Of a stretch of DNA of 43,566 nucleotides, positions 1 to 43,566 are shown in pieces. Under the pieces are notes generated by a model. The model was not told the origin of the DNA. It searched no databases and saw only the letters and a list, made by a program, of their open reading frames with translations. This DNA comes from Anaerolineae bacterium (GTDB lineage Bacteria; Chloroflexota; Anaerolineae; UBA4142; SHND01): positions 1 through 43,566 of the forward strand of contig JADZCJ010000071.1 of NCBI GenBank assembly GCA_020851635.1. Direction: 5' to 3'. A program made the translations under genes and the position numbers. The number at the start of each line of letters is the position of its first letter. The first letter of the stretch is position 1.

Positions 1-32
1 CAGACTATCCAAAACTGACCATCCCAAATATT

Positions 33-935
33 TCAATTTCCACGTTGAGATTCATTCACCAAGTGGTGATTTCCACTGGTACATTTTAGCCGAGTACGCT
101 TGGTACATTTTAGCTGAAGATTGACACACGGTACTTTGCCTGTTACGCGCACAAGCGCCCGATGGATGCGTTCCAGATCACGCAGAGAGCGGTGCTGCTC
201 AATGTACCCCAACACCCGCACGGGGATTCGGAGCCAGGAAACGGGTGCTACTCCAAGCGCGACGGCAAGGAGGCACAAAACAAGGACGCCATCACTCAAA
301 TGTAGCGCTGTATCATACCATTCCCAATCCGGGATAAAATACACGGCCAGAGCGGACGAGCCGCGTAGCACCGCAAAGACCACAATGCTGGAAAACGCAA
401 AAAGCAGAATCCATCCGCGTAATTGCCCGGTCGGGTGCTTTTCCTCGGCAGTCCATTCTCGGAACAACTGCACACAAAACAACGAGATAATAAAAATATA
501 CGCATACAGCGTTTCGCGAAGCAGCAAGAGCGGCAGCGACCGCGGCAATGCATTGTGATACTCTTCCAGCGTCGAAATCAACGCAGGTACGAGGAAGACG
601 AAAATGACACACGTGCCGACGCTGACGACTGCAAGCCAGTTGGGAAGCATTTTGCTTCGAGCAATGACGAGCGCGCTCGTACCGGCAAAGACAGCAACGA
701 CGGCGTTCAAATACCCGACGAACCAGGAGAGGTTGTTCACCCCCACGAGAGCATCAAAGTAGGCGCCAATCGGGTGTGCCTGAATCGTCAGCGCAATTGC
801 CATCCCCAGGGCAAATACGCGGGCGCCAAAAACACGCCGATCTCGCCAGTCCTCTGCGCGCCATGCCGCCGGGCGAAAGAGATACAGCACCAATGCCCAA
901 AACAAGATGGGAAATAAAGCATCCTGAAATTGCAT
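33..935 (-). CDS. Polytopic membrane protein (DUF6545/MAB_1171c-like), C-terminally truncated
   Basis: The product is a 300-residue protein with about seven hydrophobic segments over residues 1-235, then a basic cytosolic stretch. The layout resembles the DUF6545/MAB_1171c putative transporter family, which often sits beside XRE and ImmA/IrrE genes; the assignment is by layout and context only. It is the last gene of a leftward block after the XRE and metalloprotease genes, starting 2 bp after the protease stop. Roughly the last 20-30 residues are encoded by IS-end-like DNA and repeat LKCT, so the native C-terminus seems to have been replaced when an insertion sequence landed. Family members are usually longer. 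The substrate, if any, cannot be told. Confidence 0.55.
   Translation of the reverse strand: MQFQDALFPILFWALVLYLFRPAAWRAEDWRDRRVFGARVFALGMAIALTIQAHPIGAYFDALVGVNNLSWFVGYLNAVVAVFAGTSALVIARSKMLPNWLAVVSVGTCVIFVFLVPALISTLEEYHNALPRSLPLLLLRETLYAYIFIISLFCVQLFREWTAEEKHPTGQLRGWILLFAFSSIVVFAVLRGSSALAVYFIPDWEWYDTALHLSDGVLVLCLLAVALGVAPVSWLRIPVRVLGYIEQHRSLRDLERIHRALVRVTGKVPCVNLQLKCTKRTRLKCTSGNHHLVNESQRGN
77..117. repeat. Tandem terminal-type repeats, probable remnant of an IS21-family end
   Basis: Two 17-bp direct repeats (TGGTACATTTTAGC[CT]GA) lie at 77-93 and 101-117, 24 bp apart and differing at one base. Tandem 'TGGTACATTTT' repeats are typical of the multiple transposase-binding sites at the ends of IS21-family (IstA/IstB) elements; that link is from family knowledge. 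No istA or istB is in the window, so this is either a relic or the edge of an element lying to the left. The repeats are read as the last codons of the leftward membrane-protein gene, giving a duplicated LKCT in its tail. Confidence 0.5.
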
Positions 936-937
936 CG

Positions 938-1480
938 CTATGCAATACCCATCCGCCGCAGGGCCTCGTCCGCATCCGCTTGCGAGCTGCCATGTTTCAG
1001 GTGTTCTTTTTGGCGGGCGGCAAAGTGCTTTTCATAAACAAGGCGCGCCAGTAATTCCGCTTCCTCTTCTTCTGCCTCACGTTTGGATTGATTTCGGCGC
1101 GGCGTTGTCGCGCGACACGCAATTGCCCATTGGGATTTGAACAAAAGAGACGGTTCGCGTTGAATTTGCTCCAGCTGCTCTATCGTTGCGACGATGGTAT
1201 TGTGACGCAAAGCAATGTGGGCGACTTCATGCGTTTTGACATGCGTTTGCTGCGTCGGCGGCAGGTTCGGCGCGTAAAAGACAAAGGCGACCGGCATTTC
1301 TGCCTCCGCCACGACGACCATACACGCCCCAAAATAGCCGGTGGGCAACGGCATTTCGACGAATTCGATCTGAAGCCCGTGCAGCTGTTCCACCCGTCCG
1401 GCAAACTCCTCCGGAGTCATATTCTCCCAATCGTCGCCCAAATTTTTAAAGAGCAGTTCGATATTGTCCGACGAACGCAT
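938..1480 (-). CDS. ImmA/IrrE-type zinc metalloprotease
   Basis: The 180-residue protein carries the zinc-protease signature HEVAH with a following ALRH, in the setting typical of ImmA/IrrE (COG2856) proteins. Proteins of this family cleave or inactivate a partner XRE repressor after a stress signal; ImmA does this to ImmR in ICEBs1, as does IrrE to DdrO in Deinococcus. The partner XRE gene lies just upstream on the same strand. A clear ribosome site (AGGAGTG, 5-6 nt before ATG) supports the start. The C-terminal third is charged and may be a coiled regulatory tail. I infer that it is the de-repression arm of the switch controlling the rightward gene string. Family call is sure; target is inferred. 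Confidence 0.8.
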   Translation of the reverse strand: MRSSDNIELLFKNLGDDWENMTPEEFAGRVEQLHGLQIEFVEMPLPTGYFGACMVVVAEAEMPVAFVFYAPNLPPTQQTHVKTHEVAHIALRHNTIVATIEQLEQIQREPSLLFKSQWAIACRATTPRRNQSKREAEEEEAELLARLVYEKHFAARQKEHLKHGSSQADADEALRRMGIA

Positions 1481-1685
1481 TTTTCACTCCTGAACCCCCG
1501 CTCAAGATGAACAACACAAGCCCGTAGGAAAGTGGTAATGCCTTCCTACAGGTTTGATCTTGCCAATAGATTGACAAAGAAATGTGGAAAAAAGTTCCGA
1601 GCGGTGTACAGCGAGGAGAGGGACGGTTGGCGTACGGAAAAGTGCCCGGCAGAAAAATGAATCGAAAAATACTTGCCCAAAACGG

Positions 1686-2144
1686 TTAGCCTTTATCCCC
1701 CTTTCGTTGACCTTGCCGACGTTTGACGATCACATTGATCATGTCCAACACCATCTGTTGATCGGTCGGCTCCATCTTGGCGGCGCGCGTTGCGATTTGA
1801 GAAACAATGGGGTTGGGCTCGGTAGTGTCCTCGGCGCCTTGCAGCGGGAGCTGCGCTTTTTCAAACAACCAATCGGGGTTGATTTGCAGAACATTTGCCA
1901 GACTTTGCAGGCGATCGCGCGAGGGTTGAAACACTTGCCCCAACTCTATCTGCGACAGATAGGGATGACTGATGCGCTGGGAGGGAGGCTCATTTGCCAG
2001 CGCGCGCGCGACATCCGGCAAATTTAGGCCGCGCATGAGCCGCACGCGGCGAATATACGCGCCGAGCGACTCGGCCTCGCGCGGGCGAAACTCTTCTTCG
2101 TCCTTGTTTTCCGGTTGTTTAGACCCTGCTTTTTCCTTTGCCAT
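1686..2144 (-). CDS. XRE-family transcriptional repressor (ImmR-like)
   Basis: The 152-residue protein has a Cro/CI-type helix-turn-helix at about residues 25-90: LGAYIRRVRLMRGLNLPDVA, then an inserted loop, then YLSQIELGQ. It has acidic and basic flanks and a short C-terminal helix that could mediate dimers. It is transcribed away from the large rightward gene string and is followed on its own strand by the ImmA/IrrE-type protease, the same pair as the ImmR/ImmA switch of ICEBs1. Two dyads in the divergent control region are natural binding sites. I infer that it represses the rightward promoter and probably itself. A 205-bp gap separates it from the protease gene; I see nothing coding there, only a weak 7-bp hairpin at 1524-1549. 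Confidence 0.8.
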   Translation of the reverse strand: MAKEKAGSKQPENKDEEEFRPREAESLGAYIRRVRLMRGLNLPDVARALANEPPSQRISHPYLSQIELGQVFQPSRDRLQSLANVLQINPDWLFEKAQLPLQGAEDTTEPNPIVSQIATRAAKMEPTDQQMVLDMINVIVKRRQGQRKGDKG

Positions 2145-2180
2145 TCCTTTATGCTCCTTTCGAGCGACCCTGACCCGCCC

Positions 2181-2208
2181 ATTGTATCTGTGCTCTGTTG
2201 CTTGTCAA
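2181..2208 (-). promoter_or_regulatory. Sigma70-type promoter of the XRE gene
   Basis: On the minus strand TTGACA (2208-2203) and TACAAT (2186-2181) are separated by 16 bp, placing the start of transcription near 2174, about 30 nt before the repressor ATG at 2144. Found by eye. Confidence 0.55.
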
Positions 2209-2238
2209 CTCAATACACACACGTCAACAGATAAATTG

Positions 2239-2273
2239 TGTTGATATAGTTCAACAGGTGTTGACAATCAACA
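2239..2273. promoter_or_regulatory. Two operator-like dyads in the divergent control region
   Basis: Two inverted repeats with the same half-site lie side by side: TGTTGA-6-TCAACA at 2239-2256 and TGTTGA-3-TCAACA at 2259-2273. The second covers the -35 box of the rightward promoter. Further TCAAC half-sites lie at 2205-2229, near the leftward promoter. The arrangement suits a dimeric XRE repressor that controls both directions. Binding by the neighbouring XRE protein is inferred. Confidence 0.65.
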
Positions 2274-2289
2274 CATACCATGCTATACT
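2261..2289 (+). promoter_or_regulatory. Strong sigma70 promoter of the Tad/conjugation gene string
   Basis: TTGACA at 2261-2266 and TATACT at 2284-2289 are separated by an ideal 17 bp, with a TGC extended -10 at 2281-2283. Transcription would begin near 2296, about 30 nt before the first ATG. The -35 box lies within an operator-like dyad, so the promoter is probably strong but normally blocked. Confidence 0.7.
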
Positions 2290-2327
2290 CCCTCACGTAA
2301 TCTGATTCCCGCCAAGAACGTGAGGAT

Positions 2328-2681
2328 ATGCAAACATCTGCCCCGCTGACGACTACACCCGTTGTTACCACTTTTGTCGCCTCATCCTCTTCTCCAACAC
2401 TCGAAAATTCAATTCAAGAACGTCGTGTCATCGCATTACTCGACACGTATCCGACTCTATCGCTCCCTATCGCAACTGCGATGGTTCAACGCGCGGCGCA
2501 AGAGCCAACGGGCACCATCCTTGCGCATCTGGAACAAGCACTGGATCAATTCGACACGCTGCCCGGCATAGCAGAACTCTCCGGGAGTCAGATTCGCGTT
2601 CTCGATGTGGCATTGCGCCAGGTAAATGCGCGCGTCTCACAACTGCAGTCACAACTGCGGTTGGCTTGGGGGAATGATTGA
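2328..2681 (+). CDS. Small protein of unknown function, first gene of the pilus string
   Basis: The 117-residue product is not recognised. It has a Thr/Ser-rich N-terminus with no clear signal peptide, then three amphipathic helical stretches (about residues 30-60, 62-80 and 85-113), the last heptad-like and able to form a coiled coil. It is the first gene behind the strong promoter; the start follows a GAGG site by a short gap. Its stop overlaps the next start by 1 nt, so it is translationally coupled to CpaB. Position suggests a regulatory or early assembly role, but the sequence gives no function. Confidence 0.6.
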   Translation: MQTSAPLTTTPVVTTFVASSSSPTLENSIQERRVIALLDTYPTLSLPIATAMVQRAAQEPTGTILAHLEQALDQFDTLPGIAELSGSQIRVLDVALRQVNARVSQLQSQLRLAWGND

Positions 2682-3868
2682 TGCTTCGATCATCAACCTT
2701 TGTCGTCGGCATCTTGCTCGCCATCGGAGCGTTCGCCGCGCTGGTACTGCTCGGCTCTGTATTCAATCCCGCACCGTACCAAATCGTGATTGCGCGGGAG
2801 GATGTTCCCGCATATTCCCGTCTCTTGACAGACATGCTTGCGCTCGATTCGCAAACGATGAGCCAGGACGTCGTAACAAGCCTCGTCACGCGCGAGGAAC
2901 TCGACCAGTATCTGGGTGGCCTGGTCATTGAATCCGTTCGCGCGGGTGAGCCGTTGCGCAAGGGGGCGGTTGTTGCGGCGACGAATCCCAAAGCCGCGGA
3001 TCGGCTTGCCCTCATGCTCGACGACGCGGATTCGGTTGCGATGGTTGTTCCGGTAGATCCCCAGTCTGCGCCCGAACAAATCGAATCGGGAGATTTTGTT
3101 GACATTGTCCTCAGTCTCACGCCCGGCGCCATCAATGCTGCCACGACCGAAAAATTTGGCGATGCAGGTCCCACGCCAAATGCCATCTCTACCGTTTTGC
3201 CTTTGCCCACACGTGCGCTCACGGTTACTGCCACCCTTTCCAATACGGTTCGACCACCGGAAGAAATGAACTTACCCGTTGCCAAAGTGACAATTCGTCA
3301 GGTCCCGATTCTCGGCGTGCGCCGCGAACGCATTGCCAACCCAAACTTTAGCGTGGCACCGATTGGAGAAAATACACAAACGACAGAACCTGCGTTTGTC
3401 GAAGGAGATATTCAAGCCGTTCTGGTTCGCATCCCGCGTGCAAGTGTCGAGCTGCTCACCTTTGCAATGGATAACGGTAAAGTGCATCTTTCGCTCCTGT
3501 CTCCATACCTTGTTCACAATCGACAGAATGAGCCGACCCTTGGTATCTCGTGGAATGACGTGATCGAGTGGATGATGCAGGAACGCCGTCTTGCGAGTGG
3601 ACAGGTTGTGATTGTCGCCCCGGAGACGATCACACCAACTGCGGCTATCACACTTACGCCCGTTCCAGGCGCACAAATTTCCGCTACACCAACCGTCGCC
3701 GCGACAACCTCACTCCCACCTGCCACCAACACTTTTCCTGTCTCGGCGAGCACATTCACTCTCCCGGCAGATTTATTGAGCAATGTTGCGTGTCTCGCGC
3801 TGCCTCTCGGCGCTGGAATACTGCTCGTTATCGGGACGTTCTATTTCTTGCGTCGCCTCAAGGGTTGA
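2681..3868 (+). CDS. cpaB: CpaB/RcpC-like Tad pilus assembly protein
   Basis: CpaB/RcpC is an envelope component of the Tad pilus machine. The protein has an N-terminal membrane segment (about residues 5-27), then a SAF-type domain (NPAPYQIVIAREDVPAYSRL) and an RcpC-like region over the middle, as in the family. It ends with a Pro/Thr-rich linker and a second membrane segment followed by basic residues. The extra C-terminal anchor is unusual for CpaB, which normally has only the N-terminal one, and would hold both ends in the membrane. The ATG at 2681 overlaps the upstream stop (TGATG) and has a GGGGGA site before it, so I prefer it to the TTG at 2678. The next gene follows after 1 nt. Confidence 0.75.
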   Translation: MLRSSTFVVGILLAIGAFAALVLLGSVFNPAPYQIVIAREDVPAYSRLLTDMLALDSQTMSQDVVTSLVTREELDQYLGGLVIESVRAGEPLRKGAVVAATNPKAADRLALMLDDADSVAMVVPVDPQSAPEQIESGDFVDIVLSLTPGAINAATTEKFGDAGPTPNAISTVLPLPTRALTVTATLSNTVRPPEEMNLPVAKVTIRQVPILGVRRERIANPNFSVAPIGENTQTTEPAFVEGDIQAVLVRIPRASVELLTFAMDNGKVHLSLLSPYLVHNRQNEPTLGISWNDVIEWMMQERRLASGQVVIVAPETITPTAAITLTPVPGAQISATPTVAATTSLPPATNTFPVSASTFTLPADLLSNVACLALPLGAGILLVIGTFYFLRRLKG

Positions 3869-3869
3869 A

Positions 3870-5246
3870 ATGATGCCAACCAATCGCCCACCCTCCACAC
3901 CCGAAACTCCAACGCGTCCCCAACCGCCTTCTCCCACCAACACGCGCCCGTTGCGGTTGATCGCGGCGCTTGGACAGTGGGGTGATGTTCAGCCATTGAG
4001 CAATCTCTTTGCGCCGGGGAATGGTAACGGCATCCAGATGGTGACATGGTGCCAAGACGGCGCCCGTTTGGTGGACGATGCAATTGTTTTTGATGCTGAT
4101 GTGGTCATTCTCGACCCGTCGCTCCCCTCCTTTGCGCTCGAAGACATTCAACGACTTTATCACTCCGAAGCGCGCCCCATCATCACACTTGGCGCAATTC
4201 CACCCCATGGAGAATGGGGCAGCACACTATACCGTGCCGGCATCAAGGGACATATTGAACTTCCGCTGAATGATGACAACGCCCGGCGACTTACTGCCCT
4301 CATTCACAGCGGTCTGCAAGATGCATTGCGCGAACGGTCTTCTGCTTCCTATATTCCACAGATTGCTCCGCAACTTGCTCAAGTGATCGCGACACAAGGG
4401 TGGCAGCGTGCGGTAATTGCGGTCTGGAGCGCCAAAGGCGGAGTCGGCAAAACGACCGTCGCCGAAAACCTGGCAATGTTACTCGGTGTGATCTCGAACC
4501 GAAAAACCATCCTGCTCGATGCGAACATGGCAGGCGGCAACGCGCATATTCACCTTCGGCTGTCGCCCCAGCGCAACATTGCGGGTCTCGCCCGTCTCTA
4601 CGAAGGACAAAAGCGCCTCGATCCAAAAGACGTGCTGGGCTATCTCACTCCCTTTCGCAACAATCTTCAAGTGCTTGTGGGTATTCCGCGTCAATTCATG
4701 GCAGGCGAACTCTGTTTTCAGGGGGAAGCGGGCCGCGATTTTACCCGCGCCCTCATCGAAACATTACATTCCATGTCCGATTTTGTCGTGATGGATCTGG
4801 GGCAGGACACGAACAGCGCCGTGCATCTGCAAGCGTTGCGCCAAGCCGACCAAATCCTTGTGGTCGTCAATTCCGAAAAGGCGAGTTTGCTGGATACGCA
4901 TGAGGTTCTTGATACCCTGTGGGAACACGTGCAAATGGACCGCAGCCGCTTTCGGCTTGTCCTCAATCGCTTCCACCCGGAACATGGTTTGCAGCGCAAA
5001 GAAATTGTTGAAGTGATGCAGTTGCCCGAGGTCGGAGTGATCCCCGAAATGAGTGAAAAAGTGACCGCCTCGCTCAACAGCGGCGTTCCAATCGTTTTGA
5101 ACGGCGGCGGCGAGGTAGCAGAGAGTCTGGTACGCGTTGGTACAACTCTCTATCCCCCGCTCGGGCAAATTTGGGGACAACGCGGCAAGTTCAAACCAAA
5201 AGGCAAAGGATTGCGGCAGCGATTGTTCGGGGGAACGCGCGAATGA
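3870..5246 (+). CDS. tadZ: TadZ/CpaE-like pilus localisation ATPase
   Basis: TadZ/CpaE proteins are MinD/ParA-like ATPases that place the Tad pilus machine in the cell. The 458-residue product has a receiver-like N-terminal domain (about residues 30-150, with DADVVILDPS) and a MinD-type ATPase from about residue 180, with a deviant Walker A (SAKGGVGKTT, near 186), a switch-like DANMAGGN and a Walker B-like VVMDLGQD. The two ATGs at 3870 and 3873 follow AAGGG, and this start lies just behind the cpaB stop; a longer frame from 3783 overlaps cpaB by 86 nt and was not used. The stop overlaps the next gene in ATGA. Family call is firm. Confidence 0.88.
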   Translation: MMPTNRPPSTPETPTRPQPPSPTNTRPLRLIAALGQWGDVQPLSNLFAPGNGNGIQMVTWCQDGARLVDDAIVFDADVVILDPSLPSFALEDIQRLYHSEARPIITLGAIPPHGEWGSTLYRAGIKGHIELPLNDDNARRLTALIHSGLQDALRERSSASYIPQIAPQLAQVIATQGWQRAVIAVWSAKGGVGKTTVAENLAMLLGVISNRKTILLDANMAGGNAHIHLRLSPQRNIAGLARLYEGQKRLDPKDVLGYLTPFRNNLQVLVGIPRQFMAGELCFQGEAGRDFTRALIETLHSMSDFVVMDLGQDTNSAVHLQALRQADQILVVVNSEKASLLDTHEVLDTLWEHVQMDRSRFRLVLNRFHPEHGLQRKEIVEVMQLPEVGVIPEMSEKVTASLNSGVPIVLNGGGEVAESLVRVGTTLYPPLGQIWGQRGKFKPKGKGLRQRLFGGTRE

Positions 5247-6598
5247 CGCCGACGCTCAACACAAATAATGCGCGCCAAAGTGAACTGGCACAATTGGTCA
5301 CGGCGTCGCGCCGCAAGCCGACCAACGGCGAATCGCCATACACGATTCTCTTGAATCGCGTTCGGGAAATCGTTATCGAACGCTATACGCCTGCCGACCT
5401 CGCTCGTCCCACCGATGCGGTTCGCCGCGCCATCAGCGAAATCATACGCGATCAGATTCTTGACTATCAAAATGCGGCACCGATTCAAGGTCTCCAACCT
5501 CTTGAGCAAGATGGCGAAATCATTGTTCAACGCATCCTGAGCGATCTCATCGGTTTCGGCGCGCTTGATCTGTTGCTCCATGATGCGGATATTGAGGAAA
5601 TTATTATCAATGGACGCGAATTGTGGGTCATTGATGAGCGCGGCAAACGTCTGATTTCCAAGTCTGATTTAGCCGACGAGGAAGAAACCGTCAGCTTGAT
5701 CAATCGGCTTGTTGCACCAACCGGTCGTCAGGTGAATTCAACCCACCCGATTCTTGACGCGCAGTTGCCCGATGGCAGCCGAATCAATGCGACGATTTCC
5801 CCGATTGTATATCCCAGTCCGTCAGTGACAATTCGCCGCCATCGCCTCGTCGCGCGTGCGATGGATGATCTGGTTCGACTTGGCACGCTTACTCAATCAG
5901 CCGCCGAATTCTTGGTTGCAGCAGCCCATGCCCGTTTGGGCATTCTCGTTGCAGGTGGTACTGCCTGCGGCAAGACAAACCTGATCAATGTTCTTGCGGG
6001 CGCATTTCATCCGCAGGATCGCGTGATCGTGATTGAAGATACGCGGGAGCTGCAACTGCCATTACAAGATGTAATTTATCAGGTCGTGCGCTATCCGAGC
6101 GCGGAAGGAACGGGCGCAATTGACCAGCAACGACTTGTGCAAAACGCGCTGCGGATGCGCGCCGAGCGCATCATTGTAGGTGAGGTGCGTGGACCTGAGG
6201 TGATTGACATGCTGATCGCTGCGAACACGGGACATGAGGGATTTCTCTCCTCCGTCCACGCCAACTCGTCGCTCGACGCCTTGACCAAACTCTTGCAGCT
6301 GTCTCATCTCACCCCGGATCTGCATATCGAGGAAAAAACGATCGCACAATGGATTGCGAACGCCTTTCAGATTGTTGTTTTCCTCAAACGCAGCCACGAA
6401 ACCAATCAACGGTTCGTCACCGAGATTATCGAACTCACGGGCGGGATCGAAGCAAACAACGCAATTCTAAGCCAGCCCATTTTTACGCGCACTGATGGCG
6501 CGTTACACCGAACGATTTATCCGTTGCACTGTGCGTCACGCCTCAAGGAACGTGGGATTGACTCGGCTCAATTTCGTCCCAACGGAGGGCGCGCCTGA
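5243..6598 (+). CDS. tadA: TadA/CpaF secretion ATPase of the Tad pilus
   Basis: TadA/CpaF is the cytosolic VirB11-like hexameric ATPase that drives pilin polymerisation. The 451-residue protein has the typical N-terminal domain (YTPADLARPTDAVRR, LIGFGALDLLLHD, EEIIINGRE) and a C-terminal motor with Walker A GGTACGKTN (near residue 237), the Asp box VIEDTRELQL, the Walker B-region MRAERIIVGEVRGPE and the histidine box with HEGFLSSVHANSS. The second Walker A residue group is T-A-C-G, a Cys where Gly or Ser is common; the Lys and Thr are intact. It starts at an ATGA overlap with tadZ and ends in a TGATG overlap with tadB, so the block is tightly coupled. Confidence 0.93.
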   Translation: MTPTLNTNNARQSELAQLVTASRRKPTNGESPYTILLNRVREIVIERYTPADLARPTDAVRRAISEIIRDQILDYQNAAPIQGLQPLEQDGEIIVQRILSDLIGFGALDLLLHDADIEEIIINGRELWVIDERGKRLISKSDLADEEETVSLINRLVAPTGRQVNSTHPILDAQLPDGSRINATISPIVYPSPSVTIRRHRLVARAMDDLVRLGTLTQSAAEFLVAAAHARLGILVAGGTACGKTNLINVLAGAFHPQDRVIVIEDTRELQLPLQDVIYQVVRYPSAEGTGAIDQQRLVQNALRMRAERIIVGEVRGPEVIDMLIAANTGHEGFLSSVHANSSLDALTKLLQLSHLTPDLHIEEKTIAQWIANAFQIVVFLKRSHETNQRFVTEIIELTGGIEANNAILSQPIFTRTDGALHRTIYPLHCASRLKERGIDSAQFRPNGGRA

Positions 6599-7491
6599 TG
6601 TTGTCCGGACCGAATGTGCTGCTTGCTCTGCTCGGCAGCATGGGCGTGCTGGTTGCTGTTCTCTCGGGACTGGCACTGCCGCACTATCCTATCCTGCCAC
6701 AAGCCAGACGCGAAGGGTTCCGAGAACGCCTGCAGCGCAAATTGGATCAGGCAGATTTTCAACTTGAAGCCATGGATTTCTTGCGCGTTACACTCATCCT
6801 GGCAATCGGTTTAGGCATTGTTGCGTACGTGTTGACCGGTATCCCAACAGCAGCGTTTATTGGCGCAATTGGCGCCGTGGTCGGTTACTGGACATTCCTG
6901 CAAGACCGGCGCGAACGGCGACGACGAGAATATCAAGAAGCGCTCGCCGATGCGGTGGATGTTTTGCAAGAAGCGGTAAGCACCCGTCAGAGCCTGAATT
7001 CATCTCTCGCGGTCGTAGCAAAACATTGCTCTGTGGCCGTACGGGGTGATTTTGAGGAGATTGTTGCTCGAATTACAGCAGGCGAAGAAATTGCCAACGC
7101 GCTGCGCCTGATTGCACAACGCCGCCGCGATGTGATGTGTGATCGCTTTGCCGAAGCGTTGATTGCCTATAGCACGGAAGGGGGCAAATTGCTGCCCATT
7201 CTGCAGGCTTTGTCAGAAGCCGTGCGCGGCCTGGCAGCCGTGAGGCGACGAGTAGCGACAACCCAGTCACGGATTCGTTGGGAAGCGCGCGTGGTATGCC
7301 TTGCACCGTTCGTTTTCATCATCATTCTGCGCTTCACCGCTCCCGATTTACAAGGTCCGTTTTACTCTACTGTTTGGGGACAGTTGGCGCTGATTGTGAT
7401 CGCATGTATGTGCGGCGGCGCCTACTATTTAATGAATCGCATGGGTGCCAAAGCACTCGACCCGATTGAAAGTATCAACACGGTCGCATAG
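6598..7491 (+). CDS. tadB: TadB-like inner-membrane platform protein
   Basis: TadB and TadC are GspF/PilC-type platform proteins that couple the TadA motor to the growing pilus. The 297-residue protein has an N-terminal membrane segment, a central pair (about residues 65-100), a cytosolic GspF-like helical domain (EYQEALADAVDVLQEAVSTR at about 113, AEALIAYSTEGGKLLPIL) and C-terminal membrane segments (about 233-285). Its order after tadA and before tadC is the standard one. The start overlaps the tadA stop and has GGAGG upstream; the stop abuts the next ATG. Confidence 0.87.
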   Translation: MLSGPNVLLALLGSMGVLVAVLSGLALPHYPILPQARREGFRERLQRKLDQADFQLEAMDFLRVTLILAIGLGIVAYVLTGIPTAAFIGAIGAVVGYWTFLQDRRERRRREYQEALADAVDVLQEAVSTRQSLNSSLAVVAKHCSVAVRGDFEEIVARITAGEEIANALRLIAQRRRDVMCDRFAEALIAYSTEGGKLLPILQALSEAVRGLAAVRRRVATTQSRIRWEARVVCLAPFVFIIILRFTAPDLQGPFYSTVWGQLALIVIACMCGGAYYLMNRMGAKALDPIESINTVA

Positions 7492-8412
7492 ATGACACTT
7501 TTACTTGCTTTTCTCGGTGCACTCGGCGTCTGGCTCACCTTTACCGCGCTCACGCACAAATTTGTAGCGCATCAAGGAGCTGCGCACGAAAGCTTGACCG
7601 ATGCGCAATCCCGTGTGCGCTTGAAACGAGATGTGCATCTGGAGCAACTTGCAGTTACGCCCATTCTGGATCGCGCATTACGCGCCTGGCTCGAACCGGC
7701 ATCGAAATTATTTTCACGCGTCGCCCGTCGCAGCGAAGTCGATGAGCAGCGCCTACTTCAAGCAGGACGGCCCGCGCGATACCCGACGGTACTTGATTTC
7801 TATGCCTGGAAAGTCCTGCTCGCCACAATCCTGTTTGGGATAGGCATCATGAATAGTTTGTTTGCAGGCATCGGTTTTTTGCCGATTGCGTTCGGTCTTG
7901 GTGCTCTCGGGCTTTTTCTACCGGATATCCATCTCTCTCAGCTCATCAAAAAGCGTCGCGAATTGGTGCGAGTAGAGATGGCATTCACCTTGCATCGGCT
8001 TGTGATTCACCTTGAAGCAGGAAAAACAATAGCGCAGGTATTGGGCGTTGTGGTCGCACAGCCGGGAGGAGTATTTTTCCAGGAACTCCGAGAAGTCGTG
8101 CGGGAATTTAGCACGGGAACCGATCTGACGCCTGCCATGGAGAATCTGATTGCGCGGAATCCGGGTATAGATGACATTGCGCGGTTTGCCGAGTTAGTCA
8201 TTCGTTCACAAGCAATTGGGCAGCCGCTCGGCGAATCACTCCGCCAAATGGCAAATCTGATGCAAGCCAAAGTGGAAAGTGAAGTGGAAAGTCGTGGCCT
8301 GGCTACATCGGTCAAGATGGTCTTGCCAATAGGTTTGCTCGTCCTGCCTGCAATCGGAATTGTCGTGATGGGACCGGCGGTGTATCTCGCGGCGCAGTAT
8401 TTTCTGCGCTAG
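7492..8412 (+). CDS. tadC: TadC-like inner-membrane platform protein
   Basis: This is the second GspF-type platform protein of the Tad machine. The 306-residue product has an N-terminal anchor, a cytosolic stretch with the typical QAGRPARYPTVLDFYAWKVL, two membrane segments (about residues 107-140), a GspF-domain core (EMAFTLHRLVIHLEAGKTIA then REFSTGTDLTPAMENLIAR, FAELVIRSQAIGQPLGESLR) and a final membrane segment. The ATG immediately follows the tadB TAG with no spacing and no clear ribosome site, so translation is probably coupled. The next gene, 24 nt on, is the short pilin with its own strong ribosome site. Confidence 0.87.
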   Translation: MTLLLAFLGALGVWLTFTALTHKFVAHQGAAHESLTDAQSRVRLKRDVHLEQLAVTPILDRALRAWLEPASKLFSRVARRSEVDEQRLLQAGRPARYPTVLDFYAWKVLLATILFGIGIMNSLFAGIGFLPIAFGLGALGLFLPDIHLSQLIKKRRELVRVEMAFTLHRLVIHLEAGKTIAQVLGVVVAQPGGVFFQELREVVREFSTGTDLTPAMENLIARNPGIDDIARFAELVIRSQAIGQPLGESLRQMANLMQAKVESEVESRGLATSVKMVLPIGLLVLPAIGIVVMGPAVYLAAQYFLR

Positions 8413-8436
8413 CCACTAGAAAGGAGAGAGAATCGT

Positions 8437-8604
8437 ATGAAACAAATTGTCGCGCTCGCGCGCGATCAACGCGGGCAGGACATTCTCGAATATGTCATCA
8501 TCGCCGCGTTTGCGGTGACGGCGATTGCAGTGCTGTCAGCGCTCTATTCGACGATTCGCACAGTATTGACAAACGCGAATCAACAACTGCAAGCGATCAA
8601 GTAA
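8437..8604 (+). CDS. flp: Flp-type pilin, 55 residues
   Basis: This short gene encodes a 55-residue prepilin. The leader MKQIVALARDQRGQ is followed by DILEYVIIAAF and a hydrophobic segment, matching the class III signal of Flp pilins: cleavage after Gly, Glu at +5 and Tyr at +6 (here G^QDILEY, so Glu and Tyr sit at +5 and +6). The mature subunit would be about 42 residues, a normal size for Flp. It has the clearest ribosome site of the area (AAGGAGAG, 8 nt before ATG), fitting a high-copy structural subunit. I take it as the major pilin, processed by the TadV-like peptidase encoded downstream. Confidence 0.88.
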   Translation: MKQIVALARDQRGQDILEYVIIAAFAVTAIAVLSALYSTIRTVLTNANQQLQAIK

Positions 8605-8619
8605 TCTACAGGAGAGGAA

Positions 8620-9087
8620 ATGTTCAAGGGCCGAGCCTCAACAAGAAAAACTATAGCATTTCTGCAGCCCATCTCGCGGTGGCACAGCGACCAACGCGGG
8701 CAAGGGTTGCTGGAATGGACGGTCGCATTACCTCTCTTTCTGCTGTTGTGCGCGGGGATCACGTTCTACGCGTGGACGTGGTGGAATCAAGTGAGTGCAG
8801 CCGCTGCGATTCACGACGGCGTCTATATCGCTGCAATCAAACGCGGGGATATGGGCGCAGGTTATGGACGCATTCGTGAAATGCTGAATGTGTCGGTCGG
8901 TAGTTTTTCCGACCAGTACTCGATTCGGTTAACGCAATCGGGAGGAATGCGCAGCGTATCGGGGGAAATTAGCAACCCCCAGTCGGTCAAATTGCCATTC
9001 CTCGGACGAAGGTTATTTAACATTCGGGCATCAAGTTTTCAACGCGCGGAACGCTTTTATGGTGGTCCGCCGCAAGGGTGGTGGTAA
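8620..9087 (+). CDS. TadE-like pseudopilin 1
   Basis: The 155-residue protein has a long basic leader, the class III prepilin-like site SDQRGQGLLEWTVALPLFLL (about residues 23-42) and a single membrane segment, followed by a predicted extracellular domain. TadE/TadF-type pseudopilins are minor subunits that prime or regulate Tad pili. Trp instead of Tyr follows the conserved Glu, a mild departure. An AGGAGAGG site lies just upstream. It overlaps the next TadE-like gene by about 10 nt. Confidence 0.78.
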   Translation: MFKGRASTRKTIAFLQPISRWHSDQRGQGLLEWTVALPLFLLLCAGITFYAWTWWNQVSAAAAIHDGVYIAAIKRGDMGAGYGRIREMLNVSVGSFSDQYSIRLTQSGGMRSVSGEISNPQSVKLPFLGRRLFNIRASSFQRAERFYGGPPQGWW

Positions 9088-9536
9088 GCAAAGTGTCTTG
9101 GTTTCGCCGGTTGCGCCATGACCAGAGCGGACAGGGCTATATCGAGTTCATGCTTGTGCTGCCACTGTTCCTGCTTACCATCGCCGGACTGATTCTGTTC
9201 GGGCGCGTACTGTATGTCAAGCTCGCGCTCGACATGACGACCTATGATGCCTGCCGCGCAGCAGTAGAAGCGATGGATCAGACGGATGGTATTGCGCAGG
9301 GGAATGCGGCGGGAAGAAATACGTTGCACGGCTTTTTCCTGAATGCGGGCGCCGTCCGTCTCGCAATCCTGCCCCAGGGCGCCTGGGGCCGCGGCACGCG
9401 GGTTATGTGTCAGGCGAGATTCAACCTTTATGTAGGAGATATTCCCCTTGCCGGAACAATCTCAGGCAGCGGAAATGTGAATCTTGAAGCGTCCAGTTGG
9501 TCACGCATAGAGACCTGGCGTTCCTACTGGCGTTGA
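9078..9536 (+). CDS. TadE-like pseudopilin 2
   Basis: The 152-residue protein has the TadE signature: QSGQGYIEFMLVLPLFLLTI near residues 16-35, that is a class III-like cleavage site followed by a membrane helix. The extracellular part has two Cys residues that might pair. The start is uncertain: GTG at 9078 overlaps the upstream stop, while GTG at 9081 or 9093 would shorten the leader. I list 9078 because coupling by overlap is the rule here. It is a minor pilus subunit by family. Confidence 0.75.
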   Translation: MVVSKVSWFRRLRHDQSGQGYIEFMLVLPLFLLTIAGLILFGRVLYVKLALDMTTYDACRAAVEAMDQTDGIAQGNAAGRNTLHGFFLNAGAVRLAILPQGAWGRGTRVMCQARFNLYVGDIPLAGTISGSGNVNLEASSWSRIETWRSYWR

Positions 9537-9541
9537 ATACA

Positions 9542-9573
9542 GCGGCAGGCCACGAAAGTTTGTGGCCTGCCGC
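9542..9573. repeat. Perfect 12-bp stem hairpin between two pseudopilin genes
   Basis: GCGGCAGGCCAC (9542-9553) and GTGGCCTGCCGC (9562-9573) form a perfect 12-bp inverted repeat with an 8-nt loop. No T-run follows on either strand, so it is not a standard intrinsic terminator. It lies 5 nt after a stop and 11 nt before the next ATG, and could set mRNA stability or relative expression. Confidence 0.8.
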
Positions 9574-9584
9574 GACAAGACAAA

Positions 9585-10022
9585 ATGCTGAAACGCTGGA
9601 TTCGAGATCAACGCGGAAGTTTTTTGATTCAAACGGTCATTCTATTCCCTGTGATGATACTGCTCGTAGGGCTTGTGCTCGACGGCGGCTGGATGTATTG
9701 GCAGTATCGCCGTACGGAAGTCATGGTAAACGCGGCGGCACAAGCCGCAAGTCACGCGATTGATATCAATCATTTTCGCTCGACCGATCAAGTGCGTTTG
9801 CACCGCGGACAAGCAACAGGGATCGCCAACAACTTTATTCAATTGAATCGGCGAGGGCATATTACCCTAACCGGTGTGCGGGTGCGAGCGGATCAAATCA
9901 CTGTGAACGCGACGGCGACAATTCCAACAATCTTTTTCCGCCTTGCGGGGATTCCGTCGCTTACGGTCCGCGTCGAGGGCAAGGCATATCCCGCATTTGG
10001 AATCAATTACGAGGGCCAATAA
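9585..10022 (+). CDS. TadE/TadG-like pseudopilin 3
   Basis: The 145-residue protein has a short basic leader, DQRGSFLIQTVILFPVMILL (about residues 8-27) and one membrane helix, then a predicted extracellular domain rich in beta strands. The leader resembles the TadE/TadG group of Tad pilus proteins, but the conserved Glu at +5 is replaced (Gln), so processing by the prepilin peptidase is doubtful and it may stay membrane-anchored like TadG. It directly follows the 12-bp hairpin and its stop abuts the next ATG. Confidence 0.7.
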   Translation: MLKRWIRDQRGSFLIQTVILFPVMILLVGLVLDGGWMYWQYRRTEVMVNAAAQAASHAIDINHFRSTDQVRLHRGQATGIANNFIQLNRRGHITLTGVRVRADQITVNATATIPTIFFRLAGIPSLTVRVEGKAYPAFGINYEGQ

Positions 10023-10820
10023 ATGTCAATCAAAAGGTCGTTTGTCGAACAGGACATGTTGACGAAACGCAAGCGACTCGGTTGGTTGGGTTGGGTTACG
10101 ATTATTGTAACAGCATCTTTTCTGGTGGCGCTTGGCATTTGGGTGTGGCGCACAATGACCCAAGAACCGACGCCGTATGAAAAATCACCGACCGTTTCAA
10201 ATGGACAAGACGATGCGGCAGACACAGCAGCGCTATATAGGCTCACCATCACGCCGCAGCCATCACCAACAACGAATCCGGCTCGGGGCGAAACGACAAC
10301 GCCGTGGGTTGTTTTCCGGTCAAAGGATCCATTAGGACAAGAAATTTGGGATGCTCCGGCAGAAATCAAAGCGGCAGTAGTGAAGGATTATCTGGACGCG
10401 ATGGCTTGGACCGATTCGTTAATGTTCGATCCGGACACATTGGACGCCCGGCTCGGAGACTATTACGACGAAAAACGCCTCGCCGAAATGCGCGCCATTC
10501 TCGCGTGGGCGAGAAAAGAAAACAAGGTCGTCGCAATATCAGGTGTCAAACGTCTGCCACAGGGGACGGTTGTCAGCACATTTTCGCCCGATGGGTTGAC
10601 AGCGCGAGTGTTGGATTATCACGCTGCCGGAGAGGGGCAATTGTTTGACCTGAAAACGCGCAAGCCTATCCCGGGCGCGGCCTACCCAAATTCGATGCAT
10701 ATGGTCGAAATGACGTATGACACAAACGCGCGGCGATGGAAGATCGCGCACGAACTGATGATTTACGACCTCGAAGCAAATCAGATTCTCTGGCGGGAGG
10801 AATGGGATAGTGCGGAATAA
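10023..10820 (+). CDS. Single-pass membrane protein with VirB8/NTF2-like extracellular domain
   Basis: The 265-residue protein has a short cytosolic N-terminus, one membrane segment (about residues 23-43), a Pro/Thr-rich linker, then a domain starting AAVVKDYLDAMAW that looks like an NTF2/VirB8 fold (helix with paired aromatics, then long strands such as HMVEMTYDTNARRWKIAHEL). VirB8/TrbF proteins are bitopic scaffold parts of conjugation machines. The match is by topology and helix-strand pattern, not by a diagnostic motif. It lies at the junction of pilus and conjugation genes. The next gene starts 11 nt before its stop. Confidence 0.5.
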   Translation: MSIKRSFVEQDMLTKRKRLGWLGWVTIIVTASFLVALGIWVWRTMTQEPTPYEKSPTVSNGQDDAADTAALYRLTITPQPSPTTNPARGETTTPWVVFRSKDPLGQEIWDAPAEIKAAVVKDYLDAMAWTDSLMFDPDTLDARLGDYYDEKRLAEMRAILAWARKENKVVAISGVKRLPQGTVVSTFSPDGLTARVLDYHAAGEGQLFDLKTRKPIPGAAYPNSMHMVEMTYDTNARRWKIAHELMIYDLEANQILWREEWDSAE

Positions 10821-12015
10821 GTTGCGGTGGATGTCAATTCCAACTTTGAGTGCGTTCTTCCTATTGCTGATTTTCGTCTATGCCGCGACAGCACAAGGAA
10901 ACTGTCCGCCGGGTTGCAGCTGTTATTACGTGGATAACCAATTCATCGTGGAATGTGAGGGGAATGCTACATCCGTTCCACCAACCGGAGAACCGACAGA
11001 TTCTCCCGGTGCAACCACGGAACCAGGCGAAACGCGCGAACCGCGTGATACCCCGTCGCCAAACCAAACACCGATGCCTTCACCGACAAACTCCAATGCC
11101 ACCCAATTTTACGATCTGAATTGCGTCCCGCTCGGCGCCGGAGATTTTGGACTTGCCTGCCCGCGCAATATGTACAACATCCGCAGCGCGTGTGCCGCGA
11201 ATCTGGGCTGCTGGATCGTTTATGTGCGATGCGCGGATGGCTGTATCACTCCAACGCCAAGCCCGTCGGGTAGCGTCGGATCGCTGCCATGCGCTGATGT
11301 GAATTTTGGACAAGGAGGTATTCAGTGCACGATCGGATGGGATCGGCGTGTGTCGGCGCGAATCCCCGCAGTCCCGGTGGGTTATTTACCCTTTCCGCGT
11401 GGGATCGTGTATGACGCGATGCAGTTCAACTTGCCTCCGTTGGTTGTGCAAGGATGGCAATGCAGCAATCCGCCACTGGATGGATGGGACCCAATTGGCT
11501 GGGCACCAAGCGAAAACTACCGCAAACTCATTTTCTGCCTTCGGTGGCGCCAGGTAAAACATCCCGACCCGATACAAGACCCTTCACCCGCGTGGGCAGA
11601 GTGGACATGGGACGAGCGCCCGTGGGGACAGCCGAAAGGCGCATTGAGCTTAGAGCGCGAGACGAATCACACATATGTCACTTCCTCTGCCGAAAAACCC
11701 GTGAATGGATTGGGTGAGAGGCCAAGCTATCAAGTGCAGGTGCGGACATACTGGGTCGTCGAATGGAAAGAAAATTGGGAACGCCGCGAAGAGTATTGTG
11801 TGAGGGGCAATGCGAGCGACGTTTGCAAAGGACAAGCAGGACAGCGGAAAGAGGTACGCTGGGGCCCTGAAGCACGCGCGGGCGTAACTGATTTACGGGA
11901 ATACGGCAACGGGAATTTTTGGGCATCGAGCACGCGCATTCGAACTCCCTGGGGCGGAGAGATGAATATGCTGCCCGTGCCGGTGATCGAAGTGCAAGGC
12001 GTAATCGAAAAGTAG
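10810..12015 (+). CDS. Secreted Cys-rich protein of unknown function
   Basis: The 401-residue product starts at GTG with a strong GGGAGG site. It has a signal peptide (hydrophobic to about residue 28, cut near TAQG), then a Cys cluster (CPPGCSCYY), a Pro/Thr/Ser-rich linker (about residues 48-95), a second Cys-containing module (about 100-170) and a Trp-rich C-terminal half with little similarity to anything I know. Exported, disulfide-capable and linker-bearing, it may be an adhesin or tip protein carried by the pilus or the transfer channel. That role rests on position alone. No sortase or lipoprotein signal is seen. Confidence 0.55.
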   Translation: MRNKLRWMSIPTLSAFFLLLIFVYAATAQGNCPPGCSCYYVDNQFIVECEGNATSVPPTGEPTDSPGATTEPGETREPRDTPSPNQTPMPSPTNSNATQFYDLNCVPLGAGDFGLACPRNMYNIRSACAANLGCWIVYVRCADGCITPTPSPSGSVGSLPCADVNFGQGGIQCTIGWDRRVSARIPAVPVGYLPFPRGIVYDAMQFNLPPLVVQGWQCSNPPLDGWDPIGWAPSENYRKLIFCLRWRQVKHPDPIQDPSPAWAEWTWDERPWGQPKGALSLERETNHTYVTSSAEKPVNGLGERPSYQVQVRTYWVVEWKENWERREEYCVRGNASDVCKGQAGQRKEVRWGPEARAGVTDLREYGNGNFWASSTRIRTPWGGEMNMLPVPVIEVQGVIEK

Positions 12016-12034
12016 CGCTCCTCTCCTCCTGGGA

Positions 12035-12073
12035 TGCGGTGCTTGTCGTCCGCAAGCAGCGGCAAGCACCGCA
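12035..12073. repeat. Compound hairpin upstream of the second pilin-like gene
   Basis: TGCGGTGCTTG (12035-12045) pairs with CAAGCACCGCA (12063-12073), an 11-bp perfect stem. Inside the loop CCGC-AAGCA-GCGG forms a second small stem. No T-run follows. Like the hairpin at 9542-9573 it lies shortly before a pilin-like gene, 12 nt upstream of the ATG at 12085. Confidence 0.75.
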
Positions 12074-12084
12074 CAATAAGCACA

Positions 12085-12231
12085 ATGATTCAGTTTCTAA
12101 CGGATCAGCGCGGAACGGCGGCTTTTGAAAACCTGATTTGGGTCTCACTCTTGCTTTTCATTTTCATCGCCATCTTTGCGCTCGTATTTGGTGAACTCGA
12201 ACAACTTGTACAAAGGCAGCCGTTTGAATGA
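12085..12231 (+). CDS. Very short pilin-like protein, 48 residues
   Basis: The gene encodes 48 residues: a leader MIQFLTDQRGT, then AAFENLIWVSLLLFIFIAIF and a short charged tail. The DQRG leader and Glu five residues after the Gly-Thr match the class III prepilin signal used by the other pilins here, so I read it as a second Flp/TadE-type subunit. It follows the hairpin at 12035-12073 and overlaps the prepilin peptidase start in ATGA. An in-frame upstream ATG at 12034 lies inside the hairpin region and gives no sensible leader. It could alternatively be only a small membrane protein. Confidence 0.65.
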   Translation: MIQFLTDQRGTAAFENLIWVSLLLFIFIAIFALVFGELEQLVQRQPFE

Positions 12232-12806
12232 TAAGTACGAAGCTTTTTACATGGCGCATGACGCGCGATGCCTTGTTTACGACATTGGCAATAGCAACTT
12301 CTATACCGCTGACGGTCCCGAATGCCAATCCAGAATCGCTGCTGTTTGCAAAAATCGGCATTACCGCGCTCTTGATTCTGATTGCCCTTCAAGACCTGCG
12401 AACACAGACCGTCTCACCGTTTATCACAATAGCATGGATGGGCATGAGCGTTGTGCGCTCCATCATTGAGCGGGATGCATCAATCCTTTTCTTTTGGTCT
12501 GTGATTTTTCTACTTTGGTCGCTTCATTTTTATGGCGGCGGGGATGCAAAATTATTGATGGGGCTCTTTGGACTGATGCCGGATATCCGCTTGCTATGGA
12601 TTGTGTCCATTGTACTGGTCGTGACGGGCATCCCATTTCTCGCGCACAAATACTGGCATACCCCACCGCGCGCATTGGCATCTGGATTGTCCCGTCGGAT
12701 TCAAAGCGGTGGGTTTTTGCCAAGCGATCAAGAACTGGATCAAGGCGTGCCATTTGCGTTTGCCTATTGTATTGCCGGCGCAGTGTATCTCTGGGTATTC
12801 GTGTGA
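12228..12806 (+). CDS. tadV: TadV/CpaA-type prepilin peptidase (A24)
   Basis: The 192-residue membrane protein is an aspartic prepilin peptidase of the A24 type. The two catalytic-Asp regions are visible: DLRTQTVSPF at about residue 60 and the FYGGGDAKLL box at about residue 101 (the G-x-G-D motif). It has several membrane segments, and no N-terminal Cys/methylase domain, as in TadV/CpaA. It would cut the Flp and TadE-like leaders encoded upstream, at the cytosolic face. The start overlaps the 48-residue pilin-like gene and the stop overlaps the next GTG (GTGA). Confidence 0.85.
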   Translation: MISTKLFTWRMTRDALFTTLAIATSIPLTVPNANPESLLFAKIGITALLILIALQDLRTQTVSPFITIAWMGMSVVRSIIERDASILFFWSVIFLLWSLHFYGGGDAKLLMGLFGLMPDIRLLWIVSIVLVVTGIPFLAHKYWHTPPRALASGLSRRIQSGGFLPSDQELDQGVPFAFAYCIAGAVYLWVFV

Positions 12807-13087
12807 GCGAATTTATTCTGATCGGGTTGGTTCTTGCCCAAAGCGACCCCTTTTCTGAATTGCGCTCAGTAATTACGGAAATCCTATCGCTACTCATGCA
12901 GATTTGTGCGCTACTACTGGCATTGGCAATCGTGACGGGGTTTGTGGAGGCACAGCTTGGGTTTGTCGCCGGACGCCCTTCGCTTTTGAGCGAAGTGTGG
13001 TTCAAAGTAGGGGCAGTTGCCATCTGCCTGCTCCTTGCATTGACGGCTGTGCCAATCAGCAATTTGCTCGTGGACATTTTCTTTTGA
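12803..13087 (+). CDS. VirB2/TrbC-like small membrane protein 1
   Basis: The GTG start at 12803 overlaps the peptidase stop, giving 94 residues. Two membrane segments flank a loop with AGRPSLLSEVWFKVGA. The next gene encodes the same pattern (AGRPMGLSSTWVRLGG), so the two are tandem paralogues. Two-helix proteins just before a VirB6-like gene are usually the VirB2/TrbC pilin-type component. No cleavable signal peptide is evident here, unlike in its neighbour. VirB2 identity is inferred from topology and position. Confidence 0.6.
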   Translation: MSEFILIGLVLAQSDPFSELRSVITEILSLLMQICALLLALAIVTGFVEAQLGFVAGRPSLLSEVWFKVGAVAICLLLALTAVPISNLLVDIFF

Positions 13088-13101
13088 GTTGAGGAGAAAC
13101 G

Positions 13102-13494
13102 ATGAATCGAGTGTTGAAATGGATGACTGAACCGAAAAGCCGGTCCCGTGCCCTATCCGTCATGTGGGCAGCAATGATGTTCACAGTCATCGTGGCGGAC
13201 GCCTCGGCGCAGGGAGGCGATTTGGGTGGGGCAATGTCGAATCTCGCCAAACTTCTGGTGGATGCGTTGATCGCGCTGGCGGCATTGCTTTTAGCAATTG
13301 GATTCGCGACCAATTTTGTGACGGGAATGGCAGAGACCATTGCAGGGCGACCAATGGGCTTGTCGAGCACGTGGGTGCGCCTCGGTGGCATCCTCATCGC
13401 GTTTGTCGGAGCAATTTTTACGATTCAGATTGCAAACACAATTATTGACACCCTGGCAGCGTACAAAAGCACCGACTCCATTCATTTACCCTAA
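13102..13494 (+). CDS. VirB2/TrbC-like small membrane protein 2
   Basis: The 130-residue protein has a long signal peptide (about residues 20-37, likely cut after ADASAQ) and two membrane segments with a short loop, the VirB2/TrbC pattern. The segment AGRPMGLSSTWVRLGG and the following IQIANTIIDTL align with the preceding protein. A GAGGAG site precedes ATG. It probably forms, with its paralogue, a conjugation pilus or channel component in the membrane. The VirB6-like gene starts 4 nt after its stop. Confidence 0.65.
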   Translation: MNRVLKWMTEPKSRSRALSVMWAAMMFTVIVADASAQGGDLGGAMSNLAKLLVDALIALAALLLAIGFATNFVTGMAETIAGRPMGLSSTWVRLGGILIAFVGAIFTIQIANTIIDTLAAYKSTDSIHLP

Positions 13495-13498
13495 TCAC

Positions 13499-16048
13499 AT
13501 GCTGCGAAAAGCCCTTACCGTTTTGTTGGTCGTGGTGCTCTGTGCATCCGGTGTGATGCCCGCTTATGCCCAAGACCCGGAACCGCCACCCCCGCCACCG
13601 CCGCTTGATCCGGTCACTCAAATCTTTCAATACCTCATCCAGTTTCCGACGGATTCATTGGTCGAGGCATTGACGCAAGCACTGCAAGCGATTCTCACCA
13701 ATAGTATCACACCACTCGAACAGGTTTTTTCGGCATCGCTCGCGCGCTGGGTGACAACGAGTCCCGGAATATTGACTCCCGGCGGCGGAATTGTGGATGG
13801 GGTGGATGTGATGTTGCCAACCTGGAACCTCACCTCACGAATCGCCATTTTGCTCTGGCCTCTCACCCTTGCAATCACGGCAGTCGTCGCAGCGAAAGAT
13901 GTGATCACTGCGGGCCGATGGGGAATTGGCGATTTAAAGCAAGCGTTCGGAACATGGCTGTTTGCCGTGATTGCATCGGCGAGCAGTTTGTATTGGATGG
14001 ATTTGGCGAATCGTTTCGCGAACGCGACAACAGACGCGATTCTCAATCTCTCGTTTTTCGGAGCAAGCGGATTTGATCCGAATCTCTTGACAAGCATCTT
14101 GATCGGCTCTGCTGTAATGGTTTTGGGAATGACAGGACTCGGGCTGATTGTCGCAATCATCATCCTCGTCATTGGCATATCGATCCTCGCGTCACTGATT
14201 TTTCAATTTCTGGCGCGCTATGCACTTTTGTATGTTCTGGTCGCTCTTGCCCCAATCGTGATCATGCTTGGTGTGCTCCCGCCAATGCGTTGGTTCACCC
14301 TGACATGGCTTCGCGGTTTTGTAATGGTATTGGTCATTGGTCCGATCAACGCACTCTTGATGAAACTCGTAATCCTGCTGGGGGCGCGGGGCTTGTCGAG
14401 CGATCCAATCACGGCATTTGTAAATTTCATGGCAGCCGCAGGCGTGTTGTCCGCGCTGCTGGCGATCAATTACACGCTCATCCGATTTGTGTTCGGCGCG
14501 TTTGGGCAAGTGTTGGAACGCGCGGTTGGAACGGTAACTGCCGTTGGAACTTTGGCACTGGCGGCAGTCGGTGGGGTAGCCGCTGCTGGAGCCGTGGGTG
14601 CTGCTTCCGGCAGTGCGGCGAGCAGTTCGCGCGGCCTGGGTGTTGGTTTGCAAACAGCCGGTTCAATGATGGCGCGTTCCGGGGGCATCGGACGCGGGGT
14701 AGGCGGGGCCCTTTGGGGAATCGGGAATGCGCTGCGTGAGAGCGAGCGCGGGACGTCATCACCGAATGGTGCGGCTACTTCACGCCACGTGGATCACTCA
14801 CGCGGAACGAGCACAGGGCAGCAATCGAATCAAGTCACAACAGCTCCTGCAAATACATCCGCGCACTCAACACCGCCAGTTCCTGTGGCAGATGCGGAGG
14901 TACAGGGCAATCCGAGTACAAGTGTGAATCCTGGCGAAGCACAATCAAGGCGTTCGGCAAATAACGGTTCTCGAACGGCAAATAGCACACCACACTCAAG
15001 CAATCGCACATCGGCATTGCCGAATCTACCAGTTCACGACCCATCCCAAATCGAGGGGGACGATTTTAGACCGTTGAGCAATTTCATTCCAATCGTGACC
15101 CAAGATCAACCATCAACAGAGACTGGTGATAATGAAACAACACCCCCGCATGTAGCCGAACTTGAGGACAATACCTCGCAACCCGCGGTGCAAACATCGA
15201 ATAGAAGCTTTTCAAGTCGCGCACCGGAGGACTCAATCCCAAAGTTGCCGACAGGTCCGCTGACAGCCACGCAAGCGAGTACTACGAGCACACCAAACGC
15301 GGTATCACCAAACTTGGCAACTTTGACGAACGCGCGATCTTCAAACCTGGTTGGCGTGACACCACAAGCCCAATCGCTAATCAAACTGCTCGACGCGCCG
15401 CTGGGAGAACGGGTACGCGCTTTGACCGAACAATATGCGAGTCCTGCTGAACAAATGACCGCTGCGCAGGGCGCAGTTGCATCCTTGAGTGCGATTGAAG
15501 CGCATCACAATGTCGAACCGCAACTGCTTGCGGCGAGTTGGGATCAAACGATGGGTCCGATACTGACTTCTGCGCGTGAGGGTATGTCGCTCGAAACAAT
15601 GGCAAACGACGCGGGATACCAGGGAGATGTGACGCAATTCATCGGAGCGCGCGTAGAAGGAGGTTTGCTCGCCGTTCATCCTTCTTCCCGCGAAGCTCTT
15701 TTTCCGCGGGCTGACTCACCGGCGGTAAATCCCTGGCATCCGCAAATTGGACCGCATGACGTGGAAGTGGGGCAGCAATTGACAACGATGCTCGGCACAC
15801 CCACGCAGGACACTTTGAGTTTTGCGCACATCTATCACTCGCTGCGTTCGCCGGAAAGTGGCGGAGGGTGGAATGTGGGAATGGGGTTGCGTGAAGCGGC
15901 GCAACAAGTGACAACGCTTGAACCTGCGAGGCGATTGGGCGCATTGGATTCACGCTTGCATTCTCTGGAGAAACAGGGGATGGTATCGCCAAATGGAATG
16001 CGCTTGTGGCGGGTCTATCTCGCGCGCAGCCAAAATCAAAAAGGATAA
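13499..16048 (+). CDS. VirB6/TrbL-like polytopic protein with long hydrophilic tail
   Basis: The 849-residue protein has a signal peptide (MLRKALTVLLVVVLCASG, cut near AYAQ), a short Pro run and then about seven membrane segments up to about residue 360, the layout of VirB6/TrbL channel proteins. A Gly/Ala/Ser-rich stretch (about 340-410) is followed by a Ser/Thr/Asn-rich low-complexity tail (to about 620) and a folded C-terminal domain of about 230 residues that I do not recognise. Long tails of this kind are known in TrbL/VirB6 relatives. ATG at 13499 is preferred because it opens a signal peptide; longer in-frame starts overlap the upstream gene. Confidence 0.7.
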   Translation: MLRKALTVLLVVVLCASGVMPAYAQDPEPPPPPPPLDPVTQIFQYLIQFPTDSLVEALTQALQAILTNSITPLEQVFSASLARWVTTSPGILTPGGGIVDGVDVMLPTWNLTSRIAILLWPLTLAITAVVAAKDVITAGRWGIGDLKQAFGTWLFAVIASASSLYWMDLANRFANATTDAILNLSFFGASGFDPNLLTSILIGSAVMVLGMTGLGLIVAIIILVIGISILASLIFQFLARYALLYVLVALAPIVIMLGVLPPMRWFTLTWLRGFVMVLVIGPINALLMKLVILLGARGLSSDPITAFVNFMAAAGVLSALLAINYTLIRFVFGAFGQVLERAVGTVTAVGTLALAAVGGVAAAGAVGAASGSAASSSRGLGVGLQTAGSMMARSGGIGRGVGGALWGIGNALRESERGTSSPNGAATSRHVDHSRGTSTGQQSNQVTTAPANTSAHSTPPVPVADAEVQGNPSTSVNPGEAQSRRSANNGSRTANSTPHSSNRTSALPNLPVHDPSQIEGDDFRPLSNFIPIVTQDQPSTETGDNETTPPHVAELEDNTSQPAVQTSNRSFSSRAPEDSIPKLPTGPLTATQASTTSTPNAVSPNLATLTNARSSNLVGVTPQAQSLIKLLDAPLGERVRALTEQYASPAEQMTAAQGAVASLSAIEAHHNVEPQLLAASWDQTMGPILTSAREGMSLETMANDAGYQGDVTQFIGARVEGGLLAVHPSSREALFPRADSPAVNPWHPQIGPHDVEVGQQLTTMLGTPTQDTLSFAHIYHSLRSPESGGGWNVGMGLREAAQQVTTLEPARRLGALDSRLHSLEKQGMVSPNGMRLWRVYLARSQNQKG

Positions 16049-16051
16049 GCC

Positions 16052-16597
16052 ATGCAGATTCGCTTTCCGCGCAAGATACGTCTGGGTTTTCGTCCGGTCT
16101 ATGGACTGACCATCCGCCAATTGGTTTACCTCGCCCTCTTCGGCGTTGCAGGCGGTTTGATGATCCTTGCGGGTCCATTTCAAGGCGCGTCGATTCTTGT
16201 GCGCGCGTTAATCGGTGTAGCAATCATGGTTGCGGGTTTGGCGTTGGCATTTTTGCGAGTCGCGGGTTTGTCGGTGGACGAATGGCTGCCGATTGCGATC
16301 CGATATTTCGTGCGCCCGCGCAAACGTGTCTGGCGTAAGCGTGAGGCGACACGTCCAATTGTCAAAGCACCATCTCCGCCCGCGCCTGCAGTACAACCCG
16401 CCGATGTCAAACCGCGCATCAAGTTCTCGCCAAATCCGGATATTGCGCCCATCACTCAAGATCAGCGCAGAGTAGTAACCTCCGCCATCATCGCGATTGA
16501 TGCATTCATCTTGCTCGTTCTCGGCGGCGCGACACTCTATTTTCGCGAGCGCGGGTTCGCCGAGGTGCGAATAACGCTCGAACAGTTGCTGCGATAG
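16052..16597 (+). CDS. PrgI/VirB3-like membrane protein
   Basis: The 181-residue protein begins MQIRFPRKI, then has FGLT-like YGLTIRQLVYLALFG and two adjacent membrane segments (about residues 25-75), then a YFVRPRKRVWR box. This is the PrgI/VirB3 pattern, in which a short two-helix protein works with VirB4. A Pro-rich linker and a further membrane segment near the C-terminus (about 145-168) are extra. It follows the VirB6-like gene by 3 nt and precedes the VirB4 genes, with two other genes between. Confidence 0.72.
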   Translation: MQIRFPRKIRLGFRPVYGLTIRQLVYLALFGVAGGLMILAGPFQGASILVRALIGVAIMVAGLALAFLRVAGLSVDEWLPIAIRYFVRPRKRVWRKREATRPIVKAPSPPAPAVQPADVKPRIKFSPNPDIAPITQDQRRVVTSAIIAIDAFILLVLGGATLYFRERGFAEVRITLEQLLR

Positions 16598-16623
16598 GAA
16601 AATTAAATTCAACGAGGTAGAGC

Positions 16624-17088
16624 ATGGAAGCAGTGATTTATGCGCGCTTGGGTTTGCGTGAATTGAACAAACGGGTACTTGAGCAGCGCATCGCAGAGTG
16701 TTTCAATTGGAGTACGCGGGGCAAGTTTCATGTGATTGCCACATTCACGGATCGTTCTTGCAGCGGCACAAATTTGGATCGCCCGGGCTTTACCGAAATG
16801 TGCGATTTCGCGATCAAACAGCGCACCGCAATTATCATTACCGATTTATCGCAGTTGACAACCGATCTGCGAGACGCGGCATTGGTTGCAGACGTGTTTG
16901 ATGAATTAGGCATCTCTGTCTATTCAGTAGCAAACGGTTTGCTCTCTCCACGCCAGCTCGCATCTCTCGACCCGACGATCCAGTCCGATGGCGCACCCGT
17001 CCACAGTAGTCGGCTCAAGGAGAAACCCCGGCGTTCAGGGATCCCGAAATCTGAGGGCGCCGCATCCTCACACATTCAACCAAAATAA
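16624..17088 (+). CDS. Degenerate serine-recombinase N-terminal domain protein
   Basis: The 154-residue protein looks like the catalytic domain of a serine recombinase (YAR at 7-9, DRSCSGTNLDRPGF at about 43-56, IIITDLSQLTTDLRDAALVA at about 75-94) but lacks the DNA-binding part. The nucleophile is missing: the usual Y-A-R-V-S becomes Y-A-R-L-G. The conserved Arg pair of the D-L-S-R-L-x-R-D box is also gone (Gln and Thr instead). So it should not cut DNA. It lies inside the conjugation block with a good GAGGT site and a clean reading frame, which suggests a domesticated role (for example protein or DNA binding) rather than a random fragment. Family resemblance is clear; role unknown. Confidence 0.72.
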   Translation: MEAVIYARLGLRELNKRVLEQRIAECFNWSTRGKFHVIATFTDRSCSGTNLDRPGFTEMCDFAIKQRTAIIITDLSQLTTDLRDAALVADVFDELGISVYSVANGLLSPRQLASLDPTIQSDGAPVHSSRLKEKPRRSGIPKSEGAASSHIQPK

Positions 17089-18333
17089 ATGCTCCGAATG
17101 ATCAAAATCGCCTTTTTGAGCATTCCAATGCTGTTGCTCGTTGTTGGATTCGCCGCCATTTTTTCGAGTGACTACGTGAGTGGGGTAGAGGGACAGGCAA
17201 GTGAGACTGGGACTCGAACTCTGCCGACACAAATCCCCACAGTTGTTGAAACGGAACCCAGCTCTGAGCTTCTCTCCGCAGGAGGTACCGGCAATGTTGA
17301 CTTTGGATTTGCCGAGCAAGCGGACACGGAGCGCGTCCCAATCTCAACAATTGTGCCGCTTACCACCTCTCACCCGACAACAGCTCTTTCAATCGTCGTG
17401 CAATCGGAAACCAGAAAATATGTCACGTTCGGAGACCATCGTGTGCGCTCCGATGTGGTGGACATTCGCCTGTCACAATTTCCCAAACCGGATGAGGACA
17501 ACGGGCGCGGGCTGCACTGGTTTCCCACGACTTTGCAAAGACGCGAGGTTGTGGATCGGTATGTGCCCGAACTCGTCGCGATGAACATCCGATGGTTATT
17601 GATTCTTCAAGGAATCGAGGATTGGCACCTGACCGCGAATGACTATTTGATAGACGAATTGAATGAGGAAGGAATTGTCCCAATAATGCGGCTCAACCTG
17701 AAAGTTGGATACGTCAATCCGGAGCGAGTGGGACGCGTCGTCTCGCACTATCGCGCAAAAGGCGTCCGTTATTTCCAAATCTTTAACGAGCCGAATGTGG
17801 ATCTTGAATGGGCGGATGGGCAGGTTGGGTCTCCCGAGGAGTTTTTACAGTATTGGATTCCCCTTGCCGAAATTGTGGCGCGTCATGGCGGCTTGCCCGG
17901 GATGGCGCCGCTCTCCCCTGCGGGAAATCACGCCGACGAGATTTTTCTGGAAAAGGAATTCCAAGTCTTGCTGCGCGAGAATCGGCATGACCTCATCAAC
18001 ATCATGTGGCTCTCTATTCACAATTATGGCGGGCTGGATGAAAAAGGTTTTTTACGCTACCAAACGTATGCGCGCATTTCAAGGTTCCATTTTCGGCAGG
18101 TGATTCCAATGATCGGCACAGAGGGCGGGATGGGCGACGCGCACGCTTCCGCCGATACCATCATCAGCGCTTTCGACGCAATGAAAATGCGCGAACCGTG
18201 GTTTCTGGCCTTTTGCCCCTGGTTGATGGGAAACGCGGTCGGGGGTGGGCATGATGACACCTGGGAATCGCAAGCGTGGTTTCAGCGCGGCGGTCCGCTG
18301 CCCATCGTTGCGCGCGTCAAAAAATTGGAGTGA
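17089..18333 (+). CDS. Membrane-anchored glycosidase-fold (clan GH-A-like) protein
   Basis: The 414-residue protein has an N-terminal membrane anchor (about residues 8-26), a Thr/Ser-rich linker to about residue 110 and a TIM-barrel-like domain. RYFQIFNEPNV (near 230) matches the acid/base motif of clan GH-A, and QVIPMIGTEGGMGD (near 342) supplies a candidate nucleophile Glu at the expected later strand. It may trim cell-surface or wall polysaccharide where the pilus or channel crosses, together with the M23 peptidase further on. The exact GH family and substrate cannot be told. It abuts the recombinase-like gene with no spacing. Confidence 0.65.
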   Translation: MLRMIKIAFLSIPMLLLVVGFAAIFSSDYVSGVEGQASETGTRTLPTQIPTVVETEPSSELLSAGGTGNVDFGFAEQADTERVPISTIVPLTTSHPTTALSIVVQSETRKYVTFGDHRVRSDVVDIRLSQFPKPDEDNGRGLHWFPTTLQRREVVDRYVPELVAMNIRWLLILQGIEDWHLTANDYLIDELNEEGIVPIMRLNLKVGYVNPERVGRVVSHYRAKGVRYFQIFNEPNVDLEWADGQVGSPEEFLQYWIPLAEIVARHGGLPGMAPLSPAGNHADEIFLEKEFQVLLRENRHDLINIMWLSIHNYGGLDEKGFLRYQTYARISRFHFRQVIPMIGTEGGMGDAHASADTIISAFDAMKMREPWFLAFCPWLMGNAVGGGHDDTWESQAWFQRGGPLPIVARVKKLE

Positions 18334-18339
18334 AACACC

Positions 18340-18999
18340 ATGTTTAGCACAACCAAAGCGCAATCCGGGTTGCCACCGCCAACACAAGACCATGTCCTGG
18401 TCCGTGGAATTCAGGACGCATGTATCCTTCTCAAATCAGGAGATATGGCGGCTGTGCTCGAGGTCGAGGGGATTGATATTACGCGGCTCGCGGAAGATGG
18501 GCGTATCAGCTTGCTGAGCCAATATCAGAACTTGCTCACGAGTTTGCGCTTTCCCTACCAATTTATCATCGCGCGCAAGGTACAACGCTTGGAGGAATAT
18601 CTCGATTATGTGGAGGCTGAGGCAAAAATACGCAGGCGTGAATCCCAAGAAGCATATGGCAATCACTTGTTGAGCTTTATCGAGTTTATGCAAGACGTGA
18701 TGAGACGCGTCAATCCGCAGGTGCCACTGTACCTGCTCGTGCTGCCTTATGATCCGATGACTCCGGACGAACGCATAAAAAGTGGCGGCACGTTACAGGT
18801 GGATCAATATATGCGTGGCACTCAGGAGCTGGCGCGGCGGACTGAGCATCTTGTGCGTGGGCTAACGCGACTCGGTCTGGGCACACGGCGGCTCGACGAC
18901 CACGAATTGATTGCGATTTTGCACCGTGTCTATCACCCGTCTATGCCCGATTTTTCGTTGTCGCCCGGCATGCAACTTAAAACATTCGTCGCGCGTTGA
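18340..18999 (+). CDS. VirB4 N-terminal (TraC-like) domain as a separate protein
   Basis: The 219-residue protein has the pattern of the N-terminal domain of VirB4/TraC ATPases (DHVLVRGIQDACILLKSGD, AAVLEVEGIDITRL, then a long helical region) but no P-loop. A full VirB4 with its own N-terminal domain follows 88 nt later, so this is not simply the broken-off front of that gene. It probably assembles with VirB4 and the PrgI-like protein at the inner membrane. It ends cleanly at TGA just before a repeat-rich spacer. Confidence 0.62.
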   Translation: MFSTTKAQSGLPPPTQDHVLVRGIQDACILLKSGDMAAVLEVEGIDITRLAEDGRISLLSQYQNLLTSLRFPYQFIIARKVQRLEEYLDYVEAEAKIRRRESQEAYGNHLLSFIEFMQDVMRRVNPQVPLYLLVLPYDPMTPDERIKSGGTLQVDQYMRGTQELARRTEHLVRGLTRLGLGTRRLDDHELIAILHRVYHPSMPDFSLSPGMQLKTFVAR

Positions 19000-19007
19000 A
19001 AGCGGTT

Positions 19008-19080
19008 CGCGTATCGAGTATCGCGTATCGTGACAGCCATTCTCTCTCCGCTATCGGCTATTTGCCATCCGCTATCTGCC
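19008..19080. repeat. Repeat-rich spacer before virB4
   Basis: The spacer contains short direct repeats (GCGTATCG, AGTATC, GCGTATCG at 19008-19030; CCGCTAT units at 19048-19076). The 16-mer at 19064-19079 (GCCATCCGCTATCTGC) recurs inverted with one mismatch at 20871-20886, after virB4. Such stretches are common as scattered intergenic repeats. No ribosome site for virB4 is visible in it. Confidence 0.6.
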
Positions 19081-19087
19081 ACTAATC

Positions 19088-20878
19088 ATGAATCTGTTAA
19101 AACATTTCAAAACAAAAAGTGCTCCACCACCCATTACGGATGATGTGCTGCACGCCGGTGCACGCGATTTGGTGGACCAACTCGCGCCGGGCGCGCTGGT
19201 GATTGGGCAAGATCGGATTCATTTGCCGGGAGAAGCGTTCGTGCGCGTGTGGTTTGTTCAAGACCTCCCGCCCCAGATGGAGCGCGGCGCGCTTGATGCG
19301 ATTTACGATTTTCCGGGCGAAATCCGCATCAGCATGTTGGTGCATCCACTCGATAAATCTGCGGTGCGCGAACAATTGCGACAGCAGCGCACGTCGCTGC
19401 ATGCTGAAGTGATTACACGCACACGGCAGGGACGCTTGCCCGACTATCTTGCCGAAGAGGAACTCGCCGAAACCGAACGTACCCTCCAGGATTTGGAAGC
19501 GAGTCATTTGCCGCCGCAAGAATTGTTGTGGGTGATTGCGCTCTATGCGCGTGATGAACATGAATTAGGAGAACAATCGCGGCGTTTGGAGGATTCGTTA
19601 CTGGATGCCGATTTGCGATTTTTTCGCGCAGCATTGCGCCAGGAGGACGCGCTCTACAGCGTGCAGCCGTTCGGGCGAAACTTTCTGGGGCATGGGCGCA
19701 ATATCACGCCCGCCGCGCTCGCCGGGATGTTTCCGTTTGCGCGACGCTTGCAAGCGGACGCGCGGGGGATTCCCTATGGGCTGGATCGCACAACGGGCAC
19801 ATGGGTTATCGTGGACGACTTTGCGTTGACCAACTCGAATCTGTTGATTCTGGGTGAACAGGGCTCGGGCAAGAGTATGTTCCTGAAATACAAGGCAACG
19901 TGGGCGGTGCTTCTTGGGATGCGTTGCTACATCCTCGATTTGGAAGGCGAATTTGAAGCGATGTGCCGAGCGCTCGGCGGTACGTATCTCGATCTGTCGC
20001 TTGCATCTCCACATCACATGAACATTTTTGATCTGAACGCCGACGAAGCCGATGCCTATCACAATGGATTACAGGATGTGTTGGGCTGGATTGGACTGGC
20101 GCTCGATCGCAAGTTGACTGGCGCGGAACGCAACTTGATTCTTATTCCTGCATACGAGCGTGTCATGAAGGAAGCAGGCATTCTGTCCGAGGAACGCGCG
20201 ACATGGAAACGCCACGCGCCCTTGCTGTCCGATTTGTACGAAGCATTGGTGAGTGATGAACGTCCGCTGGCGCAATCGCTCGCAGGCGAACTGGCTCAAT
20301 ACGCAATGGGAACCTATCGCAAAGCATTTAGCGAACGGACAAATGTCAATCCCAAATCTCCCCTCGTGGTATTTGGATTAAAAGATGTCCATCGTGATTT
20401 TCAACCGCTGCGAATGCGTCAGATACAAACCTTTATTTGGGCGAACGTGCTGGCAAAAATTCATCCGACCTTGGTGATCGTAGATGAGGCATGGCGCTGG
20501 CTGCAGCACGAAACGGCGGCAGATGATTTGGCTGAAATGGCGCGCCGCTTTCGCAAACGCTTTGCGGGCTTGCATCTCGCGACCCAGCACGGCACTGATT
20601 TCAGTTCCTCGTCGGGTGCGGTGGTGATTCGTGATACCGCGGCGATGGTCATGCTTTTCCGACAAGGGGCAGCCGGTCATCGCAAACTCGCGGATTTATT
20701 TGGGCTGAATGAGGTGGAGGCGGCAGAACTCTTGACGCTGGATCGCGGCGAGAGTGTGCTTATCAAGGGTTCGTCGCGAACGAGTTCGCAGCACATCCCA
20801 CTCTACACTGTCATTCCCCCGCTGTGGTACGCTACATGGACGACGAATCCGAGGGAGCAAATCGCGCATAGCAAATAG
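19088..20878 (+). CDS. virB4: VirB4-like conjugation ATPase
   Basis: VirB4 is the AAA+/RecA-like ATPase found in all conjugation machines; it energises assembly and transfer at the inner membrane. The 596-residue protein has an N-terminal domain with FVRVWFVQDLPPQMERGAL, a P-loop GEQGSGKSMFLKYKA (near residue 256), FILD-type CYILDLEGEFE, Walker B TLVIVDEAWRWL (near 463) and the motif TQHGTDF. The C-terminus (IAHSK) is encoded by the repeat that follows. No ribosome site is seen before the ATG, so the gene may have been shortened or re-started when the spacer repeat arrived. Function call is firm. Confidence 0.88.
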   Translation: MNLLKHFKTKSAPPPITDDVLHAGARDLVDQLAPGALVIGQDRIHLPGEAFVRVWFVQDLPPQMERGALDAIYDFPGEIRISMLVHPLDKSAVREQLRQQRTSLHAEVITRTRQGRLPDYLAEEELAETERTLQDLEASHLPPQELLWVIALYARDEHELGEQSRRLEDSLLDADLRFFRAALRQEDALYSVQPFGRNFLGHGRNITPAALAGMFPFARRLQADARGIPYGLDRTTGTWVIVDDFALTNSNLLILGEQGSGKSMFLKYKATWAVLLGMRCYILDLEGEFEAMCRALGGTYLDLSLASPHHMNIFDLNADEADAYHNGLQDVLGWIGLALDRKLTGAERNLILIPAYERVMKEAGILSEERATWKRHAPLLSDLYEALVSDERPLAQSLAGELAQYAMGTYRKAFSERTNVNPKSPLVVFGLKDVHRDFQPLRMRQIQTFIWANVLAKIHPTLVIVDEAWRWLQHETAADDLAEMARRFRKRFAGLHLATQHGTDFSSSSGAVVIRDTAAMVMLFRQGAAGHRKLADLFGLNEVEAAELLTLDRGESVLIKGSSRTSSQHIPLYTVIPPLWYATWTTNPREQIAHSK

Positions 20879-20920
20879 CGGATGGCTGATCGTTTTCGTG
20901 ATCGGTTGCTGGCTATTTGC
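20871..20920. repeat. Inverted repeat at the end of virB4
   Basis: GCAAATAGC at 20871-20879 pairs with GCTATTTGC at 20912-20920 (9 bp perfect). The left arm with its flank (20871-20886) is the inverted copy (15/16) of 19064-19079. The virB4 stop lies within the left arm, and an alternative TTG start of the M23 gene within the right arm. Confidence 0.6.
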
Positions 20921-20928
20921 GCTCGGCT

Positions 20929-21900
20929 ATGAATATTCTTGACCCCAAATCCGCGTTCGGCTGCGTTGGTGGTGCAGTGTTCTCATTCATTGGTGGATTC
21001 GCACTGCTGTTTGTTGTTCTGATTGGGCTTGTCATTGAACAGATGCCATTTGGACAGGATGCGGCGTGGGCGTGGATGACCGGCTCACTCGTCGAAAATG
21101 CTTCGTGGGTTCCCCCAGTCGGCGAGCAGCCCGTTGTGCTTGGCAGCGGGGATTGGTGTGTGACGCTCGCGCGCCAACTCTCGCCCGACGAAAGTCACCT
21201 CAACCATGGGCGCGTCTATGGCGTTGTGCGCGAGGCGAATGGAGCGTTCCTTGTGGGAACTCCGATGCGCGTCGAATGGGACGGCGGATTCATTGAACAG
21301 CCGACGGATGCGAACGGACGCTATGAATTTATCTTGAGCCCCGGGCAATATGCTGTCCGCGTGAATATAGGGGCGAGCCAACACGCCCACTTTCGCACGA
21401 ACTTAAAACAATATTTTGGACATTACACTTACCAAGTAGATTTTGTGAGAGGAAATTGTGCGGGCGCCACGGAGGTGGTCGAGCAACGCATCGCGATTCA
21501 GACGACGGGCTTTGCTTCAAACCCAAACAAACCCTCGGGCTTGCCTGTGCAAGGCATAATCACGGCGGGCTTTCACGACCCCGCGTATCTCAAACAATTT
21601 GGGCGCGAGCATGAGGGTATTGATATTGCAGTCTCGGTTGGAACGCCGGTGCAAACGACACTGGGTGGGCGTGTGATTTGGGCTGGCGAACACGGAGCAT
21701 GGGGCAAAGTGGTCGCGGTCGAGAACAGCGAGTGGATGGTCATCGTTGCCCATCTCTCGCAAGTGTTGGTGATGGAAAATGAAATTGTGCGCGTGGGAGA
21801 AGTTGTTGGGTTATCAGGAAGCAGTGGGAATTCGACAGGTCCGCATGTGCATTATGAGGTTCGGCTAAACACAGTCGCTCGCTCTCCCCAACGGTTTTAG
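20929..21900 (+). CDS. Membrane-anchored M23 peptidase with carboxypeptidase-regulatory-like domain
   Basis: The 323-residue protein has an N-terminal membrane segment (about residues 11-36), a central beta-sandwich with a carboxypeptidase-regulatory-like pattern (YGVVREANGAFLVG, then TDANGRYEFILSPGQYAVRV, about 96-140) and a C-terminal LytM/M23 domain. The zinc ligands are visible: HEGID (near 227) and HVHYE (near 305). M23 enzymes cut peptidoglycan cross-bridges; in a conjugation string the usual job is to open the wall for the channel. ATG 20929 is chosen over TTG 20917, which lies in the repeat. It ends the first rightward block, facing the leftward cassette. Confidence 0.82.
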   Translation: MNILDPKSAFGCVGGAVFSFIGGFALLFVVLIGLVIEQMPFGQDAAWAWMTGSLVENASWVPPVGEQPVVLGSGDWCVTLARQLSPDESHLNHGRVYGVVREANGAFLVGTPMRVEWDGGFIEQPTDANGRYEFILSPGQYAVRVNIGASQHAHFRTNLKQYFGHYTYQVDFVRGNCAGATEVVEQRIAIQTTGFASNPNKPSGLPVQGIITAGFHDPAYLKQFGREHEGIDIAVSVGTPVQTTLGGRVIWAGEHGAWGKVVAVENSEWMVIVAHLSQVLVMENEIVRVGEVVGLSGSSGNSTGPHVHYEVRLNTVARSPQRF

Positions 21901-21933
21901 TATGACTCAATCATTCTTGTGAAAATGCGTAAG

Positions 21934-22554
21934 TTACCGTCGCAAGTTATGTTTGATAACTACTCGAAGTTCTTGAAGAGACTGGGCCACATACTCCAAG
22001 TAGATATCATCGTTATCATCATCGTCGTCATCATCCTTAAGAGGGTCAGTTCGAGCTTCCGCCCAATCAGGCGGTCGCCGCGTGTTTTGTGCAGAAAACC
22101 CGAGCTCAATTCGCGCTTCCTGATAGCGTTTTTCATCGTCTGAGATTTCACGCCTCCAGCTATACCAAACTTCTGTTCGCTTAACACCTAATACCCTTTT
22201 CATTTTATTGACATGTCTTACTAAAACGGGAAAAATTTCCGAGATTTGCTCATGTATTGATTTATTGGGACTTGGGTCGACGTAGTATGTAGTTTCACCA
22301 CTTTTGATCTTCACCTTATGTAGATTCCAGTCAATTTGAAGGGTTGCTTCACCGACGCGCTTTCCCGTACCATTCAAGAAATAGATATGGATAGCGCTAA
22401 AATACGGTTTTTCTAGGACACCCTTCCGAATGAGACTCGCAGTTTGTTCAGGAGAATCTACAGAGAACGCTTCTACAAGTTCCCTTACCACATCGTATAA
22501 TACTTGCAAACGAACTCTAGCAACAAGCTCCGGACGAAGAATTATTTGTGACAC
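21934..22554 (-). CDS. Unknown protein with acidic Asp tract (possible HORMA-like fold)
   Basis: This 206-residue protein is not recognised. It starts at GTG with GAGGT upstream, 9 nt after the AAA+ gene. Features: a helical N-terminus, strands YFSAIHIYFLNGTG and ATLQIDWNLHKVKI, ETTYYVDPSPNKSIHEQISE, a basic stretch, then a run of seven Asp plus more (DPLKDDDDDDDNDD), encoded by a GAT-type triplet tract, and a helical end. The strand order faintly recalls bacterial HORMA proteins, which pair with AAA+ ATPases, but I cannot support this further. It is last in a leftward, AT-richer three-gene cassette. Confidence 0.55.
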   Translation of the reverse strand: MSQIILRPELVARVRLQVLYDVVRELVEAFSVDSPEQTASLIRKGVLEKPYFSAIHIYFLNGTGKRVGEATLQIDWNLHKVKIKSGETTYYVDPSPNKSIHEQISEIFPVLVRHVNKMKRVLGVKRTEVWYSWRREISDDEKRYQEARIELGFSAQNTRRPPDWAEARTDPLKDDDDDDDNDDIYLEYVAQSLQELRVVIKHNLRR

Positions 22555-22563
22555 ATTTGCACC

Positions 22564-23472
22564 TCAAGATAGTGACTTGGCAATATAGCTGCGGGGTTTA
22601 TTCTGTCTTTTGAGCGTCCCAAGCCGTATAAGCTCTCGAATCGTCGTTCCTTTTGAGTTTGATTGTATGAGATTAGTGATGTGTGGAAAATCAATGCGCC
22701 CTTCACGCTCAATAGTTTCTAATATTAATTCGTCATATAGATCATTCCGCAATTGATGAAAAAAAGCTACAGGCTCATCTTGGAACTCTGATACCAGATT
22801 GTCAATCTCCTCCAGCTCTGCAGTCGAGACATGTCCAACAAACAGATGCTTTACAATCTCAATCTTTGACTCAACATCAGGCTTCCAATCGAAGAACCAG
22901 ACCCGTCCATGCCGCGTCAGGGGCTCATAAAGATGAGTGAAGTCATTACCCGTTACTATGATGGGGGTTCTAATCGTATTGACGTCGCCAACATGCAAAG
23001 GATCATCGGCCAAGTTCATTAGCGTCCCACTAACCAGTTGCGAATTGACGGTGTAGCGTCGATCCTCATGGGTTGAAACGACACTTGTATCCAAATCATC
23101 AATCAACAAAATTGCGCGCCCGTTCTTATTCCGGAAGGCAGCCTCTTTATATGCTTCTCTGACAATAATTACTGGCTCCTTCTCATGAACACCACTGATT
23201 GTTGAACCCGAAAGGGATACGACATTAATACCAAGCTGCGAACATACCTCGCGAGTTTGTTCACTTTTGCCTTCACCCATTGGTCCTTGAATTGCAAGAA
23301 TGAGGGGGGGACGTAGGTTGCTCACCGAATTTTTTACGATGTGTAAGATTACAACATTTCGGAACTGCGGTGGCAAATAAAAATTAGGAGTAGCCTTTAA
23401 CGTCGGCGCTAATATACTCCAATTACCTTCCAAAAAAGGAAGTTGAGTACTACCAATACCCGGTTGATCCAT
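22564..23472 (-). CDS. Rubisco-activase-like AAA+ ATPase
   Basis: The 302-residue protein is an AAA+ ATPase with Walker A GPMGEGKS (63-70), Walker B AILLIDDLD (120-128), sensor-1 region IIVTGNDF (171-178) and an Arg-finger-like LTRHGR (185-190). The stretch YTVNSQLVSGTLMNLADDP (140-158) and the sensor region closely follow Rubisco activase, whose versions read like TQYTVNNQMVNATLMNIAD and VPIIVTGNDF. No Rubisco gene is near, so it probably remodels another partner, perhaps one of its two cassette neighbours. Fold is sure; role unknown. Confidence 0.75.
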   Translation of the reverse strand: MDQPGIGSTQLPFLEGNWSILAPTLKATPNFYLPPQFRNVVILHIVKNSVSNLRPPLILAIQGPMGEGKSEQTREVCSQLGINVVSLSGSTISGVHEKEPVIIVREAYKEAAFRNKNGRAILLIDDLDTSVVSTHEDRRYTVNSQLVSGTLMNLADDPLHVGDVNTIRTPIIVTGNDFTHLYEPLTRHGRVWFFDWKPDVESKIEIVKHLFVGHVSTAELEEIDNLVSEFQDEPVAFFHQLRNDLYDELILETIEREGRIDFPHITNLIQSNSKGTTIRELIRLGTLKRQNKPRSYIAKSLS

Positions 23473-23488
23473 ATCGTATCGTAAAGCC

Positions 23489-23896
23489 TCAGCTTTTCTT
23501 CGATTTAGTATATCGCTTATCTTCGAGAATCAAGCGGTCTTCAGGACGGACTTTCTTTGTCAAATCAATCGCTAAAGTCTCCCAATATTCATCAGAAAAG
23601 GTCTCTGGATTCTGGTCAGCCTCTTCTCCACCCTGACTCTGCAGGACCATTGGTATCGTACCCTGTATCGTAATGGGAGGTGTCTGATTTCTGCTGATAT
23701 TATCGGGAATCCTGCTAGATTCAGGTTTCTCAGTCTTCAATTGGTTTAGCGATTCGCGCTCATTCACTACATTGATAATTACAACGGGCTGTGGCGGTTG
23801 AGCAACTTGTTGTGATTGGGGTTTCCCAAGCTTGTCAATTGCGACGCCGAATATTTTGGCGATTACACTTGGAATTATTTCAGTGAATATTCCCAT
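23489..23896 (-). CDS. Unknown small protein with hydrophobic N-terminal helix
   Basis: The 135-residue product starts MGIFTEIIPSVIAKIFG, an amphipathic or membrane-seeking helix, then a Gln/Pro-rich linker, a beta-prone segment (PVVIINVVNERE at about residues 37-48), a disordered Pro/Ser/Asn-rich middle and a charged helical C-terminus. ATG at 23896 follows AAGGAGA at 6 nt and is preferred over an ATG 42 nt upstream that has no site. It is first in the leftward cassette with the AAA+ ATPase. No family is recognised. A membrane-directed helix beside an AAA+ regulator would suit an effector or receptor, but that is conjecture. Confidence 0.6.
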   Translation of the reverse strand: MGIFTEIIPSVIAKIFGVAIDKLGKPQSQQVAQPPQPVVIINVVNERESLNQLKTEKPESSRIPDNISRNQTPPITIQGTIPMVLQSQGGEEADQNPETFSDEYWETLAIDLTKKVRPEDRLILEDKRYTKSKKS

Positions 23897-23971
23897 TTGG
23901 TTCTCCTTCGCAAATATATTCCCCTGCGAATGATACATTATGAATTCTATCAGTTCGCAGTTGTTGCGTCA

Positions 23972-26545
23972 ATGCCTTTTTACAATTCAGACAAAGTGAA
24001 CATCATTTTTCACAGTTTCGAGTTAGTGACCCCACGTCGAAACGCGCTTGATGAGCTTGCTATCGAAACCCTTCTCGGCAGTCTCGGCGTCGAATCCGCA
24101 TTCAGTCTCGAAATCGCAGGTGATGAATGCGGACGACATTTTCTCATTCGCGCCGGACAACATCAAATCGAATTTCTAAAAGCACAACTCCAATCGGCAT
24201 ATGACCAAATCGCCTTTCGCGATGTTCAGGCAGAACAAGACCCCGCACGCGAGGACTCAAAATTCATAAGCATTACCGCCCAACTGATACTCCGGCGTCC
24301 CGTCTATCTTCCACTTCGCACCTACCGCAATGGCGAGTTCGAGGGTTCGGATCCAATGCGTGGCATTTTGGGTGCGTTGAGCAATTTTCAAAAGAACGAA
24401 CGCGCCCTCGTTCAATTGGTGTTGCGTCCCGCGCCCCCAAATTGGGCAGATGCATATCAAGGTTCTGCACGGCAAATTGAACAGTCCGTTGGTGGACAAG
24501 GAACTGCTTCGACGATGCAAGCACAGCTGCGCGCGATGGCAATGATAGTTGTTGTCGCGCTGTGTCTGTGTGTTGGACTGCAAGTGTTCTTTGTCAGCCG
24601 ACAAGGGTTATCCTTTGCACTTGTGAGTTGGGGAGTCTTTGGCGTTGGGGTGCTTGCGGCGTGTGTGGTGGGGTTATGGTTTCTATTGAAGCAGCAGCCC
24701 GTTGACCCGCGTCTCGTCCAGCAAAAGATTGCCCTACCTGCGTATGATGTTGCGCTGCGCCTCGTTGCCTATGCGGAATCACGCGAACGCGCTCAAGCGC
24801 GTCTCAAACAACTCGCTACTGCGTATCGCCAATTCAACTTGTCGAGCGGAAACGCGTTCGTGCTAAAACCACTCGATTTCAACCCACGGGATTTGTCTGT
24901 AGGTTTTCATACCTGGTGGCAAGCACTATTCGGACGTGCAATGCGGCTTAACACTGCCGAACTTGCGTCGCTCTGGCACTTGCCCTATGGAGAGGGTGCG
25001 CCGCTCGTTGAACGCACGTTATCGAAACGCATTTTGCCGATGCGCGAACAAGTTGCCGAAGGTGTCTGTATCGGTCATTCTGTGCATCATGGCGAACGTA
25101 TCCCGGTGCATCTCGCGCCGGATGTGTTTCAACGCCACATGTTCCTCGTCGCCAAAACGCAAAAGGGCAAGTCTACCCTGATGGGCAATCTCGCCACGGC
25201 AGTCATGGCGGACGCGAATCACGCGCTCGCGGTGATGGACCCTCACGGCGACCTTGTGCGCTCGCTCTTGGGGCGCGTAACCTCAAAACGCACCAGCGAT
25301 GTGATCTATTTGGATTTCAGCGACCCGCAGCTCGTCGTTGGTTTGAATCTGATTGACGTGGCACAGGGGCGCACGCCCGACAAGATCGTGTCCAACATCA
25401 TTCATATCGGCGAACTCATTTGGGCCGACTATTGGGGGCCGCGGATGGAAGATGCGTTCCGCATGGGCTTGCTCACGCTTCTCGCTGCGAATGAGAAATT
25501 ACACGCGCGCGGCGCAAAGCAATTTACGCTGCTCGACATTCCCACCCTCTTTCAATTGCCCAATTTGCGAGATCGGTTATTGACTGAATTTGTGGACGAC
25601 CCCGAGATCCTGCGCTGGTGGACGCGCTATTTTGATGCGCTCTATGAAAGTTTGAAACTCGATATCGTAAATCCCGTCATGACCAAGATTCATCGCTTTT
25701 CGACGCATCGCACCATGCGGAATATTGTGGGGCAATCCGCTTCGACGGTCAGTTGGCGCGAAATCTTTGACGGGCATCGCATCCTGCTCGTGAATACGGC
25801 GACGGGCATTCTCGGACAGGATGCGGCAGGACTCTTGGGCGCGGTGATTCTCGATTCGATCAATGCGACCGTGCGGGAACAATCCGGCGTGCTTGCTGCT
25901 CAAGACCGCGCCCGCGGCATGATCATTATTGACGAATTCCAGTCCATCCCCGGCGTAGATTACGCTGCACTTTTAGCCGAGTTGCAAAAGATGGGCGCAA
26001 ACTTTGTCTTGGCGACGCAAACGCTCAAGCAGCTCGATGCGCTCAGCCCAACCCTCGCCGCCACCATTCTTGCCAATGTGGATACCCTTTTTACCTTTCA
26101 GGTCAGCGCCGAAGATGCCTATGTTTTGTCACGTGAACTCGATGAAGCCGTGACGGCGGTGGACATTATCAATCAGCCGAGTTACTCGTGCTATGTGAAA
26201 ACGCAGCGCGGGCGTGACCGCTTGCCCGTGATGCACGTTGAAACACTCCCACCGCAACCGGGAAACGAACGCATCGCCGAGCAAGTGCTGCAAGGGATGT
26301 TACGCTATGCGCGTCCGATTGAAACGGTTGAAGCGGAACGCCGCGCGTTCATGGCGGAATGGTATGGGGACAGTTCCATTCGGGTTTCGCAATCCAAGAC
26401 CGATTTGGAATCGTCTGCAGAGGACGATCTATTTGGTGAGGGCAAAACGGACGCCGGGAATCTAGAGGCGGCGAATCAACGCCCGCGGCGCAGCCGCAGC
26501 AAGCACCAGCGCGGTACGGAGGCGCATGGATCGTCCGCTGCTTGA
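23972..26545 (+). CDS. VirD4/TraG-like coupling ATPase
   Basis: The 857-residue protein has an N-terminal cytosolic domain (about residues 1-180), two membrane segments (about 188-245), and a RecA-like motor with P-loop AKTQKGKST (near 393), DPHGDLVRSLL and Walker B MIIIDEFQS (near 649), then ATQTLKQL. This is the VirD4/TraG type that recruits DNA-protein substrates to the channel; the 'DPHGD' and 'DEFQ' boxes are usual for such membrane-anchored transfer ATPases. The start is uncertain: in-frame starts exist at 23930 and upstream, within the region now shared with the leftward cassette. The C-terminal tail is charged and may be disordered. Its stop lies 20 nt inside the next gene. Confidence 0.8.
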   Translation: MPFYNSDKVNIIFHSFELVTPRRNALDELAIETLLGSLGVESAFSLEIAGDECGRHFLIRAGQHQIEFLKAQLQSAYDQIAFRDVQAEQDPAREDSKFISITAQLILRRPVYLPLRTYRNGEFEGSDPMRGILGALSNFQKNERALVQLVLRPAPPNWADAYQGSARQIEQSVGGQGTASTMQAQLRAMAMIVVVALCLCVGLQVFFVSRQGLSFALVSWGVFGVGVLAACVVGLWFLLKQQPVDPRLVQQKIALPAYDVALRLVAYAESRERAQARLKQLATAYRQFNLSSGNAFVLKPLDFNPRDLSVGFHTWWQALFGRAMRLNTAELASLWHLPYGEGAPLVERTLSKRILPMREQVAEGVCIGHSVHHGERIPVHLAPDVFQRHMFLVAKTQKGKSTLMGNLATAVMADANHALAVMDPHGDLVRSLLGRVTSKRTSDVIYLDFSDPQLVVGLNLIDVAQGRTPDKIVSNIIHIGELIWADYWGPRMEDAFRMGLLTLLAANEKLHARGAKQFTLLDIPTLFQLPNLRDRLLTEFVDDPEILRWWTRYFDALYESLKLDIVNPVMTKIHRFSTHRTMRNIVGQSASTVSWREIFDGHRILLVNTATGILGQDAAGLLGAVILDSINATVREQSGVLAAQDRARGMIIIDEFQSIPGVDYAALLAELQKMGANFVLATQTLKQLDALSPTLAATILANVDTLFTFQVSAEDAYVLSRELDEAVTAVDIINQPSYSCYVKTQRGRDRLPVMHVETLPPQPGNERIAEQVLQGMLRYARPIETVEAERRAFMAEWYGDSSIRVSQSKTDLESSAEDDLFGEGKTDAGNLEAANQRPRRSRSKHQRGTEAHGSSAA

Positions 26546-28046
26546 TCTGTTGGAAAAGCACCCATTGCTGTCCCCCGACCAACTCGGCGTTCTGCTTGCC
26601 TCCCATCCCAACGTGATCCGCAAACGATTGCAACTCCTGCAAAAAGAGAAACTCGTCGCGCGCATCAACCCGCGCAGTCCCGCCCTTTCGCCGCGCGCCC
26701 TTTTTTACCTCACCGACGCCGGGCTGAGACTGGTGGGAACCAAGAAAAACCCGGACCAATACCGTCGACGCCTCGCCCACCTGTTTCTGGTGATCGAGCG
26801 CGCGTACCACGTCCGCAACCTTTTTCTGCGAATGCAGCAACCCTTTGGCGTAACGTGGTGGGACGTGGAAGGCGCGGCGAGATTTTCGTTTCGCAGCCGT
26901 ACGCGCGCTCTGCCGCTGCATGGGGTTGGACTAGCGCAAACAAGCCACTGCACGCTGCCTTTTGTCGTCGAGTGGGACACGGGCGTTCTGGAATATGAGC
27001 GGACGCGTATGGCGCGCTTGGTCGAGTGGAACTATGCGCTACGAAATCAAGCGGGGCTTGCGGATCGAAGCGCGCCCGTGTTGCTGGTTGTGGCGCAAGA
27101 TGCCCAACGCTTGCAATCTTACTATGCCCATTTGCGCGCTGCTTCTCTGTCTCGCAATCTGCCAATCCCGCCTACCTTTTTGACTGTCGCCGGCGCGTTG
27201 ATGACCTATCCCATCAAAGCTGCTATATGGTTCTCTGCGGAGGGGAAAAACAAACAAACCCTGTTTGCGAATCTTCCAACCTCGAACCATCCAAAAGCAC
27301 CTTTCGTATTCCAATCTGTCCGCCCACGCATAGCGTTGGGTAAAAACGCGCCCGACCCTGCCACCGCGGTCTTTGACCACACCAAACCCACTTGTGTCGG
27401 CTCGCTCGTCGCGTTGAAACGCGAATTGGCGCCGCAAACCAAACGGGTTTTGGATGAGGTAGCGGCGCATCCCCTGCTCACTGCATTGGAGTACGCCACG
27501 CTGCTCGCCGATTTGTCGGGACAAGTGCATCGTGGTTTGAAACAACTCGCGCGGTTGGGTGTGATCCAGGCGCACCGGCGCGACGACACGATCCGCTACC
27601 TTGTGAGTGAGACAGGGGTTCATTATCTCGCCGCGACGAGCGGTTTTGGGAATGCCGCTGGGGCGTACCGCAATGCGCGGGGCTGGAAACGCAGTTTGAA
27701 CGAACTGGTGCGCCATTGGGAGCATACCCAAATCGAAAACAGCTTCTTTCTGTCTGTCGCAGAGTTGACGCGTGCACGGGACGCGCATTTCGAGTGGCAG
27801 TCCGAAAGCGAAAGCCGTTTGCATTATGCCGCGCGGGGCCGGCGTTGGAGTTTCAGCCCCGATGGCATGGGGTTCTATCGCGAGGGCAACAAACGGATAC
27901 GACTCGCCGTCGAAATCGAACGCCATCGCAATTCCCGAAAGCGATTGCGCCTCAAGTTCAACTGGTATGCGATGTATACCGAGGCAACCCTGCATCGCAC
28001 CGCGCCGGAGGCGGAGTTTCGCCTCCTCATCGTCACCACGAGTTGA
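26526..28046 (+). CDS. Replication-relaxation family protein, ended by an in-frame TGA
   Basis: The protein (506 residues to the first stop) starts with a winged helix-turn-helix (LLDLLEKHPLLSPDQLGVLL ... RKRLQLLQKEKLVARI) followed by FYLTDAGLRLVG and a conserved HLFLVIERAYHVRNLFLRM stretch, as in the replication-relaxation family (PF13814-type), which accompanies conjugative-plasmid and ICE transfer genes. A second wHTH-like unit lies near residue 310. The frame stops at TGA 28044-28046, but the same frame stays open for 54 more codons with family-like sequence (see next entry), so the protein is either shortened or read through. The ATG overlaps the VirD4-like gene by 20 nt. Confidence 0.75.
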   Translation: MDRPLLDLLEKHPLLSPDQLGVLLASHPNVIRKRLQLLQKEKLVARINPRSPALSPRALFYLTDAGLRLVGTKKNPDQYRRRLAHLFLVIERAYHVRNLFLRMQQPFGVTWWDVEGAARFSFRSRTRALPLHGVGLAQTSHCTLPFVVEWDTGVLEYERTRMARLVEWNYALRNQAGLADRSAPVLLVVAQDAQRLQSYYAHLRAASLSRNLPIPPTFLTVAGALMTYPIKAAIWFSAEGKNKQTLFANLPTSNHPKAPFVFQSVRPRIALGKNAPDPATAVFDHTKPTCVGSLVALKRELAPQTKRVLDEVAAHPLLTALEYATLLADLSGQVHRGLKQLARLGVIQAHRRDDTIRYLVSETGVHYLAATSGFGNAAGAYRNARGWKRSLNELVRHWEHTQIENSFFLSVAELTRARDAHFEWQSESESRLHYAARGRRWSFSPDGMGFYREGNKRIRLAVEIERHRNSRKRLRLKFNWYAMYTEATLHRTAPEAEFRLLIVTTS

Positions 28047-28211
28047 CAGCGCGCCCGGACGATCCGACGGGTGCTTTTCGAGATCGCACGCCGGCGCGCT
28101 TCCGCGCTCCTGCCTGTTTGGATCACGACCTTTGACCTGCTCGACGAACAGGGCGTCGTAAAACCCATCTGGCGCAAGGTGGACACCTGGGAACGCGCGA
28201 CCTGTCTGTGA
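28047..28211 (+). pseudogene. In-frame C-terminal remainder of the replication-relaxation gene
   Basis: Directly after TGA 28044-28046 the frame continues for 54 sense codons to TGA 28209-28211. It reads like the natural end of the protein: IRRVLFEIARRR, ALLPVWITTFDLLDEQG and KPIWRKVDTWERA, a 'TT-dLl-eqG--iWr' pattern I know from the ends of this family. No start codon opens this stretch convincingly. A single C-to-T change (CGA to TGA) would explain it; UGA read-through is the alternative. Confidence 0.55.
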
Positions 28212-28227
28212 ACAACAACGGACGTTC

Positions 28228-28419
28228 ATGACTTTGTTCCTTTTTAGTATTGCTTTTACCGCGCTGCTCTTTGGCGCTTTCAAGATCGCGCTTGCGTTTC
28301 TGCGCCGCGCGTTTCCCGATGGAGCTGTGTTGTTTGAATCGGTTGAGACGTTTCTCTGGGTTCCCGCTGCGCTGTTTTCGTTACTGTTGACGTCAGCCGT
28401 CGCACGTAATATGCCTTGA
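28228..28419 (+). CDS. Small two-helix membrane protein
   Basis: The 63-residue protein has two hydrophobic segments (about residues 3-25 and 38-58) with a short basic-acidic loop. It lies between the replication-relaxation and ATPase genes, 9 nt before the latter, on the same strand. No family is recognised and the ribosome site is weak. Small proteins of this sort occur in conjugation strings, and nothing more specific can be said. Confidence 0.5.
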   Translation: MTLFLFSIAFTALLFGAFKIALAFLRRAFPDGAVLFESVETFLWVPAALFSLLLTSAVARNMP

Positions 28420-28428
28420 GGAGAAAGA

Positions 28429-29358
28429 GTGGAGCGATTAACACTACCGGTCGGACTGAGTTTTCCGAAAACCGCGTTCGAGGTGAGCATTGAATTTGAC
28501 GACCATCTCAAGAATGCGAGGGCAAAGGAATTATTGCCGATTCCGACCGGCTTTGCGGAATTGGATGAAATCTTGGGCGGAGGATTGCATCCTGAAGCAT
28601 TGATGTTCGTGGGCGGACCTCCCGGTGTTGGGAAAACGATTTTCGTTATGCAAGCCGCGCGTAACATTGCCGCATCCGGGAAGGCAAACGCCTGTGTCGT
28701 TTGCTTTGAGCATAGTGAGGTGTATTTGTATCAACGGCTGTTGTGCATGGAGAGTGCGCTGAATGGAAGCATTTTGGAGGCGATAACACTCGATGATATT
28801 CGAGAGGTAATGGGGCAGGACAATTCCAATTTGGAGGTTTTGTTAAACCGTTCTGCATCCGCGCGGCAGGCATGGTCGCGTTTTACAGAATATTGGGAAC
28901 GGCTGTATCTCATCAAGGGACATCCGATCAAGACTACGCTCAATGTGCTGGATCTTTATTTGACCGACCTCAAAACGCGCGTCGAACGGGTGGTGCTGTT
29001 CGTGGATTATTTGCAAAAGGTGCCTGTGCCATTTATGGGTGTTGAACTCAGTGCCGAAAAGCAGATTCGTATTGTTACGGAGGGATTAAAGAATCTGGCA
29101 ATGGCGCATCACGTGCCGATTGTCGCAGTGGCTGCCTCCGATGCGGAGGGGCTAAAGAGCAGTCAGGTGAGGTTTCAGGATTTGTGGGGTGGGGCGAGTG
29201 TGCAGTACGAGCCGGATGTGGCAGTGATGTTGAACCGAGGATCAGAAAAGAGGGTTGAGATGTCAGTAGAGAAAAATCGGGTGGGACCGACAGGCACTGT
29301 TGAACTAGAGTTGCTTGGACGCTCGTTTACCTTCCGAATATTGTCGGACGAACATTAA
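28429..29358 (+). CDS. DnaB/KaiC-like RecA-fold ATPase
   Basis: The 309-residue protein has a RecA core: IPTGFAELDEILGGGLHP leads into Walker A GGPPGVGKT (near residue 61), then FEHSEVYLYQRLL, and Walker B VVLFVDYLQK (near 191). The DYLQ element and the later LWGGASVQYEPDVAVML and EKNRVGPTG are typical of DnaB-helicase C-terminal domains; the GxxDLDxxxGGG-like lead is KaiC/RadA-like. It lacks the DnaB N-terminal domain, so it may be a helicase-like factor for element DNA processing. The GTG start has GAGGAGA 5-8 nt upstream. It ends the rightward gene string; no terminator was seen in the 242-bp gap that follows. Confidence 0.72.
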   Translation: MERLTLPVGLSFPKTAFEVSIEFDDHLKNARAKELLPIPTGFAELDEILGGGLHPEALMFVGGPPGVGKTIFVMQAARNIAASGKANACVVCFEHSEVYLYQRLLCMESALNGSILEAITLDDIREVMGQDNSNLEVLLNRSASARQAWSRFTEYWERLYLIKGHPIKTTLNVLDLYLTDLKTRVERVVLFVDYLQKVPVPFMGVELSAEKQIRIVTEGLKNLAMAHHVPIVAVAASDAEGLKSSQVRFQDLWGGASVQYEPDVAVMLNRGSEKRVEMSVEKNRVGPTGTVELELLGRSFTFRILSDEH

Positions 29359-29600
29359 CTTACGCCGAGTGTCACTTTCGTATCATGTTCCCTCACCCAG
29401 AAACATCTTGATCTGTCGTGCTGTGTCAATGCCTGAAAGCGTTTCGTAATCTTGAAGATATTTCGCAGGTTGAGTTGAACAAGAACGGGTGAAGTTTGAT
29501 TCCCTGACCCATTTTTGCCGGATCCGGTGTTCTATGAACCAGCACTGTAGTGATATAAAATCGGTACTGAACGAAACAAGATAAAGGAAACAGGTTACAG

Positions 29601-31739
29601 ATGCCCAACCGTCTAATTGGAGAGAGCAGTCCGTATCTTCTCAAGCATGCACACAATCCGGTGGACTGGTTTCCGTGGGGACCAGAAGCGCTCGATGCTG
29701 CCAGGCGTCAAGATAAACCTATCTTTTTGAGTATAGGTTATTCGAGTTGTCATTGGTGTTCCGTTATGGAAGACGAATCGTTTGTTGACGAGACCACCGC
29801 GCGCTTTATGAACGCGAATTTTGTGAATATCAAGGTGGACCGTGAAGAGCGACCAGACCTAGATTCGATTTATATGAATGCAGTCGTCGCCATGACGGGA
29901 CAAGGTGGGTGGCCCATGAGTGTGTTTTTGACGCCGGACGGCAAACCGTTTTATGGGGGAACGTATTATCCGAAAACGCGGCGCTATGGGATGCCCGCGT
30001 TCATGGATGTGCTGCAGGGGATTGCGAAGGCTTGGGAAAACCAGCGCTTGGATGTGGAACAGAACGGCCTACAGATGCAGCAAGCGCTGTCCGAAGGAGG
30101 AGTGCCGCGCGGCGCGGATGAAATGCCATTGGACAAGCGGACGCTTGAGCTCGCGCTGAACAGCCTGGCACGTTCTTTTGACACAGACGAAGGCGGTTGG
30201 GGTGGCGCGCCGAAATTTCCACAGCCGATGACGCTTGAATTTTTGATACGGACGTATGCGGAAAAGCCCGATGACCTTGTTTTGAAAATGATCACGCTGA
30301 CGCTGCACAAGATGGCGCGCGGCGGGATGTATGACCAGTTAGGTGGTGGCTTTCATCGCTATTCTACTGACGATCATTGGGGAACTCCCCATTTTGAGCG
30401 GATGCTATATGATAACGGACAGCTCGCGCGCGTCTATCTCCACGCGTATCAAATCACCGGCAATGAATTTTACAAACGGGTGACGACCGAGATTTTGGAT
30501 TACGTGGTTCGCGAAATGACGTCGCCCGAAGGCGGATTCTACTCGTCGCAGGATGCGGACTCGGAGGGGCACGAGGGCAAATTCTTTGTGTGGACGCCGG
30601 AAGAGATACGGAGCGCGCTGGGCGGCAGCACGTCGGGGCTGTTGATTGTGTCGAAATCGAAGCAGGACGTGAGCGACACGGCGCTGTTCATGGATGCGTA
30701 TGGGGTGACGGAGCGCGGGAATTTTGAAGGCAAGAACATTTTGCACCGGACGCGGGATACGGATGTGCTGGCGGAGATGCACCGAATGAGTGGGGATGAG
30801 GTTGAGCGCAAGTTAGACCAAGCGCGCAGCAAGTTGTTTGCAGCGCGAGAGCGGCGGATCAAGCCCGCACGCGATGAAAAGATATTGACGGGGTGGAATG
30901 GGTTGATGCTGGCGGCGTTTGCGGAGGCGGCGCGGGTGTTGGGAAGAAGTCAGTATTCAGTAGCCAGTAGTCAGATGGAAGGCAGTCGTCAGGATGTAGT
31001 GAAGGGTGCGCGATACGCGGAGATTGCAAAGCGCAATGCGGATTTTCTATTGGCGAATTTGCGCGATGAGAACGGACGACTCAAGCGGTCGTATAAGGAC
31101 GGGCAGGCGCGGTTGAATGGGTATTTGGAAGATTATGCGAATCTGGCGGAGGGGCTACTGGCGCTGTACGAGACGACGTTCGAGGAAAAATACTGGGTGG
31201 CGGCGCGGGAATTGGCGGATGTGATGTTGGAGCATTTTACCGACCCGCGCGGCGGGTTCTTTGACACGAGCGACGATCATGAAGAACTGGTCGTGCGTCC
31301 CAAAGATGTGCAGGACAATGCGACGCCGTCCGGTGGGGCAATGGCGACGCTGGTGCTGTTCAAGTTGGGGGCGTATATGGGCGGGGGAAAATATGTAGAA
31401 GCGGCGGAGAGGGCGGTGGGACCGTTGCAGCCCGCGCTGGCACAAGCGCCGATGGGGTTTGCATGGTGGTTGTGTGGGTTGGAGTTTGAGTTGGCGCCAC
31501 CGAAAGAGATTGCAATCGTGGGTGAGGGAGCACAACCGCTGCTGGACGTGGTATTTGGGGAGTATCGTCCGAATCAGGTGGTGGCGTGGAAGCGGGACGG
31601 GGATGAGTCTGCGATCCCGCTTCTTGAGTACCGCGAAACAAAGGATGGTAAGGCGACGGCATATATTTGTCAGAATTTCGCGTGTCAGATGCCGACGACA
31701 GACCCGGAGGCTCTAGCAAAACAATCCCAAGTCCAATAG
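29601..31739 (+). CDS. DUF255 thioredoxin-fold protein (YyaL/SPATA20 type)
   Basis: The 712-residue protein begins with the family signature [20 protein letters not shown] and the thioredoxin-like [18 protein letters not shown] with the CxxC pair, then [20 protein letters not shown], followed by a long alpha/alpha-barrel resembling glycan-epimerase or glucoamylase folds. This is the YyaL/SPATA20 family, widespread and of unclear biochemical role. It is probably ordinary chromosome beyond the mobile region. One oddity: around residues 449-468 it carries [15 protein letters not shown], encoded by a stretch that looks like a scattered intergenic repeat inserted in frame. A purine-rich AGGAAACAGG site precedes the ATG. 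Confidence 0.88.
30948..31004 (+). repeat. In-frame insertion of a 'CAGTATTCAGTAG'-type repeat in the DUF255 gene
   Basis: AGTCAGTATTCAGTAGCCAG and the following AGTAGTCAG are internally repetitive (AGTCAG/AGTAG units) and unlike the GC-rich codons on either side. Strings of this kind are familiar as scattered intergenic repeats in several phyla. It adds about 19 codons without breaking the frame. Confidence 0.6.
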
Positions 31740-31846
31740 ACCAGAAGTAGAATCCAGCCTTTCTTGATGTCGTCTGTAACATCCAAACCCGACTGAACTC
31801 GACCTTGTCGATTTCGCCGCGATATGAATCCTTGCAAAATAGGATT

Positions 31847-34800
31847 TTAACCGTCGGAATTATCTCGCGCCTCATCGTTGATTGGTGCCGGTGCGCGAGC
31901 TTGAATCACTTGTGCGTTATCGCCAATCGCAAAACCTTCAGAATTTGATACTGAAACGTTGTATGTGGTTTGGCTTGCCGGCTTTTCCGATACTCGCACG
32001 GTCAAATCATGCTTGCCGAACAAATCCAGACGATGCTCTTTGCCATCCACGTCAATGAAGCTCGCTACCAGTTTCGCCTCAATGGGCGGCGCGGCGGGAC
32101 TCAATGAGTGTTCAAAGATGATGTGCGAATCCGCTGTAATTTGACCGTTATAGTTGGATGGTCGTTCCAAAGATACCTTTACAAGTTGGTTAGCGGCAGG
32201 AGTTGTGGAAAAGAAACGTAGCTCCAACCGCGCATAGCGTGCGGGCCAGCGGGCGAACCTTAATTGGAGACCCAATCCATAGTGAAGCGCTGCCTGTAAG
32301 CTCAGTGGCTTGTCCACGGGTTGCCCATCCACTGTCATTACCACTTGCGCGACTCGTACCTCTTCTGGTTCATTTTCAGAGACCAACGCTGTGTCTTCGA
32401 GTCCCTCTGCCTTCAAAAACCGCTGGCGAAATTTGGCACCTCCCCAGTTATCTTTGGTACGATAATCAAAAATCAGGGGAATGGGAATCGCCACGACATT
32501 CCGAATGAAAGAGGAGATTTCACGCGGTCGCGTAATCTCCCTCAAGATAAGTTCTAGCAGATTGACGCGTTCGGCGTAAAGTGCGCTGTCCGACTGCTTC
32601 GCAAGATCAATGGCAATGTCCAGATGATACTGCGCCGCCTCAAGGTAGCGATTGGAATTCTGCTCTGCCCCCAAACTCGCCTGACCCCATTGTCCCAAAA
32701 ACGCAAGCGCCTCAAGTAGATTATCAAGCGACCGAAAGAAATTATCGTCCGTCTCGTGAATCTCAAGGAAATGCCCCTCAAATAATTCCCCATACGATTG
32801 TCGCAGTGCTTGGACATTTGTAATGAAATTCCCCACGTTTGTCAGATCAAATCCAGCGAGCGTGTGCAGTAATCTTTGGCGCAACACGATTTGAATCTCT
32901 TCGAGTTCAGTGGAGTCTTGGTCCACGAAATCCGCTGCCTCTTTTAGTTGCTCCTGTGCCCGACTCAAGTCTCCATTGAGTACGTACGCTTCGGCGGTAT
33001 TTTTTATTGCGAGGGAGCGCAAATACCTGCGTAATTTCTCCAAGCGCGGTTCATCCGGAAGCGCTCCGACAACATGCCGGTATAGCTGCGCGGATTCTGC
33101 ATAGTATTCTTTAACTGCCAACAGCGTTGCAAAATCTCGCTCGTTCCACTCGAACTCTCCCCCCTGCCCCTGCGCGATCTCTACCAGTTCAGTCACCTGC
33201 TCGGCAAAAAATTCCCGCGGCACCTTCATCATGTTCTCAAAAGGTTGTTCTAGACCATTCAGATCGCGTGTTTCTGCCGGCAGGTCGCGATAAAACTGCA
33301 GTGACAGTTTTACAAACTCGTGCAACGTGTACTCCGAGTATTGCTGGCTCCAACGGAACCACTTTTCGAGGTATTCGATGCGAATCCAATAGTCGTCATG
33401 CCGACAGTACCGCTCAAACAAGGGCTTAACGGCAGCTCGAAGTGATTCGAATTCCGAAGCTACATCAAAAAGAGTACCTGCGGTCTGTTCTTTTTGCGTG
33501 GCGTCATCAAACGACCTTTCCCACACGGCGAGCGCGCCGCAGATCACATTCGCAAAGGCTATGTCTGGCAAAGGGATATGTCGAAACGCACGAATGAGGT
33601 TTAGAAGAACATAGACATAGGTCTCACGCAGCAGCAACTCTTTCATGAGATCCAGAACATCGGTTGGCAGGATGTCCCCTTGGTACCTCGACATATCACC
33701 AAATGCCCGAGCCGCACTGCCGCGGACAAGTGTAGAATCAGTATCAATCAAGAGTCCGAACAAAAGCGGCACAGCGTCCTGTGCGACGGAGAGATGGTCC
33801 TGGGAGATTTTCCCCAAAGCAGAAATCAAATGGCTCTTGAATGCCCCAGCCGTTTTGCTACTCGTGTGAGCAATCGTACTCCGAAGCGCAAGCGCCACCG
33901 TCTCGGGGCTGTTCTCGCTCGCCGTTGCAATTGCCTTTTCGAGATCGCTCACAACGCGCGTCCACTGCGCCGAGAGTCCCATTTTATTTAGCGCATCGAG
34001 ACCATCACGCGCCTGGCGTGCTTGAGTTTCACTTGGACGGTCTGCCACCAGAGCAAGAGCACCTATCAGGCTGTTCACATGATCTGCAACAATTGCTGGT
34101 CGGGTTCGAGCGATGTCCACGAGAAATGCCGCAGCGCCAAGCAACGTGTCAATGTGATCAATCCCGGCAGCAAGAATGTGTATCGCCTTTTCGGCGCATT
34201 GGCGATGGACTTTTTCATCATCGCTTAGTTTTGCCAAATGCTGATAAAACCTGAAAGTGAGTGCTTTCAGGTCCGGCGTCGCCACCGCATAGAATTGCTC
34301 AACGATCGTTAGAAGCTCTAGATTCTGGCTGACCACGTGCGCGAGAATATTCAGAGTCGCGCCGTCCGCCGACCGTTCGTATCTATCATCGTCAAACTCG
34401 AGCGATCGTAGGAGTAAACTCAAGACGCGCTCCCCCACCGCCGGGTAATCATCAAGAAGAATCTCGAGCGCGTCGCAAGCTTCTAGGCGGCTTTCTTTGT
34501 CTCCCCTTTTCAGTCTGGTTTCGACCTCTTGCAAAATTGGCTCGATATCCTGTCTCGCGATCGCCTTGAGGGCATGAATTACGCCCGCCGACGGTCGGTG
34601 AGTTCCAACTCCCAACATCGTTGAATGATGAGCCATCAGCGCCGGAATTAGCGTCACCACTTGCGCCGTTTTCGCCGTAGAATCCACATAGTCGCCCAAC
34701 AAAAAAGCGAGCGCCTCGCGCTGGTGCCCGTCCGCAAACGCGTAGATTGCGGGGTCAATGACCACGTCGAAAAATGTTGCGTGACGGCTACACAGAGTCC

Positions 34801-35401
34801 TTGTAATCGAAATTGCTTGCGCACCAATCTCAGCATCCGTAAAATAGATCGTTAGGACTCGTAGCGCATCTTGACTGAACAGCTGCACGTCGAGTTCTTG
34901 GGCGACTGCTAGAATTTTGTCAGCTGCCTTTTGTTGGTGCTCCTTGTCTTCAAGCAAGAGCAACACTTCGAGCAGGTTGCGGTCCGACCGCACGTCTTGT
35001 TGGAGAGTGACGACGGGATCAGTAATCTGAACGAGCTCTTGGATTTTCTTGCGAGCTGCAAGCGCCGGACTCAATCGGGCACGCCGTTTACGTTCCTCCT
35101 CAACTATGATTTTTCCTAGATTGTGCTCATTCACCTCTACATGATAAGGGCAATCCGGACAATGCTTTTGGATGAAATGGGTTGCCAAGAGTTCAACATT
35201 CACACTTTGACCGCCTGCATAATAGTCGCAAAAGATTTCATGTGGCCCAATTGGCAACCGAACTGCCTGTCCGAGTGGAGAGGTCGAAAGGAGATCAATG
35301 TGCAGGTATTTGCACCAATTCAGATATTTGTCTTTCTGTTGGTTCTGTTTACCCAATTCAATGGCATCATCAATTGATTTTTCAGTTGTTTTTGCAACCA
35401 T
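31847..35401 (-). CDS. Large HEAT/TPR-type repeat protein with C-terminal AIGD motif
   Basis: The 1184-residue protein has no catalytic motif that I can find. The N-terminus has a small Cys/His cluster (HCPDCPYH, near residue 80). A long alpha-solenoid follows (about 120-700, HEAT-like; about 750-930 more TPR-like). From about 960 it becomes beta-rich (MTVDGQPVDKPLSLQAALHY; LELRFFSTTP), perhaps an Ig-like or receptor domain. It ends with YNVSVSNSEGFAIGDNAQV and a disordered tail, the same motif found in the NB-ARC and DUF4062 proteins of the divergent operon. I infer a sensor, scaffold or effector partner recruited through the motif. It follows a TPR gene on the same strand (110-nt gap). GAAGGA precedes the ATG. 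Confidence 0.7.
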   Translation of the reverse strand: MVAKTTEKSIDDAIELGKQNQQKDKYLNWCKYLHIDLLSTSPLGQAVRLPIGPHEIFCDYYAGGQSVNVELLATHFIQKHCPDCPYHVEVNEHNLGKIIVEEERKRRARLSPALAARKKIQELVQITDPVVTLQQDVRSDRNLLEVLLLLEDKEHQQKAADKILAVAQELDVQLFSQDALRVLTIYFTDAEIGAQAISITRTLCSRHATFFDVVIDPAIYAFADGHQREALAFLLGDYVDSTAKTAQVVTLIPALMAHHSTMLGVGTHRPSAGVIHALKAIARQDIEPILQEVETRLKRGDKESRLEACDALEILLDDYPAVGERVLSLLLRSLEFDDDRYERSADGATLNILAHVVSQNLELLTIVEQFYAVATPDLKALTFRFYQHLAKLSDDEKVHRQCAEKAIHILAAGIDHIDTLLGAAAFLVDIARTRPAIVADHVNSLIGALALVADRPSETQARQARDGLDALNKMGLSAQWTRVVSDLEKAIATASENSPETVALALRSTIAHTSSKTAGAFKSHLISALGKISQDHLSVAQDAVPLLFGLLIDTDSTLVRGSAARAFGDMSRYQGDILPTDVLDLMKELLLRETYVYVLLNLIRAFRHIPLPDIAFANVICGALAVWERSFDDATQKEQTAGTLFDVASEFESLRAAVKPLFERYCRHDDYWIRIEYLEKWFRWSQQYSEYTLHEFVKLSLQFYRDLPAETRDLNGLEQPFENMMKVPREFFAEQVTELVEIAQGQGGEFEWNERDFATLLAVKEYYAESAQLYRHVVGALPDEPRLEKLRRYLRSLAIKNTAEAYVLNGDLSRAQEQLKEAADFVDQDSTELEEIQIVLRQRLLHTLAGFDLTNVGNFITNVQALRQSYGELFEGHFLEIHETDDNFFRSLDNLLEALAFLGQWGQASLGAEQNSNRYLEAAQYHLDIAIDLAKQSDSALYAERVNLLELILREITRPREISSFIRNVVAIPIPLIFDYRTKDNWGGAKFRQRFLKAEGLEDTALVSENEPEEVRVAQVVMTVDGQPVDKPLSLQAALHYGLGLQLRFARWPARYARLELRFFSTTPAANQLVKVSLERPSNYNGQITADSHIIFEHSLSPAAPPIEAKLVASFIDVDGKEHRLDLFGKHDLTVRVSEKPASQTTYNVSVSNSEGFAIGDNAQVIQARAPAPINDEARDNSDG
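31907..31969 (-). other. AIGD beta-motif, C-terminus of the HEAT protein
   Basis: Encodes TTYNVSVSNSEGFAIGDNAQ and V near the protein end. It shares the Y-N-V-S-[IV] start and G-F-A-I-G-D-N-A-x-V end with the DUF4062 protein motif, although the two genes lie on opposite strands. Confidence 0.7.
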
Positions 35402-35511
35402 ACGATGATTTCCTTCATGTTATCGGAACTAAAGAACAACGCGAATCTGACCCCACAGTTTCACACGAGTTGATGTACAAGCATCCTGCTGATCGTTCGC
35501 GTTGAAAGACA

Positions 35512-36720
35512 TTATAGCAAATGAGCGCGCCACTCAGCCAAAAGTTTTTCGAGCCGCTTTATGTTCGGTGCTTCAATAGAACGAAATAGCTCTAATGCAA
35601 TTAGACCAAGATTAATCGCTTCGCGATAGTCTCCACTTCGGCCATATATGAGCGCGAGATTCCATAACGCGTTCGCTTCACCCGCACGGTCCCGTAACTC
35701 ACGTGCAATATCAAGCCGCTGTCGGAAACAAAGAGCCGCTTGTTCATTTTCATTCTGCGCTAGGTAAAGGTTGCCTAATCCCGACAACCCCAAGCCCATC
35801 AGACGGCGATCACCCAATTCCTGAGCAAGCGCGAGCCGTTCACGATAATATTTCATTGCGAGTTCCCAGTCTCCTTGCGCTCGATAAACGTCTCCCATTG
35901 CACCGAGCGTAGCAGCAAGCGTGTGTTTGTCTCCAATCTCCTCTGCGATCGCGATGGTCGAGCTGAACAGTTCAAGTGCTCGTTCGCTCTGTCCCAAGCG
36001 ATGCAACGCGCGGCCCATGTTACCCAGCGTATTCGCTTCCCCCTGCCGGTCAGCGCGTTCACGCTTTATGACCAACGCGTTTTCGTAAAATTCCAGTGCG
36101 CGCGCCGACTCACCTAAATGCGTCCAAACGACGCCGAGATTGTGTAAAATATTCGCTTCAACACGGCGATCCTCCGCACGCTGCGCGAGTATTAGCGCTT
36201 CATTATACAGAGCGACAGCGCGACTCCGTTCACCCAACCAATCGTAACAGTTTGCAAGTCCTTGTAGCGCATTCGCTTGCCCGTGCGCATCATCAAGCGC
36301 GCGATAAAGCAGCAATGAGCGCTCATACGCTTCCACAGCGCGCTGAACATCGCCTTGTTCAAACCAAGCACCTGCAAGATTGCCCCATAATAGCGCTTCG
36401 CCTTCTTGGTCAGACGCGTTCTGTGCAGCCAGCAGCGCAGATTGCCACCACTGAATCTGCACTGTTGGTGGCTGCCGCAACCGGAGTATCAAGAATCCTG
36501 CCTCAGCGTATTTACGACATAACACTCTCGCTTGTTCATTGTGCAGGGCGTGAGCGTGCGACCAGGTTTGTCCGCCTTGAATGTTCAGCCAATCGGCGTC
36601 GAATTCAGCTAGGGCCTTTACAACATCCCCTCCACCTCTAACATAGACGGCGTGTGTTTCTTCAAGAGTTAGAGCATAGTGCTGTGCGTGAAGCAAGTGA
36701 GCGGAATCGCGGAGTGGCAT
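35512..36720 (-). CDS. TPR protein, separate TPR half of a STAND system (copy 1)
   Basis: The 402-residue protein begins with a linker-like helical region (HLLHAQHYALTLEETHAVYVRGG, FDADWLNIQGGQTWSHA) followed by about seven to eight TPR units of 40 residues (pattern A-x-x-L-x-N-L-G-x-x-Y ... L-G-x-x-x-x-A-L-x-x-Y), to the C-terminus. The N-terminal part matches the segment that, in one-piece bacterial NB-ARC proteins, connects the winged helix to the TPRs. Here no NB-ARC is attached. It is the first gene of the leftward pair with the HEAT protein and is divergent to a paralogue (copy 2). Likely role: ligand-sensing or scaffold subunit. Confidence 0.75.
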   Translation of the reverse strand: MPLRDSAHLLHAQHYALTLEETHAVYVRGGGDVVKALAEFDADWLNIQGGQTWSHAHALHNEQARVLCRKYAEAGFLILRLRQPPTVQIQWWQSALLAAQNASDQEGEALLWGNLAGAWFEQGDVQRAVEAYERSLLLYRALDDAHGQANALQGLANCYDWLGERSRAVALYNEALILAQRAEDRRVEANILHNLGVVWTHLGESARALEFYENALVIKRERADRQGEANTLGNMGRALHRLGQSERALELFSSTIAIAEEIGDKHTLAATLGAMGDVYRAQGDWELAMKYYRERLALAQELGDRRLMGLGLSGLGNLYLAQNENEQAALCFRQRLDIARELRDRAGEANALWNLALIYGRSGDYREAINLGLIALELFRSIEAPNIKRLEKLLAEWRAHLL

Positions 36721-36794
36721 ATCAAACTAACCGTTGATAAAACGACTTGTGCATGAGTGGGGATTCTGTATCCTCGATGTAGAGAAAAATGGCG

Positions 36795-36823
36795 GTTGAT
36801 ACCTATCAACGGTTGCTTATAAT
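36795..36823 (+). promoter_or_regulatory. Promoter with overlapping dyad for the rightward STAND operon
   Basis: TTGATA (36796-36801) and TATAAT (36818-36823) are separated by 16 bp. A perfect dyad GTTGAT-ACCT-ATCAAC (36795-36810) overlaps the -35 box, and CCGTTGAT recurs near 36731, so a repressor site is likely. The leader to the ATG at 36914 is about 85 nt. Confidence 0.55.
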
Positions 36824-36913
36824 ACACAAAATGCGACACCGCTCAACAATTGAAAGCGCAAGCAAGCGTATTCTCGGATAGGGTTCCTGTAGAGAAACTG
36901 GGAGCAAAATCAA

Positions 36914-38155
36914 ATGCCGAGCGTCCATCGTGCCTGTCTGCGTCATGCTGTTCACTACGCCAAGGCATTGCGCGCCGCACGTGAACTTTACGATCAGGGT
37001 GGTAACAATATTGCAAGTGGACTGGTCCAGCTTGACGCAGATTGGGCGAATATCCAAATGGGACAGAATTGGGCAGCGGCGAATATCGAAGACGACGAAA
37101 TGGCGGCAACACTCTGCTCCAACTATCCTGATTCCGGTTTGCGCCTCTTGACGTTGCGACAGCCGCTGCGTGAGCGGCTTCGATGGCGCGAAGGAGCACT
37201 TGCGGCGGCACGCCGGCTTAACGATGAGTCAGCCGTTGCCGTCCACTTGGGAAATCTCGGACCTTTGTACGATGAATTAGGTGATGTGCCACGTGCATTG
37301 GAATATCATCACCTAGCACTCGAGCTCTTTCGTGCGCGTGGTTATTGGCGGGGTGAATCGCGCGCCTTGGGAAACCTTGGCAATACCTACCTGAATTTGA
37401 ATGACGCACTGCGCGCCATCTCATTCCATGAGCAAGCGTTGACCATTGAGCGCGAACTGAACGACCTTCGCGGGGAAGCAGAATCGCTCGGCAATCTCGG
37501 TTTGGCTCATGCCCACTTGGGCGAGATGGAAAAGGCAATCACTTATTTTGAAAGTGCGCTTCAAATCCAACGTGAATTGGGCGACCAGCGTGGGACCAGT
37601 CGAAGCTTGGGGAATATGGGAAATATCATGGCGCGTCTTGGTAAAACTGAGCGTGCGATCGAAATGCACGAACAGCAACTGGCTATAGCCATTGACCTGC
37701 GAGACCGTCAGGGGCAAGCGGACGCGCGCGGCGCATTAGGTTTGGCCTATCGCCGCATAGGTGAGCTATCGCGCGCACTAACGCTTTTGCATGAGGCTTT
37801 GCGCCTGCATCAAAACCTCGGGGATCGACGCGGTGAAGGTCGGAGTCTAGCGAATTTGGGTTCAGTCTACTTGGAACATAGCGAGCCGCAGAAGGCAGTC
37901 GAATACCTGAACCAATCGTTAGCAATCAAACTAGAAACGCAAGAGCGACGCGCTGAAGCCAAGGTGCTTTGGGATTTGGCTTTGGCGCAGCGGAAACTCG
38001 GTGAGAGCGTTCGTGCAACGGAACAGCTTCAACGCACCCTCGAAATCTATCAGCAGATGGATAACTCATTCGCTGTAGAGGTCCGAGAACTTTTGGAAGC
38101 TTGGCAAACGGAAGATAACGCGAGGTGGGCATCCGGCAACCTCGATATTCAATGA
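36914..38155 (+). CDS. TPR protein, separate TPR half of a STAND system (copy 2)
   Basis: The 413-residue protein is a paralogue of the leftward TPR protein: RHAVHYAKALRAARELYDQG and LDADWANIQMGQNWAA at the N-terminus, then about seven 40-residue TPRs (LGNLGNTYLNLNDALRAISF; LGNLGLAHAHLGEMEKAITY and so on). Its N-terminus corresponds to the linker that follows the winged helix in fused NB-ARC-TPR proteins, which suggests the NB-ARC and TPR halves are made from separate genes here. GGGAG precedes the ATG. It heads the rightward operon, but a promoter also lies between it and the DUF4062 gene. Likely role: sensor subunit for the NB-ARC proteins. Confidence 0.78.
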   Translation: MPSVHRACLRHAVHYAKALRAARELYDQGGNNIASGLVQLDADWANIQMGQNWAAANIEDDEMAATLCSNYPDSGLRLLTLRQPLRERLRWREGALAAARRLNDESAVAVHLGNLGPLYDELGDVPRALEYHHLALELFRARGYWRGESRALGNLGNTYLNLNDALRAISFHEQALTIERELNDLRGEAESLGNLGLAHAHLGEMEKAITYFESALQIQRELGDQRGTSRSLGNMGNIMARLGKTERAIEMHEQQLAIAIDLRDRQGQADARGALGLAYRRIGELSRALTLLHEALRLHQNLGDRRGEGRSLANLGSVYLEHSEPQKAVEYLNQSLAIKLETQERRAEAKVLWDLALAQRKLGESVRATEQLQRTLEIYQQMDNSFAVEVRELLEAWQTEDNARWASGNLDIQ

Positions 38156-38216
38156 GACGAACTGGCATAGTTGGACCTAGAAGCGAGTCGCGCAGAGCAT
38201 CAAACTGCACCAACGG

Positions 38217-38244
38217 TTGACACAACGGAATCGTAGCAGATAAT
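38217..38244 (+). promoter_or_regulatory. Promoter upstream of the DUF4062 gene
   Basis: TTGACA (38217-38222) and GATAAT (38239-38244), 16 bp apart, lie in the 143-bp gap after the TPR gene. The flank ACGGTTGACA resembles the CGGTTGAT half-site of the promoter at 36795, so both may respond to the same regulator. Confidence 0.45.
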
Positions 38245-38298
38245 TACAGTCGAAGGATCTTCGCTACTTGATGAAATTCATGGGAGGCGGATCAACAT

Positions 38299-39291
38299 AT
38301 GCCCAAGCCGATTCGGATTTTTCTCAGTTCCACTTGGCAGGATTTGCAGCCAGAGCGCGAAGCGGTGGAGAAAGCTCTGCACCGCATGAAGGATGCCGCT
38401 TTCGTTGGTATGGAATATTTTGGAAGCCGTCCTGATACGCCGCGCGATGTCAGCCTGGCTGAAGTGGACCGCAGTGACATCTACGTAGGCATTTTTGCTC
38501 GGCGCTATGGATCAGGGATCACTGAAGCGGAATATCGCGGCGCACGTGAGCGGAATATTCCATGTCTTATCTATATTAAAGATGATAGATTGCCTTTACC
38601 ACGTGAATTCATTGAGAGCGATTCTGCCAAATCCGCGAAACTCGCGGAGCTCAAACAGGAGCTCAAGGATCAACACACTGTTTCTTTCTTTAGCAATCCA
38701 GATCAATTGGCAACACAGGTCGTTGCCGACTTGCACAATCTCATAGGAAGGAGACCAACTATGGATGTCATCGCATTAGCCAAGGAAGTCGCCGCGTTTC
38801 TCGTTCCTTTCCTGCCGTATCTGATCAAAGCGGGTGAACGCGCTGCAGAAGAAGCGGGCAAAAAGTTCGGAGAAGGCGCATGGAACACAGCTAAATCTTT
38901 ATGGACCAAACTGTACCCCAAGGTAGAAGCGAAACCTGCCGCGCAAGATGCTGCACAAAAAGCCACGACGCGCCCTGACGATCCGCGCATCCAAGGCGCG
39001 CTCGAACTACAGCTTGAAGATATTCTCAACGATGACACCGCATTGGCTGGGGAGATAGCGCAATTGTTGAAAGAGGCAAAAGCAGGCAAGTCCGTCATCG
39101 CCGCGGGTGAGCGAAGCGTTATTGTCGGTGGCGATATGAAGGACAGCACTGTCATCACTGGCGATCAAAATCTCGTTCAGCGTGGTAAGTACAATGTGAG
39201 CATCGGTAAGGCACAAGGCTTCGCTATTGGCGACAACGCGCGCGTGAATACAGATGGGACAGTAGACGACGAGGCGCAAGAAGATGGATAA
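38299..39291 (+). CDS. DUF4062 protein with tandem C-terminal beta-motifs
   Basis: The 330-residue protein starts with IRIFLSSTWQDLQPEREAVE (residues 5-24), the DUF4062 signature; this Rossmann-like domain, often fused N-terminally to STAND ATPases, is likely the effector or adaptor part. A helical middle follows (about 150-265), including LVPFLPYLIKAGERAAEEAG, possibly membrane-interacting. The C-terminus has two beta-motifs in tandem: SVIVGGDMKDSTVITGDQNL (from 273) and KYNVSIGKAQGFAIGDNARV (297-316). The second recurs before the NB-ARC domain of the next gene, whose start overlaps this stop by 8 nt. Effector with C-terminal motif plus adjacent switch with N-terminal motif suggests direct partnership. 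Confidence 0.82.
   Translation: MPKPIRIFLSSTWQDLQPEREAVEKALHRMKDAAFVGMEYFGSRPDTPRDVSLAEVDRSDIYVGIFARRYGSGITEAEYRGARERNIPCLIYIKDDRLPLPREFIESDSAKSAKLAELKQELKDQHTVSFFSNPDQLATQVVADLHNLIGRRPTMDVIALAKEVAAFLVPFLPYLIKAGERAAEEAGKKFGEGAWNTAKSLWTKLYPKVEAKPAAQDAAQKATTRPDDPRIQGALELQLEDILNDDTALAGEIAQLLKEAKAGKSVIAAGERSVIVGGDMKDSTVITGDQNLVQRGKYNVSIGKAQGFAIGDNARVNTDGTVDDEAQEDG
39115..39246 (+). other. Tandem beta-motifs at the DUF4062 C-terminus
   Basis: Two motif units lie end to end. The first (residues 273-294) has V-I-V-G-G-D then V-I-T-G-D-Q-N; the second (297-316) is the AIGD type. Alternating hydrophobic residues with G-D/G-N turns fit a beta-arch or beta-solenoid. Confidence 0.65.
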
Positions 39292-40432
39292 CCAAGGAAT
39301 TGATCCAGGCAAGTACAACATCGAAATCGAAGCGGCCAAAGGAGTCGCGATCGGTGATTACGCGTCCGTGAACCTGATCAATGCGGCTCCCCCGCGTCCG
39401 GGCAGCGCACCTGCCCTGCCAACTTTGTTCATCGGTCGCGAAGAAGATATGTCGAATCTCAGATCGCGTTTGGGAATTACATCAGAAGCAAAGCCATCTG
39501 CACCTCAAATCTTGACTGCAGTGCGTGGCTGGCCAGGAGTAGGCAAGACAACGCTTGCCTCTGCTCTCGCACATGATGAGAATGTGGTAAGAGCATTCCC
39601 TGACGGCGTGTTGTGGGTCTCGTTGGGACAGAATCCAAACATTCTCTCGGAGCTAGCGGCTTGGGGCAGAGCACTAGGCACAGATGACCTGCTCCGCGCA
39701 CGCACGGTAGAAGAAGCCTCTGCACAACTGCGCGCGCTGCTGCGAAACAAGCGCGTACTTTTGATCATTGACGATGTTTGGGAAGCCGCGCACGCTGTCC
39801 CCTTTATGGTCGGAGGACACCGCTGCGCGACGCTGGTCACGACACGCGTGAATCAGGTTGCGAATGAATTGGCACCAACCCCAAACGACATCTATCGCTT
39901 GAATGAACTGACCGAAGACAAAGCCCTTGAACTCTTACGCGCATTAGCCTCGACTGTTGTCGTTGCGCATCCTGATGAATCACGCGAGTTGGTTAACGAA
40001 CTCGAAGGTTTGCCACTCGCAATTCAAGTTGCGGGGCATCTGCTCAATGTAGAAGCGAGCTATGGGTTCGGTGTGAGCGATTTGATTCGGGAATTAAGGG
40101 AAGGAGCGAAACTGCTCGCAGCGAAAGCACCCGCCGATCGAACTGACCTCGTGAACGAAACGACGCCGACAGTCGCCGTCCTGTTACAGCGTAGTACTGA
40201 TCACTTGGATTCGCTCACCCGCGATTGCTTTGCCTATCTGGGTGCCTTTGCACCCAAGCCTGCGACTTTCGACCTTGCGGCAATGAAAGCCGTGTGGCAA
40301 ATCGAAGACCCAAAACCCATCGCGCGAACACTTGTTGATCGCGGTTTACTTGAACCAGTGCCAACGATAGGACGCTTTCAGATGCACGCACTCCTTGTCA
40401 TGCATGCGAAATCATTACTAACGGAAGATTGA
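39284..40432 (+). CDS. Compact NB-ARC STAND ATPase with N-terminal AIGD motif
   Basis: The 382-residue protein is essentially motif, NB-ARC and winged helix. Residues 10-29 (KYNIEIEAAKGVAIGDYASV) form the shared motif; a Pro-rich joint leads to LFIGREEDM. The NB-ARC has P-loop GWPGVGKTT (near 82), Walker B VLLIIDDVW (near 158), a TTR sensor (LVTTRVNQVA), GLPLAIQVAG, and MHALL near the end as the MHD-like motif. It stops right where fused homologues continue into TPRs; the TPR half is encoded separately. STAND ATPases act as ligand-triggered oligomerising switches, common in antiphage defence and cell-death signalling. Its start overlaps the DUF4062 stop, so the two are probably made together. 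Confidence 0.88.
   Translation: MDNQGIDPGKYNIEIEAAKGVAIGDYASVNLINAAPPRPGSAPALPTLFIGREEDMSNLRSRLGITSEAKPSAPQILTAVRGWPGVGKTTLASALAHDENVVRAFPDGVLWVSLGQNPNILSELAAWGRALGTDDLLRARTVEEASAQLRALLRNKRVLLIIDDVWEAAHAVPFMVGGHRCATLVTTRVNQVANELAPTPNDIYRLNELTEDKALELLRALASTVVVAHPDESRELVNELEGLPLAIQVAGHLLNVEASYGFGVSDLIRELREGAKLLAAKAPADRTDLVNETTPTVAVLLQRSTDHLDSLTRDCFAYLGAFAPKPATFDLAAMKAVWQIEDPKPIARTLVDRGLLEPVPTIGRFQMHALLVMHAKSLLTED
39311..39370 (+). other. AIGD beta-motif before the first NB-ARC domain
   Basis: Encodes residues 10-29 of the compact NB-ARC protein, with I-E-I, V-A-I-G-D and A-S-V positions matching the copy at 42068-42127. Confidence 0.7.
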
Positions 40433-40456
40433 TATCCAAACAATCATGGAGCTGAC

Positions 40457-43183
40457 ATGACAGTTCAATCCGGTCGTTTCCCACATCCTGGCAGACTTAG
40501 CATAGCAATCTTGGAAAACCTCGTAAAGCCTGTCTTGGGAGAAGCCGGGATCAAGGAAATCAAAGCCCCGCTTGTTGCAAAACAGGAGCAAGAAACAATC
40601 GCGCGCGCTCTAGAGAAAGCCGAACAAAGATTGACAGAGGACTCAGAGGATTTTGAGGTTGCTCGTGCGATTCTTGACCTGCCACTCGCAACGTTGCCTT
40701 CTGTTCAGAAGGCAGTTAGTGAGTTTTATGTACACCCAACTGATACAAATTTCCCCAAATTGCTACATGACAAACTAGCCTCTGATTATTCAACTTGGTC
40801 AGCCGGTCGTATTGACGTGGTAGTTGAACGTTATCTAAAGATTTTGCGGGAAGAATTTGTCAATGTGTCTCCCGAGATCCGCTCAAAATTGCTCACGCTT
40901 GCCACACTTGCAATACAAAGCGATACAGCTCGGATGGCAATGAGTATTGAGCACATTGAAGCGATTCTGGATCGAATTGCTCAAGGAAAACAAACCGAAG
41001 CTGACATTGCGGAACTACGTCGGATCGTTGTAATCAATCGAGAAGAGAATATTGTGCAAATCGGCAAGTACAGTGTTGCTTTGGGAGAAGGCAGAGACTT
41101 TCATATCGGAGATCGAATCTACCGTGGCTGGAGCGCGGATGCCATTCGAGAGATCCTCCAGTCACTGCACCCCACACAACCAAGTAATCTCCATCTGAAT
41201 TTGTCCTTTCCGCAGTTCGCATCTGAATATCGAAAAGTTGAGGAGAACGAACTCAGAAGAGACGACAGCAAGCCTTCTCACGTTGAATGGGACGCACGTG
41301 ACACCAAATTGCTACGGAATTATCTCAAACAATGCAAGAAGCATAATCCGCAATTGAGGCGACTTGATATTTCGAATGATAGCCAGGTACGCAAATATCT
41401 GATTACGAGCGGGTTAGCGGCAATCCGTGATGGTCGTACATACTTGACCTCTGCGGGTATTCTGCTGTGTTGCAACATGGAGGATTTACCGCGAGATCTG
41501 TTCTATGTGGAGGTAAAGTTTCAACAAAGGTCAGAGTCAGATGAGCTTAACGAACAGTTTTTTGGACCGGTGCTTTACCTATACGATGAACTGTTTAAAC
41601 GACTCAAGCCATACTTTGAGCGTCAAATGGGGTCGCCCACTGTACGCGACAAGTTCGGGGCTGAAACCCTCGTGTATGAATATCCGAAGACGGCAATTGT
41701 TGAGGCTCTTGCCAATCTTTTGATCCACCGAGATTATTCCCGCGATGATATGGCATTTGTCACAGTTTACTCAGACAGAATTGAGTTTATGAATCCAGGA
41801 CAGAGTGTGATTGCCCCTGAAGATTTGATCTCTGCAAGTGAGCCATTGCGACCAATCTATCAAAGGAATCAGAGGTTGATTGAGGCAATGAACAAAGCGC
41901 GGCTCAACCAGCGGGAGGGTGGGGGAATCCTTAGAATCAAAGGTTCACTCGAACGAAACGGTACTTATCTGCCCAATGGCTCGTTGGGTCTGCTAATTAA
42001 GAATGATGAAATCAAGAATCGGTTTCTTCTAACAATATTTAAGCGAGTCCCCGAAGCAAGGAGTGAATATACAATTGAGATCGAAGGAAGCAAGCGACAA
42101 GTAGCGATCGGTGACTCCGCGACTGTAAATATTTACAATGCCCCTCGTCCTGGCAGCGCGCCTGCCCTGCCAACCTTATTCATCGGCCGCGAAGAGGATA
42201 TGAAGAAACTCAAGGCGCGATTGGGAATGTCATCAGAAGAGAAACCAACCGCGCCACAAATCTTGACTGCTGTGCGCGGCTGGCCCGGTGTGGGTAAAAC
42301 CACACTCGCAGCAGCGTTGGCTCACGACTCAGATGTCGCAAGCGCATTTCCTGATGGTGTTCTGTGGGTCTCGCTGGGACAGAATCCAAACATCCTTTCT
42401 GAGCTAGCAGTCTGGGGAAAAGCCTTAGGAACGGATGATCTGCTCAAGGCGCGCACGGGGGAGGAAGCCTCGTCTCAATTGCGAGCCTTGCTGCGCAACA
42501 AGCGCATGTTACTGATCATTGACGATGTTTGGGAAACCGCGCACGCGATCCCGTTCATAGTTGGCGGGCGATCCAGCGCCACATTAATCACCACGCGCGT
42601 GAGTCAAGTTGCTAATGCACTCGCGCCAACGCCGAACGGCATATATCGATTAAATGAACTCACGGAAGACGATGCGTTTGAACTCTTGCGCGCATTAGCC
42701 CCGAGCGTTGTCGCCGCGCATCCCGATGAATCGCGCGAACTTATCAACGAACTCGAAGGTTTGCCATTGGCAATTCAAGTTGCAGGACATATACTCAACG
42801 TGGAAGCCAGTTACGGATTTAGTGTCAGCGATTTGATTCGTGAATTACGGGAAGGGGCGAAATTGCTCGTAGCCAGCGCACCTGCCGATCGAACCGACCT
42901 CGCGAATGAAACCACGCCGACCGTTGCCGTACTGTTGCAACGCAGCACTGAGCGCTTGGATTCACTTGTGCGCGACTGCTTTGCAATGTTAGGAGTCTTC
43001 GCTCCAAAACCCGCTACTTTTGATTTAGAAGCAATGCAGGCGGTGTGGCAGATCGAAGACCCGCGACCAATTGTGCGCACATTGGTAGATCGAGGTTTAT
43101 TAGAACCAGTCTCAGGAAAAGGGCGATTCCAAATGCATGCATTATTAGTTGCACATGCGCGCTCCTTACTTACCGAAGAGTGA
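40457..43183 (+). CDS. Helical domain-AlbA/HATPase-NB-ARC fusion STAND protein
   Basis: The 908-residue protein has four parts. (1) Residues 1-190: all-helical, like N-terminal regions of bacterial STAND proteins (VHPTDTNFPKLLHDKLASDY). (2) Motif KYSVALGEGRDFHIGD (204-219). (3) About 270-520: the back half of an AlbA_2 domain plus a RecG-like HATPase_c_4 domain, with LTSAGILLC, N-box VEALANLLIHRDYS (near 413) and REGGGILRI (near 484); the front part of a full AlbA_2 seems absent. (4) Motif YTIEIEGSKRQVAIGDSATV (538-557), then NB-ARC with GWPGVGKTT (near 608), LLIIDDVW, GLPLA and MHALL (near 891). From LFIGREEDM on it is close to the preceding gene, so the NB-ARC part was duplicated. A GGAGC site precedes the ATG; a TPR gene follows after 8 nt. 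Confidence 0.85.
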   Translation: MTVQSGRFPHPGRLSIAILENLVKPVLGEAGIKEIKAPLVAKQEQETIARALEKAEQRLTEDSEDFEVARAILDLPLATLPSVQKAVSEFYVHPTDTNFPKLLHDKLASDYSTWSAGRIDVVVERYLKILREEFVNVSPEIRSKLLTLATLAIQSDTARMAMSIEHIEAILDRIAQGKQTEADIAELRRIVVINREENIVQIGKYSVALGEGRDFHIGDRIYRGWSADAIREILQSLHPTQPSNLHLNLSFPQFASEYRKVEENELRRDDSKPSHVEWDARDTKLLRNYLKQCKKHNPQLRRLDISNDSQVRKYLITSGLAAIRDGRTYLTSAGILLCCNMEDLPRDLFYVEVKFQQRSESDELNEQFFGPVLYLYDELFKRLKPYFERQMGSPTVRDKFGAETLVYEYPKTAIVEALANLLIHRDYSRDDMAFVTVYSDRIEFMNPGQSVIAPEDLISASEPLRPIYQRNQRLIEAMNKARLNQREGGGILRIKGSLERNGTYLPNGSLGLLIKNDEIKNRFLLTIFKRVPEARSEYTIEIEGSKRQVAIGDSATVNIYNAPRPGSAPALPTLFIGREEDMKKLKARLGMSSEEKPTAPQILTAVRGWPGVGKTTLAAALAHDSDVASAFPDGVLWVSLGQNPNILSELAVWGKALGTDDLLKARTGEEASSQLRALLRNKRMLLIIDDVWETAHAIPFIVGGRSSATLITTRVSQVANALAPTPNGIYRLNELTEDDAFELLRALAPSVVAAHPDESRELINELEGLPLAIQVAGHILNVEASYGFSVSDLIRELREGAKLLVASAPADRTDLANETTPTVAVLLQRSTERLDSLVRDCFAMLGVFAPKPATFDLEAMQAVWQIEDPRPIVRTLVDRGLLEPVSGKGRFQMHALLVAHARSLLTEE
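41066..41113 (+). other. Divergent motif copy inside the fusion STAND protein
   Basis: Encodes KYSVALGEGRDFHIGD (residues 204-219). It keeps K-Y-S-V, the Gly and H-I-G-D, but lacks the A-x-V end, so it is a weaker member of the motif set. Confidence 0.5.
42068..42127 (+). other. AIGD beta-motif before the second NB-ARC domain
   Basis: Encodes residues 538-557 of the fusion protein, in the same place relative to its NB-ARC domain as in the compact NB-ARC protein, with the same Pro-Gly-Ser-Ala-Pro joint after it. Confidence 0.7.
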
Positions 43184-43191
43184 TCATTGCT

Positions 43192-43566
43192 ATGCCTAAT
43201 CTTCGCGAAGTACAGCTCCGCCATGCAGTATATTATGCAAAAATACTCCAAGAGGCGAATCACCTTTGCTTACAGGGGGGTGACTCGACACGGCTCGGGT
43301 TAGCCCTTTTTGACGAACAATGGCCTAATATCCGAGTTGGACACCTATGGGCAGCAACATATCTGACTGATAGTATTACTGCTGCCGAACTATGTAGAAC
43401 TTATGCTGATGTGGGTTCCTATCTATTGGAATTGAGATTACATCCAGATGAACGAATTCAATGGTACCAATGCGCCTTGGATGCTGCACAATTATTGAAG
43501 GATCGGCCTGCTGAGGAGCGACATCTAATAAACCTGGGATCGGTCTATTGGTTATCTGGACAAGCA
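43192..43566 (+). CDS. TPR protein, separate TPR half of a STAND system (copy 3, cut by window end)
   Basis: An open frame starts at ATG 43192, 8 nt after the fusion STAND gene, and runs 125 codons to the window end. It begins MPNLREVQLRHAVYYAKILQ, has LCLQGGDSTRLGLALFDEQW then NIRVGHLWAAT, and reaches the first TPR (HLINLGSVYWLSGQA). It is a paralogue of TPR copies 1 and 2. Its position right behind an NB-ARC gene supports the view that NB-ARC and TPR halves are paired but separately encoded. The C-terminal repeats lie outside the window. Confidence 0.75.
   Translation, partial: MPNLREVQLRHAVYYAKILQEANHLCLQGGDSTRLGLALFDEQWPNIRVGHLWAATYLTDSITAAELCRTYADVGSYLLELRLHPDERIQWYQCALDAAQLLKDRPAEERHLINLGSVYWLSGQA

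Follow-up and report, generated by a model that had tools for sequence, protein, structure and literature searches.

What is a serine recombinase that has lost its serine doing inside a block of conjugation genes? The question is raised by a gene at 16624-17088 on the plus strand of the 43.6 kb contig analysed here (hereafter, the window), which starts with ATG, runs as a clean frame of 154 amino acids, is preceded by a plausible ribosome site (GAGGTAGAGC-ATG) and has a GC3 of 0.55, as in the neighbouring genes. Its surroundings form a Tad-like/T4SS operon, with Pfam matches for PrgI and a VirB4-like protein, in which only 26 bp separate it from the PrgI gene, and its TAA is followed without a gap by the ATG of the gene that starts at 17089. 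The features concerned are the following, with identities referring to L019, the orthologous locus of another genome.

13340-16048, plus strand: large membrane protein of the transfer operon, with no Pfam match, whose product we take to be TrbL-like.
16052-16597, plus strand: PrgI-like T4SS protein, directly upstream of the pseudo-recombinase (PF12666, E 7e-9; 67% identical in L019).
16624-17088, plus strand: pseudo-recombinase, a Ser-less and core-only serine recombinase of 154 aa (PF00239 profile match, alignment, AlphaFold, Foldseek).
16624-16977, plus strand: conserved catalytic-core fold of that protein, residues 1-118 (pN/pS 0.36 against L019; AlphaFold pLDDT).
16978-17085, plus strand: diverged tail that replaces helix E and the DNA-binding domain (pN/pS 0.74; predicted without structure, pLDDT <50 at residues 119-153).
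17089-18333, plus strand: glycosidase-like ORF (label from reading the sequence, no Pfam family at cut-off; 65% identical in L019).
18340-18999, plus strand: transfer-operon protein upstream of VirB4 (weak TraC match, PF11130, E 0.029, below cut-off; 82% identical in L019).
19088-20878, plus strand: VirB4-like ATPase (PF19044, TraG P-loop, E 7.3e-13; 91% identical in L019).
20917-21900, plus strand: M23 peptidase of the transfer block (PF01551, E 2.3e-23).

Two further stretches of the window were seen around this block. Inserted between the M23 and the TraG-like genes are three minus-strand genes (21934-23938), one of them encoding an AAA ATPase, with a low GC3 (0.38-0.43 vs about 0.55-0.6 around). 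The stretch at 35512-43183, beside the transfer block, holds TPR proteins (35512-36720 and 36914-38155) in a row with their neighbours and an NB-ARC/EAD10 protein with a HATPase_c_4 match (40457-43183), and is presumably a conflict or defence cluster.

The resolvase catalytic-domain fold of the window protein is indicated both by PF00239 (E 1.9e-12, 48 bits for a cut-off of 23.3, residues 3-106 aligned to profile positions 1-103 of 145) and by Foldseek, whose top match to the protein model is the catalytic domain of the TP901-1 integrase (E 4.6e-8); phmmer also retrieves the γδ resolvase 2gm5 (E 2.4e-4). The AlphaFold model, built on an alignment of seven rows that does not include the closest relatives, shows a confident α/β core (block means of pLDDT of at least 75 to residue 110), and its pLDDT falls below 50 at residues 119-153. 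For the active site we take the numbering of γδ resolvase (S10, D67, R68, R71, etc.) to apply to the window protein. According to the alignments, the nucleophile S10 is replaced by Gly (as it also is in L002), D67 by Ser, R68 by Gln and R71 by Thr, and Y6, R8, D36 and R45 are retained; the Bxb1 equivalents of the active-site residues are listed as S10, R8, D81, R82 and R85 (PMC12884075). Helix E is missing, the profile match ending at position 103 of 145, where this helix begins, and no DNA-binding domain, whether an HTH or a Recombinase domain with a Zn ribbon, was found in the protein, PF00239 being its sole Pfam family. The initial annotation had described a catalytically dead serine-recombinase domain inside a conjugation block, with the fold signature kept, the nucleophilic Ser and the Arg pair replaced, the DNA-binding half missing and a clean frame behind a good ribosome site, and all of this is confirmed here, with the loss of D67 in addition. 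As judged from sequence, the protein is thus a member of a known family by its fold and a non-member by its catalysis.

Is such a gene more than an accident of one genome? Among six family genomes searched (its own included), one other, the congener G005, carries an orthologue (contig C10, L019 6355-6795; 64% identity over residues 1-118). It lies at the same junction between PrgI and the glycosidase-like gene, with the same neighbours and 27 bp from PrgI, and is likewise core-only and devoid of S10, D67, R68 and R71, so that the Ser had very likely been lost before the two diverged. Since pS between the two genes is 0.69, i.e., near saturation, pN/pS alone is given: it amounts to 0.36 for the core (bootstrap 0.25-0.48, 0 of 2000 replicates reaching 1) and to 0.74 for the tail (0.49-1.13, 157 of 2000 reaching 1, on 26 aligned tail codons), and for scale to 0.30 for PrgI, 0.30 for the next ORF and 0.09 for the VirB4-like gene. 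Purifying selection on the core is also seen in a second, separate pair, formed by the short Ser-less relatives of L020 and L021, with a pN/pS of 0.46 (0.28-0.74), compared with 0.09 for the large serine recombinase (LSR) of that pair. These comparisons support the view that the dead core has been retained. The orthologue and the purifying selection sought by the initial annotation were therefore both found, and its proposal of a retained, repurposed function is supported as to the retention, the repurposing being putative. An intact recombinase at this place would have pointed to a pseudogene, and the only relative found there, that of L019, is equally dead and core-only.

A profile made from six Ser-less short proteins (and thus leaning to such proteins) was run on 396 genomes of the class, and it retrieved 20 frames of less than 200 aa, 11 without the Ser and nine with it, four of the latter running off a contig; the Ser is kept in all 41 rows of at least 200 aa in the recombinase alignment. 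In a tree computed without the catalytic columns (59 rows, L007, L008, the short protein of L086 and L095 having been removed for their long or odd branches), the window protein, its orthologue and five other short proteins come together in a clade of seven (99/95), all of them Ser-less, core-only and from the same order. A first tree, of 63 rows and with the catalytic columns kept, grouped only the window pair and two of these proteins (96/88) and left the other three unresolved; L172 and L177 are in neither tree. From these topologies, the window protein likely belongs to the seven-row clade. Searches in other collections gave little more: with the window protein as query, plasmids and phages yielded weak matches only (<60% identity, 12 and nine records), viral contigs one weak match and genome contigs two. 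The alignment as query gave two matches in viral contigs (L177 and L178), and the short protein of L172 gave none there. A search of 400 genomes of the phylum (E up to 1e-18) returned no further clade member among the matches listed, the sole further short frame among them being that of L172.

The relatives point to a partner. All five other clade members adjoin an LSR on the same strand, at distances from 9 to about 620 bp: gaps of 31 to 44 bp separate the short genes of L020, L021 and L023 from a downstream LSR, the gap is 9 bp in L085, likewise with the LSR downstream, and in L022 the order is reversed, with about 620 bp between the LSR end and the short gene that follows. The LSRs of L085 and L022 belong to subfamilies other than that of the former three. 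An HTH_17 gene, in each case above the Pfam cut-off, is also found near all five, on the opposite strand in L085, and its product in L022 additionally matches an excisionase model, below the cut-off of the latter. Outside the clade, Ser-less cores lie beside an LSR in L086 and L087, the short gene of L172 (from another class of the phylum) overlaps the LSR start by 8 bp and that of the near-identical viral-collection contigs L177 and L178 overlaps the LSR end; for the Ser-less short genes of L095 and L096 no LSR was found within the few kilobases fetched. Counting L177 and L178 once, nine of the 13 Ser-less short genes examined adjoin an LSR. In the tree without catalytic columns, the short protein of L087 pairs with the LSR encoded next to it (100/94), which implies that this core stems from a duplication of its own in which the Ser was lost, and hence that the arrangement arose more than once. 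As for partners of the window protein, the initial annotation looked to VirB4 or the PrgI-like protein, for which position is the sole argument, and the relatives suggest an LSR instead.

It was also observed that the HTH_17, Ser-less short and LSR genes of L020 (8500-12300) and L021 (2520-6340) form a compact conserved unit, found in two genera with 86% identity along 3.8 kb, which may be a small mobile element. In L020, the HTH_17 gene is at 9035-9241, the short gene at 9761-10132 and the LSR gene at 10177-11955.

The explanation that we favour, tentatively and as a plausible one rather than a probable one, is that the gene encodes a serine-recombinase pseudoenzyme which came from the LSR-linked accessory clade, was moved into the transfer operon and modulates an LSR by protein contact. 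It would descend from accessory proteins that sister lineages encode beside an LSR and a small, excisionase-like HTH_17 protein. LSRs act as dimers that cut with Ser10, and the S10A mutation of the C. difficile LSR CD1231 abolished recombination (PMC5025042), so that Ser-less cores should not cut. Helix E, in turn, forms much of the dimer and tetramer interface (PMC9943657, PMC3556126). Since the short proteins lack this main dimer surface, ordinary heterodimers are unlikely; since they keep the core on which the helix packs, they could occupy the surface of a partner. The dead core would then contact the catalytic or the helix-E surface of the LSR, the free core occupying the helix E or the core surface of its partner, and this contact would block or bias the assembly of the LSR dimer or of the synaptic complex, with integration or excision being controlled without any DNA cutting. 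DNA binding could be brought in by the HTH_17 protein in the LSR-linked relatives of the same order. A gene placed in the transfer operon would, moreover, have its product made when the transfer genes are read, so that the control protein would rise with transfer. We infer the LSR contact, the direction of its effect and the coupling to transfer from this comparison with the relatives. A broader proposition, possible but doubtful, is that, throughout bacteria, LSRs have repeatedly gained dedicated control subunits in the form of Ser-less core-only paralogues, one of which lies here in a conjugation operon and ties the control of the integrase to transfer.

Which LSR might this be? The only other PF00239 gene of the genome encodes an LSR on another contig, C45, of the same subfamily as those beside the short genes of L020, L021 and L023, and both genomes with the pseudo-recombinase hold an LSR of this subfamily. 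Several points speak against control of an LSR, nonetheless. The window contains no LSR, and no HTH_17 gene beside the pseudo-recombinase; the 14.8 kb contig of L019 gave no match to either, and both neighbours are thus present in five of the seven clade members, the window gene and that of L019 being the exceptions. The window lacks the attachment arms inferred for the C45 LSR; G004 possesses a close LSR, with 85% identity along most of its length, but no pseudo-recombinase gene; the latter is known in its operon place from two genomes only; and the first tree supports the grouping of only four of the seven clade rows.

The surroundings of the C45 LSR were observed in their own right. C45 carries a yyaL-like (DUF255) gene broken in two at about codon 260 (G000:C45 18303-20706, L128 and L129), with the LSR directly at its N-terminal half, as is also the case in G004:C162, and the C45 flank matches that of the yyaL-like gene in four congeners. 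This gene looks like the attachment site of the LSR. Four orphan C-terminal yyaL-like halves exist elsewhere in the genome (L145 2194, L146 4833, L147 6857 and L148 7568, on G000 contigs C17, C142, C3 and C72). In front of each stands the same 20-base arm, which is exact in three cases and has two mismatches in the fourth (none in the control). Taken together with the LSR-side arm, it suggests an imperfect palindrome with TTTGAAA at its centre, such as an attP site would be expected to have. An intact extra yyaL-like copy lies in the window at 29601-31739, beside the T4SS block. A link between the block and the LSR through this shared attachment gene was tried on account of that copy, and it could not be established, since the arms of the LSR are absent from the window.

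The alternative that survives best, although rather unlikely, is that the dead core from the LSR-linked family has been taken over by the transfer machinery, for which it might be, for example, a regulator or an assembly factor working with PrgI, VirB4 or the glycosidase-like protein, and that no LSR is involved. It would account for the tight operon place kept in two genomes (in the window, no base lies between its stop and the start that follows), for the loss of the Arg pair beyond that of the LSR-linked relatives, for a contig without an LSR and for a constraint on the core close to that on PrgI and the next ORF. Nevertheless, none of 13 other related transfer operons (14 other PrgI matches minus G215) carries a pseudo-recombinase after PrgI, and two of these gene-less operons do hold the glycosidase-like gene. 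The gene is hence an addition to the operon, seen so far in one genus, and the transfer machinery does not need it, for which reason a role required by that machinery was rejected.

Alternatively, but improbably, the protein might be a decoy that binds and poisons the LSRs of competing elements, shielding the resident element or its attachment site. The several split copies of one attachment gene in this genome, with arms of one LSR element family, make competition between LSR elements plausible, and a decoy would need no cognate LSR on its contig. Against this, the relatives have an LSR encoded next to them, and its proximity suggests that it is their own enzyme that they control. Very improbable is a remnant of a recombinase on its way to being lost: the active site is more eroded than that of the relatives and the tail shows no measurable constraint, but the core is under purifying selection in every bootstrap replicate, the frame remained open in only 1% of the neutral simulations over a single lineage of the length required and the orthologue is equally dead, and decay was rejected on the core selection and the orthologue. 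It is scarcely credible that the protein continues to act on DNA through a different nucleophilic residue, R8, D36 and R45 remaining but D67, R68, R71, helix E and the DNA-binding domain being gone.

How does the favoured explanation, i.e., an LSR-controlling pseudoenzyme, relate to known systems? LSRs such as Bxb1, TP901-1 and C. difficile CD1231 have the same core domain, PF00239; unlike them, the window protein has neither the nucleophile nor the D/R/R triad, helix E, the Recombinase domain or the zinc ribbon. In its proposed role it resembles the directionality factors of LSRs, small LSR-contacting proteins of which C. difficile CD1234, described as a separate RDF interacting with the LSR (PMC5025042), is an example, and the relatives of the window protein do adjoin an LSR; unlike CD1234, the candidate proposed here is a dead catalytic core. 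IS607-family TnpA joins an HTH and a catalytic core in that order, its DNA-binding domain being on the N-terminal side, and the relatives of the window protein match the IS607 model below its cut-off. TnpA, however, is one active protein with its Ser, whereas the LSR-linked relatives are Ser-less and encoded as separate genes (the HTH_17 gene and the dead core of these relatives being a split parallel to TnpA), and the window gene has no adjoining HTH_17. The best NCBIfam match of the window protein is the resolvase-like YneB family (NF049883, E 7.3e-5), a weak one (22 bits vs a cut-off of 175, over positions 2-103 of 211); YneB is a resolvase-like protein outside a recombination setting.

To our knowledge, the switching of a serine integrase between integration and excision has been explained by only a few small proteins, and the window protein may represent a kind of integrase-control protein that has gone unrecognised. 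In the open-licence literature covered here, no description of a Ser-less core-only partner beside an LSR was found, and as a recurrent arrangement it appears undescribed within that literature. A 2026 integrase survey, for its part, excluded integrases judged truncated or without catalytic domains (PMC12884075), and surveys of this kind may drop core-only proteins as truncated. The cassettes of HTH_17, dead core and LSR of the relatives of the same order make the idea of control testable in E. coli. Should Ser-less cores prove to be control subunits, a clue to the regulator could be read directly from many integrase loci, which would be of immediate use in genome engineering.
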